DNA of 64,000 nt, from contig CAJHZI010000263.1 in the NCBI GenBank assembly GCA_905160935.1, positions 566,001-630,000 of the forward strand, in the 5' to 3' direction. Below, in pieces: positions 1 through 64,000 of this stretch. The position numbers were made by a program, and so were the translations under genes. Every line of letters starts with the position of its first letter. Positions within the stretch are counted from its first letter, which is position 1. The stretch comes from Enchytraeus crypticus. Its lineage: Eukaryota > Annelida > Clitellata > Enchytraeida > Enchytraeidae. The notes under the pieces were generated by a model that had not been told where the DNA came from, ran no database searches, and saw nothing but the letters and a program-made list of their open reading frames with translations.

Positions 1-12
1 TGTTTATACTGT

Positions 13-1126
13 TGTCAAGGTAGGAGTAGAGATAATACTAATTATTACAATATACTCCACAATGACCTTTGTACTTTACTAGCACAGGGCAAGTTTCTTA
101 CCCTGCAGGCCTATTGTTCCGTGCCTGGGTCTGTGGCTGGAGTGAACACGAGTGTTGGGACTTAGAGAGTTGGCCGCAAGCGAGGAGCTTTGATTTTGTT
201 TTGTTGATAAACTTTAGTTTTCAGATTTAAGATAAATCTTATTAGACGTTATATTTTTCGCTAGTGACTATTTTATTACAGTGTACATTTATTTGGACTA
301 GGTATCGATCCACATGAGACAGTGAGGTTATATCGGATTGTATGTTAAGAAAGGCCTAGGAAGTGTTAGACTCATTTAGAGGGGAAAGTCCTATGAATAG
401 GTAACCCCTGAGTGGTGCTTATTGTGGTTTATTAGAAACTGCCAGTGAAGATAACAGGACGTTAAACGGCCATAGGGAACTGAGGGTTCTAGGGTCGTGC
501 GTTGCTGATAGTTACTTCGAGAAGGTCCGAAGTTGAGTTGGGTATTTTGAACTCAAGGAAGTTGTGATAGACTTGTGTCATTACATTAAGAGAGGATCAT
601 AGGGTTTGAGGCTGTAGTCATTAGGTATACCTTTATGGAAGAAGTGGGGACGTTGAATAGGAACTAGTTTGCCTTTATGTTCTGATGAGATAGTATTTGG
701 TGACAAGTGTTGTGATTTCTCTATAACTAAGTACTTCTCAACCTGTTTGTAGTCAGGTATTTAATTAGTAGTATTTTCGGTTCTGGCATTTTAGTCTGTA
801 TATTATTAAGTTATTTTCAACTCTATTATTAATATTTGATTATTAGATTTAATTCCGTTATTTATCATATAAGGACTATTTTCAGTTTCTTGTAATATAT
901 TATTTTGGTATATTGTGTTTGAGTAAAATAAAATATAATTGAAGTGAACTAATTACACTTCATTTATAATACATTACCTATGCGTCTGTTATAATTTAAC
1001 TGTAAGTAGAAATTACAAATGGAAAGTAGTTATCTACTATTATACATCATTAACATTAAGTTTAGAGCTTTAGAATTTATGAACCTGGTCCAGGCTAGGG
1101 TTCACCCTTAGAACCCTTCCCTGACA
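13..1126 (+). repeat. Left (5') LTR
   Basis: This copy of the long terminal repeat runs from TGTCAAGG to CCCTGACA, with the canonical TG...CA ends. It should hold the element's promoter and polyadenylation signals; I could not place the transcription start by eye. Compared with the right LTR I see two substitutions (near 295 and 328) and one single-base gap (near 503). Confidence 0.95.
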
Positions 1127-1132
1127 TAAATC

Positions 1133-1147
1133 TGGTGCCCAGACCCG
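1133..1147 (+). other. Primer-binding site
   Basis: TGGTGCCCAGACCCG starts six bases after the left LTR. It is complementary to a tRNA 3' end finishing in CCA, as expected for the minus-strand primer. The tRNA identity was not determined. From 1148 to 1792 is an untranslated leader in which I recognise nothing. Confidence 0.8.
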
Positions 1148-1792
1148 TTTTGTTTCAGATAGCGTTATCTTGATTAATTAGATAGTAGTATTTTTGATCT
1201 ATTAGAGTGTCCATAATTCATTTAATTTGCGTTATAAGTGTAACGATTGCTGGTTTAAGCTCGAGTATAGCGTAATGGACTTGGTGAGTCACAGGAGTAT
1301 TAGGCCGTGTGACTGGTGAACTGTGAACAACTTAGCTACGCACTCTGCCCGGCAGCTAGACAGTTAACCGCTGTTGTTGCTGGCACGTTGTAAATATTTA
1401 TTTTGGAGGGTGCGAAGAAATATTTCGGGTATTGATTAATGAAATTTAGTGATTGTATTAATATTGTCTTAGTATTTTACGTACTAATAATTCTGAATAT
1501 GTAAGTACACATGGAAACAGAGTTGTGTTGAGTGTACAGGTATATTTATCAAGTGGATATATATTACTATAGCGTTTCTACGATAGTATTTAAGTGGGTT
1601 AAAACCTCCTCTACACACCTGGGTTTAGTGGTTACTACTCCTGCAAGAATTTGAAAGCTCGAGTTCGTCGGGAAATTCCTGATTCCTTCTTTAGCGGATA
1701 TCAACACCAGTTTCTGTTTCCTCGTTTGGTGTAGTCAACGTCTGTTTGGTGAGTTTATCTATCACTTTCTACTGACTTATATTACTTTCAAC

Positions 1793-4700
1793 ATGGCGGA
1801 AAGTAAGAGAACTATAGAGATTGATTGGAAGAAAGTTCAACGCAACTTATGGTCTTCTCGTCATACTGTGTTAAGACATGAGTTAGTAATGTGTCAAGAC
1901 AAATTCAGTGCGGAGCAAATAGATTGCATGTCAGATGAGGAGACAGCTCATCATATTTTGAATCTTCGACGTCTATGCTCCACTGAAAAAGCAGTATTGA
2001 AAATGGTGTCTAATTTTCAATCCACTCCATTCGTACCGGATTCTGACTATGATAAGTACAGATTTAGTAAGAGCAAAAGCACTCCATCCACTCCAGTCGA
2101 TGCAGATGTACAATTCAGGTTTCCTGTAGCTAGTGAGATCATTGTTGTAAAATGCTCTGGATCTGTGTTGTCTGGGGAAGTTCAGACTCGTGATGTTATT
2201 ACCGAGTCAGGCTTATCTCAAGGGACGACAGATTCCACTGGAGCTTCGTTATCCTACTCTCAGACTCCCATGTTCTCAGCTCATCAGCCCATTTTCTCTA
2301 CCAGATCTCAACAACCAGTTGCTACGTCTCACTTACCCGTTTATCAAGTTCCCACTACGATGACTCAGGCATCTCCGTCTAATCCTATGCAAAATCCTCA
2401 GGATCCTTTAACAGTCATGTTTCAGATGATGATGTGGAAGGAAGAACAGAGAGATAAAGAAAGATCAGAGCAGGAAAGAATACGAAAAGAAGAAAGACAA
2501 GCAGAGATAGAAGACCGTAGAAGAAGAGAAGAGTACGAGATGAGACTTTTAAGAGAAGAAAGAGAAGAAAGAGAGAAAATTCGTCGAGAAGACATTGAAA
2601 GACAGGATAAGATTAGAGAAGCAGAAGAAGCTCAAAGGCATAGAGATAAAGTTAATGCTGCTATCTTAGAAGATAAAAAGTTAGAGGCTAAGTTAGAGAA
2701 AGAAAATAGAAAGAAAGAAAATGATATGTTAATAAGTGCTAGACTAAAAAGAGCTACGGATGCCACGAGAGGATCCTTGTATCCAATGCCAAGCGACCCC
2801 ATCGAGGTAGTTCCATATTTTAATCAGATCGAACGCATCTTTGATCAATGTAGTGTAGATAAGGATTTGCGAATCAATCTTCTCTGTCCATATTTAACAG
2901 ATGGTGCGAGAAAAGCAGTGAATAATATTTCTGCAGCAGAAGCGAATGATTATGACGCTTGGAAAACAGTTATACTGCGAAATTATAAGTTGACTGCAAC
3001 CGCTTACAGAGGACAATTTACATCAGCTACTAGAAATGAAGGCGAAAGTTGTACTCAATTTACTACTAGATTACGAGCATTTTTGTCCTACTATCTTGCT
3101 GCTAGAAATGTTAGTAGTTTTGATGATCTAGTTGAGCTAGTTCTGGCAGATAGGCTGCGCGACTCTCTGTACACGTCTTCTAGGTTCATGATTAATGATA
3201 AAGAGCAGGACACTTGGTTAAAACCTGATAATATGGCTCACGATGTAGACTTATTTGAATCGTCTCGTGGATATATCTATAAAGCGAAGAAGGAGATTAA
3301 GGAATTTAAAGACAAAGTGAGATGGGTTACAGAGTCTCAGGATGCTAAAGCTAACAATAATTTCAGCGAGAACAGTGACGATTGGAGACAGCGGATTATG
3401 TGTTTTAACTGCTCTCAGCGTGGACACATTGCGAAAGACTGCAAGAAATTTAATAGTGCGGATACACATTCCTTAAAGCAGGATCATAACAATTCAGAGA
3501 GTAGATCTGATCCTTTCTGCTTCTTTTGTCAGATTAGAGGTCATCATACAAAGGTCTGTAAAAAGAGACCTACATTTTCAAATGAAACGGAAGCATGTTA
3601 CCTCTGTGGTAAAACTAATCATATTGCTAAGAATTGCATGAAGCTGAAAAATGAAAAAGATCAGTTAAAGAAAGTACATAGAGTTACCCTAATGGAACCA
3701 GTTGAAGTAAGCTTAGACAAGTTTATCCTTCCTGGTGGTGATCACCTGTATGAGTCATCGGATGTTATTCTGCAGAAAGGGTTGATTAGTCTAGCAGGTG
3801 TCATATCAGAGTTTCTGTGTGACTCCGGTACACAGATAAGTGTGATTAACAGTAGCATGTTACCTGGAGGTTACCTGAATGATAGATCGACAGGTAAATC
3901 ATTATGTCTCAAGAGTGCTTGGGGGGATATTGCTCAAGCTACAGTTATAACTGTACCAGCGAATTTAATATTAGATAAAACAGAAGCGAAACCTGATGTT
4001 ATGCTTTGTTGCGCTGTGACGGATAGGCTTGTAGAGAACGTTGCATTGTTGACAACAGAAGACATCAAAGTCTTGCAAGAGGCTGCAATTCATAGACTAC
4101 CGAATACCGAATTGATTACCAGTCCTCATACTCATCATACCGATCAACGCATAGAAGAGAAAAGTATTAAGCGATCAGGAAGATCCGTCGGGATTCCTAT
4201 ATTCAAACCTTCTACTCTACCAGATCTTTTGAAGTATGATGGAGAACCAGTAGAAGAGTTTCACAAGTCACAAAGAACAAAGATGGCGGTTTTAGCGAAA
4301 GGTAAAGAAGCGGTCCACGACGATCAGCTCGATGGTGAGCAGAGGGGCGATCAAGCCATGAGCGACGGGAAAGAGAGAGATGAAGCCAGTGATGTAGAAG
4401 AAGATCAGTCCGCTGATTTCGGGGAGCAAGCCGAAGGAACTGTCGCAGTCAGCAGCAATGCAGCAGCTGCAGCGAGTCAGGGTGACCAGCAGTCACCGGC
4501 CCAGCAGCAGCCACAGCAGAAGCAGCAGTTCAGTATTTGGGGCAGGATCAAGACCTTGCTGATCAGAGTATTCATCATCTACATGATCATCAGCTTCCTG
4601 TGTCGTGCTCAGACACTCAATGCACCAGAAGCTGGAGGCCAGAGGTCAACTGGCAGTAGGATTGCCAACTCTCATGCCAGTAATATCTTCTCGAGGGGTA

Positions 4701-5062
4701 CTCGTCTGGACCTGTACATGTACATATCGGAGAAGCTGGAATATGGAGACTGGACTAGTGGAACTGGTGGAGATGGAATATTTCTTAGATCTTCACAGAT
4801 TCCTATATCTGAGGAAGTGCAGAACAACGGAGAGATATACTTGCACGTCGAAGTCGTAAAGTCGGGTCTGTCACCAAATCCTCAAGATAAAGATCGTTAC
4901 AACAAGAGATTTACCATCTACAAGTCTAGAGAGTTGATGAGAATGAAGACGAGTCGTTACTATAAGATGAAGAACCTGCTGACTGGAATGTCTCAAGTGC
5001 AGGCTAATCTACTGAGAGAAATCGGTTCATCATATAGCCGGTGCTCAAAACAGTGCGGATGA
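1793..5062 (+). CDS. Gag-protease-CLPTM1 fusion polyprotein
   Basis: The 1089-aa frame is uninterrupted. Residues ~213-314 are a charged Arg/Glu/Lys coiled coil. Residues ~323-513 form a capsid region resembling the SCAN-like capsids of Gypsy-group (Gmr1-type) elements, including a DYDAWKTVILRNYKL stretch. Three CCHC zinc knuckles follow at 537-550, 576-589 and 602-615 (C-x2-C-x4-H-x4-C), the usual RNA-packaging nucleocapsid. An aspartic-protease active site Asp-Ser-Gly lies at 677-679 in a hydrophobic strand context. From Met 831 the sequence changes to a CLPTM1 N-terminus with a membrane segment at ~921-937, ending in a short unrelated tail after ~1079. The start at 1793 (ACATGGCGG context) is the first ATG of the frame after the leader. 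The Gypsy assignment comes from the Gag alone, since no polymerase is present. The intact frame and near-identical LTRs suggest it can still be translated. Confidence 0.93.
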   Translation: MAESKRTIEIDWKKVQRNLWSSRHTVLRHELVMCQDKFSAEQIDCMSDEETAHHILNLRRLCSTEKAVLKMVSNFQSTPFVPDSDYDKYRFSKSKSTPSTPVDADVQFRFPVASEIIVVKCSGSVLSGEVQTRDVITESGLSQGTTDSTGASLSYSQTPMFSAHQPIFSTRSQQPVATSHLPVYQVPTTMTQASPSNPMQNPQDPLTVMFQMMMWKEEQRDKERSEQERIRKEERQAEIEDRRRREEYEMRLLREEREEREKIRREDIERQDKIREAEEAQRHRDKVNAAILEDKKLEAKLEKENRKKENDMLISARLKRATDATRGSLYPMPSDPIEVVPYFNQIERIFDQCSVDKDLRINLLCPYLTDGARKAVNNISAAEANDYDAWKTVILRNYKLTATAYRGQFTSATRNEGESCTQFTTRLRAFLSYYLAARNVSSFDDLVELVLADRLRDSLYTSSRFMINDKEQDTWLKPDNMAHDVDLFESSRGYIYKAKKEIKEFKDKVRWVTESQDAKANNNFSENSDDWRQRIMCFNCSQRGHIAKDCKKFNSADTHSLKQDHNNSESRSDPFCFFCQIRGHHTKVCKKRPTFSNETEACYLCGKTNHIAKNCMKLKNEKDQLKKVHRVTLMEPVEVSLDKFILPGGDHLYESSDVILQKGLISLAGVISEFLCDSGTQISVINSSMLPGGYLNDRSTGKSLCLKSAWGDIAQATVITVPANLILDKTEAKPDVMLCCAVTDRLVENVALLTTEDIKVLQEAAIHRLPNTELITSPHTHHTDQRIEEKSIKRSGRSVGIPIFKPSTLPDLLKYDGEPVEEFHKSQRTKMAVLAKGKEAVHDDQLDGEQRGDQAMSDGKERDEASDVEEDQSADFGEQAEGTVAVSSNAAAAASQGDQQSPAQQQPQQKQQFSIWGRIKTLLIRVFIIYMIISFLCRAQTLNAPEAGGQRSTGSRIANSHASNIFSRGTRLDLYMYISEKLEYGDWTSGTGGDGIFLRSSQIPISEEVQNNGEIYLHVEVVKSGLSPNPQDKDRYNKRFTIYKSRELMRMKTSRYYKMKNLLTGMSQVQANLLREIGSSYSRCSKQCG
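4283..5025 (+). other. CLPTM1: Captured host CLPTM1 N-terminal coding segment inside the retroelement frame
   Basis: Residues 831 to ~1078 of the fusion match the CLPTM1 family in order: an acidic Gln-rich N-terminus, a membrane segment preceded by FSIWGRIKT and containing RVFIIYMIISF, the luminal sequences YISE and YGDWTSG (984-990), QNNGEIYLHV, KSGLSPNP and finally KNLLTG (1060-1065). The segment opens at an in-frame ATG in a strong host-like context (AAAGATGGCGG) and has no introns over ~740 bp, although animal CLPTM1 genes are multi-exon. This fits capture from spliced mRNA. Base composition shifts to CAG/CTG-rich codons relative to the AT-rich gag. CLPTM1 is an ER multi-pass protein that restrains GABA-A receptor forward traffic in mammals. 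Only the first membrane segment and part of the luminal region are present, so normal function is not expected. The 3' junction is placed by loss of similarity and is uncertain by ~20 bp. Confidence 0.88.
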
Positions 5063-5410
5063 CTGTCTTTCACGGTGTGTAGAGTGAGTCGAGATGGTAG
5101 TGGTAAGGAAGCGTTTAGATTGCGTATAAAAGGTAAATTAAATATTAAAGTTAATTCATACTAGATGTATATGAAGATGCATCAGTATGAGAGTCCGTGG
5201 TACTCTATCGATAGGACTATTAGGGATAGCAAATGCCTATATATATGGTGTATATATTGTTTGTACTCGTTTGATCATACCACGAATGTATTTGCTAGCA
5301 TAGTTTTGTTAAGCATCATTAAATTTCGATGAGAATGATACTGGTTAGATTATTATCTCTATCCTTGAGTATCGCTTCTACATTATCGAGTTCTTTTGTC
5401 TCGAAGATGC

Positions 5411-5425
5411 AGAAGCTGGGGGAGG
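5411..5425 (+). other. Polypurine tract
   Basis: AGAAGCTGGGGGAGG abuts the right LTR and is the expected plus-strand primer. Between the stop codon at 5062 and this tract are ~350 bases with no long frame; no remnant of a polymerase or envelope is visible there. Confidence 0.75.
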
Positions 5426-6540
5426 TGTCAAGGTAGGAGTAGAGATAATACTAATTATTACAATATACTCCACAATGACCTTTGTACTTTACTAGCACAG
5501 GGCAAGTTTCTTACCCTGCAGGCCTATTGTTCCGTGCCTGGGTCTGTGGCTGGAGTGAACACGAGTGTTGGGACTTAGAGAGTTGGCCGCAAGCGAGGAG
5601 CTTTGATTTTGTTTTGTTGATAAACTTTAGTTTTCAGATTTAAGATAAATCTTATTAGACGTTATATTTTTCGCTAGTGACTATTTTATTACAGTGTACA
5701 TTTATTTTGACTAGGTATCGATCCACATGAGACAGTAAGGTTATATCGGATTGTATGTTAAGAAAGGCCTAGGAAGTGTTAGACTCATTTAGAGGGGAAA
5801 GTCCTATGAATAGGTAACCCCTGAGTGGTGCTTATTGTGGTTTATTAGAAACTGCCAGTGAAGATAACAGGACGTTAAACGGCCATAGGGAACTGAGGGT
5901 TCTAGGGTCGTGCGTTTGCTGATAGTTACTTCGAGAAGGTCCGAAGTTGAGTTGGGTATTTTGAACTCAAGGAAGTTGTGATAGACTTGTGTCATTACAT
6001 TAAGAGAGGATCATAGGGTTTGAGGCTGTAGTCATTAGGTATACCTTTATGGAAGAAGTGGGGACGTTGAATAGGAACTAGTTTGCCTTTATGTTCTGAT
6101 GAGATAGTATTTGGTGACAAGTGTTGTGATTTCTCTATAACTAAGTACTTCTCAACCTGTTTGTAGTCAGGTATTTAATTAGTAGTATTTTCGGTTCTGG
6201 CATTTTAGTCTGTATATTATTAAGTTATTTTCAACTCTATTATTAATATTTGATTATTAGATTTAATTCCGTTATTTATCATATAAGGACTATTTTCAGT
6301 TTCTTGTAATATATTATTTTGGTATATTGTGTTTGAGTAAAATAAAATATAATTGAAGTGAACTAATTACACTTCATTTATAATACATTACCTATGCGTC
6401 TGTTATAATTTAACTGTAAGTAGAAATTACAAATGGAAAGTAGTTATCTACTATTATACATCATTAACATTAAGTTTAGAGCTTTAGAATTTATGAACCT
6501 GGTCCAGGCTAGGGTTCACCCTTAGAACCCTTCCCTGACA
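5426..6540 (+). repeat. Right (3') LTR
   Basis: Same sequence as 13-1126 apart from about three differences. It ends in CCCTGACA at 6540 and is followed by ACTGT, the second copy of the target-site duplication. Confidence 0.95.
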
Positions 6541-6704
6541 ACTGTCTTCAGTATTGATCTACTTATGTTGAACATGATATCGTTAACTTATTAAGTTTAG
6601 TTTAATAAAATTACTAGCAGTTAAATTCTATTAACCAACAAGTGTAGTTTAACAAAATAGAAATTAAAATTTATATAAAAAATTAGTAAATAATTAGAAT
6701 TTAG

Positions 6705-6756
6705 TAACAACAATAACAACAACAATTAGAGTGCTGCAGTCATCAATGACAACATA
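6705..6756 (+). repeat. Dispersed repeat F (AAC-tailed, AGTGCT motif), fragment
   Basis: A run of AAC units followed by AATTAGAGTGCT and a TCATCAATGACAACAT core. The same core recurs near 17117, 30391, 61735 and 63830. This is the shortest copy. Confidence 0.6.
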
Positions 6757-6924
6757 CTGTTAACCTTAGCTATAGCAGCTTGTTGTGTTTGACGCCATAA
6801 TATTCTAAGAATTTGGTTTAATAAATTTACTAAAGTTTCTTAAAAATAATATCATTGCACTTGATTTAATCGTAGCCAATGACTTATAATTCAATGACTC
6901 TCGTGGTTTTTCTCTTGTGCTGCT

Positions 6925-7166
6925 GTAAACACGCATTATATAGTGAAATAATTAACTATGTTGATATCTATCACTTTTAACACCACATGTTTTAACCGTT
7001 AGGCAATGTTGACCATTTTACGTGTAACCAGTCCAGTGAATGTCCGAGATTTTACTCTCAGATCAGCACGGCTGGGATTCGAACCTACGAGGGTTCAATT
7101 CACCTTAGGACCTGTCATTTAAAACTTCATGACATTACTCCTACGCTATTGAGACATTAAGACATG
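6925..7166 (-). mobile_element. SINE-B copy (tRNA-derived)
   Basis: Read on the minus strand it contains the B-box-like GGTTCGAATCCC of a Pol III promoter, then the conserved body (CTGATCTGAGAGTAAAATCT, CATTCACTGGACTGG) and a 3' part ending in GCGTGTTTAC. Other copies are at 16022, 24854 and 63240. It marks the outer end of the left arm of the large inverted duplication. Confidence 0.8.
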
Positions 7167-7229
7167 CTATTCTTTTGTAATTAATTAAATTAATTAATTA
7201 TTAATTTTGCAATTAATTAAACTTTGTAG

Positions 7230-8443
7230 AAGTCACGACAGAGCTCTGCCGGAGATACCCGCTCTCTCCTCCGTCATCACCTCGGCCACTGACGACGATG
7301 ATGAGGAAGAAAACGAAGGTCACTATGACTTCATTTCCAAGAAGGGTCGTCGTGGAAACGGTCTCCGTGCCACCCGAGACCCTACTCCGATGGTTTCCGT
7401 GGCAACTAACGGGTCTGTCCTGGCGGTCGTGCCACCAGCCGCAGGGCCGAGACGAATCCGTTGCCATGCCTATGAGAAAGTGGTCGGCGATCCGGATTCC
7501 GATTCTACTTATACCGGAGTAAGAGATGACCTTCCACCCGCTAACCTTCGTGACGAGGTCAGTTCTGCTGATATAGCTCCAGGAAGTGGAGACAGCAGTG
7601 AATTAACGGGCGGGGGTGAGAGGATCTATTCCGTGGTGGGGAGAGGTACAAACAAAGAGCCGGTGGCCGAGAGGATCTACTCCGTGGTAGGGGAGGGTTC
7701 GGGTGCTAGGAGAGTCCAGAATCAGAGCGGGGAGGGTGGATCGGTGATCATGCGACGTTTGGGGAGTAGCGGGAAGAAGTTACTAGTTGAAACAGGTAGA
7801 GACGTCGCGTCCGAACAACACAAGATCTCTTCCCCCGTCCCTCCCGCTGTTGTAGACAAGAAATTTGGTTTTCAGATTGATTCTTCGGACGAGGGAGCAG
7901 TGGGGGGGCAGTCCCCCTCGTCCCTTCAGCCCCCCAGATTTACCCACGAGGCTCTTAGCAGCAGCAGCCCCTCTCTGCCCCCGAGGAACGGTGAGGTGAG
8001 GGTCAGGATCAGCGACGGCAGCGCCGGGTCAGCGAGGCTAAGAGCTGACGGAAGCTCTCCACGCAGCAGTGCTGGGCTGGATGTCTCTGCAGGTGATGTC
8101 CTCCACCCAGCAGTGGCTCAAGGAAGATCAGACGAGAGGATCTGGAGCACAGAGATGTCCGGAATGGCTGGTGGTGGAGCTGCGACTGCCGGGTTTTCCG
8201 CAGGAGCGGGATTTTCTGCAGGTACGGGATTTCCCACAGTTCCGGGATTTCCCGCAGGTCCGGGATTTCCTGTGACAATTGGGTTTTCTGCAGGTAACAG
8301 CGTGGGATTTACCACAAATGGTGCCAGACTGCTGTGGAACGAGGCGGATCAGTTTCCGTTGATTGACGCTGATGACGCAGAGGCTGTGACTGAGAGAAGC
8401 AATATGGACACTGACAGCCTGCCTCTCGCTGCTCCATCGACTG
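7230..8443 (+). CDS. Tyrosine-motif scaffold protein, first visible exon
   Basis: The exon opens after the acceptor TTTGTAG at 7223-7229 in an AT-rich intron. It encodes RSHDRALPEIP, an acidic run, then GHYDFI, AYEKV, TYTGV and two copies of RIYSVVG: five Y-x-x-hydrophobic sites that read as SH2-docking motifs. RALPEIP followed ~25 residues later by a YxxI site resembles the vertebrate adaptor PAG1/Cbp (RELPRIPP then YEVL). The end has tandem GF(S/P)AG units. Candidate donors at 8221, 8257, 8293 and 8443 all leave phase 1, which agrees with the next exon. I extend to 8443 because coding-like composition continues that far, but 8293 (CAG|GTAACA) has the better consensus. Upstream exons, including any membrane anchor, are not in view. 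The PAG1 link is inference. Confidence 0.75.
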
Positions 8444-8638
8444 GTTCGTTGACTTCTCTTCAGCTGATATATATGAGAACATATAAGACACTTATATTCA
8501 AGTATATATGAGATTCCTATATATAAGTATATAGGGACTCTTATATATTAGTATATATAAGACTCATGTATATATATGTATATAGTATATATAAGACTTC
8601 TATATATATATATATATATATATATAGATATATATATA

Positions 8639-8687
<49 letters not shown>

Positions 8688-9305
8688 AACATATAAAACT
8701 CTTATATATAAGTATATATGAGACTCCTATAAGTATTTATAAGACTCCTCTAAATAAGAACATATTAGACTCTTATATGTTCTTACAGCTCTACAGTCAT
8801 TGTAGAGCTTTCTTTCTGGCTGGAGCCAGTGGCGAAGTCGGTAAGATACTCGGCCGCGGATTAGTATGTGCGGGGTTCAAATCCTGGTCTCTCCCGTCAC
8901 TGACATCGCTTTCAAGTGAGGTAACTAATGTTAACCGTAGCTTTTTTAGCTTTTTATAGTTATCATTTGTATGAAACTGTTAATAATTCCAGGAGCTCTA
9001 TTTAATGTAGACTCTCTACGACTCTCTAGTCGTTGAACAGCAGCTATTTGCTCATATTTATTGCAAGATATCGATTGTTACATGCAGATACTAATAGTTT
9101 ATTTAGTTTTTGATGGGTTGATTGATTGATTGGTTATTGATTGATTGAACACACTGTGTTTTAGTTTAAAATATTATTCGTTATATGCTTAGATTGATTT
9201 ATGAAGTTATTAATTGATTTCGTTATTGATGCCATTATTAGTTGATTTCGGTATTGATTCCATTATTGATTGATTGGTTGATTGATTGATTGATTGATTG
9301 ATCAG
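8444..9305 (+). other. Intron with TA microsatellite, SINE-A and GATT repeats
   Basis: 8500-8720 is a long TA/TATATAAG microsatellite. 8819-8957 is a SINE-A copy (plus strand) with GTGGCGAAGTCGG and the B box GGTTCAAATCC. 9110-9303 is mostly ATTG/GATT repeats that run up to the acceptor GATCAG. No exon is visible. Confidence 0.75.
8819..8957 (+). mobile_element. SINE-A copy (tRNA-derived)
   Basis: The head GCTGGAGCCAGTGGCGAAG carries an A-box-like stretch and GGGGTTCAAATCC is a good Pol III B box. The body continues CCCGTCACTGACATCGCTTT and ends in GTTAACCGTAGC. About ten other copies lie in this window, in both orientations. Confidence 0.85.
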
Positions 9306-9493
9306 CACCTGCGCGACGCGTGCCCGACTACACAAGCGTCAGTGCACGCGAGTCGTTAGATAATCTGCGGAGACGTCAGCGCGAGGAGATGAGAGAGAGG
9401 GGGGTGAGGGAGGGACTGGGGGCGGGACCTCTGTCTAGTCTACCCGACATACTGGAGGGCACCTACGACACCATCGACTACGACAAAGTCAGG
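9306..9493 (+). CDS. Tyrosine-motif scaffold protein, internal exon
   Basis: Acceptor GATCAG at 9300-9305, donor AGG|GTAGGA after 9493. The exon begins two bases into a codon, matching phase 1 of the preceding exon, and ends in phase 0, matching the next. It encodes VPDYTSV, a basic Arg/Glu stretch (RRRQREEMRER) and GTYDTIDYDKVR, giving three more Y-x-x-hydrophobic sites, two of them only four residues apart. GC content is far above the surrounding intron. The exon appears deleted from the inverted copy. Confidence 0.85.
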
Positions 9494-10166
9494 GTAGGAA
9501 GTCGTGACTGCTGAATTCTTTCCTTTATTCTTGAATTTGCTGTAATGATTGTTTTACCATTGGTAAATAATACTCGATATTATAATGCTACAAAAATTAA
9601 AAATTGGTACACAAATTTAAATGAATGGAAAAGTCTCAAATAGGGGATTGACGGATGATATGATGTGGGACAGAGGATTTGAGACAGTCTATTCGTATCC
9701 TGGCCGTAGTTAAACTGGGATTCAAAGGAAGATGATGATGATGATGATGTTGAATCGATATTATAATGACTAGTATGATTGGTGTATTTCAGAATTTGAA
9801 AAATAACAAGATATTTGTTGGAGAAAGAGAATTTTCTGTTGAAATTGTGTTGAAAATATGTTGCTGGTCTTGTTGCAGATATGTAGCTCTAATATTCATC
9901 AGTAGCATCTTCCCTTGAATCCCAGTTTAACTAGGGTCGGGATACGAATATACTGTCTCAAATCCTGTAGTATCTATTGTTCTATACTATTTAGTACAAT
10001 AAATAGAATCAATTGTGAATCATGTATTTGATCTCCAACTATTTGATCAGAGTGTACTAACTATTTATAACTTTTTGACATTTATAAATAGACCCATCTG
10101 ATACTGAACTGTTGTCTAATTAAGTGACCAATTGGCTGTTTGTTTGATTGACTGATTAATTGATTG

Positions 10167-10197
<31 letters not shown>

Positions 10198-10572
10198 AAT
10201 AGATGCTTTAATTGATTTGATTAATTGGTGAATTGATTTATTGATAAGTTATTGATTAAAGATTTATTTCATTGATTAGTTGATTCATTGAGTAATAGAT
10301 GCTTTGCTGAATAATTGATTTGATTGATTGATGAATTGATTGATATAATTTATTGATTAAAGATTTATTTCATAGTAATTGATTTGATTGATAGATGCTT
10401 TGCTAAGTAATTGATTCGATTGATGAATTGATTGATATATTTTAAAGATCTATATCATTGATTAATTAATTGATTGATTAATGGATTCTTTGCTGAGTAA
10501 CTGATAGGTGAATTGATTGAGTGATATAATTTATTGCTTCAAGATATATTTAATTGATTGATTGCGCTACAG
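9494..10572 (+). other. Intron with GAT-tailed repeat C and GATT arrays
   Basis: 9622-9752 is repeat C (plus), ending in (GAT)n. 9899-9966 is a partial minus-strand copy of the same family. 10130-10565 is dominated by GATT/AATTGATT arrays reaching the acceptor GCTACAG. No exon is seen. Confidence 0.7.
9622..9752 (+). mobile_element. Repeat C copy with (GAT)n tail
   Basis: GAATGGAAAAGTCTCAAATA, a GGGACAGAGGATTTGAGACA core and CTATTCGTATCC lead to TTAAACTGGGATTCAA and a (GAT)n tail. More than ten copies occur here, always with the tail at the same end, as in retroposed SINE-like or LINE 3' fragments. Confidence 0.7.
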
Positions 10573-10810
10573 ACCCCCGCTGGCTCTAATCTCCTCTCCG
10601 CCGACAACAACGTCTACAACAACGGCAGCGACCTCTACGCTGAGATAGGCACCGCCTCCTCTAACTCCGCCCGCAGCTCCACCTACGCTCGTGTCGGGAG
10701 CGTCACCGACACTGCAGTGCGGCCAACTCCACCGCCTGTCGACACGCTTCAGCAGATCACGCACGGGATTTCTGCAGGAGCTGGTAACACTGCTGCTTCT
10801 GCGGACATAG
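10573..10810 (+). CDS. Tyrosine-motif scaffold protein, internal exon
   Basis: Acceptor CTACAG before 10573 (phase 0) and donor ATAG|GTGTGA after 10810 (phase 1) fit both neighbours. It encodes TPAGSNLLSADNNVYNNG, DLYAEIG and STYARVGS, then a Pro-rich turn and HGISAGAG. DLYAEI and TYARV are strong SH2-type motifs; LYAT/YASV-style sites occur in PAG1 and related lymphocyte adaptors. A heavily mutated copy lies at 21860-22110 on the other strand. Confidence 0.85.
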
Positions 10811-11376
10811 GTGTGAAAATTATAACGTTGTTTACATTTCGATTGTTATCTAGTTTGTCTCTATCCGGTTTTGTGGTAGATCATCATCAAGTTATATAGA
10901 TTCACAGTGACTTGATATAGTGTCCATTGTATATTACTAACTATTCATGATATTCATATGTAAGGCTTATAAGTTTAAATGTACCCTAAGTATCAAAGGG
11001 GGCTGTCATGCACTGGCCGTGTGTGTCAGACCCCTGTGTATTGCAGTTTTATCGTAGTAGAAAATCTACTGTTATTAAGCTTAACTTAAGCTCAGACTTG
11101 TTTGCATACAGTTTGTTCTGTGCCATAAGAGGGTCATTCCTGCATCTTCTTCTTCCCTTTAATCCCAGTTTATCATGGGTCGGGATACAAATGGACCTTC
11201 TCTTCTCTTTGTCCCGCACCATATCAAAATCTCTTCCATTCGTTTTAGAAAATTTTGTAGCAGTTCATGGAGCCTAGGCTGCATCTAGGTGGTTAATCGA
11301 TTTCAAGAGTTGTTCTAGGGGTTTGTATTTTATTTTCAAAAACTGAAGTGGTTTCTTTATTTTGTGTTTGCACTAG
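10811..11376 (+). other. Intron with minus-strand repeat C
   Basis: 11141-11290 is a repeat C copy on the minus strand (CTTCTTCTTCCCTTTAATCC through to GGAGCCTAGG). The rest has no recognised feature. The acceptor TTTGCACTAG ends at 11376. Confidence 0.65.
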
Positions 11377-13097
11377 ATGACCTATTTGACCCGGGATATT
11401 CCAGATTGAACTCCCAGCGCCCTCTATCAGTTCAGCTGTCCTCCACAGCTGCTGCAGCAGCTACAGCAGCTGCTAGAAATCCAGCTGAAGGTCAATGGTC
11501 ACCGGTATACTCAAAGGTTTCGCGTAAAACCGTTCAGACTAATCGCAGCGATGACGGTGTGAGGAATTTCCCCGCCGGTGGGAATAGTAGAGAGGGAATT
11601 CCGCCTGTTAACGGGAATAGTGAAAAATCTGGAACCTTATCTGCAAGTCACAGTAGAAATACTAGTTCTACTGTTGGGAATGTCTCAGCTAATCACAGCA
11701 GAGTTTCTAGCGATGGTTTGAGGGGCGTGGCAGATGAGGATCAGCAGGTTTTGGCACAGAGCCAGAGAGCGGCTACTCACGGAAACATCTACGCCGAGGT
11801 GAACAAGGTCAAAACCCACAGACGCTCCGTGTCCAATGAACAGAACTGGGAGGCTGCGAGAAGTCGTGAGTATTCAGCACGCCCTCATGAATATTCAGCA
11901 CGCTCTCACGAATACTCATCACGCCCTCAGGAATATTCAGCACGCCCTCATGAATATTCACGCAGATATCACGAATATTCAGAACCTTCTGAAGTTAGCA
12001 GCATCCATGCCCGGCAGTCGATCGGTAATTCACTTTATTCCCCAGATGGAGCCAGGCAGGGCCAGGGGGCGGGGCTTGCTGTCACGCAGGCGGGGCCATC
12101 ACATGTGAATCAAACTCTCTCAGATGTCAATCACACCGGCGCTAGACCAAAAATCTCTCAGAACAATTCATCGGGTGTAAACGTGGCGTCTGACGAGTCA
12201 TCGATGAGACCCCGATATACGAACAGTAGGCGTGGCCACTATGATACGATAGACGACGTTCAGTCTGGTCGAAATACATACGACATCTACGATATGTGCG
12301 ACTCCTCCGATACGTACGATACAGTATCTGACTTGCCGAGCGGCTCAGTGTACGACGGGGATTTGACCTCTGACCTCTCACGTGACCCGAGGGTTCATCA
12401 GGCGGGCAGGAACCCTGCGGGCAGCCACAGCCTGGGCACGCCCTTCAGACGACCCCGCAAAGAACACATCTATGAACTCGTTGACGAGGCAGACGATATC
12501 GGTACAGAGAATTCTAGTCGCAGTAAAAACTGTTCTCGTAGAAATACTAGCGATCAGTCCAAAATCAGCTCTGCGTCTAACGGCGTGAGAAATAATCACG
12601 ATAATACTAACAGTGGCAGAGCGGCTAGTGGAATTTTTTCGAGCGGCGCAAGCAAAAGTAGAACTGGTGTTACGAATTCTACTGATGCCGTTTTGAGAGA
12701 GCATGGTAGCTCAGTTGGGAGCAAACATGACTCCGGTGAGCCCGTATGGTTGAGAGCAGAGAGTGTGGGGTTCAATTCCCAGCCTGGCACGACTAATTTA
12801 CATCCAGCTCATAATACTGCGGGCAGTGTTGTGACTGACGGTGCGAACAACTCAAATATCAGTATTACTAACAGCTTTGACTCTTTGAACCATTCTGTGG
12901 GTGCTTCAGGTGTAAATACAAACGTGTTGAACAGAACTGATCTTCAGTTCAGCGACGCTAGATGTTTCTCGGATAGAAGTGGGGATTCGGCGAGTAGAAT
13001 TCAGGCTTTGATGAGAAACGGCGACGTTAAATGTTCGTCAGGTCATCAGTCGGAGCGTAAAAGTGTTGATGATGAGCCGCTAACAACTGAATTGTGA
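11377..13097 (+). CDS. Tyrosine-motif scaffold protein, terminal exon
   Basis: The exon joins in phase 1 (last G of the previous exon plus AT gives Asp) and ends at the TGA at 13095-13097. It encodes ~573 aa, Ser/Asn/Arg-rich and predicted disordered, with DPGYSRL, SPVYSKV, GNIYAEV, GHYDTI, DTYDTV and HIYELV: six more Y-x-x-hydrophobic sites. A tandem array of about six 7-residue units of the type SARPHEY gives extra tyrosines (11870-11985). A tight cluster follows in which YDTI, YDIY, YDTV and SVYDG fall within ~50 residues. No kinase, SH2, SH3 or PDZ fold is visible, so it looks like a phosphorylation platform rather than an enzyme. Together the four exons give ~1119 residues. The last ~255 residues are duplicated exactly in the inverted copy. 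Confidence 0.85.
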
Positions 13098-14154
13098 CCG
13101 TTGCTTCCACTGTAGATAATTGAAATGTTTTATAACAGATCTGTAATTCATGTCTTGCTGGTGTTTATATTGTCGCGACTTTATTAAAGAACGTGCGACA
13201 TATTCTTGATTCGCTGTTTAATTATTGTACCGTTCTGTTTCTATGTAATTCAGTTGCTAATCCAAATTATGGTGTAGAATTGATAATATAGATGATATGG
13301 TGTGGGGCAGAGGGATTGAAGAAGGTCTATTCGTATCTCGATCCTAGTTAAATTTGGGATGTAAGGGAAGATGATGATGATGTAACTTTGATACAGTTTT
13401 GCTTTGTAGTGAATCGCGGCCAGAATCAGATGGCCCTGACTTGAGGTCCTATTTAACTAGATTTATTGACCATTTTTCATCTAACGACTGATCAATTGGT
13501 TCAACTGATTAATCAAAAATCATTAATCTTAACTACATGCATTGTGATTAAAATATTTATATTACAGGTGTGTATGTATTAAGGAACTGTTTTCAATTTT
13601 TAATTTTTACTTTTCTGTGTGATCATATTTTGCAAAATTCATTTATAGTTATCGGAGGACAGTCTTAGGTTCCTATTTCATGTTGTATAAATGATTAATG
13701 CTGAATTGTCTTCATTGCGTGCCTAATCTCTATTCAACTTTATAATCTTCTTTCCTTGCAGAAGCCTCTATATAGTCTTATTCACTTTATTAAACGTGGC
13801 ATACCGGGCTGTATTTAAACGTTTGCTAGTTATATTTAAAATCAAAGATACCAGCAGAGTTTTATAATAGCTGAGTTTTTAATAGCTGAGTTTTATCATA
13901 ATTAACTTTATTACTATTGCACTGAATGGCTATGGGATATAATTTGTTACCATTTACTTGATTTCTATTGTAATATTCATGCTGTTCTCTCTCTTGCTCT
14001 TAGTGTCTTGCTCTTTTTGACTGATGAGTGGTAGGTTCAAGGATCATATTTCACTGTTTTCTCTCCCTCTAAGATACACCTCATTGTCCTACAAGTTGAT
14101 CCCATCATGCTTTGATCAGCAACCCTGAAAGCTATGGCTACACTAAGGATTAAC
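13098..14154 (+). other. 3' flank of scaffold gene, with repeat C
   Basis: Probably includes the 3' UTR (ATTAAAG near 13183, CATTTAATAA-like signals not resolved). 13296-13382 is a repeat C copy ending in (GAT)n. Around 14022 is a repeat E fragment (GGTAGGTTCAAGGATCATAT). No other exon is seen. Confidence 0.5.
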
Positions 14155-14335
14155 TATATTGAGGGAAGAGTGAAAGGGAAAATGGTTAGAGGATCACCGA
14201 GGTTTGGGATGATGGAATATTTGATAACTAATTCCTAAATTTGTATGAAGAGGAAGGCAGAGGGTAGAAATAGGTGGAGGAGTTATATGCTGTGGACCTG
14301 CCAATAGGGAGTGCACTAAGAGAGAGAGAGAGAGC
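14155..14335 (+). pseudogene. LINE endonuclease-reverse transcriptase C-terminal remnant
   Basis: Translating in pieces gives RVKGKMVRGSPRFGMM, then MKRKAEGRNRWRSYM. This is the tail typical of non-LTR retrotransposon ORF2 proteins (GKR-RGRPR followed by A-DR--WR). Internal stops and a frameshift make it dead. A better copy is at 45470-45690, and the mirror image is at 18750-18930. Confidence 0.6.
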
Positions 14336-14371
14336 TTGTGACTAATTTAACCGTTGAGGTTATTTTTTGTG

Positions 14372-14848
14372 GTATTGTGAGTGCTCGCTAAACTATGCAC
14401 GTGTGGGATTATGAGTGCTCACTAAGCTATGCACGTGTGGGATTGTGAGTGCTTACTAAGCTATGCACGTGTGGGATTGTGAGTGCTCACTAAGCTGTGC
14501 GCGTGTGGGATTGTGAGTGCTCACTAAGCTATGCACGTGTGGGATTGTGAGTGCTTACTAAGCTATGCACGTGTGGGATTGTGAGTGCTCACTAAGCTGT
14601 GCGCGTGTGGGATTGTGAGTGCTCACTAAGCTATGCACGTGTGGGATTGTGAGTGCTCACTAAGCTGTGCACGTGTGGGATTGTGAGTGCTCATTAAGCT
14701 GTGCACGTGTGGGATTGTGAGTGCTCACTAAGCTATGCTCGTGTGGGATTATGAGTGCTCACTAAGCTATGCACGTGTGGGGTTGTGAGTGCTCACTAAG
14801 CTATGCACGTGTGGGATTGTGAGTGCTCACTAAGCTATGCACTGTACT
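14372..14848 (+). repeat. 34-bp minisatellite, 14 units
   Basis: The unit is GTGAGTGCTCACTAAGCTAT plus GCACGTGTGGGATT, with scattered variants (CTTACT, GTGCGCG, GCTCGTG). The mirrored array at 18240-18715 has the same unit number and the same order of variants. 14849-15619 holds no recognised feature. Confidence 0.9.
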
Positions 14849-16021
14849 ATGCAAGACTGTTTCATGTTCCTTTTTGTATTTTTGTATTACTACTATATTG
14901 AACCGTACTCAATTAGAAATGTTATTTTTAAAATTTATATTAATCTTTTTATCTAGTCCTAGAGCGGTTGTCAGGCCCCTAGCATAAATTCCACGCACTG
15001 TCAGATAGCTGTTATCATAATTATCTCATCACATACGAACTTATCAAGCCGACCACTTTACAAAAAGTTTGCAATTTTCTCTCAATGATTAAAACAATAC
15101 TTTGCTTAAAATGTTGATTTAAACGGAAGAGTTTACTTGCCAGTTACTGTTAGTCGTTTTCTAAGAGATACATACAGTTTTCTGTTAGTATATTTGCAGT
15201 TCTTTGATGGTATAATTGAGATGTAGTAAGATCATGTCATATGTACGCTGTCAAATAGAAATCGTGATTTCACTTCACTGTATGTATTACCTGTTGTATC
15301 CATTTCCTGCTTGTATTAGCAATTAATTTAATTTCCAAACTCAGTATTCACTTTCGTATACCGTATTTATTTTTTAATGGACCCTGAGCTAATATCTGCC
15401 GCATTATCAAATCGAACATAGTTATGTTTGTTATTTTCATCAACTGAAGACGATGTCGGGTGCTTTCTGGATCTAATATTATGCCTTCAGTAACAAAATT
15501 CAGTCTATTTAGGATAAGTTTTGTGGATAATTATAATTGATTTGCATAGTAGTTAATTGAATTATTCTCCGGAATTAATGTCAGATGATTGCAAGGGAAT
15601 GGTATTATTATATTTTATTTTGTCTCCTGTGTTTATTTTTATAACTTCGGTTGCTAGGTGACGGAGAGATATTTTCTCTTGTTCTTATGTATGGCAAAGG
15701 TCTATTGAGCTGCGTGATAGTCCAGAGAATATGCCTACTAGTTAAGTTTCTTCAGACTGTCTAGAGCTCCATTCCAGTACTATTAATTCCAGATCAGTTT
15801 AAGCGTTTTGAATTTTTGGACGGTCGTAAAAATATTATTTAATCTTGACAAATGTAATCATGTATATATTAGCAATAATTTCAAGAAGTGCTAATATTTT
15901 CGTATGTTTGTATAAGCAGTTGCTTTTACTGTCTTTATGTATAATTTATGCTAATTTATGTGAGTGCCTGAGCAAATATGTCTAGTTTGCGCATGGTAAT
16001 GTGCTATAATAAAATAATACC

Positions 16022-16263
16022 ATGTCTTAATGTCTTAAAAGCGTATGGGTAGCGTCATGAAGTTTTAAATGACAGATCCTGAAGTGCATTGAATCCTCGT
16101 GGGTTCGAATCCCAGCCGCGCTGATCTGAGAGTAAAATCTCGAATATTCACTGGACTGGTTATACGGAGAATGGTCTAAATTGCCTAACGGTTTAAACAT
16201 GTGATATTAAAAGTGAGAGATATCAACAAAGTTGATCATTTCACTATAATGCGTGTTTACTTT
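16022..16263 (+). mobile_element. SINE-B copy
   Basis: Full-length copy with GTCATGAAGTTTTAAATGAC, the B box GGTTCGAATCCCAGCC, the CTGAGAGTAAAATCTCG body and the 3' end ATAATGCGTGTTTAC. Confidence 0.85.
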
Positions 16264-16485
16264 TTTAACCAGATTTCTCTCAGTGTGTTGGGATGCTATC
16301 ATCTGCATCTCTAAACCTGAGAATTATCTATTTTATTCCAACGACAAACTGTTACAATACTACGGTCGTCCATTCGAGCACTATGAAATCAAGGTCATGC
16401 TAAAGACTAAAAAGTAGAAAGTTCCAAGACAACGAATAAGTAGATCTTTAACTGCCTAAGAACAATGAATAAGTAAATCTTTGTG

Positions 16486-16489
<4 letters not shown>

Positions 16490-16567
<78 letters not shown>

Positions 16568-16617
16568 AAAAGCACCTCAACTCAATAAAAAAGCGACATC
16601 CTTCTATCTCTCTCTCA

Positions 16618-16657
<40 letters not shown>
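16490..16657. repeat. TA then CT microsatellites
   Basis: About 35 TA dinucleotides (16494-16563), then CTCT tracts (16605-16657). The Ile-Tyr and Ser-Leu open frames across them are artefacts of the repeats. Confidence 0.9.
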
Positions 16658-16660
<3 letters not shown>

Positions 16661-17116
16661 TTTCCATTGCCTCTATATTTCATTCTCTCTCTCAATGAAT
16701 TTCTCAAAGAAAGGTTCAAATTACTATTTGGCCACTATAAATAATTGCAGAAATCCCTGATCGTTGTCTACTTCAAAGTCAAAAATTTGAGTGCAGTACT
16801 GCAATTATAAGTAACAATATCGAGCGGTGTAAAATCATTATCTCATTCGATCAGGGAGATGCAAATCAAGCATAGTTTCGATATTGTTATACATAACACA
16901 TAACAGCACACTGGGTCAGGAAGCACAGATGCTTGTTTAACACCCATTTCATCCTTCCAATACAAAATAAACATATATTTCCGTCCAATTTCCCCACGTA
17001 TACAATGCTAACGTCCAGAAAATTATCCAATTAGATAACCATAAAGGAAGTAAAATTTCAAAAAGATGAAAAGAATCGAGATTTGGGTTAGTTTTTAATA
17101 AAGTTTTTTGGTTCCA

Positions 17117-17400
17117 CAGTGCTCAATGTTGTCATTGACAATAGAAGCACTGTAATCGTATTGTTGTTGTCTAAAGTCATAAATGATATGCTTATATCTA
17201 ATCTTTTAAATGGCAGCTATCAGACTAGGCTTTCGGTATCCAAATATTTTTCTTTACCTGCGAATCGTTCTAACTTCTCATCTAATGTATTTGAAGGTTG
17301 CTCAATATGGAATGCTATACCTATTGCAATTCGCAACTTAAACTCTTTTAAGGTGTCATACAGACTTTTCTTATGGAATCTTGATAATTATTGAATTACT
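17117..17400 (+). pseudogene. LINE reverse-transcriptase C-terminal remnant, preceded by repeat F
   Basis: From ~17200 the frame reads TRLSVSKYFSLPANRSNF, then FEGCSIWNAIPIAIRNL and a short FKVSYRLFLWNL tail ending at 17394. A basic stretch, then G--IWN-IP--IR, then F-K--L is the end of many non-LTR retrotransposon ORF2 proteins. The 17117-17170 portion matches repeat F on the minus strand (AGTGCTCAATGTTGTCATTG). No upstream polymerase domain is present, so it is a fragment. Confidence 0.65.
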
Positions 17401-17435
17401 ATTTAAAATCTGATATATATTAGATAATCGTATCA

Positions 17436-17469
17436 TATTATTTTGGGTAATCTATTACCCAAAATAATA
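17436..17469. repeat. Near-perfect palindrome at arm junction
   Basis: A 16-bp stem (TATTATTTTGGGTAAT and its complement) closes on a 2-base loop CT at 17452-17453. It straddles the inner start of the right arm at 17466. Confidence 0.85.
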
Positions 17470-18239
17470 AAATATAATAATACCATTCCCTTGCAATCAT
17501 CTGACATTAATTCCGGAGAATAATTCAATTAACTACTATGCAAATCAATTATAATTATCCACAAAACTTATCCTAAATAGACTGAATTTTGTTACTGAAG
17601 GCATAATATTAGATCCAGAAAGCACCCGACATCGTCTTCAGTTGATGAAAATAACAAACATAACTATGTTCGATTTGATAATGCGGCAGATATTAGCTCA
17701 GGGTCCATTAAAAAATAAATACGGTATACGAAAGTGAATACTGAGTTTGGAAATTAAATTAATTGCTAATACAAGCAGGAAATGGATACAACAGGTAATA
17801 CATACAGTGAAGTGAAATCACGATTTCTATTTGACAGCGTACATATGACATGATCTTACTACATCTCAATTATACCATCAAAGAACTGCAAATATACTAA
17901 CAGAAAACTGTATGTATCTCTTAGAAAACGACTAACAGTAACTGGCAAGTAAACTCTTCCGTTTAAATCAACATTTTAAGCAAAGTATTGTTTTAATCAT
18001 TGAGAGAAAATTGCAAACTTTTTGTAAAGTGGTCGGCTTGATAAGTTCGTATGTGATGAGATAATTATGATAACAGCTATCTGACAGTGCGTGGAATTTA
18101 TGCTAGGGGCCTGACAACCGCTCTAGGACTAGATAAAAAGATTAATATAAATTTTAAAAATAACATTTCTAATTGAGTACGGTTCAATATAGTAGTAATA
18201 CAAAAATACAAAAAGGAACATGAAACAGTCTTGCATAGT

Positions 18240-18715
18240 ACAGTGCATAGCTTAGTGAGCACTCACAATCCCACACGTGCATAGCTTAGTGAGCACTCAC
18301 AACCCCACACGTGCATAGCTTAGTGAGCACTCATAATCCCACACGAGCATAGCTTAGTGAGCACTCACAATCCCACACGTGCACAGCTTAATGAGCACTC
18401 ACAATCCCACACGTGCACAGCTTAGTGAGCACTCACAATCCCACACGTGCATAGCTTAGTGAGCACTCACAATCCCACACGCGCACAGCTTAGTGAGCAC
18501 TCACAATCCCACACGTGCATAGCTTAGTAAGCACTCACAATCCCACACGTGCATAGCTTAGTGAGCACTCACAATCCCACACGCGCACAGCTTAGTGAGC
18601 ACTCACAATCCCACACGTGCATAGCTTAGTAAGCACTCACAATCCCACACGTGCATAGCTTAGTGAGCACTCATAATCCCACACGTGCATAGTTTAGCGA
18701 GCACTCACAATACCA
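18240..18715 (-). repeat. Mirror copy of the 34-bp minisatellite
   Basis: Fourteen units, the reverse complement of 14372-14848, with variant units in the same order. The adjoining 18750-18930 is the mirror of the LINE remnant, and 19703-19790 the mirror of repeat C. Confidence 0.9.
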
Positions 18716-19987
18716 CAAAAAATAACCTCAACGGTTAAATTAGTCACAAGCTCTCTCTCTCTCTCTTAGTGCACTCCCTATTGGCAGGTCCACAGCATAT
18801 AACTCCTCCACCTATTTCTACCCTCTGCCTTCCTCTTCATACAAATTTAGGAATTAGTTATCAAATATTCCATCATCCCAAACCTCGGTGATCCTCTAAC
18901 CATTTTCCCTTTCACTCTTCCCTCAATATAGTTAATCCTTAGTGTAGCCATAGCTTTCAGGGTTGCTGATCAAAGCATGATGGGATCAACTTGTAGGACA
19001 ATGAGGTGTATCTTAGAGGGAGAGAAAACAGTGAAATATGATCCTTGAACCTACCACTCATCAGTCAAAAAGAGCAAGACACTAAGAGCAAGAGAGAGAA
19101 CAGCATGAATATTACAATAGAAATCAAGTAAATGGTAACAAATTATATCCCATAGCCATTCAGTGCAATAGTAATAAAGTTAATTATGATAAAACTCAGC
19201 TATTAAAAACTCAGCTATTATAAAACTCTGCTGGTATCTTTGATTTTAAATATAACTAGCAAACGTTTAAATACAGCCCGGTATGCCACGTTTAATAAAG
19301 TGAATAAGACTATATAGAGGCTTCTGCAAGGAAAGAAGATTATAAAGTTGAATAGAGATTAGGCACGCAATGAAGACAATTCAGCATTAATCATTTATAC
19401 AACATGAAATAGGAACCTAAGACTGTCCTCCGATAACTATAAATGAATTTTGCAAAATATGATCACACAGAAAAGTAAAAATTAAAAATTGAAAACAGTT
19501 CCTTAATACATACACACCTGTAATATAAATATTTTAATCACAATGCATGTAGTTAAGATTAATGATTTTTGATTAATCAGTTGAACCAATTGATCAGTCG
19601 TTAGATGAAAAATGGTCAATAAATCTAGTTAAATAGGACCTCAAGTCAGGGCCATCTGATTCTGGCCGCGATTCACTACAAAGCAAAACTGTATCAAAGT
19701 TACATCATCATCATCTTCCCTTACATCCCAAATTTAACTAGGATCGAGATACGAATAGACCTTCTTCAATCCCTCTGCCCCACACCATATCATCTATATT
19801 ATCAATTCTACACCATAATTTGGATTAGCAACTGAATTACATAGAAACAGAACGGTACAATAATTAAACAGCGAATCAAGAATATGTCGCACGTTCTTTA
19901 ATAAAGTCGCGACAATATAAACACCAGCAAGACATGAATTACAGATCTGTTATAAAACATTTCAATTATCTACAGTGGAAGCAACGG

Positions 19988-20755
19988 TCACAATTCAGTT
20001 GTTAGCGGCTCATCATCAACACTTTTACGCTCCGACTGATGACCTGACGAACATTTAACGTCGCCGTTTCTCATCAAAGCCTGAATTCTACTCGCCGAAT
20101 CCCCACTTCTATCCGAGAAACATCTAGCGTCGCTGAACTGAAGATCAGTTCTGTTCAACACGTTTGTATTTACACCTGAAGCACCCACAGAATGGTTCAA
20201 AGAGTCAAAGCTGTTAGTAATACTGATATTTGAGTTGTTCGCACCGTCAGTCACAACACTGCCCGCAGTATTATGAGCTGGATGTAAATTAGTCGTGCCA
20301 GGCTGGGAATTGAACCCCACACTCTCTGCTCTCAACCATACGGGCTCACCGGAGTCATGTTTGCTCCCAACTGAGCTACCATGCTCTCTCAAAACGGCAT
20401 CAGTAGAATTCGTAACACCAGTTCTACTTTTGCTTGCGCCGCTCGAAAAAATTCCACTAGCCGCTCTGCCACTGTTAGTATTATCGTGATTATTTCTCAC
20501 GCCGTTAGACGCAGAGCTGATTTTGGACTGATCGCTAGTATTTCTACGAGAACAGTTTTTACTGCGACTAGAATTCTCTGTACCGATATCGTCTGCCTCG
20601 TCAACGAGTTCATAGATGTGTTCTTTGCGGGGTCGTCTGAAGGGCGTGCCCAGGCTGTGGCTGCCCGCAGGGTTCCTGCCCGCCTGATGAACCCTCGGGT
20701 CACGTGAGAGGTCAGAGGTCAAATCCCCGTCGTACACTGAGCCGCTCGGCAAGTC
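19988..20755 (-). pseudogene. Scaffold gene copy, 3' part of terminal exon
   Basis: 254 codons ending at the same stop are identical to the end of the left-arm gene, from DLPSGSVYDG onward. At 20755 the match stops: upstream sequence jumps to something like the earlier NTYD codons and then decays, so the copy has no intact 5' part. Confidence 0.85.
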
Positions 20756-21460
20756 ATATGTATTAGTATAGGGTGCACATATGTTGATTCTATGTATTTT
20801 TAGCTGATGTTATCGTAATTCCACAATACTGTTGTCGGGGTTCATGATGATTTCTAATTTAACATAATTGTTCTGAATATTTTTTCTAGAGTCGGTTTGA
20901 TTGAATTTAATATTTGATTCACATGTATGTGACGCCTGGGGCAAGGTTCCTGGCCCTCCATTCTATCTAAATAAAGTGAATTAGATCGACTGCCGTGGCA
21001 TGGATGTGCTAACTTCAGAAAGTTCTGAATTTGTGATACTCGTAATATTATAGGGGTGCTGAATATTCCTGAGGCGTATGTATTCTGCAGAGCGTTTATT
21101 CAGAGGGCGTGTGAATCTCAGACTTTAGCCTAGTTTGTTCTTGGACAGGAAGGTCAGTGGGTTTTGACTATGGCGTAATGCCGTGAGTAGTGCTACTGGC
21201 TGCTGTCAAAACCTGCTACTCATCTGAACTGCTCCCTCAAACCATCGCTCTCTGCATTAGCTGAGACATTAACTTATATTTCTACTTCTTAGATAAGGTT
21301 TTTTTCACTCTCCCGTTATAGGTCTTCCCTCTCTCTACCCACTCGGCGGGGAAATTCCTCAACTCTCCTCGATTAGTTCTCTTTTACGCGCCTTTGAGTA
21401 ACTACCATTCCTTCAGCTGGATTTTAGCAGTGCTGTAGAGCAGCTAGGAGCTGAACTGAT
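20756..21460 (-). pseudogene. Decayed 5' part of the terminal exon copy
   Basis: On the minus strand, islands align with the left exon: GAGGAATTTCCCCGCCG, CCTCAGGAATATTCAGCAC and CTTTCTGAAGTTAGCA. They are separated by deletions and substitutions, so no frame is kept. Fewer of the EYSA repeats are present than in the left gene. Confidence 0.75.
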
Positions 21461-21859
21461 TAACTAGAACATTATCATATTAGTTTTTGAAAATTACAGA
21501 TCTTGAAATCATTATCAGCCTAGGCTCCATGAATGCTACAAAATTTCTATGGAAGAGATTTTGATATGGTGCGGGATTCTTTGCAGGAATTACATGGCAC
21601 AGAACAAACTGTGCAGAGTCTGATCTTAGTTAAGCTTAAAACAAATTTGACTACTTTACTGCAATTACAAGTACAACACGGCGTGCAAACAGACCCCTTT
21701 GATACAGGGTCATTTAAACTCAAGCATATGAATATCATGAATATTAGTGTAATATACAATGGAACACTATATCAAGTCACTGGGTCTAGGAAACTTGATG
21801 ATTGATCTACCACAAAACCCATTTCATCTAGATAACAATCGAAAATAAACATTATAATT

Positions 21860-22110
21860 TTCACACCTATTCCGCCAGAACAGCATGTTAACAGCTCCTG
21901 CAAAATCCCGTTAGATCTGCTGAAGCGTGTCGACAAGGCAGAACGTGGAGTTTGGCCAGCAATGCAGTGTCGGTGGTCCCACACGAGCTCAGGTGTCAGC
22001 TAGAAGCACTTAGAGTATTGGTGCCTATCTCAAGCATAAGGTCGCTGCTTGTTCTAATCTTTTGTCGGCGGAGCTATTAGAGCCAGGCTTCTGGTAGCGC
22101 AATCAATATT
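21860..22110 (-). pseudogene. Decayed copy of the DLYAEI/TYARV exon
   Basis: Reading the minus strand, CCTGGCTCTAATAGCTCCGC, GAGATAGGCACC, GTCGACACGCTTCAGCAGAT and AATAGGTGTGAAAATTATAA match the intact exon at 10573-10810 in order. Numerous small indels and base changes destroy the frame. Confidence 0.8.
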
Positions 22111-23326
22111 TATATCTTGAAGCAATAAATTATATCTTCTCATCAATGACCTTAGTTACTCAAATGAATCCTTATACAATTAATTAATCAACTGATAAAT
22201 CTTTAATGATATCAACTTTATCAATCGATAATTATTAGAATTATTATTATAAAATCAATTATATTAAATAAATCTTTATCATATTATTATTAATCTATTA
22301 TCAATAATAAATCAATTATTCACAAAGCCTATTACTCAATACGTAACTATTGCTGAAATGTTTTAACAAAACTTTAATAATTCTTCACTAATTTCTTCAA
22401 TTTGTTCTTTAATCAGATCAATAACAATCAACAATCAACAACAATTATCACAGTCAATCAAACAACAGCCAAGGTCACTATTGAGACAAAATATCAGAGG
22501 GTCGAGCAAAAAAAAAAGGTCCAAAAACGGAGTCAAATACAAAATCACAATTGAATTCATTGTATAAATATATAGAACAAAGATAAAGGTTTGAGACGCA
22601 TATTCGTCTCATGGACCCTGTGGAAACTCAGATTAAAAGATGCTCTTGAACATTAGAGAACTGCTCAAGAAGCAAGTATTTTCAAACAATTTCAAAGATT
22701 CTCTTTCTCCAAAAATACTTAGTTTTTTTCAAATTCTGAAATACACCATCATACTAGTCTTGATTATCGTTTCAACAATCATTCATCATTTTTTGAATTT
22801 TAAATAAACCATGATACGAATTACTGTTCAAATTTTACATCATATCAGAATCCCCTATTGAGCTGTCCATTATTTAATTTGTGTACCAATAATTTTTGTA
22901 GCAATTATAAATCGAAATTATTGTGGTAAAACAAATTGGAATATCAGCATTTATGATCTAGTTTCAACTAACTAGCAATGACGTTCTTTCTATTTCGGGA
23001 ACTGTGTGGCGCTGGCCTATGTGCCGTATTTAACATCCAATCTACAAAAGTATCTGCAGCTTATGTGAGCAAATCTTCTTAGATCTTAAATTTTTATTAT
23101 ATGATAACCTTATTAAATTAAGCCGGCATGTGTCAGTGACGGGAGAGAGTATAACAGCAACCCATTTATAAATAATAATGGAAAGTAAAGACCGACTTCG
23201 CCACTAAGCTTCAGAGAAAGAAGCTAACAATGAGGGTAGAGCTTAAGAGATGAAGATCAATTGTGCTTAAGAGAGGAGAGATTACTGATTATAAAGTTCA
23301 ATAATCATATAAAGAGTTTTATAGTT

Positions 23327-23371
<45 letters not shown>

Positions 23372-23400
23372 TATATTATCTAGAATATATACCATATCAT
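22111..23400 (-). other. Decayed intronic part of the right arm; exon equivalent to 9306-9493 missing
   Basis: Short matches to the left intron persist (22700-22760 pairs with 9780-9840; 22870-22935 with 9545-9615). 23128-23245 is a broken SINE-A on the minus strand. 22435-22560 shows traces of repeat F. Nothing resembling the YTSV/YDTIDYDKV exon is found. Confidence 0.6.
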
Positions 23401-23576
23401 ATATATATATATATATATAGAAGTCTTATATATACTATATACATATATATACATGAGTCTTATATATACTAATATATAAGAGTCCCTATATACTTATATA
23501 TAGGAATCTCATATATACTTGAATATAAGTGTCTTATATGTTCTCATATATATCAGCTGAAGAGAAGTCAACGAAC

Positions 23577-24790
23577 CAGTCGATGGAGCAGCGAGAGGCA
23601 GGCTGTCAGTGTCCATATTGCTTCTCTCAGTCACAGCCTCTGCGTCATCAGCGTCAATCAACGGAAACTGATCCGCCTCGTTCCACAGCAGTCTGGCACC
23701 ATTTGTGGTAAATCCCACGCTGTTACCTGCAGAAAACCCAATTGTCACAGGAAATCCCGGACCTGCGGGAAATCCCGGAACTGTGGGAAATCCCGTACCT
23801 GCAGAAAATCCCGCTCCTGCGGAAAACCCGGCAGTCGCAGCTCCACCACCAGCCATTCCGGACATCTCTGTGCTCCAGATCCTCTCGTCTGATCTTCCTT
23901 GAGCCACTGCTGGGTGGAGGACATCACCTGCAGAGACATCCAGCCCAGCACTGCTGCGTGGAGAGCTTCCGTCAGCTCTTAGCCTCGCTGACCCGGCGCT
24001 GCCGTCGCTGATCCTGACCCTCACCTCACCGTTCCTCGGGGGCAGAGAGGGGCTGCTGCTGCTAAGAGCCTCGTGGGTAAATCTGGGGGGCTGAAGGGAC
24101 GAGGGGGACTGCCCCCCCACTGCTCCCTCGTCCGAAGAATCAATCTGAAAACCAAATTTCTTGTCTACAACAGCGGGAGGGACGGGGGAAGAGATCTTGT
24201 GTTGTTCGGACGCGACGTCTCTACCTGTTTCAACTAGTAACTTCTTCCCGCTACTCCCCAAACGTCGCATGATCACCGATCCACCCTCCCCGCTCTGATT
24301 CTGGACTCTCCTAGCACCCGAACCCTCCCCTACCACGGAGTAGATCCTCTCGGCCACCGGCTCTTTGTTTGTACCTCTCCCCACCACGGAATAGATCCTC
24401 TCACCCCCGCCCGTTAATTCACTGCTGTCTCCACTTCCTGGAGCTATATCAGCAGAACTGACCTCGTCACGAAGGTTAGCGGGTGGAAGGTCATCTCTTA
24501 CTCCGGTATAAGTAGAATCGGAATCCGGATCGCCGACCACTTTCTCATAGGCATGGCAACGGATTCGTCTCGGCCCTGCGGCTGGTGGCACGACCGCCAG
24601 GACAGACCCGTTAGTTGCCACGGAAACCATCGGAGTAGGGTCTCGGGTGGCACGGAGACCGTTTCCACGACGACCCTTCTTGGAAATGAAGTCATAGTGA
24701 CCTTCGTTTTCTTCCTCATCATCGTCGTCAGTGGCCGAGGTGATGACGGAGGAGAGAGCGGGTATCTCCGGCAGAGCTCTGTCGTGACTT
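23577..24790 (-). pseudogene. Scaffold gene copy, first visible exon (sequence intact)
   Basis: Encodes exactly the same residues as 7230-8443, including both RIYSVVG motifs and the GF(S/P)AG repeats, with the same acceptor and candidate donors. It is called a pseudogene because the downstream exons of this copy are decayed or missing. Confidence 0.8.
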
Positions 24791-24853
24791 CTACAAAGTT
24801 TAATTAATTGCAAAATTAATAATTAATTAATTTAATTAATTACAAAAGAATAG

Positions 24854-25083
24854 CATGTCTTAATGTCTCAATAGCGTAGGAGTAATGTCATGAAGTTTTA
24901 AATGACAGGTCCTAAGGTGAATTGAACCCTCGTAGGTTCGAATCCCAGCCGTGCTGATCTGAGAGTAAAATCTCGGACATTCACTGGACTGGTTACACGT
25001 AAAATGGTCAACATTGCCTAACGGTTAAAACATGTGGTGTTAAAAGTGATAGATATCAACATGTTAATTATTTACTATATAGT
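24854..25083 (+). mobile_element. SINE-B copy at outer end of right arm
   Basis: Mirror of 6925-7166 up to ~25075, where the sequence turns into TATATAG repeats, so its last bases are truncated. Confidence 0.8.
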
Positions 25084-25178
25084 ATATATAGTCAATAAAT
25101 AAGTAATGATATAATAATAATAATAATAAAGGTTTAGCAGTCCGTCTATATTGTTGTTATAAATATTATATATATATA

Positions 25179-25235
<57 letters not shown>

Positions 25236-25400
25236 TGTATATACCATTTAATTATATATAATTATATATATATATATTTAATGATATATACTATTATATA
25301 ATACTTAATTACATATGCCAGCAGTTATCAGAAGTGCTAGATGTCATCATGAATGATCATTTCATACTGAAGTGTATTTTATATTGATTGATTTCTGCAG
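25084..25400 (+). repeat. AT-rich microsatellite region upstream of the KCTD9 exon
   Basis: Mostly TA and TAATA repeats (25160-25300), then an intron end TTTCTGCAG. There is no additional coding exon between the inverted duplication and 25401. Confidence 0.7.
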
Positions 25401-25531
25401 GCGCTGACCTTGAGAGTTGTGACCTCAGCGGGTGTGACCTTCAAGAAGCTAACCTCAGAGGAGCCAACCTGAAGAACGCTGCCTTTGAGCTCATGGTCAA
25501 CCCTGTTCACATGTCCCAGGCCGTACGCTAG
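25401..25531 (+). CDS. KCTD9: KCTD9 terminal exon
   Basis: After the acceptor ATTTCTGCAG the exon encodes pentapeptide repeats (ADLESCDLSGCDLQEANLRG) and ends ...VHMSQAVR-stop. Vertebrate KCTD9, a BTB-domain protein with a C-terminal pentapeptide-repeat region, ends with closely similar residues (...DLQEANLRG... and LHMSQSVR), so the assignment is firm from memory of the family. KCTD proteins act as adaptors, several with cullin-3 ligases. The exon begins two bases into a codon. No other KCTD9 exon is recognisable upstream; the whole stretch 6945-25075 is the inverted duplication. The remaining exons are therefore beyond the left edge in a very long intron, displaced, or lost. Its last 24 bases are the first unit of a tandem array. 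Confidence 0.85.
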
Positions 25532-25866
25532 GGGTTGAGTACCCCCCCATGTCCCAGGCTGTGTGCTAGAGGTTGAGAACCCCCCACATGTCTCAGGCTG
25601 TGTGCTAGAGGTTGAGTACTCCCCACATGTCTCAGGCTGTTTGCTAGGGGTTGAGTACTCCCCACATGTCCCAGGCTGTACGCTAGGGGTTGTGTACCCC
25701 CCACATGTCCCAGGCTGTACGCTAGGGGTTGTGTACCCCCCACATGTCCCAGGCCGTACGCTAGGGGTTGAGTACCCCCACATGTCCCAGGCTGTACGCT
25801 AGGGGTTGAGTACCCCCCACATGTCCCAGTCTGTATGCTAAGGGTTGAGTACCCCCCCACATGCAT
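25508..25866 (+). repeat. 39-bp minisatellite born from the KCTD9 stop-codon region
   Basis: About nine units, each beginning with the CACATGTCCCAGGCTGTACG coding end, then CTAG and GGGTTGAGTACCCCCC. The first unit contains the real HMSQAVR codons and stop; the later ones lie in the 3' UTR. Open frames on both strands here (Gly/Thr/Gln/Pro repeats) are products of the array. Confidence 0.92.
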
Positions 25867-27339
25867 GAATATACGCTGAGTGTCTCATATCTTCATGAAA
25901 AATGATTTCATGAAGATTCGAGACCTGACAGTGGAGTGATTGAGGTCTGCGTGTAGGGTTCACTGTAGGGTTCACTGTAAGGTTCACCATAGGGTTCACT
26001 CTAGGGTTCACTACAGCACATTACTGAGTGCAAGCACTGTAGTGTAGCGTGCAGTGTAGCGCACTGTTTGACTGTCTTGATAAGAAACGAAAACTTTCTT
26101 GTTAATTGTTAATATCTTGAGTTATGTGCACTGTGTTTTTTCAGTTGTGTAACTTGATGTACATATTTAATGTGATATTTAGCCGTGTCGTGTAGGGGCT
26201 ACGGCTACTGCAGAATAGACCCTCTGTTGTCTGCATGTTTTGTGAAGAGGCGACGAAATAGAAAAAGCGAAATAGAATTTTGAGGAATGCATTGGAATAA
26301 CATCTCTGAAAACATATTTTCTCTAGAAAAAGGCTATATTTAGGTTTGTAAAGGCTTAGCCCGTGTTATGTGAGGAACGTATTGGTCAATGGAGTGCTCT
26401 TTCTGAGCGAGAAAGCAGATTGTGAGCTGGAATATATGTCTTCGACCTATCCCATTTTGAATCCTCCAGTGATTACATTCTAATGAATCCTGTTAGTTAC
26501 ACTATTTACCATACAAGTTGTCGGTATCATGATTAATGATACTCCATTATGCTATTTGTTCTTTTAATATCACATGTTTAAACTGTTTCTAGGGTGTTTT
26601 ATCAGTTATTTTTGTGCAGTTCATTGTGTTGCTGAGATTTTGCTGTATGATTGGCTCGCCTGAGATTCGAACCCACAAGACTTCATTGTATCTCGCGACC
26701 TGTCAATGAAAACTTCTCAGGTTTCTCCCATCTACAAAACTGAACAAGTTTTCAGAGAAATATTTTGTGCGTTATTTTGTTTATCACTAAGTAGACTATA
26801 AGTGGTTAAAGTGGGGGGGGGGGTGCGCCGGAGAACTCAATCCCCTAGCTCTCATTTTAACTGAGGTGCGTTCCTCTGATACTGCTATACTAGATACTAC
26901 GAAATCTGTAAATACATTACAGGAGGCCGACAAATTCTGCCCATTCCCTATCCCACTTTACGCTCATACTATGAGTGTATCTATAGCTTTAGATTGATTT
27001 TAAAACCTAAGCAGCCGGGTGGATGACTAGTTTTTAATGTTGATTGATCGGTGTAAGATTTAATACAGAGGCTCAGGGTTCTTATTCCTGGTCAGGCAGT
27101 AAAAATTGATCAAATATTAATTTATGAAATATTGAACGAGAGACTGGTTAACCAGGCTGTGTCTCAGTGATGAATGACTTCTTGCAGTTAGTGTTCATGC
27201 TGTGACTGACCGGCCATTTAAGAATAGACCAATCGTTTACTGTTCATGCGCTCTTTGTCGTAAGAGGAGACCAAGCAGGATCTGCGAAATGCCATTGTAG
27301 ACATATTGAGTGATATATTTTATACTAATGACTACACTA
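25867..27339 (+). other. KCTD9 3' flank with dispersed repeats
   Basis: 25955-26015 has short tandem AGGGTTCACT units. 26185-26260 resembles the 5' part of repeat C. 26640-26740 is a decayed SINE-B on the minus strand (GATTCGAACCCACAAG). 26812-26823 is a G12 run, followed by repeat D (26825-26975). No exon is seen. Confidence 0.5.
26825..26975 (+). mobile_element. Repeat D copy
   Basis: CCCCTAGCTCTCATTTTAAC, GAGGTGCGTTCC, GTAAATACATTACAGGAGG and ACAAATTCTG mark this family. Other copies are at 43508-43690 and 56165-56580. Confidence 0.7.
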
Positions 27340-27349
27340 AAGTTTGATA

Positions 27350-27772
27350 GAGGCAGTGTTTGTGACAAGATCATGTTTGTGACAAGATCATGTTTATGAT
27401 AAGATCATGTTTGTGACAAGATCATGTTTGTGATAAGATCATGTTTATGATAAGATCATGTTTGTGATAAGATCATGTTTATGACAAGATCATGTTTGTG
27501 ACAAGATCATGTTTGTGATAAGATCATGTTTGTGACAAGATCATGTTTGTGATAAGATCATGTTTGTGATAAGATCATGTTTGTGACAAGATCATGTTTG
27601 TGACAAGATCATGTTTGTGACAAGATCATGTTTGTGATAAGATCATGTTTGTGACAAGATCATGTTTGTGACAAGATCATGTTTGTGACAAGATCATGTT
27701 TGTGATAAGATCATGTTTGTGACAAGATCATGTTTGTGATAAGATCATGTTTGTGACAAGATCATTTTTTTA
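27350..27772 (+). repeat. 17-bp satellite array
   Basis: About 25 units of GTTTGTGACAAGATCAT with a C/T variant (GACAAG or GATAAG) and occasional TTTATG. Units are head to tail with no spacers. Confidence 0.95.
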
Positions 27773-29205
27773 GATAACTGTTTATGATAAGAGGGCTGAC
27801 AACGAGTTGTTAGATGTATTTTGTTCCTGCTATATGCCTGCACTGAACACCAGAGAGAGAGGGTGTATGCTAATTATAGAAAATAATGCTCTAATTGTTG
27901 TTGTTGTTATGTACGTAGTAGGTGACTACTACTGCAGAAGATTTCAAGTTCATTACATGTCTCCTCAGTGCTTCGTGTGTATGAAGACTGGCGACCTCAC
28001 CATTAGATTAATGACAGTTGTCCTCTATTGTAGTAGAAGTAGTAGTAGTAGTAGTAGAAGTAGCAGTAGTAGTAGTAGTAGTATGCACTTCTGCGCACCG
28101 ATGCGTGTGCAAGCTACACTTGCAATCGTAGGTATGAGAAAAAGAAGGCAGCACACTAGTCTCAATCCACTCCACTAAATAAAAATATTTTGAGCTTGGA
28201 TTTAAAGGAAAATGTTACGAGTTCATTTAACAGCGATGCCGGTAGTTTATTCCATGTTTATTCAACTGCCCTTGTGAAGGATGATCTTGATGCCAGTAAT
28301 GACTCAAGTCCAGCAGGTTTCGCGAGTAAGCGCTGCTGACCTTGTGATCTCAGTTGCCGAGTTGGTTCATATTCATTAACAAGATTTTCATCTATTGCTC
28401 TTTTTTGACAAGATGCTGTGTCTAAAAACTAGTTTTTATTATGACTACAACTGTCACTCATTCTACACATACTGCGTCTGAAGAGCTGTCGCTGGTTTTA
28501 ATGATTTCGCAATATGTGTGCCAGATGTAATTAGTTTGTTATTTGTGATGATTTAAAGTTCAGATTGAGTTTCATATCTGTGATTATATCACGTTATAAT
28601 CTGCGTTAAAGTATTCAAATCCAATCAACCTCCCCTCCCCTTTGACACTGATACTTCTATTATTAGATGCATGTGTCGTATAAATATCTTATATTGCTAC
28701 AATTTTCTCAAACAAAAGGAAAGTTTATCCCAACCCTTGTTGAACTAGGATTCAGGGAAGATGACGACGATGATGATGGTACAAAAGCTATATTTGACCC
28801 AATAGAGCCTTGTTTATCATTGTCTTATAGTTTTGTGGTTATACATTTGTACAATTAGATCATATACTGTAATTGAGTATATCATCATGTTTACTGTAAA
28901 ATTGATCTGTAGTGTGAACCTTGAACACCCCAGAATAACACTCTCTCCCCCCAACCTCCGTATCTTGATATACTTTAACTTCTTCTTTACTGTGCATGCT
29001 TGAATAAACAATTACTTGAATTTGCGGCTAAATTGAATTGAGATGTGAGGAGTGCTGATATTTGTATATTGTTGTTGTCTTTATCAGTTTTATTAAATAT
29101 AGATTGCTAAACACACATTACAAAAACATTGTTTTAAACTTTTAATTTAACTTTTTACTGTTAGTTGCAAAGGTCAACTGTCCTTGCTACTGTCCTGGCT
29201 TATCA
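27773..29205 (+). other. Intergenic; no gene recognised
   Basis: 28031-28082 is an (AGT)n microsatellite. 28725-28781 is the tail end of repeat C with (GAT)n. The open frames are short and without recognisable domains. Confidence 0.5.
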
Positions 29206-29450
29206 GCTGGAGCCAGTGGTGATGTCGGTTAAGATACTCGTTACGCAGATCAGTAGGTGCGGGGTTTAAATCCTGGGTTCGCCCGTCACTGACATCGCTT
29301 TCGAGTGAGGAAACTGACGTTAACATTAGCTTTACCAGCTTTTACTACCAGTCCTGTGAATGTATAAGATTTTACTCTCTGATCATATCTACCGGGAATT
29401 GAACTCAGAAGAAACAGTCGTTTCAAGTTGATGACGTTATCTAAGCCGCC
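29206..29450 (+). mobile_element. SINE-A copy followed by decayed SINE-B
   Basis: 29206-29346 has GCTGGAGCCAGTGGTGATG, GCGGGGTTTAAATCC and CCGTCACTGACATCGCTTTC. 29350-29450 carries SINE-B traces on the minus strand (GATTTTACTCTCTGATCAT, GGGAATTGAAC). 29451-30045 has nothing recognised. Confidence 0.75.
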
Positions 29451-30045
29451 GACAATGCTTTAAATGCTCAGAGCAGAGATTCAGTTACAGGTGGCCAACA
29501 ATTATAAGATGTTTAATATAGCTGAATATGTGTCTTTAGAACACCTTTATTTCATGCGTACTATCTATAGAAGACCAAATCTTCACCGGGTCGTTAAATC
29601 ATTGGATGTAGTACATCATTTTATTATTAGTTAGGTTTATTCCTTCTGTGATTGATGAACGGGTAACATCGTAGTTAGAGTTATTGGGTGGCTTCTGAGG
29701 AAGATTGTGTAGTTAAACGCAAATCTGCTGTGAGGTTGTTTTATTATTATTTAATTTTTTATTTATTCTCTAAACCGGTCAACAACGACGATTAGCGAAT
29801 GCTAAGAGCTGTAGCTTGGTTAAGGATCAGCTACAGAGTCTGATGCCCTGACATGCACCAGAGACGTCCCTGACATCTCCTGTGAGCGCCCGAGGAATCT
29901 GCGGACGTTAAATGAGCATTGATTGATGCACGTCTGAATGAAATATCATAGAAGCTTTTACAATAAATCTTTTATTTATATGAGGCAAAAATAATATATA
30001 CAGAATCATTGGCGTTATAAATGACACAAAATACTAAACAAAGGC

Positions 30046-30390
30046 AAACATCACCGGTAAACATTTAATCGGTAAACCTAACCGGTAAACATATCATCGG
30101 CACACATCACCGGTAAACATTTAATCGGTAAACCTAACCGGTAAACATATCATCGGCAAACATCACCGGTAAACATTTAATCGGTAAATCTAACCGGTAA
30201 AAATATCGGCACACATCACCGGTAAACATTTAATCGGTAAACCTAACCGGTAAACATATCATCGGCAAACATCACCGGTAAACATTTAATCGGTAAATCT
30301 AACCGGTAAACAGCGGCAAACATCACCGGTAAACATTTAATCGGTAAACCTAACCGGTAAACATATCATCGGCAACATCACCGGTAAACA
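30046..30390 (+). repeat. Composite minisatellite of CCGGTAAACAT units
   Basis: A higher-order unit of ~58 bp (ACATCACCGGTAAACATTTA, ATCGGTAAACCTAACCGG, TAAACATATCATCGGCAA) is repeated about six times with deletions. Confidence 0.9.
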
Positions 30391-30490
30391 TAACAATTAG
30401 AGTGCTACAGTCATCAATGACAACATCGAGCACCATTGAGACAAAAGCAATCAGAAGATTAACCAAAGGTCGACCAGAAATGCAGCTAAT
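30391..30490 (+). repeat. Repeat F copy
   Basis: ATAACAATTAGAGTGCTACA, TCATCAATGACAACATCGAG, CACCATTGAGACAAAA. 30500-31013 contains short AATC/ATAAATC repeats and otherwise nothing. Confidence 0.65.
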
Positions 30491-31013
30491 AACTCAAACG
30501 TTATTTACAACACAAATCCTAAATCAACGGGCATAAATCTTCAATCATAAATCTTCAATCATAAATCTTGAATCATTAATCAACGCTCATAAATCACTGA
30601 CTATAAATCATCTATCGTAAATCACCAATCAGATTCAACAGTCAAATTCACCGGTAAAAGTAGTAAACTGTACAATGATACCCTATTTGAAATTTATGAA
30701 GGTTATAATACAATGTGATGTAGATGAAAAATAGCATTCAAATAAAACTGTTATTTGTTTACTAAATATTTAATATAATTGATTCGCAATATTGTTAGCT
30801 ATTTAACTATCTCTTAGACATTACTATTTCAACACCTAATTCTAACCATTTTTACACATGTAATCCTTCTTATATTTAACACTGTTACATAAATAACTTT
30901 AGATTATATTTGGAAGAACTTCTGACGCTTTACGTAGCTCACTAATCTAATGCTTTATTTAACTCGGAGATCTTATACTCTATTTAACTCAGAGATCTAA
31001 CTCTTTGTTTAAC

Positions 31014-31987
31014 TCAGAGATCAGACGCTCTATTTAACTCAGAGCTCTCAGCACTGGTCACCGCCACTGAGGGCCAGATGAAATGTCTGATCTGATGTTT
31101 GACGGAGGGGGTGAACACTTCCCCGGGACTGTCTGTGCAGGGAGACCAGAACGACGGGGTGGGTCCCGCATATCCGGGGCTGGGAAACATTTCAGAGATC
31201 TCGGACAGAGTCCTGGATGAAGTGGAATCCCGGGAAGAAGGCGGATATGGAGGAGACCCACGATAAGATGACGTGGACCCACTGGCTCGTGACCAGAGTC
31301 GAGATCTTGAGTTGCTCCGGTTAGAGGAGGAAGATGATGGGGAAGAAATTCCTCTCACATCCTGAGGGACTGAGAGGTTTAGAAAAGGTCTGCGTGATGA
31401 CGTCACTTCGTTTAAAAAAGGTCTGCGTGATGGCGTCACTTCTACTTCTGACTGACCAATCAGCTTCGAGATGTTTCTCTGTATATAAATCAACTCTAGA
31501 TCTGGTTTGATTGACAGGCTGGGATGATGTCGCTCTAATGGAATCTTTCCTAACTCAGATTTAATTGACAGGTCGGGAGAATGTGGCCCAGCCTCTTCGG
31601 ATTTGATTGACATTTCCAATGAATTTACGTCCTTCTCAATTAGTCTAGTGGACGAATCTGGCGAGATGTCGTGCGGAAAGGTTTGAAACGATGAAGACCT
31701 ACAGTTCGCCGATGTCATGGACGATGGTTGAACTCGATTTTTTACCACATAGTCAGATTCTGAGATCAAGCCGGCAGATCTGTAGTCAGTTCTTGTGGTA
31801 ACCCCCGCAGTCCTGGACTTTGCGATACGTTCCCTTGTGGGCGGAGCCTGTCGCTGAAGGGTTGATGTATGACAGCGACGGCCCCGCCCAGAGGCGTTGT
31901 CTCGCGTGTGAACCCTCATATGACGGGTTACCATGTCTTTGCGGGGGGCGGCGTAAGCGCAGAACTTACAGTGGTACGGCTTCTCAC
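31014..31987 (-). CDS. C2H2 zinc-finger transcription factor, terminal exon
   Basis: Entered through the acceptor TGTATAG, the exon supplies the last two bases of a Gly codon and continues EKPYHC, so splicing restores a classic TGEKPY linker. It encodes the fourth finger (CKFCAYAAPRKDMVTRHMRV plus H) and ~300 residues of disordered C-terminus ending at TGA. Three related motifs MSIKSEE, LSIKSEL and LSIKPDL fit the SUMO-acceptor consensus (hydrophobic-Lys-x-Glu/Asp). A short internal duplication, SSRRPFLN twice, follows. The Ser-rich C-terminus has no recognised domain. Confidence 0.88.
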
Positions 31988-36462
<4,475 letters not shown>

Positions 36463-36600
36463 TTACTATAGGCCCTATTAAGTAATAACTATAGGCCCTA
36501 TTAAGTAATAACTATAGGCCCTATTAAGTAATTACTATAGGCCCTATGAAGTCATTACTATAGGCCCTATTAAGTAATTACTACACTGTATAGGCCCTAC
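36463..36600 (+). repeat. 23-bp minisatellite
   Basis: About six units of ACTATAGGCCCTATTAAGTA plus ATA. 36755-36860 has looser CTATAGGC/CATAGGCT repeats. Confidence 0.85.
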
Positions 36601-37179
36601 TAAAAGCGAAATCAGCTGAAATAGCCGACCTTGACGTTACGTATTACAGGTTATCCCGTGTTGAATCCAAGAACTTTACAAATATACTAAAGTCACTAGA
36701 CCAACCGAAAGCCGCAAGCGCCCGTAGAGTCGACTAACTCAAAGGCTATTAACGAAGCTCGCATAGGCTCTATAGGCTTATATAGACTCTATAGGCTTAC
36801 GTATGCTCTATAGGCGCATATAGCGTCATATAGAATCTATAGGCTCACATAGGCCATGTGAGAGCCTAATTATTGCTTTGCATAAGATCAATTCTAACAC
36901 TACTCGAGCCACATCGATTTATGCTGAGGACAGTCTAGACTTTACGCAATCATTCAAAAAGGCGCTAAAATGCAAACATTGCAGAGCTGACAGGATGTTG
37001 CTCTTATTATATGGCATTTATTATACTTTATTGTCGCGCAGCGTTCATAGAAGAAATCTGAAATCTTTTACTTGGAATTACCAGGTTTGTAATGGCTTTA
37101 CAGATTAAGAAAAGAGTGATAACGATTGGTCGGGAATATTTAAAATTTGGTATAGATCTAACGTCAAAAGTCTTTAGGA

Positions 37180-37745
37180 TTGGAGAAGGTCTATTCATAT
37201 CCCAACCCTAGTTAAACTTAGGCTTAAGGGAAGATGATGATGATGGTGATAGTGATGGTGATGGTGATGATGATGATGATGATGACGATGATGATCCGTC
37301 ATATCATCAGGGGATAAATTTAGTTTCGAACAAAGCAAGGCGCTCAATCGTTGACTGAACATTCATTTAAAAGTCAAGATCTTCTAGTAGAAAACAAACC
37401 AACCTTTCTGACATCATCAACGAATCGTGAGTCCAACGTCAAATCCTTATTCACTGAGTGACTATAGCATAAATTATAATTTAATCTTATTACTAAATGA
37501 CTGATTTACTCGTGTTGTGTCCGGGTTGCTGAAGAATAGAACAAAGGTGAACTGCACGCATCGTAAAAGGCGACAAAGCACTAAGATAAAAAAGTAAGAA
37601 AGGGTATTCCGTTGGTGAGCGCCTGGACCCCAGAAATTGTTATAAAATTTTAAAAACGAATGGAAAAGAAGTCCATTCGTATCCCGACCCTAGTTAGACT
37701 GGGATTCAAGAGAGGCTGACGATGATGTTGATTATGACGATGATA
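37180..37745 (+). mobile_element. Two repeat C copies
   Basis: 37180-37295 ends in a long GAT/GGT microsatellite. 37505-37745 is nearly full length: TGTGTCCGGGTTGCTGAAGA, GTAAAAGGCGACAAAGCACT, GGTGAGCGCCTGGACCCCAG, then ACGAATGGAAAAG and the GACGATGATG tail. 37746-38330 shows nothing recognised. Confidence 0.75.
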
Positions 37746-38330
37746 ATTATGAATATGGTCAAGACCTAATGGCAGAGCCGCAAAGTTTAGCGCTCAGAGG
37801 TGGAAAATCAGGTGCGATGTCAAATACGCACGAACTGTATTAAATATTTAATAATATAAAAATTTTATAATCCGTTTACCTTTACAGACTTACTATTGAT
37901 ATATTCCCAGTTTATGATAGAGGATTTAGTACGTTCGATAAAAGTAAAAATTTTATTCATTAAAATATCGTCTCATTTCTACGAACCGATCGTTTTTCAA
38001 TTGAGTTTTAACTGACAAGTACTGTAGCTATTGACGGTAGCTAGAGTCGGTACTGGTTTGTTACAAACTGAAGAACTTTAGTCACAACTTACTATTTATA
38101 AATCGACGACAGAGCGCCGTCACGAGTGGCTCTACAAACCACGAGCCAGTCAGTGTACTCAGCTAGGCTCAGCCTAGTGGCCTATGAGTGGTTAACCAGG
38201 AACAAGAGAAGAGTGAATTTACTGTTTACTATCATTCCCGTTCAAGAGCGCAGAATTTAGATTAGAAATAACGTTAGCACAACATCTTCTAGTGTTGATA
38301 GTTGTAAAAATAGAAGAAGGAATTGAACGT

Positions 38331-38468
38331 AAAAGCTAGTAAAGCTAAGGTTAACGTCAGTTTCCTCAATCGAAAGCGATGTCAGTGACGGATGAGCCTA
38401 GGATTAGGATCTCGAACATAATGATCCGATGTCGATTATCTTACGGACTTCTCCACTGGCTCCAGCCA
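38331..38468 (-). mobile_element. SINE-A copy
   Basis: Reverse orientation: AGCTAAGGTTAACGTCAG, TCGAAAGCGATGTCAGTGAC, then CTCCACTGGCTCCAGCC at the head. Confidence 0.85.
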
Positions 38469-38594
38469 TTATTATATGTTTGTATATAATTAGAGGAAGA
38501 CTGGGACAAGGTCTTTCACAAAGTTTGATGAAATAATCGAACGTACATGTAGAAGACGCAAATAATTAAGAGATAATTGGAGGAATTATGTGTC

Positions 38595-38742
38595 ATAACC
38601 CTAACCCTAGCCATAACCTTAACCCTAACCTTAACCCTAACCCTAACCTTACCCTAACCTTAACCCTAACCTAACCCTAACCTTTGCCTAACCCTAACCT
38701 TAACCCTAACCCTAACTTTAACCATAACTCTAACCCTTGGTG
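38595..38742 (-). repeat. Interstitial telomere-type repeat
   Basis: About 22 imperfect CCCTAA units (AACCTTAACCCTAACCCTAA and variants) correspond to TTAGGG on the minus strand. A 9-bp hairpin, TGTTTGGTG...CACCAAACA, follows immediately at 38747-38773. Confidence 0.88.
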
Positions 38743-38973
38743 GTGTTTGGTGAGAGCCTGCCACCAAACAGCGGATGACATGGATGTATGTTAATTAAAT
38801 ATCTCTACTCTCACTATATAAACTATGTCAACTCGATCAAAGAAATAATTTTCAAAAAGAGATAAAATACTATTAAGTTAAATGCAAAGTATTTAACTAT
38901 TAAAAAAGGTATTCTAGCATTCTACTTAAAACATTTCAACTTATATAGAAAATAGCAAATTGCTAACACAACA

Positions 38974-39019
38974 CAATGTTCCTACATATCCCTGCGGACA
39001 GGGATATGTAGGAACATTG
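38974..39019. repeat. Perfect 21-bp hairpin
   Basis: CAATGTTCCTACATATCCCT plus G pairs without mismatch with its complement across a 4-base loop CGGA (38995-38998). Confidence 0.9.
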
Positions 39020-39149
39020 GCAGTTAATTTGATATCTACAGGTAAATAGGTAAATAAAGGAAAAGGTTGACAACTCTTGACTAAAGTTGTGATTGTAAAG
39101 TTGAATGGCTGTTGTGTCTCCAGATTAGTGCATATATTGCGCACGCGTG

Positions 39150-39385
39150 CAGGGTGTGTGTGTGCCTTTGTGTGTATGTGTGTGTGTTTGTGTGCGTGTG
39201 TATGTATGCGTGTTTGTATATATGTATGTGCGTTCGTGTTTTATCAATTATATCACATCATCACCACCATAATCATCATCGTCATCGTCATCATTATTAT
39301 TAGCATCATCATCATCATCATCATCATCTTCCCCTGAATCGCTGTTTAAATTTACTATCGGGTCGGGATACAAATAAACGTTCAT
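39150..39385. repeat. TG-rich and CAT microsatellites with minus-strand repeat C
   Basis: 39155-39240 is TGTG/TATG. 39255-39330 is (CAT)n forming the tail of a repeat C copy on the minus strand (CTTCCCCTGAATCGC, GGTCGGGATACAAAT). 39386-40190 shows no recognised feature. Confidence 0.75.
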
Positions 39386-40196
39386 TTCCCTCAATATCGG
39401 TTATATTATATGCGCTATAAAAGTTTGATTCTCTTTTGAGTCTTTTATCTTTTTCTACTATGTCATTACATTCATCATTCCATCATTGTTCTGTTGCTTG
39501 GTCAATTTTTCCTCTAAACTCGTAATTTATAATAACCTTGCAAATTCTTTCCGACCACTGTACGTGTTATTATTTCTTCATTTTCTTCTTTTATACACTC
39601 TCTGCAACATTTCAGTTGTTATGCAAAGTTTCTTAAAAAATTTAATTTATTTGGAAACTAGACATTTCTTTAGCGTCCATATCTAGAGCATACTTCAGAC
39701 GATTTAAGTTTTTTCATTTGTTGCCTTAATTTCTCCAGTCTGGTCAATATTTATTTCCTTTTCTACTGCTTTCTGGAATTGTGTTTTCTCTTCTTCTAAT
39801 TCTACCGTATTCTATTTCCTATTCTGTTGTCTTGTCCTCAGTTTTATCAAACATTCGCCATCACTCAGATTTGATTTATGTCAGCGTCATGGTTTAATAT
39901 TGAGTTTTTTGGGTTATTGAGTTTTTAACTATACGAATAAAAAAATATCTGATTTGTGTGCGTGTCCCTTTGAATTATGCTAGCACTGTCTTTATATTGT
40001 TGCCTCACTTCGTTTGGTATTCTTCTAGTTTATGTTGTTATGTAACAGCTTTCTTTGTATGTAGACCCACTTATGTAAAAATCCTATGATAAATTGTATG
40101 CCCATAGATCACCAAAGGTATTGTGTAAGTCAGTTTGTTATTTCAGTATTTAGACAATTATTTTCGAAACTCAGTAGATCTGCAGGATTATCCCGT

Positions 40197-41110
40197 ACCA
40201 TGCAAAATAGCATGGTAAATATGACAAAATAGCATGCTAAATATGACAAAATAGCATGTAAAATGGACAAAATGTTATGGTAAATATGGCAAAATGGCAT
40301 GTTAAATGCATAGATGAAAAAAAACGTTTTTTACGTTTTTTTATATCTGTTAAAAAACGCGTTTTTACGTTTTTTATTTTTTATAAAATAAAAAATGTAA
40401 AAACCTAAACCTAGTTAGGCAGATGTTCTAATTTTTAAGACATTGTCTATTCTTAATTTCTTACGGATTTAAATTTTTTTTTATTGATAATTACGAACAA
40501 CTGACAGTGTGGCTGTATGTGACCTGAAAGTATTTGTTTATATTTGTATTGAGTCTATGGACATACTTTAGAACTTTAGATCAAGTCTAGTTGTCATAAA
40601 ATTGTTTAGTGTTATGGAATGAAGGCATGGTAATATACATTTATGCAAGCCTATGTGTACGCTACTAACGGTTTTTTCAACGTTTTTTTTTACGTTTTTT
40701 ATTTTTTTTGAAAAAACGCGTTTTTAACGTATTTTATTTTTGGTAAAAGCGTTTTTTTCATCTATGGTTAAATGTGACAAAATAGCATGTAAAATAGTAA
40801 AATGGTATGCTAAATGTGACAAAATGGCATGTTACATAACAAATGGCATGCTATGTATGTCAAAATGGCTTGTGAAATATGACAAATTGGCATGATAAAT
40901 ATGACATGCTAAATTGACAATATGGCATGTTAAATATGACAAAATAGCATGTTAATAAGACAAAATGGCATGTTAAATATGACAAAATGGCATGTTAAAT
41001 ATGACAAAATGGCATGTTAAATATGACAAAATGGCATGTTAAATATGACAAAATGGCATGTTAAATATGACAACATGGCATGTTAAATATGACAACACGG
41101 CGTGCTAAAT
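40197..41110 (+). repeat. 22-bp minisatellite interrupted by a MITE
   Basis: Units of GTTAAATATGACAAAATGGC plus AT, irregular at the left end (40197-40308) and regular on the right (40767-41110). The 458-bp element at 40309-40766 splits the array. Confidence 0.9.
40309..40766 (+). mobile_element. MITE with CATAGATGAAAAAAACG termini, 8-bp target duplication
   Basis: The ends are inverted repeats starting CATAGATGAAAA, with further foldback around AAAACGCGTTTTT. The flanks GTTAAATG occur on both sides (40301-40308, 40767-40774). An 8-bp duplication suggests mobilisation by a hAT-like or other 8-bp-duplicating transposase. No frame is present, so it is non-autonomous. The second copy at 57701 lies in the opposite orientation. 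Confidence 0.85.
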
Positions 41111-41758
41111 ATAATGTTAGTTCGGGTTGGATTACCTAGGCAAAGCATTATACCAATTCGTGTTCCTTTAATTTTAAAGATGTTTCTAAAATATTAACCG
41201 GACCCTTCCTGTTATATCTACCCCCTCCCATTTGTAGAGAGAATTGTAAATATAGCTGCTCAACTGCAGAGTGGAAATTCAATGGTTTGTTGACGGAATT
41301 ACAACTTTGTGTACTGTAATAAATTTATAATACGGGATATTTGCATGGCCTACATACACTTACATGTGTCTATATCCAACGCCTGTTCAAGAAGGTTTAA
41401 TTCATTTACAGTGTCTATTTATTTGACTGTTGATTTAAACACTGTTGATTTTGCCCACGGTATGGTATGCAAGCAACATTTTATTGATATTTGCTGATTG
41501 GTTGATTGATCGATCGATGCAATGATTACTGATTTGCAGAAAATTTTGTTTTACCAACAAACATATGGTAACCTACAAGATAAAGTTTCGTTTAAAAGTT
41601 TTTTACGAGTGTCCAATGGGACAGCATGTGCTAGGGGCTGATTATACTGTAAGGAAGAACAGAATGAATGGCTATTTATTAAAGAGCAATTGATCGGCTT
41701 TTTATACGCATTCTTCAGCATGCAACATAACTGCTAACTAGGTTTAACAAGGATTTAG
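41111..41758 (+). other. No gene recognised
   Basis: Unique AT-rich sequence with only short frames. Confidence 0.4.
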
Positions 41759-42195
41759 GAATGCTAGTAGCTCTCAATGCTAGTAGCTATCAATGCTAGT
41801 AGCTATTAATGCTAGTAGCTATCAATGCTAGTAGCTATCAATGCTAGTAGCTATTAATGCTAGTAGCTATCAATGCTAGTAGCTATCAATGCTATTAGAT
41901 ATCAATGCTATTAGATATCAATGCTAGTAGCTATCAATGCTACTAGCTATAAATGCTATTAGATATCAATGCTATTAGATATCAATGCTAGTAGCTATAA
42001 ATGCTAGTAGCTATCAATGCTATTAGATATCAATGCTAGTAACTATAAATGCTAGTAGCTATAAATGCTATTAGATATCAATGCTAGTAGCTATAAATGC
42101 TAGTAGCTATAAATGCTAGTAGCTATAAATGCTAGTAGCTATAGATGCTAGTAGCTATAAATGCTATTAGATATCAATGCTAGTAACTATCATTG
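41759..42195 (+). repeat. 16-bp minisatellite
   Basis: About 27 units of GCTAGTAGCTATCAAT with variants (GCTATTAGATATCAAT, AGCTATAAAT). The unit itself is partly palindromic (CTAGTAG, GATATC). Confidence 0.93.
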
Positions 42196-43507
42196 CTAGC
42201 GTCTACAGCAGCTGTTATGAATTCATGGGTTTAATTCAGACACAATCGCCCATACGATTAGTAAGCTCGTTATAAAAACGGAGCAGAAGAGCAACAATAG
42301 TATAAATATGCGGATTACGAGAGAGTTGGACTCGTCAATTGAATGAGCCAGTAATTTCTAGTCCACTCAATAAAAGAAAGTGGAAGATGAGTCATTGGAT
42401 ACTCCCACCCTCGAACGTTGTGTATCTCTCGGCAGGTGATATTCGAAATAAATTGAAAATTTTCTAATCTTTGGTTCACTGGTGAGTCACCCCTGTGTTG
42501 TTTTTAGTTTTATTGTTGTAAAAACACGCGGCAACGTTTTACGTATAGTATTTCTCAGTAGACAATCTCTTATAGTCTGTGAGGGTCTATAGTCAAGTAG
42601 GCATCGGCTGATTTAACGTAGGTTTGGAAGCTTATAGGGCAAAACTTTTACCTTCCCCCCCCCCCCCCTTCGTATTATGACTTTGCAATCTATATCAGGC
42701 CTTGGTTCTAAACTTAGCTGTACTACAAACACGGTAAGTTTAGTTTGGATAAATTAACCAAAGCCATCCATTTGCTTGGCTTACAAGCCTCCCAATGGCT
42801 TCAGCTTAAAGATCAGCAGTGTGAGATGTATTACTCATAATTCTGTCATGATCTGTCCTCTCGTAGTCTTAATATAACTAAAAACATCGTCTATTTGTTT
42901 AACTGACTAATGTAAAGCCTCTATATACAATATATATACATGTATATAGGCTACAATAGGCCTATATTAGAGTGAGCCGGTAACTTAGTGAGCCGATAAG
43001 TTTTTTGTCTCGAATATTGGGCGCACGACTATTTTGAAACAGCGAATGGAAAAAAAACTGCCACTATTAAAAGATTTAATAGTTTTAATCTACTAATATT
43101 ATTTTTAATATTTCACGCAGACCTTGTAATAATTAAAATCGCTCCAGTTCACTTTGAGAGCCGCTAGAGTAAATTCTAGCTGATGGGTGGGGGGAGGCCA
43201 TAACTTACTGAGAGCCAACTGAAATTGTTTAATATAAATTCCTGAATAGGGCGTAAAAAATAATAAGCTGAAAAGAAATCCCTGTAAAGGGAGTGACGTA
43301 CATGTACATGTATTCAATAAAATACGAGAAATAATGATTTTGCTTCAAGTCATTTCAATTAAAGAAACGACAATAAATATTGGGAGAATGTAATAGTCAA
43401 AAGTTCGTTAAGGAATGATTTACAGCATCATAGCTATCACTGCGTTTCGACATCCAAGATACATCGAGAACACAATTATCATCCATTTATCGTCTGTGGT
43501 TTAAAGT
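42196..43507 (+). other. No gene recognised
   Basis: Unique sequence with a C-run at 42655-42668. No domain is recognisable in the short frames. Confidence 0.4.
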
Positions 43508-43874
43508 TGGAGGGGTTCAAACTCAGGGAACTCCGCTCTCCTAGCTCTCATTTTTCTAAAAGTGCGTTCCCTTGCTAGGGGCCCATTCTGCATGGTTACT
43601 AAGATACCTCTCAATACATGTACATTACAGGGAGCCCGACAAATTCTGACCGTTCCCCCAACTTTTAATTTCCACCTTAGCCACAGTTTATCGTTGACCT
43701 CGACTGAATTGTTTTCTATTTTTTTAGTTCAGTGTCAATGAACTTCTTTGCTTAAATGTTTGTAGACGTGTGCACATAAAAACCATCACGCGATGATGAT
43801 GATGATGATGATGATGGTGATGATGGTGGTGGTGGTGGTGGTGGTGATGGTGGTGGTGGTGGTGGTGGCGGTGA

Positions 43875-43906
<32 letters not shown>

Positions 43907-43933
43907 ATGATGATGATGATGATGATGATGATA

Positions 43934-43979
<46 letters not shown>

Positions 43980-44010
43980 CGACGATGATGATGACGATGA
44001 TGATGATGCT
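43508..44010 (+). mobile_element. Repeat D copy followed by GAT/GGT microsatellite
   Basis: 43508-43690: CCTAGCTCTCATTTTTCTAA, GTGCGTTCCCTTGCTAGGGG, TACATTACAGGGAGCCCGAC. 43790-44010 is (GAT)n/(GGT)n, which explains the poly-Met and poly-Ser frames there. Confidence 0.75.
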
Positions 44011-45469
44011 GAACGATCTACAATTAGATCAGTTTCATAGTATCGCACTTTCGTTTAAAAATTATCAACCGAGAAAGAAAAACAAACCGATAACGCTTAT
44101 CTAGATGATCCAAGATAAGCTGGAAAGCCACTGTTATCTGCATCAAATTTACGATTAGATGTAATAAAAACACCCGACAGAAGTGAGAAAATTGTTATCA
44201 ATTAGGCTTTCCTGCTGTGCTTCAATTTCTCTTTTTATAAACTTCATTAATTAGAAATTGACTGAATATTTCTGTAGATGTCTTTTAAAATATATAGGCC
44301 TACTAAAAGGTATTTCATACAAATTCTGAACAATAACGATGTCGGAGTCTAACTTTCGAAAAGTCATAACTGTTAGAGGTAGACCAATGCGATTAAAGAC
44401 CAATTGATTTAGAAAAGGTTTGATAACATTTGAAGAACCTTTAATATCGTTCTCTTTGACAGTGTATACATGTATATAGGACAATGCAACTGTATTTGCA
44501 CTGTGCGTAACAGCATCCAGTAAAGCGATCATTGTATTTTCGATGAATTATAACGCTATTTTTAGCGCAAAGTGTTTTCTCAATATATTAGATTAAGTCA
44601 TATAGGCGTATACAATTCAGCGATTACTTAACATGTCATGTCATATATGACATACATATACATGTATAAGCGTTATCATGACTTAGTCATTACTTACTTT
44701 TTGATTTAGCTATGTCATGGCATGTTACTTATATATGACATATCCATTAACGTTACCATGACTTTGTTATATAATGTTTTGCAATGTATAAGTGAAAACC
44801 AACCTTGTTGTCAGGATCACAAGGTTGAGTAACTCTTACTAAGAAAAAGTGTTTTTATGTAGATGTATAAATGTGATTCTTAAAGTTACATGTAAATGTG
44901 CAGTCCAGCCAATTAGTTGATGCTCATTACGATGTGCTACAGCCAATGGCAAGCGTGAACTAGGCTTTTTAACTAATGAAAAGGTCGCTAGTACAATGTT
45001 TACAGTATCGCTTGTAAGAAGCCAATTAGCCAAGTTTTATAGTGAAGGTTGAGTGACTCCATTGACATATATTTACGTTTTAGGTCAAGTAGGCCAACTT
45101 TAAATAAGAACATTGTATTTCTACTCTAGGATGTTTTTATTCGTAGACTTATTTACCTTTTCCTGCACTCTGTTATTATTATATACAGTAGGCTATATGG
45201 CCTCATATAACTTCGCTAGCCATGATCATATTTCCTCTGTATCTAAAGACTGAATTTGTAACCTAAGAGCGAGAGCAAAAATAATTTAGAAAAATTTTTT
45301 AAATTAAAGTAATTTAAAAGAATGAAAGATGCAAAGAGAAGGAGGCCGTAATATAGTTATTTTTTTCATCCCAGCGCCGATATCACAGTCTATGATAGCA
45401 GTATAGTTCTTCCGGCCAACGACTCAGCTTAATGTATAATATTTAATAGAGTATATCTCTCATTCTAAG
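44011..45469 (+). other. No gene recognised
   Basis: AT-rich unique DNA with short frames only. Confidence 0.4.
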
Positions 45470-45690
45470 GGGGGAAATTCTGCTAAAAGAGGTCATAGAA
45501 GGCGGAATGGAAGGAAATAGAGGCTGAGGTAGGCCGAGATTAGGTATGTTAGATGATTTAAAGACCCACTCATATGTGGAGATGAAGAGGAAGGCGGAAG
45601 ACAGAGAAGAGTGGAGAGTTGTATACCATGGACCTCCTAGTAGGCAGTGCATTAAGAGAGAGATATCGCAAAAGTACTTCAATACTTCAC
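45470..45690 (+). pseudogene. LINE ORF2 C-terminal remnant
   Basis: Reads EVIEGGMEGNRG-stop-GRPRL, then GMLDDLKTHSYVEMKRKAED and REEWRVV. This is the GKR-RGRPR / DDL / A-DR--WR tail of endonuclease-reverse-transcriptase proteins, with one in-frame TGA where Arg is expected. Same family as 14155-14335. Confidence 0.75.
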
Positions 45691-45717
45691 AACAATTGCC
45701 TATCGTAAAAGACAATG

Positions 45718-45930
45718 TCCCAATTCAAATAGAAATAAAAACAATATACCAACACACATAAAAATGAAAACAATATACCAACACACATAAAAATGAAAAC
45801 AATATACCAACACACATAAAAATGAAAACAATATACCGACGCAAATAAAAGCCACATTCCTACACAGATAAAAATAAAAACAATATATGTCTATCAGCAC
45901 AAATAAATAGGGCCGATAATATATCGACAC
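45718..45930 (+). repeat. 29-bp minisatellite
   Basis: About six units of AAAACAATATACCAACACAC plus ATAAAAATG, the last ones degenerate. 45931-47049 holds no recognised gene. Confidence 0.85.
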
Positions 45931-47049
45931 AGATAAAAATAAACACAGCATAGCTCTGCGGACCATCACAATCATGCAGCTAATAGAGTTTATCGTTAGC
46001 TTCCTGGGCGAGAGGAGATCTAAGGAACGTTCATTTGTTTGCATAGAATCGATTATAATTTTTAGTGAAAGTTAGTTTACAATTACACTTTCGATATAAT
46101 GCTATATCAATTTATTACACTTACAAATTTGAAGATATTTCTTATATTTGACAAGAGTATAGTGTGAGTTTAATATTAGAGTCAAATCATTAATCACGAT
46201 ACAGTTTTAATTTTATTTTTCTGGAGTGAGAGTTACGTAGAAATCTCGATTAAAACTGCGAACAATGTCTTCGTTTCAAAGCATTAACCTACGATAACAT
46301 AACAAGAAGAAAGGGAAAGCCTGTAAAGATTGGAATGTGCACGCGCTTCAGGCACAACCTGACTATTCATAATTTCTCGAAAAGCTCTGAAAGAAAGCTA
46401 AGCAACTTTTCCCTTCATAACAATGTCAACTGTTAAATATTATCAATAAAAAACGCCAGCTAGCGGTCAGCCAAGAGTTTCACTGTACACAACCCAAACA
46501 GCTAACAAAGTGGATAAAGTTAACGTCAAAATACTGCGCAGATAAAATGTGGATAAAATATTGACAAAACGATCGTAAATAATATAATTTAGAGCTGGCA
46601 TAACATTGAAGCGCAAAAGGACTACATGATACTGACATCTATAAATAGGCCTAGACCCCAGGCATGAATAGGCCACACTCACATTTGGGCACATTACAAG
46701 TAACTTAGTCTTAGGCTAGACCTAGAATAGTTTTATATCCAATAGACTATTATAATCGCCGTTATGGACAATCCAGTGTTACAATATGCATTTAACAAGC
46801 TAACATACTTCATATTTAAACCGATTCGTTTTTTATGTACATTATATTTGTATTTTTTATATGCATTTGTATCACTTTTAACTCTTTTGACGTCCCTGAT
46901 ATCATCTTTGGATGAGGAAAGGACGTTAACACTTTATTATTATTATTTTCTTATATTATGTTGAGTGTACGTAAGCGCCTTCGGGCCCGTATGTCAATAT
47001 TCACGTTTTAAACCTGTTATTTAAAGATTGTTGTGTAAATTTCTTGAAT

Positions 47050-47375
47050 TAGAGAATATCTTATCTTAATAGTATTACTATAATATTAATATTATAATAA
47101 TATTAATAGTATTACTAATTATTAATATTATTATTAATTATTATTATTAAATTATATTATTATTTATTATTATTATTAAATTATATTATTATTAATTATT
47201 ATTATTAAATTATATTATTATTATTAATTATCATTATTAAATTATATTATTATTAATTATTATTATTAAATTATATTATTATTAATTATTATTATTAAAT
47301 TATATTATTATTAATTATTATTATTAAATTATATTATTATTATTAATTATCATTATTAAATTATATTATTACTAA
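47050..47375 (+). repeat. AT-rich ATTATTATTAAATTATATT array
   Basis: Roughly ten units of ~30 bp built from ATT and TTAAATTATATT. Confidence 0.9.
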
Positions 47376-47384
47376 GAACCATAC

Positions 47385-47573
47385 CAACGTCAGAGAGGGC
47401 ATTCGGTTGGTGAGCGCCTAGGCTCCAGAAATTGCTACAAAAATTTAAACGAATGGAAAAGTCTCAAACAGGGGATTGGCTGGTGGTGTGGTGTAGGACA
47501 GAGAGGAATTAAGACAGCCTATTTGTATCCCGACACTGGTTAAACTAGGATATAAGAGAGGATGATGATGATA
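47385..47573 (+). mobile_element. Repeat C copy
   Basis: GGGCATTCGGTTGGTGAGCG, GAATGGAAAAGTCTCAAACA, GACAGCCTATTTGTATCCCG, then the GATGATGATG tail. A minus-strand copy lies at 48020-48262. The 47640-47655 stretch is a G-run. Confidence 0.8.
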
Positions 47574-48019
47574 ACTAAATTGTATTAGTATTGTAACTAC
47601 AGCTGAAGAGTATTGAGTACTTGGATAGATATTATGAGGGAGAGGGGGGGGGGGGCGAGAAAAACAAGAAAAGAGAAGAGCGAGGGAAGAATGAGTTATG
47701 AGTGTTATATGAATGACGGCTGAGTTATCGGGCTGAAGTAGAAATGTGTGGATTACTCATGCTTTCACTATATAGCTCTCAAGTACGCAGCAACAAAACA
47801 TTGAACACCCTCTTTTTATTATAAACTTTATTACAACAGAATTCTATTCCCCATTCAGAAGCCTATACGGGAATTTCAAATACTGCAGCTTTCTGGCCAA
47901 TAAAAGTTAAAGGCTTGCATATAATGGAATCGGCATTCCACAGCTAACTAATTAGCATTTAATGTGATATTGGCTTTTGAGTGATGTTTTAATAATAAAA
48001 CATTAATATCTAAATTAGA

Positions 48020-48262
48020 TATACAACATCAACATCTTCCCTTTAATCCCAGTTTAATCAGGGTCTCGATACGAATAGACTGTCTCAAATCCTCTCTGTC
48101 CTACATAATAAAATCAGCCAATCCCCTGTTTTGAGACTTTCCATTCGTTTACATATTTATAGCAATTTCTGGAGCCAAGGCGCTCACCAACCGAATGCCC
48201 TTTCTGACGAAGGTATGGATCTTAGTGCTTTAGTCGCCTTCTACGACACGTACTGTCACCGG
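48020..48262 (-). mobile_element. Repeat C copy
   Basis: Reverse orientation: CATCTTCCCTTTAATCCCAG, CCATTCGTTTACATATTTAT, AGCGCTCACCAACCGAATGC-like sequence and CGCCTTCTACGACACG. 48315-48366 is a TA microsatellite; 48367-49330 shows nothing recognised. Confidence 0.8.
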
Positions 48263-48319
48263 TTGGTCAATTCTTCAAACATCCGTGACACAACTTGGGG
48301 AAAAAATTATATCTAAATT

Positions 48320-48371
<52 letters not shown>

Positions 48372-49335
48372 CAACATATTCATTATATTTATGTATCTAA
48401 GTTCGATATATAGCATATTAATATATCTAAAGAGTAGTTTTAGACAATATTGTTTAGTAATGTCTTATTTGTAGTTTTCGTGTTCTGTTATGTTTCTAGA
48501 TTTATTTTTATTTATTTTATTTATTTATTTATTGCTTTATTTCAGGCGTAAAAACCCATACATGAATCTTGCACATAGAATAATGCAAAAAAAACCAGAA
48601 AAGCAAATAGTCTGCGCATAAATTGAGCTATAGGCCTAAAACAATTACTTATAGAATTAGGCATACAAGGCAACAATAGGCTCGAAATCTTATTATATTA
48701 TAAGAAATTTTATTCGAAATCTTGCTTATATTATATAATTTTAATTTAGACCTACGTTAATAATTGCTACGAATTTAGTTTTCTCTATTTTTTAACGCTT
48801 AAATTAAGGTACCTTAATAAAATACTCGATTTAAGTCACCAATCAATCAATCAATCAATCAACAAATAATTCCAATATTATATCAGATATTAAATCAAAC
48901 CCAGGCGTAGCTCTAGAATAGGCACTGTTAACATCAACAGTGAATCCTGTATAACTATTTTAATTACCTATAACAGTAGCAATAATAATAGAGTTTAAGG
49001 GAAGATGATGATGATGACAAATAATAAAGCTTCAACGTCCTTTCCTGATGCAGAATAGCTAAATTATCAAGTCGCAATTTAGCAGGAGCTAAAACACGCA
49101 ATCTGAAAGGAATAGCAGCGTGTTTGATCTGCAATGCTGAGATCATTGGTGTGTTAGCGGTACTGTATTCTAATAAAAAATATGGACAATAAAAGAATAA
49201 AGTAAAGAATGCAGGAATATGAGTCAGCACTATCTGTAGTGTCCTATTCATAATTTCCTCCACCGCTTTAGAGTAGGCTAATTATTGTATATCATATCAC
49301 TATATTAACAACTACATTTTTGAATTCAGTGTATT

Positions 49336-49935
49336 ATCTCTCTCTCTCTCTCTTTATCTCTCTATCTCTCTCTCTCATTCTCTCTTTCTCAATCTCTCTC
49401 TCTCTCTCTCACACTCTATATATATATACATGTATATATATATATATATACATGTATATATATATCTCTCTCTCTATTTGTCTCTCTCTCTTTCTCTGTC
49501 TGTCGACTCTCTCCCTCTCTATCTCTCACTCTCTCTCCCCCTCGTTAAGTTAAGCTTATGTTAAACGTTAAGCCTATGTTAAACGTTATACGTGTGTTAA
49601 ACGTTAAGCTTATGTTAAACGGAAAACTTACGTTAAACGTTAAACTTTTAAACGCTAAGTTTATGTTAAACGCTAAGTTTATGTTAAACGTTAGACGTTT
49701 GTTTAACCACGCTCTCTCATCTGCTTCACTGAACTCATTCAAACACAACATGTACACTGTGGAAGACCACGTAACCCTGGATGGATGGATGACCGGTCCG
49801 TATTATCTAATTCCCGGACTGACCTTGCGGATTATACGAACCTGGAAAAAATTATCCGTCATCTCTCTCCATCTTGCTCTATCTCTCCATCTCTCTTCCT
49901 CTCTCCCTCTTCCTGTATCTCTCTCTCTCTCTCTG

Positions 49936-49966
<31 letters not shown>

Positions 49967-50070
49967 GTATCTCTCTCTCTTTCTCTCTCTCTCTCTCTTT
50001 CTCTCTCTCCCTTTCTCTCTCCCTCTCAATCTTTATTTTTCTCTCTCTCCATCTCTCCCTCTTAACTCTA
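49336..50070 (+). repeat. CT microsatellites around a 17-18 bp GTTAAACGTTAAGCTTAT array
   Basis: 49336-49535 and 49860-50070 are CTCT tracts with TA insets. 49548-49705 has about eight units of TTAAACGTTAAGCTTATG. The Ser/Leu-rich frames are repeat artefacts. Confidence 0.88.
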
Positions 50071-50317
50071 TATACCTTATTGTCTATAACTCAACACCTC
50101 AGATCACCTGATTATAACTATTTTTATATATGAAATATATCTATATAATTACTAATTATAACATCACGAACGGTAGTTATAGTTTGAGTATATAATTATT
50201 ACACCATCAACACTGTCTCACTCAATTGTTGTGGTCCACGGAATAGTCTTCGTTTAACAAGATTCAAGTTAAAAGCGCAGCTTAGCTACTAAATAAGAGT
50301 TTGATTGAGAGCCTTGT

Positions 50318-50565
50318 TAATACATTCCAGTTGATGGTTAATACTTTCCAGTAAATATTTAACACTTTCCAGTTAACTGTTAACACTTTCCAGTTAACAG
50401 TTAACACTTTCCAGTTAACTGTTAACACTTTCCAGTTAACAGTTAACACTTTCCGGTTAAAATTTAACACTTTCCGGATAACTGTTAACACTTTCCTGTT
50501 AACAGTTAACACTTTCCAGTTAATAGTTAACAGTTTCCAGTTAACCGTTAACACTCTTAAGTTCA
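50318..50565 (+). repeat. 21-bp minisatellite
   Basis: About twelve units of AGTTAACACTTTCCAGTTAA plus C; GTTAAC makes each unit locally palindromic. Confidence 0.92.
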
Positions 50566-50654
50566 TTCCAATCGACACTTGAGAACTGCGACCAAAGGCG
50601 ATACTAGAAAACTTCATGTTAAAGCTTTCCAGATCATCCAAGTTGCGCTCTGCA

Positions 50655-51300
50655 AATAAAATGATCGATTCTCTGATGGACTAATTGATTGATTGATCGG
50701 TCGATCGATTGATCTATTGACTGATCGATTAATTTACTGACTACACAGATTGCTGGATTGATTAATTGATTGATCGATCAATTGATTGATCGATGGATTG
50801 ATTAATCGATTGATTGATTGATCGATTGATCGATCGATCGATTGATTGACTGATAGATTGATGGATTGATTAATTGATTTATCAATTGATTAATAGACTG
50901 ATTGATCGATTAATTGATCGATTGATTGATTGATCGATTGATCGACTGATCGATCTCTCGATTGATTGATCGATTGATTAATCGATTGCTTGATTGATTG
51001 ATTGACTGATCGATTGATTGACTGATCGATTGATGGATTGATTTATCGATTGATCGATTGATTGATTGATCGATTGATATTTTGATCAATTGATTGATCG
51101 ATTAATCGATTGATAGATTTATCAATTGATTTACTGATTGATCGGATTTATGGATTGATTGATTGATCGATTGATTGATCGAATGATCGATTGATTGATC
51201 GATTGATTGATTGATCTATTGATCGTTTGATCGATGGATTGATAGATTGATGGATTGATTGATTGATCGATTGATTGATTGATTGATCGATTAACTGACT
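50655..51300. repeat. GATTGATCGATT array
   Basis: Long mixed run of GATT and GATC tetranucleotides, rich in self-complementary ATCGAT. Confidence 0.93.
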
Positions 51301-51589
51301 CGTTCACACACGCACTACACACCCTGTGCACTGATCACACTGTACGAAGCAGTTAAACTCTAGCAGACATTCCTGTCGTCTAGAAGTTCAGTTTTTAATT
51401 ACATTCCATTAGTCATCCATTCAAACCAAAGAACAGTAATAGACTGAATTGATCATTACCAAGCTCTACCATACTGGCAGTTCTATACTTTCTCAGAATA
51501 TATCCATGCTAATAAATAAAAGTATTCATACAAACAATTTATAATAATAATAATTAAAACCACCGACAATTTCTATAACAGTGCCATGG

Positions 51590-51755
51590 CCGCAGCAGTA
51601 TCACTTTATTTAACAGCAGTATCACTTTATTTAACAGCAGTATTACTTTATTTAACAGCAGTATTACTTTAAAGCTGGTAAAACTAAGGTTCGCGTCAGT
51701 TTCCTCACTCGAAAGCGATGTCAGTGACGGACTAGATCAGGATTTTAGCATCACC
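51590..51755 (-). repeat. Short 21-bp array and SINE-A fragment
   Basis: 51593-51665 has four units of CAGCAGTATCACTTTATTTA plus A. 51671-51755 is the 3' part of a SINE-A on the minus strand (CACTCGAAAGCGATGTCAGT). Confidence 0.75.
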
Positions 51756-52013
51756 CTGCTACCATTTTAGGCTGTGTGTAATTCATTAAGGTTTAAAAAG
51801 TGAGACGGGCGTAATTAAAATAATTTGAATATCAACGAATCCTATATGAGCGACATAGGAAACAAATCCAAATATCTAAGAAAATCTTCTATATTCACTA
51901 TTTTCAGTATCAATCTGATGAGCTCTAAACAAGGATCTTATAATTAAGCGAATGAGAGGATGACTATTTGATAGCATTCTCTGTTTACTCATAGATATGT
52001 AGAAACTGGAATA

Positions 52014-52375
52014 AGCCGATGGCTTGTCGGCAAGTTGTTCCACAGTGGATCAGTAGGTGCAGGGTTAAAAACCAATGCTCTCCCCGCCACTGATATAGGC
52101 CTACTATCGAGCAGGAAACTAAGGTTAAACGTAGCCTAGGCTTTTAACATGTAAGATATTTAAATAATCATCAGTAACGGATGTAAAGGGCAACAACGGA
52201 TATTACATCGCACGGAAAATCGAGTGTTGTCCTTCCAGTCTGTTTTATATCCATGCTTCAACCTCCACGCTTATTTAAAGTTTTTTATGGCTTTGGCGGT
52301 AGAGTCATTAACTGTAACTATATTAATTAACGTCTGAGGTTCAAATTCTAGAGGATCGATGAGCTAGTGTTTCGA
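52014..52375 (+). mobile_element. Decayed SINE-A and a second tRNA-like sequence
   Basis: 52014-52145: GGATCAGTAGGTGCAGGGTT, CCGCCACTGATATAGG. 52290-52375: GGCTTTGGCGGTAGAGTC and GAGGTTCAAATTCTAG resemble A and B boxes, but there is no cloverleaf, so it is a SINE head, not a tRNA gene. Confidence 0.55.
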
Positions 52376-52634
52376 TCAGACATTTTAGAGATGCCTCGCT
52401 AGTCCAAATCGAATAGGTAGTCAAGCACAAGTTTATGTAACGTTCGTTCAAAATGAAATTTCTAGTTATATAGTCTATAATTAATTAGAGATAACTTTAA
52501 AAATTACCACAAAAGGTTACTCAATAGCGTACTAACTTTTCAACCATTTTCGACAACATAATTATGATAAATTAGGCAGAGATTGACCAATAACTGGACT
52601 GGCTCTTTATAGATTTCGAGTCCCTAGTACCAAG

Positions 52635-52770
52635 TCCGTACAATTACAATCAACCACGATAACACAGCCGATGTACCAAGTCCGTAAAATGACAAGCAAC
52701 CATGGTAACACAGCCGATAGTACCAAGTCCATAAAATTCACAAGCAACCATGGTAGCATAGCCGATCATC
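52635..52770 (+). repeat. ~49-bp tandem repeat, three units
   Basis: Each unit has GTACCAAGTCCGTAAAAT, GACAAGCAACCATGGTA and ACACAGCCGATA, with small changes. Confidence 0.8.
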
Positions 52771-53020
52771 AGGAATTAAACTGTGAGATGCCATAGGAGA
52801 ATTAGGTTGAAATATTGGAGATCTAAATCCACGCCTCTATTGCATTTTATCTTACAAGACTACTCCAATGGATGTAATTATTTACGGTACAGTCTGGCAG
52901 TAAACTGTTGAAGCTATTGGTAAATATTAGGAGATGCTAATTATTAAAACATAAATATTAAATATTAAGATCAATATTAAATATTAAGACATACAGGATC
53001 AGTTCTATCGTCAAATCTAT

Positions 53021-53862
53021 CGACTGGAACCAGTGGCGATGTCGGTAAGATACTCGACAAAAACCGATGAACGGATGAGCAACAAACAACCAAACCGCAT
53101 CAAAAAGTTGAGCGTAAATAGCTGTGGAACTAAAAATCATCGAATTCCATCAAATCTATTTGCGGAATTTACTCAAATTCCTCAAGTGGGTTTACGGGCC
53201 TTACAATAGCTGTAGCTTGAGCTCTTATATAACACTAAAGACTTTTCTAAACATATTTTATAAATACTTTTATAAGACACTAAACAGACGTGGTTAGTAA
53301 TCAGCCAGTGATCTTACTCTAGAGAAGTTTATGTTTATATTCCATCATGTGCGGGTGTTGAGTGGCGGGGTTAAGTTGACATGTGTGCAGTCAAGGAGTT
53401 ATAATCCAGGTCGTTCTACATTCCAGGTCTGTGTTAACAGCTCAGTATTACATCACTCAATCTGTTTCTGTGAGTTAGTTATCACACACGTGTCTCGATA
53501 TCTAACCACTGAACCCTAGCAGCTAATAGACCTCTGACTCGATATAGTGAAAATAATTCTTTCTTAAAAGATAATGTTAACGACAGTTTCCTCACCCGAA
53601 AGCGATGTCAGTGACGGGGCGAGCCCTGGATTTGAACCCCGCACATACTGATCCGCTGTCGAGTATCTTACCGATATCGTCACTGGCTCCAGCCAGACTT
53701 ACAGATGTGGTTAGTAATCTGCCAGTGGCTGGAGACAGTGGCGAAGTGGATACGATAGTCGACCGCGGATAAGTATGCGCAAGATTCAAATCCTGGACTC
53801 TCCCGTCAATGACATCGCTTTCGAGTGAGAAAATTTACGTAAAGCGTAGCTTTTTTAAGAGA
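53021..53862. mobile_element. Cluster of SINE-A copies
   Basis: 53021-53065 is a head fragment (+), 53566-53694 a full copy (-), and 53727-53861 a full copy (+). The last two face each other's heads, ~30 bp apart, forming an inverted pair. Confidence 0.82.
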
Positions 53863-55617
53863 GCTACAGACCTTTTATAAAATTTACATTTAGTTTTATG
53901 TAACCACACGCTCCCCACTATGATTTTAAATATTTATTACCTGAGCAGAACAGCCACTACATTTTGTAAAAAGTCCATAGGTACCTAAAATTTGGTTTCT
54001 AAATATACCTCAGAGCAGTCAATTAGTGTTCGTTACAACGTTATCTCTATTTAAATGTTACTCTGTCTCCAGCACACCCTGCGATGACGTCATACTTGGG
54101 GGGCAGGGGGATCTGATCAAGCCGGTACATGGTCAGGGGCCTGGGGGTAGAATGAAACTATAATTTCGCTCTAGGGCTTATTTATATATAAATCTTTATT
54201 GCACCATCGAGACGCGATAGCAAGTTACATACAATAAACACAAAATAACTATAGTGCAATACAACTAATACAACTTTATTGCCTGAGCAGTGCTGTCACA
54301 ACATATTGTTATATATTAGGGTTATAACATATTAGAATAGGGTTTTAACATATTACACTACGTATTAGGGGTAGAACGAAACTTTAATTTAGCTCTATGC
54401 CTTCATTTGGACCGCATTCAACAAAATATTAATTAAATGCATAAACGCCTGCCTAGTTAAGTTGTGTAGGAGGCTCAATTAAAGTTGTCAAGGCCTATAT
54501 AGAGAGAGGCCTAGGGTTAAAGATCTACAAGGATGGGTCTAAATAACATAACAAACACTGGATCAGAAAGCACAATTGCTTGTTTAAGACCAACAGAAAA
54601 TTACATAATAAAAACTTAAACTACACAAATAAAAAGAGGTCTAAAATAAAGGTCTAGGCAGGCTATAGACTTATAGTTCTTGAGGTCTACGCATAGGCTT
54701 AGACTTGAAGTTCTGAAAGCCTACAGTAGAGGCCAATGCTTTAGTTAACTCTTGGAAGTTCTTTATTGTCAACGATGTGGACTTAGAAAACTTCTTTATG
54801 GTTCTTCATATTGGCTTGAGCTAAAAGAAGAACAGCCAACTATTCCAAGAAAACTTCGCGTAGACGTAAACGAGAGAACGATATAAACATGGGTTAGGCA
54901 CCTAACACGGGATATAATATACACCTGAACGTCTGTATTATATCAACCAGTGTTTTAAATCCTAAACATCGACTTGGATACATTCCAATAGTAACTTTAT
55001 ACTCCATAAGATATAAACAACAATAATAAACACTCTGAATAGCGAATGTGTTCAGTAAAGACTAACGTAAAACAGTTATGAAACACACAATTATAAATAT
55101 TTTTATATTTTCACTAAAATCTCAACTGTTTCACGGGACTTATTTGTGTAATAAAGATTTACTGAATTTATCTGATACCCGTTATAGTTAGCGTATACTA
55201 TGTTTTGCGCAGATTGGTTTCTACGAATTTTTATTTTTTTAAATATTTAAGTGTCTAAAAAAGGCCTTCATTTCCGTTCATGCGCTCCTTCCATATATCA
55301 CTGAGCATCTATAAATCATTTGGAATGCCTGTGAAATAAATAAATAAATAAATAAATAATAAATCAATAAAAATAAACACAACTAAATACAAAACACTAA
55401 CTGACGTTATCACAAGCTATAGTCATCCTTTACTCAAAAGACTGACGAAGATGATGAAGTTCCGTCAACCCTGTCAATGCAAAGTCATTCGAAAAACTAA
55501 AACTAAATTCAACGTCGTTTTCATATCATTACAGATACTCTCAGAGGCGGTTTGGCTGAGATTGGAGCCTACGATCTCCTGCTTCTCGAGCAAGCCTGCA
55601 AGCCATTTAGTCATTAA
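53863..55617 (+). other. No gene recognised
   Basis: Unique AT-rich DNA. Around 55550-55610 the minus strand has a weak B-box-like GTAGGCTCCAATCTCAG, probably a decayed SINE. Confidence 0.4.
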
Positions 55618-55949
55618 AGGATATTTTCACTTAAAAATAGCATAGAAACTGTAAAATAGCATAGAAACTTAAAAATAGCAAAGAAACTTAAAAATATCAC
55701 AGAAACTTAAAATATCATAGAAACTTAAATATAGCATAGAAGCTTTACAAGAGCATAGAAAATTTAAAGTTGCATAGAAACTTTAAAGTTTCACAGAAAC
55801 TTGGAAGTAGTATAGGGGATACATCAGAATTGAGCTGGCTCCTGTGTTGTGTCCGGGATACAAACAATAGACTAATAGAATGAACACAAAGAATAGACCA
55901 ATTACATGCATCTTAAGAGGCGACTAAAAATATTGAGAAAAGCAATGGG

Positions 55950-55998
<49 letters not shown>
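55618..55998 (+). repeat. 19-bp array, repeat C 5' part and GA microsatellite
   Basis: 55625-55812 has about ten units of AAACTTAAAAATAGCATAG. 55845-55935 has GTGTTGTGTCCGGG and TAAGAGGCGACTAAA. 55951-55998 is (GA)n. Confidence 0.78.
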
Positions 55999-56000
<2 letters not shown>

Positions 56001-56164
56001 AGAACAATAAGGATTCATCCCGATGGTGCAATAAGGAGATTTCAATTGAAACAGCTTCAAAGATGGCCGCCTACAGAACGTCAGCGTATTACTACTCCAC
56101 GCCACTCATTCAAATTCTCGTGGACTCTCGGAACTAGAGACATCAAATAAGCAGCAGTTACAGT

Positions 56165-56580
56165 GACGGGAACACAGCGGAACTCAGTTCCCCTAGCTCT
56201 CATTTTTTCTGAGGTGCGTTCCCCTGCTAGGGGCCCAAATTAGATACTAGGAGATCTGTAAATACATTGCAGGGGCCCATATTAGATACTAGGAGATCTG
56301 TAAATACATTACAGAGGCCCATATTAGATACTAAGAGATCTGTAAATACATTACAGGGGCCCATATTAGATACTAGGAGACCTGTAAATGCATTACAGGG
56401 ACCCATATTAGATACTAGGAGATCTGTAAATACATTACAGGGGCCCATATTAGATACTAGGAGATCTGTCAATACATTACAGGGGCACATATTAGATACT
56501 AGGATATCTGTAAATACATTACAGGAGGGTCCGAAAATTTGTGACCGTTTCCCTAGCTCTGAATTCCCACTTTAACATCT
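56165..56580 (+). mobile_element. Repeat D copy with internal 41-bp expansion
   Basis: The 5' and 3' parts match 26825-26975 and 43508-43690. Between them, a 41-bp unit (GGGCCCATATTAGATACTAG, then GAGATCTGTAAATACATTAC plus A) is repeated about seven times, whereas the other copies have it once. Confidence 0.88.
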
Positions 56581-56697
56581 GCAAACAAGCCTGCGTCTGA
56601 CAAGATCAATTGTCTTCATTGGATTGCATTACCATACTTCTCAATGTCACGTTCATTTTTAATTGACTAAAGGACTAATGCATATTAATTAATAGTA

Positions 56698-56818
56698 ACC
56701 AAGTTTAACGTCAGTTTCCTGCTCGAATAGCATCTCAGTGACGGGGAGAGCACTGAATTTGAACCATGCACCTACTGATCAGCTGTAGAACAACTTACTA
56801 ATAAGCCACCGGCTCAGA
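56698..56818 (-). mobile_element. SINE-A copy
   Basis: AACGTCAGTTTCCTGCTCGA, CTCAGTGACGGGGAGAGC, AATTTGAACCATGCACC, then AAGCCACCGGCTCAG at the head. 56819-57700 has no recognised gene. Confidence 0.8.
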
Positions 56819-57700
56819 TCACCTGTGCTTTGTTCTTCTCAAAAATTTCGTTTCTAAGGTTTTGCGTATTTTTTAAAATATTATTTGTTGTACTTTTTAA
56901 ATTTATATTTAATTTTCTATTTTATCTTTTATTTGTGATAGGGTCTTTTTATTCCTTTTATTATTTGATGAATCATTTAATTTTTATGGACTTTTAACAA
57001 ACCACCGGCTCAGCATATCCGTGGCCTGTTCTGTTCAAGTATTTCAATTAAATTAAAATTTACTATTTTGTTTACTATATTTTATTGTTATCTGTGTTTT
57101 TAATTTTAGATTTGCATTTTTATTTTATTTTATTATTATTACAATTTAATTTTTTATTTATTATTAATGTTGAATATTTTTATATATTTTTTAATTTCTG
57201 AATTTGGGTTATTTAGTATATTTTTCTATCTACATAACTATTTACATCACTGTACACATCATTGCATGGTGTACAGTGTCATTGTGATTTTAGTGCAAAT
57301 AAATAACTTATGTTGTTACTTAATTAATTACTTAAATTGTGTGGAATTTTAACATTTATCAGAACTAATAAGAAGGAGGAGAACAGCAGTCTCCCACGCC
57401 TTCACCCACACCTATAATCTAGAAACTGAGGACTCTGTAGCACCAGCAGAGCTTGATTTCTAGGTACCGGTGCAGTGCGGTGCTTGGTCTTGAGGTACTT
57501 GAGATGAGAAGGTCATTTGGTGGGAAGTTGAAGGAGTTGACGAGATTAGTGGCGTACCTGGCTCGTCGATTGTAAATGCTAGCACGTGATATATTATTGT
57601 ATCATTAGCACTCGTTACTGGTAGATTTTATGATTATGTTTTATGAAACTATCTTTTAATTTATCTCTGTCACTGTCACTGTGTAAGTGTTACTGTCACT

Positions 57701-58175
57701 CATAGATGATAAAAACGTGCTTACCAAAAATAAAAAACGCGTTTTTTACCAAAAAAATAAAAAACGTAAAAAGACGTTGAAAAAACGTTAGTAGCGTACA
57801 CATAGGCTTGCATATATATTACCATGCCTTCATTCCATAACACTAAACAACTTTTTTACAACAAGACTTGATCTAAAGTTCTAAAGTTCTAAAGTATGTC
57901 CATAGACTCCATACAAATATAAACAAATACTTTCAGGTCACATACAGCCACACTGTCGGTTGTCCATAATTATCAATACAAGAAAATTTAATTTCCTGTT
58001 TTGGCTCACAGTTGAAATAATTAGAGGTGAGATCACAGTGTTTATCTTAATTTTTACGTTTAACGTTTAAGGTTAACTTTTTTTACGTTTTTTATTTTAG
58101 AAAAAATAAAAAACGTAAAAAAACGCGTTTTTTAACAGATATAAAAAACGTAAAGAAACGTTTTTTTCATCTATG
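57701..58175 (-). mobile_element. MITE, second copy
   Basis: Starts CATAGATGATAAAAACG and ends CGTTTTTTTCATCTATG, with 8-bp flanks CTGTCACT on both sides (57693-57700, 58176-58183). The interior (GTAGCGTACACATAGGCTTG, TCACATACAGCCACACTGTC) is the reverse complement of the 40309 copy. Confidence 0.9.
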
Positions 58176-58539
58176 CTGTCACTGTCTCTCTCTCTCTTTC
58201 TCTTCATCTATCTCTTATTATTCGTGTACTTAATTATTTCATTAGCGCCTGTATATTAACCATATTGAAATCATTTCGGAATATTTTCGCAGATAGGTAG
58301 TCACCAAACGTTGTTGAACTAAGCACAGTTCGCCCATATCTGGAGATCAGATATAAATTTTTGCTTTAGACATCTTGAAAATATCAAAATGTACAAATCT
58401 TGAAACATTAAATTTTGCTTAGATTTTGCGCTAGGAAGTTTCATTCATAGTTTAATTGCAATAATTAGCAGACTTACTATATACACTTATTATTACATGT
58501 ACTACATGCATATGTTCTTCCTATTCTTAATTGCACTGC

Positions 58540-59164
58540 CAAGTGGCAGGTTCAAGGTACATATTCATACTCAAAGTCTGTTTTCTCGCTTCATAAGAGC
58601 ACTTCTTCGATCAACAAGCTAATTCCTTCACAAAGTCTATGCCTTAGCCATACCTTATGTAGCTTGGGAAAAGCACATATTATACTAATGCATATATCAT
58701 ACTCACTAATATTACTTGTAATTTATACATTATTGTCGTTATGCATCTATTAATCCATATAAAAATTATGTTGTATTTTCGGTCATTGTCCTTGCAGAAA
58801 GAAACGGGCGTTGGATGAACTGATAAGGTTGCCGCAGCCACAGTTTAGCTACACCCTAACTAGGACGCATAAAGCTAATTATACAGGTTTATACATGCCT
58901 AGCTTTATATATAGCAATAATATAACAGGGCAATAAATATATTGGCCCCATATAATATCGAAATAATTGCCTAATTATGCACTTGAGCTAATAGACATAA
59001 GGAGCGGTTGGTATGTATCTACAGTAGTTCTATTTATTTCATGTCATGTCTAGTAATAGTTGATCTACTTTTACCCTAGACTCGACCAATTGCTCTTGAC
59101 ATGCAGTGCAGTCTCTCTTTCTCTCTTTTTTTTCTCTCTCTCTCTCTCTCTATCTCTTTCTCTT

Positions 59165-59196
<32 letters not shown>

Positions 59197-60065
59197 CTCT
59201 CTTTATCTATCTATCTATCTCTAGCGTTCTGAAATGTGACAGGTCCAAGAAACATATTCCTACTCATATTCTGCTTCCACGCTTCAAAGAGACCACTCGA
59301 TTAACCAAACGTAGTATACAGCTTGAGAATGATATGGCTGCTGAAGTAGTTTCCCTTGGCTTCCTCAGAGCTCGCTCGGTTGCCTTTTACAACTCGCGCA
59401 GTTTACGGTTGATATATTATTCAGTAGTCCGTGCACAACAGGGGGTATAACATACACACAACATAGTAATTGAAGTCAAAGCTTAGGTTAACGTCAGTTT
59501 CCTCACTCGAAAGCGATGTCAGTGACGAAGTCGTCATAAACTGAATTGTTACTACTGATCAACCAAATAAAACAATTATATAACAAATCCACCAATAATC
59601 AGAGTTCATAGTTTCCATTTGGAATGTAATATTATCATCATCTTCTTCTTCCCTTCAATCCCAGATTAATTTGAGTAGCGATCAACTTTTCCATTCGTTT
59701 TAGAATGTTGTGTAGCATAGGAGCCTAGGTGCTCATCAATGAATGCCCTTTCTGACGTAGGTTTGGATCTTAGTGCTTTGTCGCCTTTTACGACACGTGC
59801 AGTCCATGGTTGGTCTATTCCTCAACAAGAGCAATCGCGATATTAATAATCTAAAACTATGAGAAGAAAGAGTGATCGAGTAGCATTTCTGCTGCAATAA
59901 AATTGTTTATAAGCTACTTAATATAAAATCTCCCACGGGTGTTTAACCAACTGCTAGGTTTAGCGTACATATTCTACTCAGGGACTGCTATCACGCTCAA
60001 AAAGAGCGCACCATAGATCAACAAGCTGACACATAGACAAAGGTCTGCCTTATCCATAATTTAAA
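58540..60065. repeat. Repeat E fragments with SINE-A and repeat C pieces
   Basis: 58545-58640, 59225-59330 and 59945-60060 share a motif like GGCAGGTTCAAGGTACATAT followed by TTCTCGCTTCATAAGAGC. The first two translate to SGRFKVHIHTQSLFSRF and RSKKHIPTHILLPRFK, suggesting descent from a coding transposon. 59478-59526 is a SINE-A tail (-) and 59632-59825 a repeat C copy (-). 59110-59215 is CT microsatellite. Confidence 0.55.
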
Positions 60066-60264
60066 TCCCTTAAAACTTGGAAACAACACCGTACCACATA
60101 ATAAATGATAGAATAAATTATGACACCATGCCAACTAAAAATAAACTCAAATATGTTTTATTTTATCAAACACTTTTATGTTCTCTCAAAGTTATATTAA
60201 GTTCTAACAAACAATTCTATCGCATATCTAACCTTCACTAAAAATATAATCGGTTCCGATACCC

Positions 60265-60345
60265 TAGACTCTGAGTTTGACGCGGGCCACGGCCCACTTG
60301 TAACTAGTTGCGGGCCGCCAATGGTCCGCGCACTATGGAATGGGT
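60265..60345 (+). other. GC-rich island, possible transposon end
   Basis: GACGCGGGCCACGGCCCACT and TTGCGGGCCGCCAATGGTCC stand out from AT-rich surroundings and resemble the GCGGCCCGCGGGCC termini of some hAT elements. No matching second end was found. Confidence 0.3.
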
Positions 60346-60569
60346 GCACAATTAAAAAATATGTTAAATAGCGAACAGATCTGAGATATTTAGATTTAAT
60401 CGGTGCCTGCAGTGGATGGCATCGTTATCTAAGCAATATATTATCTAATAACGTGATATAATATGCGGGCGGGCCCAGTTGAGCATTGTGTCTGTTTATC
60501 TATGGTAAACTGATCAAATAGATAAGTGTACCAGTCGCAGAAAGTTTTACTACATCTTCTCTTTCTCTA

Positions 60570-60578
60570 TCTGTCTTA

Positions 60579-60613
<35 letters not shown>

Positions 60614-60625
60614 ACTCTCTTTCTC

Positions 60626-60678
<53 letters not shown>

Positions 60679-60803
60679 AGTATATATAATATTATATGTA
60701 TATAATGTATGTATATGTATGTTTGTTTGTTTGTTTCTAGGAATGTATATATGTATGTATGTATTTATGTATGTAGGTATGTATGTTTGTATGTATGTAT
60801 GCA

Positions 60804-60856
<53 letters not shown>

Positions 60857-60899
60857 GTATATATACGGGTATATTTACATATATATACAAGTATATGCA

Positions 60900-60936
<37 letters not shown>

Positions 60937-60986
60937 TCATGTATATAATATATATATATATAATTATATATATATATATATAATTT

Positions 60987-61030
<44 letters not shown>

Positions 61031-61033
61031 TAT

Positions 61034-61094
<61 letters not shown>

Positions 61095-61105
61095 ATTATA
61101 TAACA
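60570..61105. repeat. CT, TATG and TA microsatellites
   Basis: Long TA tracts with TATG/TATC variants fill the interval and account for all the Ile-Tyr frames. At 61130-61150 a B-box-like GGTTCGAATCCC marks a SINE fragment. 61160-61730 has nothing recognised. Confidence 0.9.
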
Positions 61106-61734
61106 AGCCTACCTGATGCTGATGCATATCTCATCGGTTCGAATCCCAGCCCGTTTTTCAACATTAGCTACATGCTTGTATGTCATAATATATAAGAGTT
61201 AGACTATTAAAAGAAATTAGGGCCAATATGTAATCTGGCCTAAAATGCTTTATTATCTCCGTTGATATTTGTTTGACAGTTTAACTTTAAGTAAATACTC
61301 CAGTCACTTTTCTCTCGCCCTATTGATATAATTTTAGCATTCATTTGACTCTACATGTACACGTATATTCTCTGTGTGCTCTTTCGATTGATCTCCTTTG
61401 GGCTTTTGGCCGCTCATTAACAGTCATTTAGAAAAAAAACCTTGTTTTATTATACTGTCTTAATTAATCCAGTAAATGTAATAAATTCATATTAATTCAT
61501 TATTGAAATCATAAAATTTCGAAAAACGTATATAACGGAATCTTAAAGTGCACTGTTTAATACACGTAGTATATACATTATACGTATGTTCCATCAACCT
61601 GCTTTCCACTGATTGCGCTTTAGTGTTAAATAAATTACTTAAAAAGATGAAATATATTTCAAATTCAGGTGCCCGATATATGTTAGTCCCGTGTAACGCG
61701 ACTTTAGTTACCTTAGCTTAACTACTAAATTTGG

Positions 61735-61865
61735 ACTGATTTTCTGGATTTTGGAATTTGCATCGTTTTTGGACCTTTCTTTTGCTCGCTGGCTTGATTT
61801 TGTCTCAATAGTGCTCGATGTTGCTATTGATGACTGTAGCACTCAAATTGTTGTTATTACGGATT
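61735..61865 (-). repeat. Repeat F copy
   Basis: GATTTTGTCTCAATAGTGCT, CGATGTTGCTATTGATGACT, GTAGCACTCAAATTGTTGTT: reverse complement of the 63830 copy, including its upstream GGACCTTTCTTTTGCTCGC part. 61866-62135 shows nothing. Confidence 0.8.
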
Positions 61866-62135
61866 GATTTACATTGTCCTATCTCTCTACAGCTAGTCTA
61901 CACTACAGCTACACATCTCTATAACTTCAGTATCCGATCGAATCCCTTCCTGGATACGAAAAAGATGAGTCAATGCTCTCGATATGCAGGAACAGTTCGT
62001 CCAAGCTAGGTCAGTATCACAGTGTGTAAAACTAGCTACATCAGTCCTCTGGGCCTTCGTTTACCTGGAAACAACCTGCGTCATTACACTGGCTACAAAT
62101 AGTGTTTATTCCATGTAATTAGAACATATGAAAAC

Positions 62136-62140
62136 ACTCC

Positions 62141-62219
<79 letters not shown>

Positions 62220-62267
62220 ACTCTCTCTCTCTTGACCTCTCTCTGAAACTCTTACTCTCAATCTCTT

Positions 62268-62303
<36 letters not shown>

Positions 62304-62364
62304 GCTCTCTCAACCGTTTTCTCATTCTCTCTCTCTCTCTTACTCTCTCTTTTTCTCTCTCTTC

Positions 62365-62405
<41 letters not shown>
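62136..62405. repeat. CT microsatellite
   Basis: Nearly continuous (CT)n with a few interruptions. 62406-62830 has no recognised gene. Confidence 0.95.
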
Positions 62406-62830
62406 GCTAGAATTCTCTCTCGGTACCTTGGCATAGCCTATTTTATCAAATATTAGGCCTACAACAACCTACTGGGACAGGGTGCCCATCACGGGTGTGT
62501 GCAAATGTTAAAGTTTTAACTGTAGAGGCAAAATATATTCATACAAAGGTTCTATACGTGTAGGCCTATGGCCTATATTATGCTTGCTTTTAGAAAAACT
62601 GACATTGCTATAGCTACCTATACATGCCTTATATAGGCTCAAATTAATTGAGCCACATTGTGATTTTTCCCCAATAAGCTTATTCATTCATTGCTTTCGC
62701 ATATTCCTGCTTGGAATAAAATGATGCCCATTGTAAACTTCTCTTTTGAAAATTTGTGCCCATCTGGAAATAGCTGGATGCATCGATCGTACTTTTCTAG
62801 TGAAATTTACCCAATTCGGCTATGACTTTG

Positions 62831-62832
<2 letters not shown>

Positions 62833-62888
<56 letters not shown>

Positions 62889-62915
62889 TATATATAGGCC
62901 TATATATAGGCCAAT

Positions 62916-62945
<30 letters not shown>
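62833..62945. repeat. GA and TA microsatellites
   Basis: (GA)n at 62833-62886, then TATAGGCC and (TA)n. Confidence 0.92.
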
Positions 62946-62949
<4 letters not shown>

Positions 62950-63239
62950 TACTTTTCGCAAACACTCAAATATGCAATAACACACACTAGGCCGTCAAAG
63001 AGCTTATGAAAACCTATCTAGTTGACCACCCATCATGCTTACATAAAAAGTACAAACCAAAAAACTATGCAAAACAAATTTGCAAAATATGCAAAATTGA
63101 AAAAAGAGCAAATCAAGCAGCCTACATTTTTATATGTAGGCCTCTCTGGAGTGCTTATAACTGAATTTCAGCTTATTTTAGTTCAGAATTTGCATATGCT
63201 CCATTCGTCCCTGATCGTGGATTAAAGACAGCCATTGAG

Positions 63240-63480
63240 ACGAATGTCTCACTAGCGTAGGGATAGCCTAACGTCATGAAGTTTTAAATGACAGATCCTG
63301 AGGTGAATTAAATCCTCGTGAGTTCGATTCCCATCCGCGCTGATCTGAGAGTAAAATCTCGGACATTCGCTGGACTGGTTACACGAAAAATGGACTAAAT
63401 TGTCTAATGGTTTAAACATGTGGTATTAAAAGTGATAGATATCAACGTAGTTGATCATTTCATTATAATGCGTGTTTACT
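63240..63480 (+). mobile_element. SINE-B copy
   Basis: GTCATGAAGTTTTAAATGAC, GAGTTCGATTCCCATCC (B box), CTGATCTGAGAGTAAAATCT, ending TATAATGCGTGTTTAC. 63481-63829 has nothing recognised. Confidence 0.87.
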
Positions 63481-63829
63481 TTTACGCTGTGTATACTATT
63501 TAGAGTCACTCAAAGTTAAGAGCAAAGAGATTTAATTGCCTTCATGAAATTTTTTATATCTATGGTCGACCTAAGTTAAAATGTAAATATAAATATTTAC
63601 AATTTAGAGATAACCTTTATATTACTATTATTTTATTATTATAATTAGTTTTACTTTACTTTTAGAGATATAATTTAGGCTAAGCAGTTGGTCTGTACCT
63701 TAGCATATATGTAATGCATTAAAATTTTGAAGTTAGAAAATGAAATATACAATCAATGCCTTTTTCATGAATAATGTCAATTATGTAACTACTAAAAGTA
63801 CTTTTTCAAACTCATCACTGTAATAATAA

Positions 63830-63965
63830 TAACATAATAACAACAATTAGAGTGCTACTGTCATCAATGTCAACATCGAGCACTATTGAGACAAAATCAA
63901 GCCGGCGAGCAAAAAGAAGGTCCAAAACGGTGCAAATTCCAAAATCCAGATAATCAGTCCATAGT
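63830..63965 (+). repeat. Repeat F copy
   Basis: (AAC)n then AATTAGAGTGCTACTGTCAT, CAATGTCAACATCGAGCACT, ATTGAGACAAAATCAAGCC and GAAGGTCCAAAACGG. AGTGCT and AGCACT can pair as a short stem. Confidence 0.82.
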
Positions 63966-64000
63966 GATATAACACTATAAATTATGTAGTATACTAATTA

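Follow-up and report, generated by a model that had tools for sequence, protein, structure and literature searches.

An LTR retrotransposon of Enchytraeus crypticus with a CLPTM1 fragment in the place of its polymerase

A single reading frame in a 64,000-nucleotide stretch of Enchytraeus crypticus DNA (contig CAJHZI010000263.1; hereafter the window) begins as a retroelement Gag and ends as part of the host protein CLPTM1. How did a piece of a host gene come to lie within an LTR retrotransposon, and does the resulting fusion have a role of its own? The chimera, the order of its parts, the LTRs, the target-site duplication and the point where CLPTM1 similarity gives way to an RNase H-like tail are directly visible in the DNA (Table 1), and form the basis of the analysis below.

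The element and its reading frame

The segment from 13 to 6540 has the makeup of an LTR retrotransposon: its LTRs are paired and have TG...CA ends, and it is flanked by a short target-site duplication. Alignment of the two LTRs shows differences in 3 of 1115 columns (two substitutions and one 1-base indel; 99.7% alike). Together with the perfect 5-bp duplication, this likeness indicates that the chimeric copy itself was inserted by retrotransposition, and it bears out the earlier note, which had described a young LTR retrotransposon with ACTGT on both sides. No tRNA gene that could match the candidate primer binding site was found in the 64-kb window (0 tRNA genes in all), nor any Rfam family.

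Table 1. Features of the element, in window coordinates
Feature	Position	Strand	Remarks
Target-site duplication ACTGT, left copy	8..12	.	directly before the 5' LTR
5' LTR	13..1126	+	1114 bp; starts TGTCAAGG, ends CCCTGACA
Candidate primer binding site	1133..1147	+	TGGTGCCCAGACCCG; placed by position, 6 bases after the 5' LTR
Single 1089-aa frame	1793..5062	+	Gag, zinc knuckles, protease-like stretch, CLPTM1 N-terminal piece
Gag	1793..3670	+	charged middle, capsid-like core, three zinc knuckles (3401-3637)
Protease-like stretch	3812..4075	+	DSGTQISV; DSG at 3821-3829; 31/91 identical to P0008
CLPTM1 piece	4283..5020	+	Pfam profile and protein search; ends at the counterpart of P0009 residue 222
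CLPTM1 first transmembrane segment	4547..4603	+	most hydrophobic stretch of the 1089-codon frame
RNase H C-terminus-like remnant and stop	5016..5087	+	EKSVHHIAGAQNSADDCLSRCVE; remnant itself 5016-5084; other frame than the ORF
Short purine run	5418..5425	+	GGGGGAGG; before the 3' LTR; unbroken for only 8 purines
3' LTR	5426..6540	+	1115 bp; starts TGTCAAGG, ends CCCTGACA
Target-site duplication ACTGT, right copy	6541..6545	.	directly after the 3' LTR

Between the LTRs, Gag, the protease-like part and the CLPTM1 fragment are joined in one unbroken frame, as had been noted before. Gag is identical to its relative P0007 in 183 of 395 columns. C..C....H....C knuckles occur three times in the frame, at residues 537, 576 and 602, and the zf-CCHC profile of Pfam matches at E 9.8e-11. 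The only DSG in the frame (residue 677) falls in the protease-like stretch, to which the Pfam RVP profile matches with an E value of only 0.18, below the cut-off. Neither of the two Gag relatives, P0007 and P0008, has a name.

The CLPTM1 piece and its borders

The third part of the frame, after Gag and the protease-like stretch, is CLPTM1 by both profile and protein search, which rules out an ordinary Env or accessory frame. PF05602 matches residues 91-241 of the translation of 4283-5062 (E 4.5e-17; 62.5 bits against a cut-off of 22), spanning profile positions 2-163 of 434, and the full-length CLPTM1 relative P0009 is matched at E 1.7e-41, with 46% identity across 89% of the region searched. 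Searching with the piece alone yielded four relatives among 675 candidates, a set that leaves longer proteins out; the longer frame, searched with a region limit, added one further, full-length relative among 319 candidates. The similarity stops at residue 222 of the 661 in P0009 and the C-terminal membrane segments of full-length CLPTM1 are absent. By sequence comparison, the frame contains the N-terminal third of CLPTM1. The piece is uninterrupted for about 740 bp and 5'-anchored, and it is without 18 residues, at 4729/4730, that relatives largely keep. No solved structure related to the piece was found (one match, at E 0.074, was taken as chance), and none related to P0009. In light of the PF05602 and P0009 matches, the earlier reading of a CLPTM1 fragment in frame behind Gag and protease stands, except for its end, formerly set at 5025; clear similarity ends at codon 5018-5020.

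The two joins differ in how closely they can be placed. At the 5' side, likeness to protease is last seen at 4075 and the CLPTM1 alignment sets in near 4514-4553, which leaves the join somewhere within this gap; the start at 4283 is set by an ATG and by a change in composition. From the 120-base window that starts at 4180 to the one that starts at 4260, overall G+C climbs from 0.40 to 0.52, and third-position G+C is 0.33 in Gag-protease versus 0.53 in the CLPTM1 piece. Overall G+C is back to 0.40-0.43 in windows from 4700 on and is therefore no marker of the 3' join. There, the RNase H-like tail begins as soon as clear CLPTM1 similarity ends, and no poly(A) was seen. The segment 4283-5020 starts at what is probably the 5' end of the captured message, maybe with a little 5' leader.

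The stretch following the piece resembles, by a general sequence pattern, the C-terminus of a retroelement RNase H; neither this stretch nor the loss of the 18 residues figured in the earlier note. Its overlap with the 1089-codon frame covers the final 13 codons. The tail has no match in Pfam or in the PDB. In simulated stretches the full pattern occurred in 0 of 20000, a shorter version in 1 of 20000 and the shortest in 24 of 20000; these figures refer to a pattern loosened to fit after its first version had failed to match the window's own tail and, being fitted after the fact, they count as supporting evidence only. The position of the remnant right after the CLPTM1 piece implies that CLPTM1 occupies the polymerase's place, and so strengthens what the earlier note had proposed on this point. 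No reverse transcriptase was found among the frames of the element, and an integrase is absent too. The copy is non-autonomous. With the reverse transcriptase lost, likeness to Gypsy elements is argued from Gag only; we do not file the element as Ty3/Gypsy, the type to which it had initially been ascribed.

Origin and fate of the fusion

Capture of CLPTM1 mRNA by two template switches, followed by insertion with helper enzymes, is in our judgement probably the best explanation for this arrangement. An LTR retrotransposon, Gypsy-like in its Gag, would have packaged CLPTM1 mRNA alongside its own RNA. During minus-strand synthesis, reverse transcriptase would have started with the 3' part of the element and reached the last RNase H codons, then jumped to the CLPTM1 mRNA midway along the coding region and followed it to near the 5' end of the message; a second jump, to a point just behind the protease, would have returned it to the element RNA. 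The resulting copy, bearing both LTRs, would then have been inserted by the enzymes of a helper copy.

Entry of CLPTM1 at the DNA level, with insertion or illegitimate recombination adding a retrocopy or genomic exon piece to an element that later retrotransposed as a chimera, appears unlikely. Although an intronless CLPTM1 source is conceivable and would suit such a route, a retrocopy made by a LINE should retain the 3' end of the message and its poly(A), whereas the piece keeps the 5' part, without poly(A), and the polymerase region has been replaced, not merely interrupted. That the assembly fused an LTR element to a CLPTM1 transcript or gene is scarcely credible. The window does have a large and imperfect inverted repeat, of a sort that can lead an assembly astray, but this starts outside the element, at about 6937, and element sequence flanks the piece on both sides, within a near-identical LTR pair and a matching 5-bp duplication.

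If the product of mRNA capture is translated, the fusion would be a Gag-protease anchored by CLPTM1, with the luminal part broken, and most probably a functionless by-product; what is left of CLPTM1 is truncated and unlikely to fold. The unbroken 1089-codon frame, the in-frame fusion and the retained first transmembrane segment would fit a copy from an established non-autonomous family, issued from an old capture, with many copies and a membrane-anchored Gag-CLPTM1 kept as helping or acting on the element. We regard this as decidedly improbable. The LTRs show only 2 substitutions over 1114 sites, so few that the frame needs no selection to be open. Otherwise invariant CLPTM1 columns are departed from in 7 of 39 cases in the piece versus 5/37, 9/41, 5/37 and 5/37 in other members (four of the five relatives; P0006, a bird record with a non-aligning stretch, was left out), a similar frequency, as expected of a recent capture. 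The piece is also without the 18 residues, part of the second strand, and without the second half of the luminal region as predicted in the P0009 model. Its own model is poor (mean pLDDT 44.2), which with only 5 aligned rows says little alone; the P0009 model is weak as well (42.2, 6 rows). A living non-autonomous family in which the CLPTM1 anchor would tether Gag-protease to the endoplasmic reticulum, making a host secretory-pathway protein part of the element's assembly route or else a trans-dominant brake on its own helper, is very improbable. The membrane-anchored Gag of the earlier note is, as a functional protein, hypothetical.

Accelerated evolution of the piece, which would point to an old capture, was not seen in the invariant-column comparison. 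As to that comparison, a similar departure rate is equally expected of a constrained capture.

Relation to known host-gene captures

Acute transforming retroviruses carry gag-onc fusions, with host sequence in frame with Gag and the polymerase replaced, and depend on a helper. The present element resembles them in the fusion and the replacement and, presumably, in needing a helper; it differs in being an inserted genomic element with no sign of infectivity or action on cells.

The earlier note knew of no Gypsy-type animal element with a CLPTM1 fragment. In the available text of PMC5408686, PMC8232201 and PMC4299795, animal LTR elements are already on record as capturing host mRNA, and the novelty was overstated. 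As described in the accessible parts of PMC5408686 and PMC8232201, Tan et al. (2016, Genome Research) reported LTR-mediated retroposition of host mRNA in metazoans. There as here, part of a host message lies between stretches of an LTR element; the host gene in our case is CLPTM1, fused in frame behind Gag-protease. One hallmark of an LTR-mediated retrocopy is present: a host coding piece (~740 bp) in one open frame, with element sequence on both sides, inside one LTR pair. Exact exon-exon joins and microsimilarity between message and element at the joins would be further hallmarks. The CLPTM1-bearing element would join an already known kind of host-message capture.

According to the portion of PMC4299795 at hand, crocodilian endogenous retroviruses captured KIT-ligand and nectin3, the latter replacing env, with several known insertions and reported purifying selection. 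These too are animal LTR retroelements with mRNA-derived host coding sequence, and nectin3 displaces a retroviral gene; in the present element, by contrast, which is known from one copy, a truncated host part has replaced the polymerase. Maize Bs1, as outlined in the consulted text of PMC5408686, is likewise an LTR element tied to host-gene copies, but it is a plant element and involves three cellular genes.

CLPTM1 as a captured gene was not met in literature searches naming it, general listings being no proof of absence. Scans of viral contigs with P0007, the Gag alignment and the CLPTM1 alignment gave 19, 28 and 280 pattern matches, respectively, and a scan of prokaryote genome contigs with the Gag alignment gave 78; none was confirmed as a relative, in collections that may omit records of the window's own genome.

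The locus offers a young, structurally complete LTR element that appears to have given up its polymerase in exchange for a host message, and its joins are tight enough for testing template switching against the host genome. Should there be other copies, the fusion in frame with Gag would reveal whether such captures can become working elements.

The missing integrase calls for either a second deletion or a Gmr1-like gene order. In the sections available of PMC8220671 and PMC2774666, Gmr1-like Ty3/Gypsy elements have integrase before reverse transcriptase. They differ from the present element, where both are absent; their gene order would place RNase H last in pol, which is what the tail and stop codon suggest here.

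A Gag-protease/CLPTM1 chimera between young LTRs

The single 1089-residue frame that the earlier note had placed within an LTR pair was recovered at 1793-5062. Two substitutions and one indel, 3 of 1115 columns, separate the LTRs (1114 and 1115 bp). ACTGT is present at both element borders, confirming the proposed 5-bp duplication. At 1e-9 to 1e-8 substitutions per site per year, the two observed in 1114 sites mean that this copy was inserted some 0.09 to 0.9 million years ago, a figure that does not date the capture. The chimeric structure has itself retrotransposed. Self-comparison (matches of at least 150 bp at E 1e-20) yielded no further LTR copy in the window.

Pfam identified zinc knuckles (E 9.8e-11), left 1793-3340 without a family and matched the retroviral protease only below threshold (E 0.18). 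A protein search with Gag-protease residues 250-830 (7992 candidates scored) returned two unnamed relatives: a Gag of 738 residues (P0007; 183/395 columns identical) and a frame of 963 residues (P0008; 125/462), the latter with a second match around DSGTQISV (31/91). In its general features the element resembles Gypsy; with no reverse transcriptase in this copy, it is not assignable to a clade.

Identity, limits and possible function of the CLPTM1 piece

In the 4283-5062 translation, residues 91-241 align with positions 2-163 of 434 in the PF05602 profile. Protein searches returned the CLPTM1 relatives P0003, P0004 (named CLPTM1-like, Apostichopus japonicus), P0005, P0006 (named CLPT1, from a bird) and the full-length P0009, to which 80 of 155 aligned residues are identical between residues 86 and 244. 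The CLPTM1-like end of the frame is thus confirmed; of the fragment initially drawn at 4283-5025, the identity stands, with clear similarity ending somewhat earlier, after RE at P0009 residue 222 (codon 5018-5020). Beyond this point IGSSY is set against QNESSF; since this could be a last trace of similarity, the join is placed in about 5019-5035. The 5′ limit is less certain. Protease similarity stops at 4075 and an ATG lies at 4283. Between the 120-base windows that start at 4180 and 4260, overall G+C content climbs from 0.40 to 0.52; windows with starts at 4700-4900 are back at 0.40-0.43, so that overall G+C is no marker of the 3′ join. Third-position G+C is 0.44-0.68 in blocks from 4343 onward, versus 0.14-0.48 upstream. 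CLPTM1 proper could also begin at a second ATG, at 4358, which would make 4283-4357 a read-through leader. P0009 residues 108-125 (18 residues, 54 bases, in frame), largely retained in other CLPTM1 relatives, lack a counterpart at 4729-4730, a gap that points to either exon skipping or a deletion during reverse transcription.

Between such young LTRs, a frame can stay open without selection. Where four other CLPTM1 proteins agree without exception, the piece differs in 7/39 columns (5/37, 9/41, 5/37 and 5/37 for the others), and so its sequence gives no sign of long decay since capture. The P0009 model, weak overall, is best supported at residues 101-190 (10-residue blocks, pLDDT 52-88); its strands span 99-107, 121-129, 143-150, 162-169, 188-193 and 196-201, and further, poorly supported strands fall in 228-306. 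Since residues 108-125 and all those beyond 222 are absent, the piece is unlikely to form a folded luminal domain. The model of the piece itself is poor (mean pLDDT 44.2), a value that a 5-row alignment would often yield. The predicted transmembrane anchor (4547-4603) is likely the sole working feature. CLPTM1 is described as retaining GABA-A receptors in the endoplasmic reticulum (excerpt of PMC12068001); the fusion may yield a membrane-tethered Gag.

An RNase H-like remnant and the probable route of capture

Directly behind the piece, 5016-5087 translates, one base on from the ORF frame, to EKSVHHIAGAQNSADDCLSRCVE and a stop, which we take to resemble the end of retroelement RNase H (pattern H.I.G..N..AD..SR). 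The 23 residues have no match in Pfam or PDB. When a 426-base stretch was simulated with an order-1 Markov model, the full pattern arose in 0/20000, a shorter one in 1/20000 and the shortest in 24/20000 cases, counts that are post hoc, the pattern having been fitted after an initial version had failed. The patterns are absent from the remaining window in all six frames. Taken at face value, this tail bears out the suggestion that CLPTM1 occupies the former position of polymerase. Because a stop, rather than integrase, comes after the RNase H-like sequence, we considered the order of Gmr1-like elements, where integrase precedes reverse transcriptase (excerpts of PMC8220671 and PMC2774666); with such an order in the parent element, a single continuous replacement would suffice.

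In the published route, cellular mRNA is packaged in particles, templates are switched at microsimilarities and a limited portion of the message is copied (part of PMC5408686, a review citing Tan et al. 2016); capture usually removes internal coding domains, leaving a provirus that cannot replicate alone (part of PMC4299795). The anatomy of the element fits this route, since its ends are intact, the message is present in sense and by its 5′ part, no poly(A) accompanies the captured part, and polymerase is lost. The piece probably originated from an mRNA, through template switches between element RNA and the CLPTM1 message, with a helper supplying enzymes. Crocodilian retroviruses captured host mRNA of KIT-ligand and nectin3 (excerpt of PMC4299795); capture by LTR elements is also published for other metazoans (excerpts of PMC5408686 and PMC8232201), and bdelloid elements carry other acquired frames (excerpt of PMC5408684). 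A search of the openly licensed literature found no report of CLPTM1 capture by a retrotransposon or an endogenous retrovirus. On that search, what the case adds is the gene captured; that animal LTR elements take up host messages is already known, and the earlier note overstated the novelty in this respect.

Other features of the window

A large imperfect inverted repeat (arms 6937-15619 and 17466-25081) starts outside the element. BLAST pieces 11461-15619/17466-21438 (94.4%) and 6937-8842/23191-25081 (97.4%) are separated by 77-78% stretches; gap-free segments of 3294 and 1697 nt show 99-100% complementarity around a spacer of 1846 bases. Frames 7207-8511 and 23509-24813 are apparently identical in translation. 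An interspersed repeat, some 240 bp long, occurs in both orientations (6925-7176, 16011-16260, 24844-25081, 63243-63483), and the inverted repeat has copies of it along its outer borders and within its spacer; it is perhaps a SINE, since its first copy contains a tRNA B-box-like GGTTCGAATCCC.

Coordinates of the element and of other annotated features
Feature	Position	Strand	Remarks
LTR retrotransposon	13-6540		
Frame, 1053 codons	32464-35625	-	C2H2 zinc fingers near end, PF00096 E 4.3e-10
Minisatellite, 34-base units	14266-14942		
Minisatellite, 34-base units	18143-18819		
Minisatellite, 17-base units	27238-27866		
Minisatellite, 16-base units	41664-42303		

The zinc-finger frame is probably a host transcription-factor gene. 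Each arm of the inverted repeat holds one of the two 34-base minisatellites.
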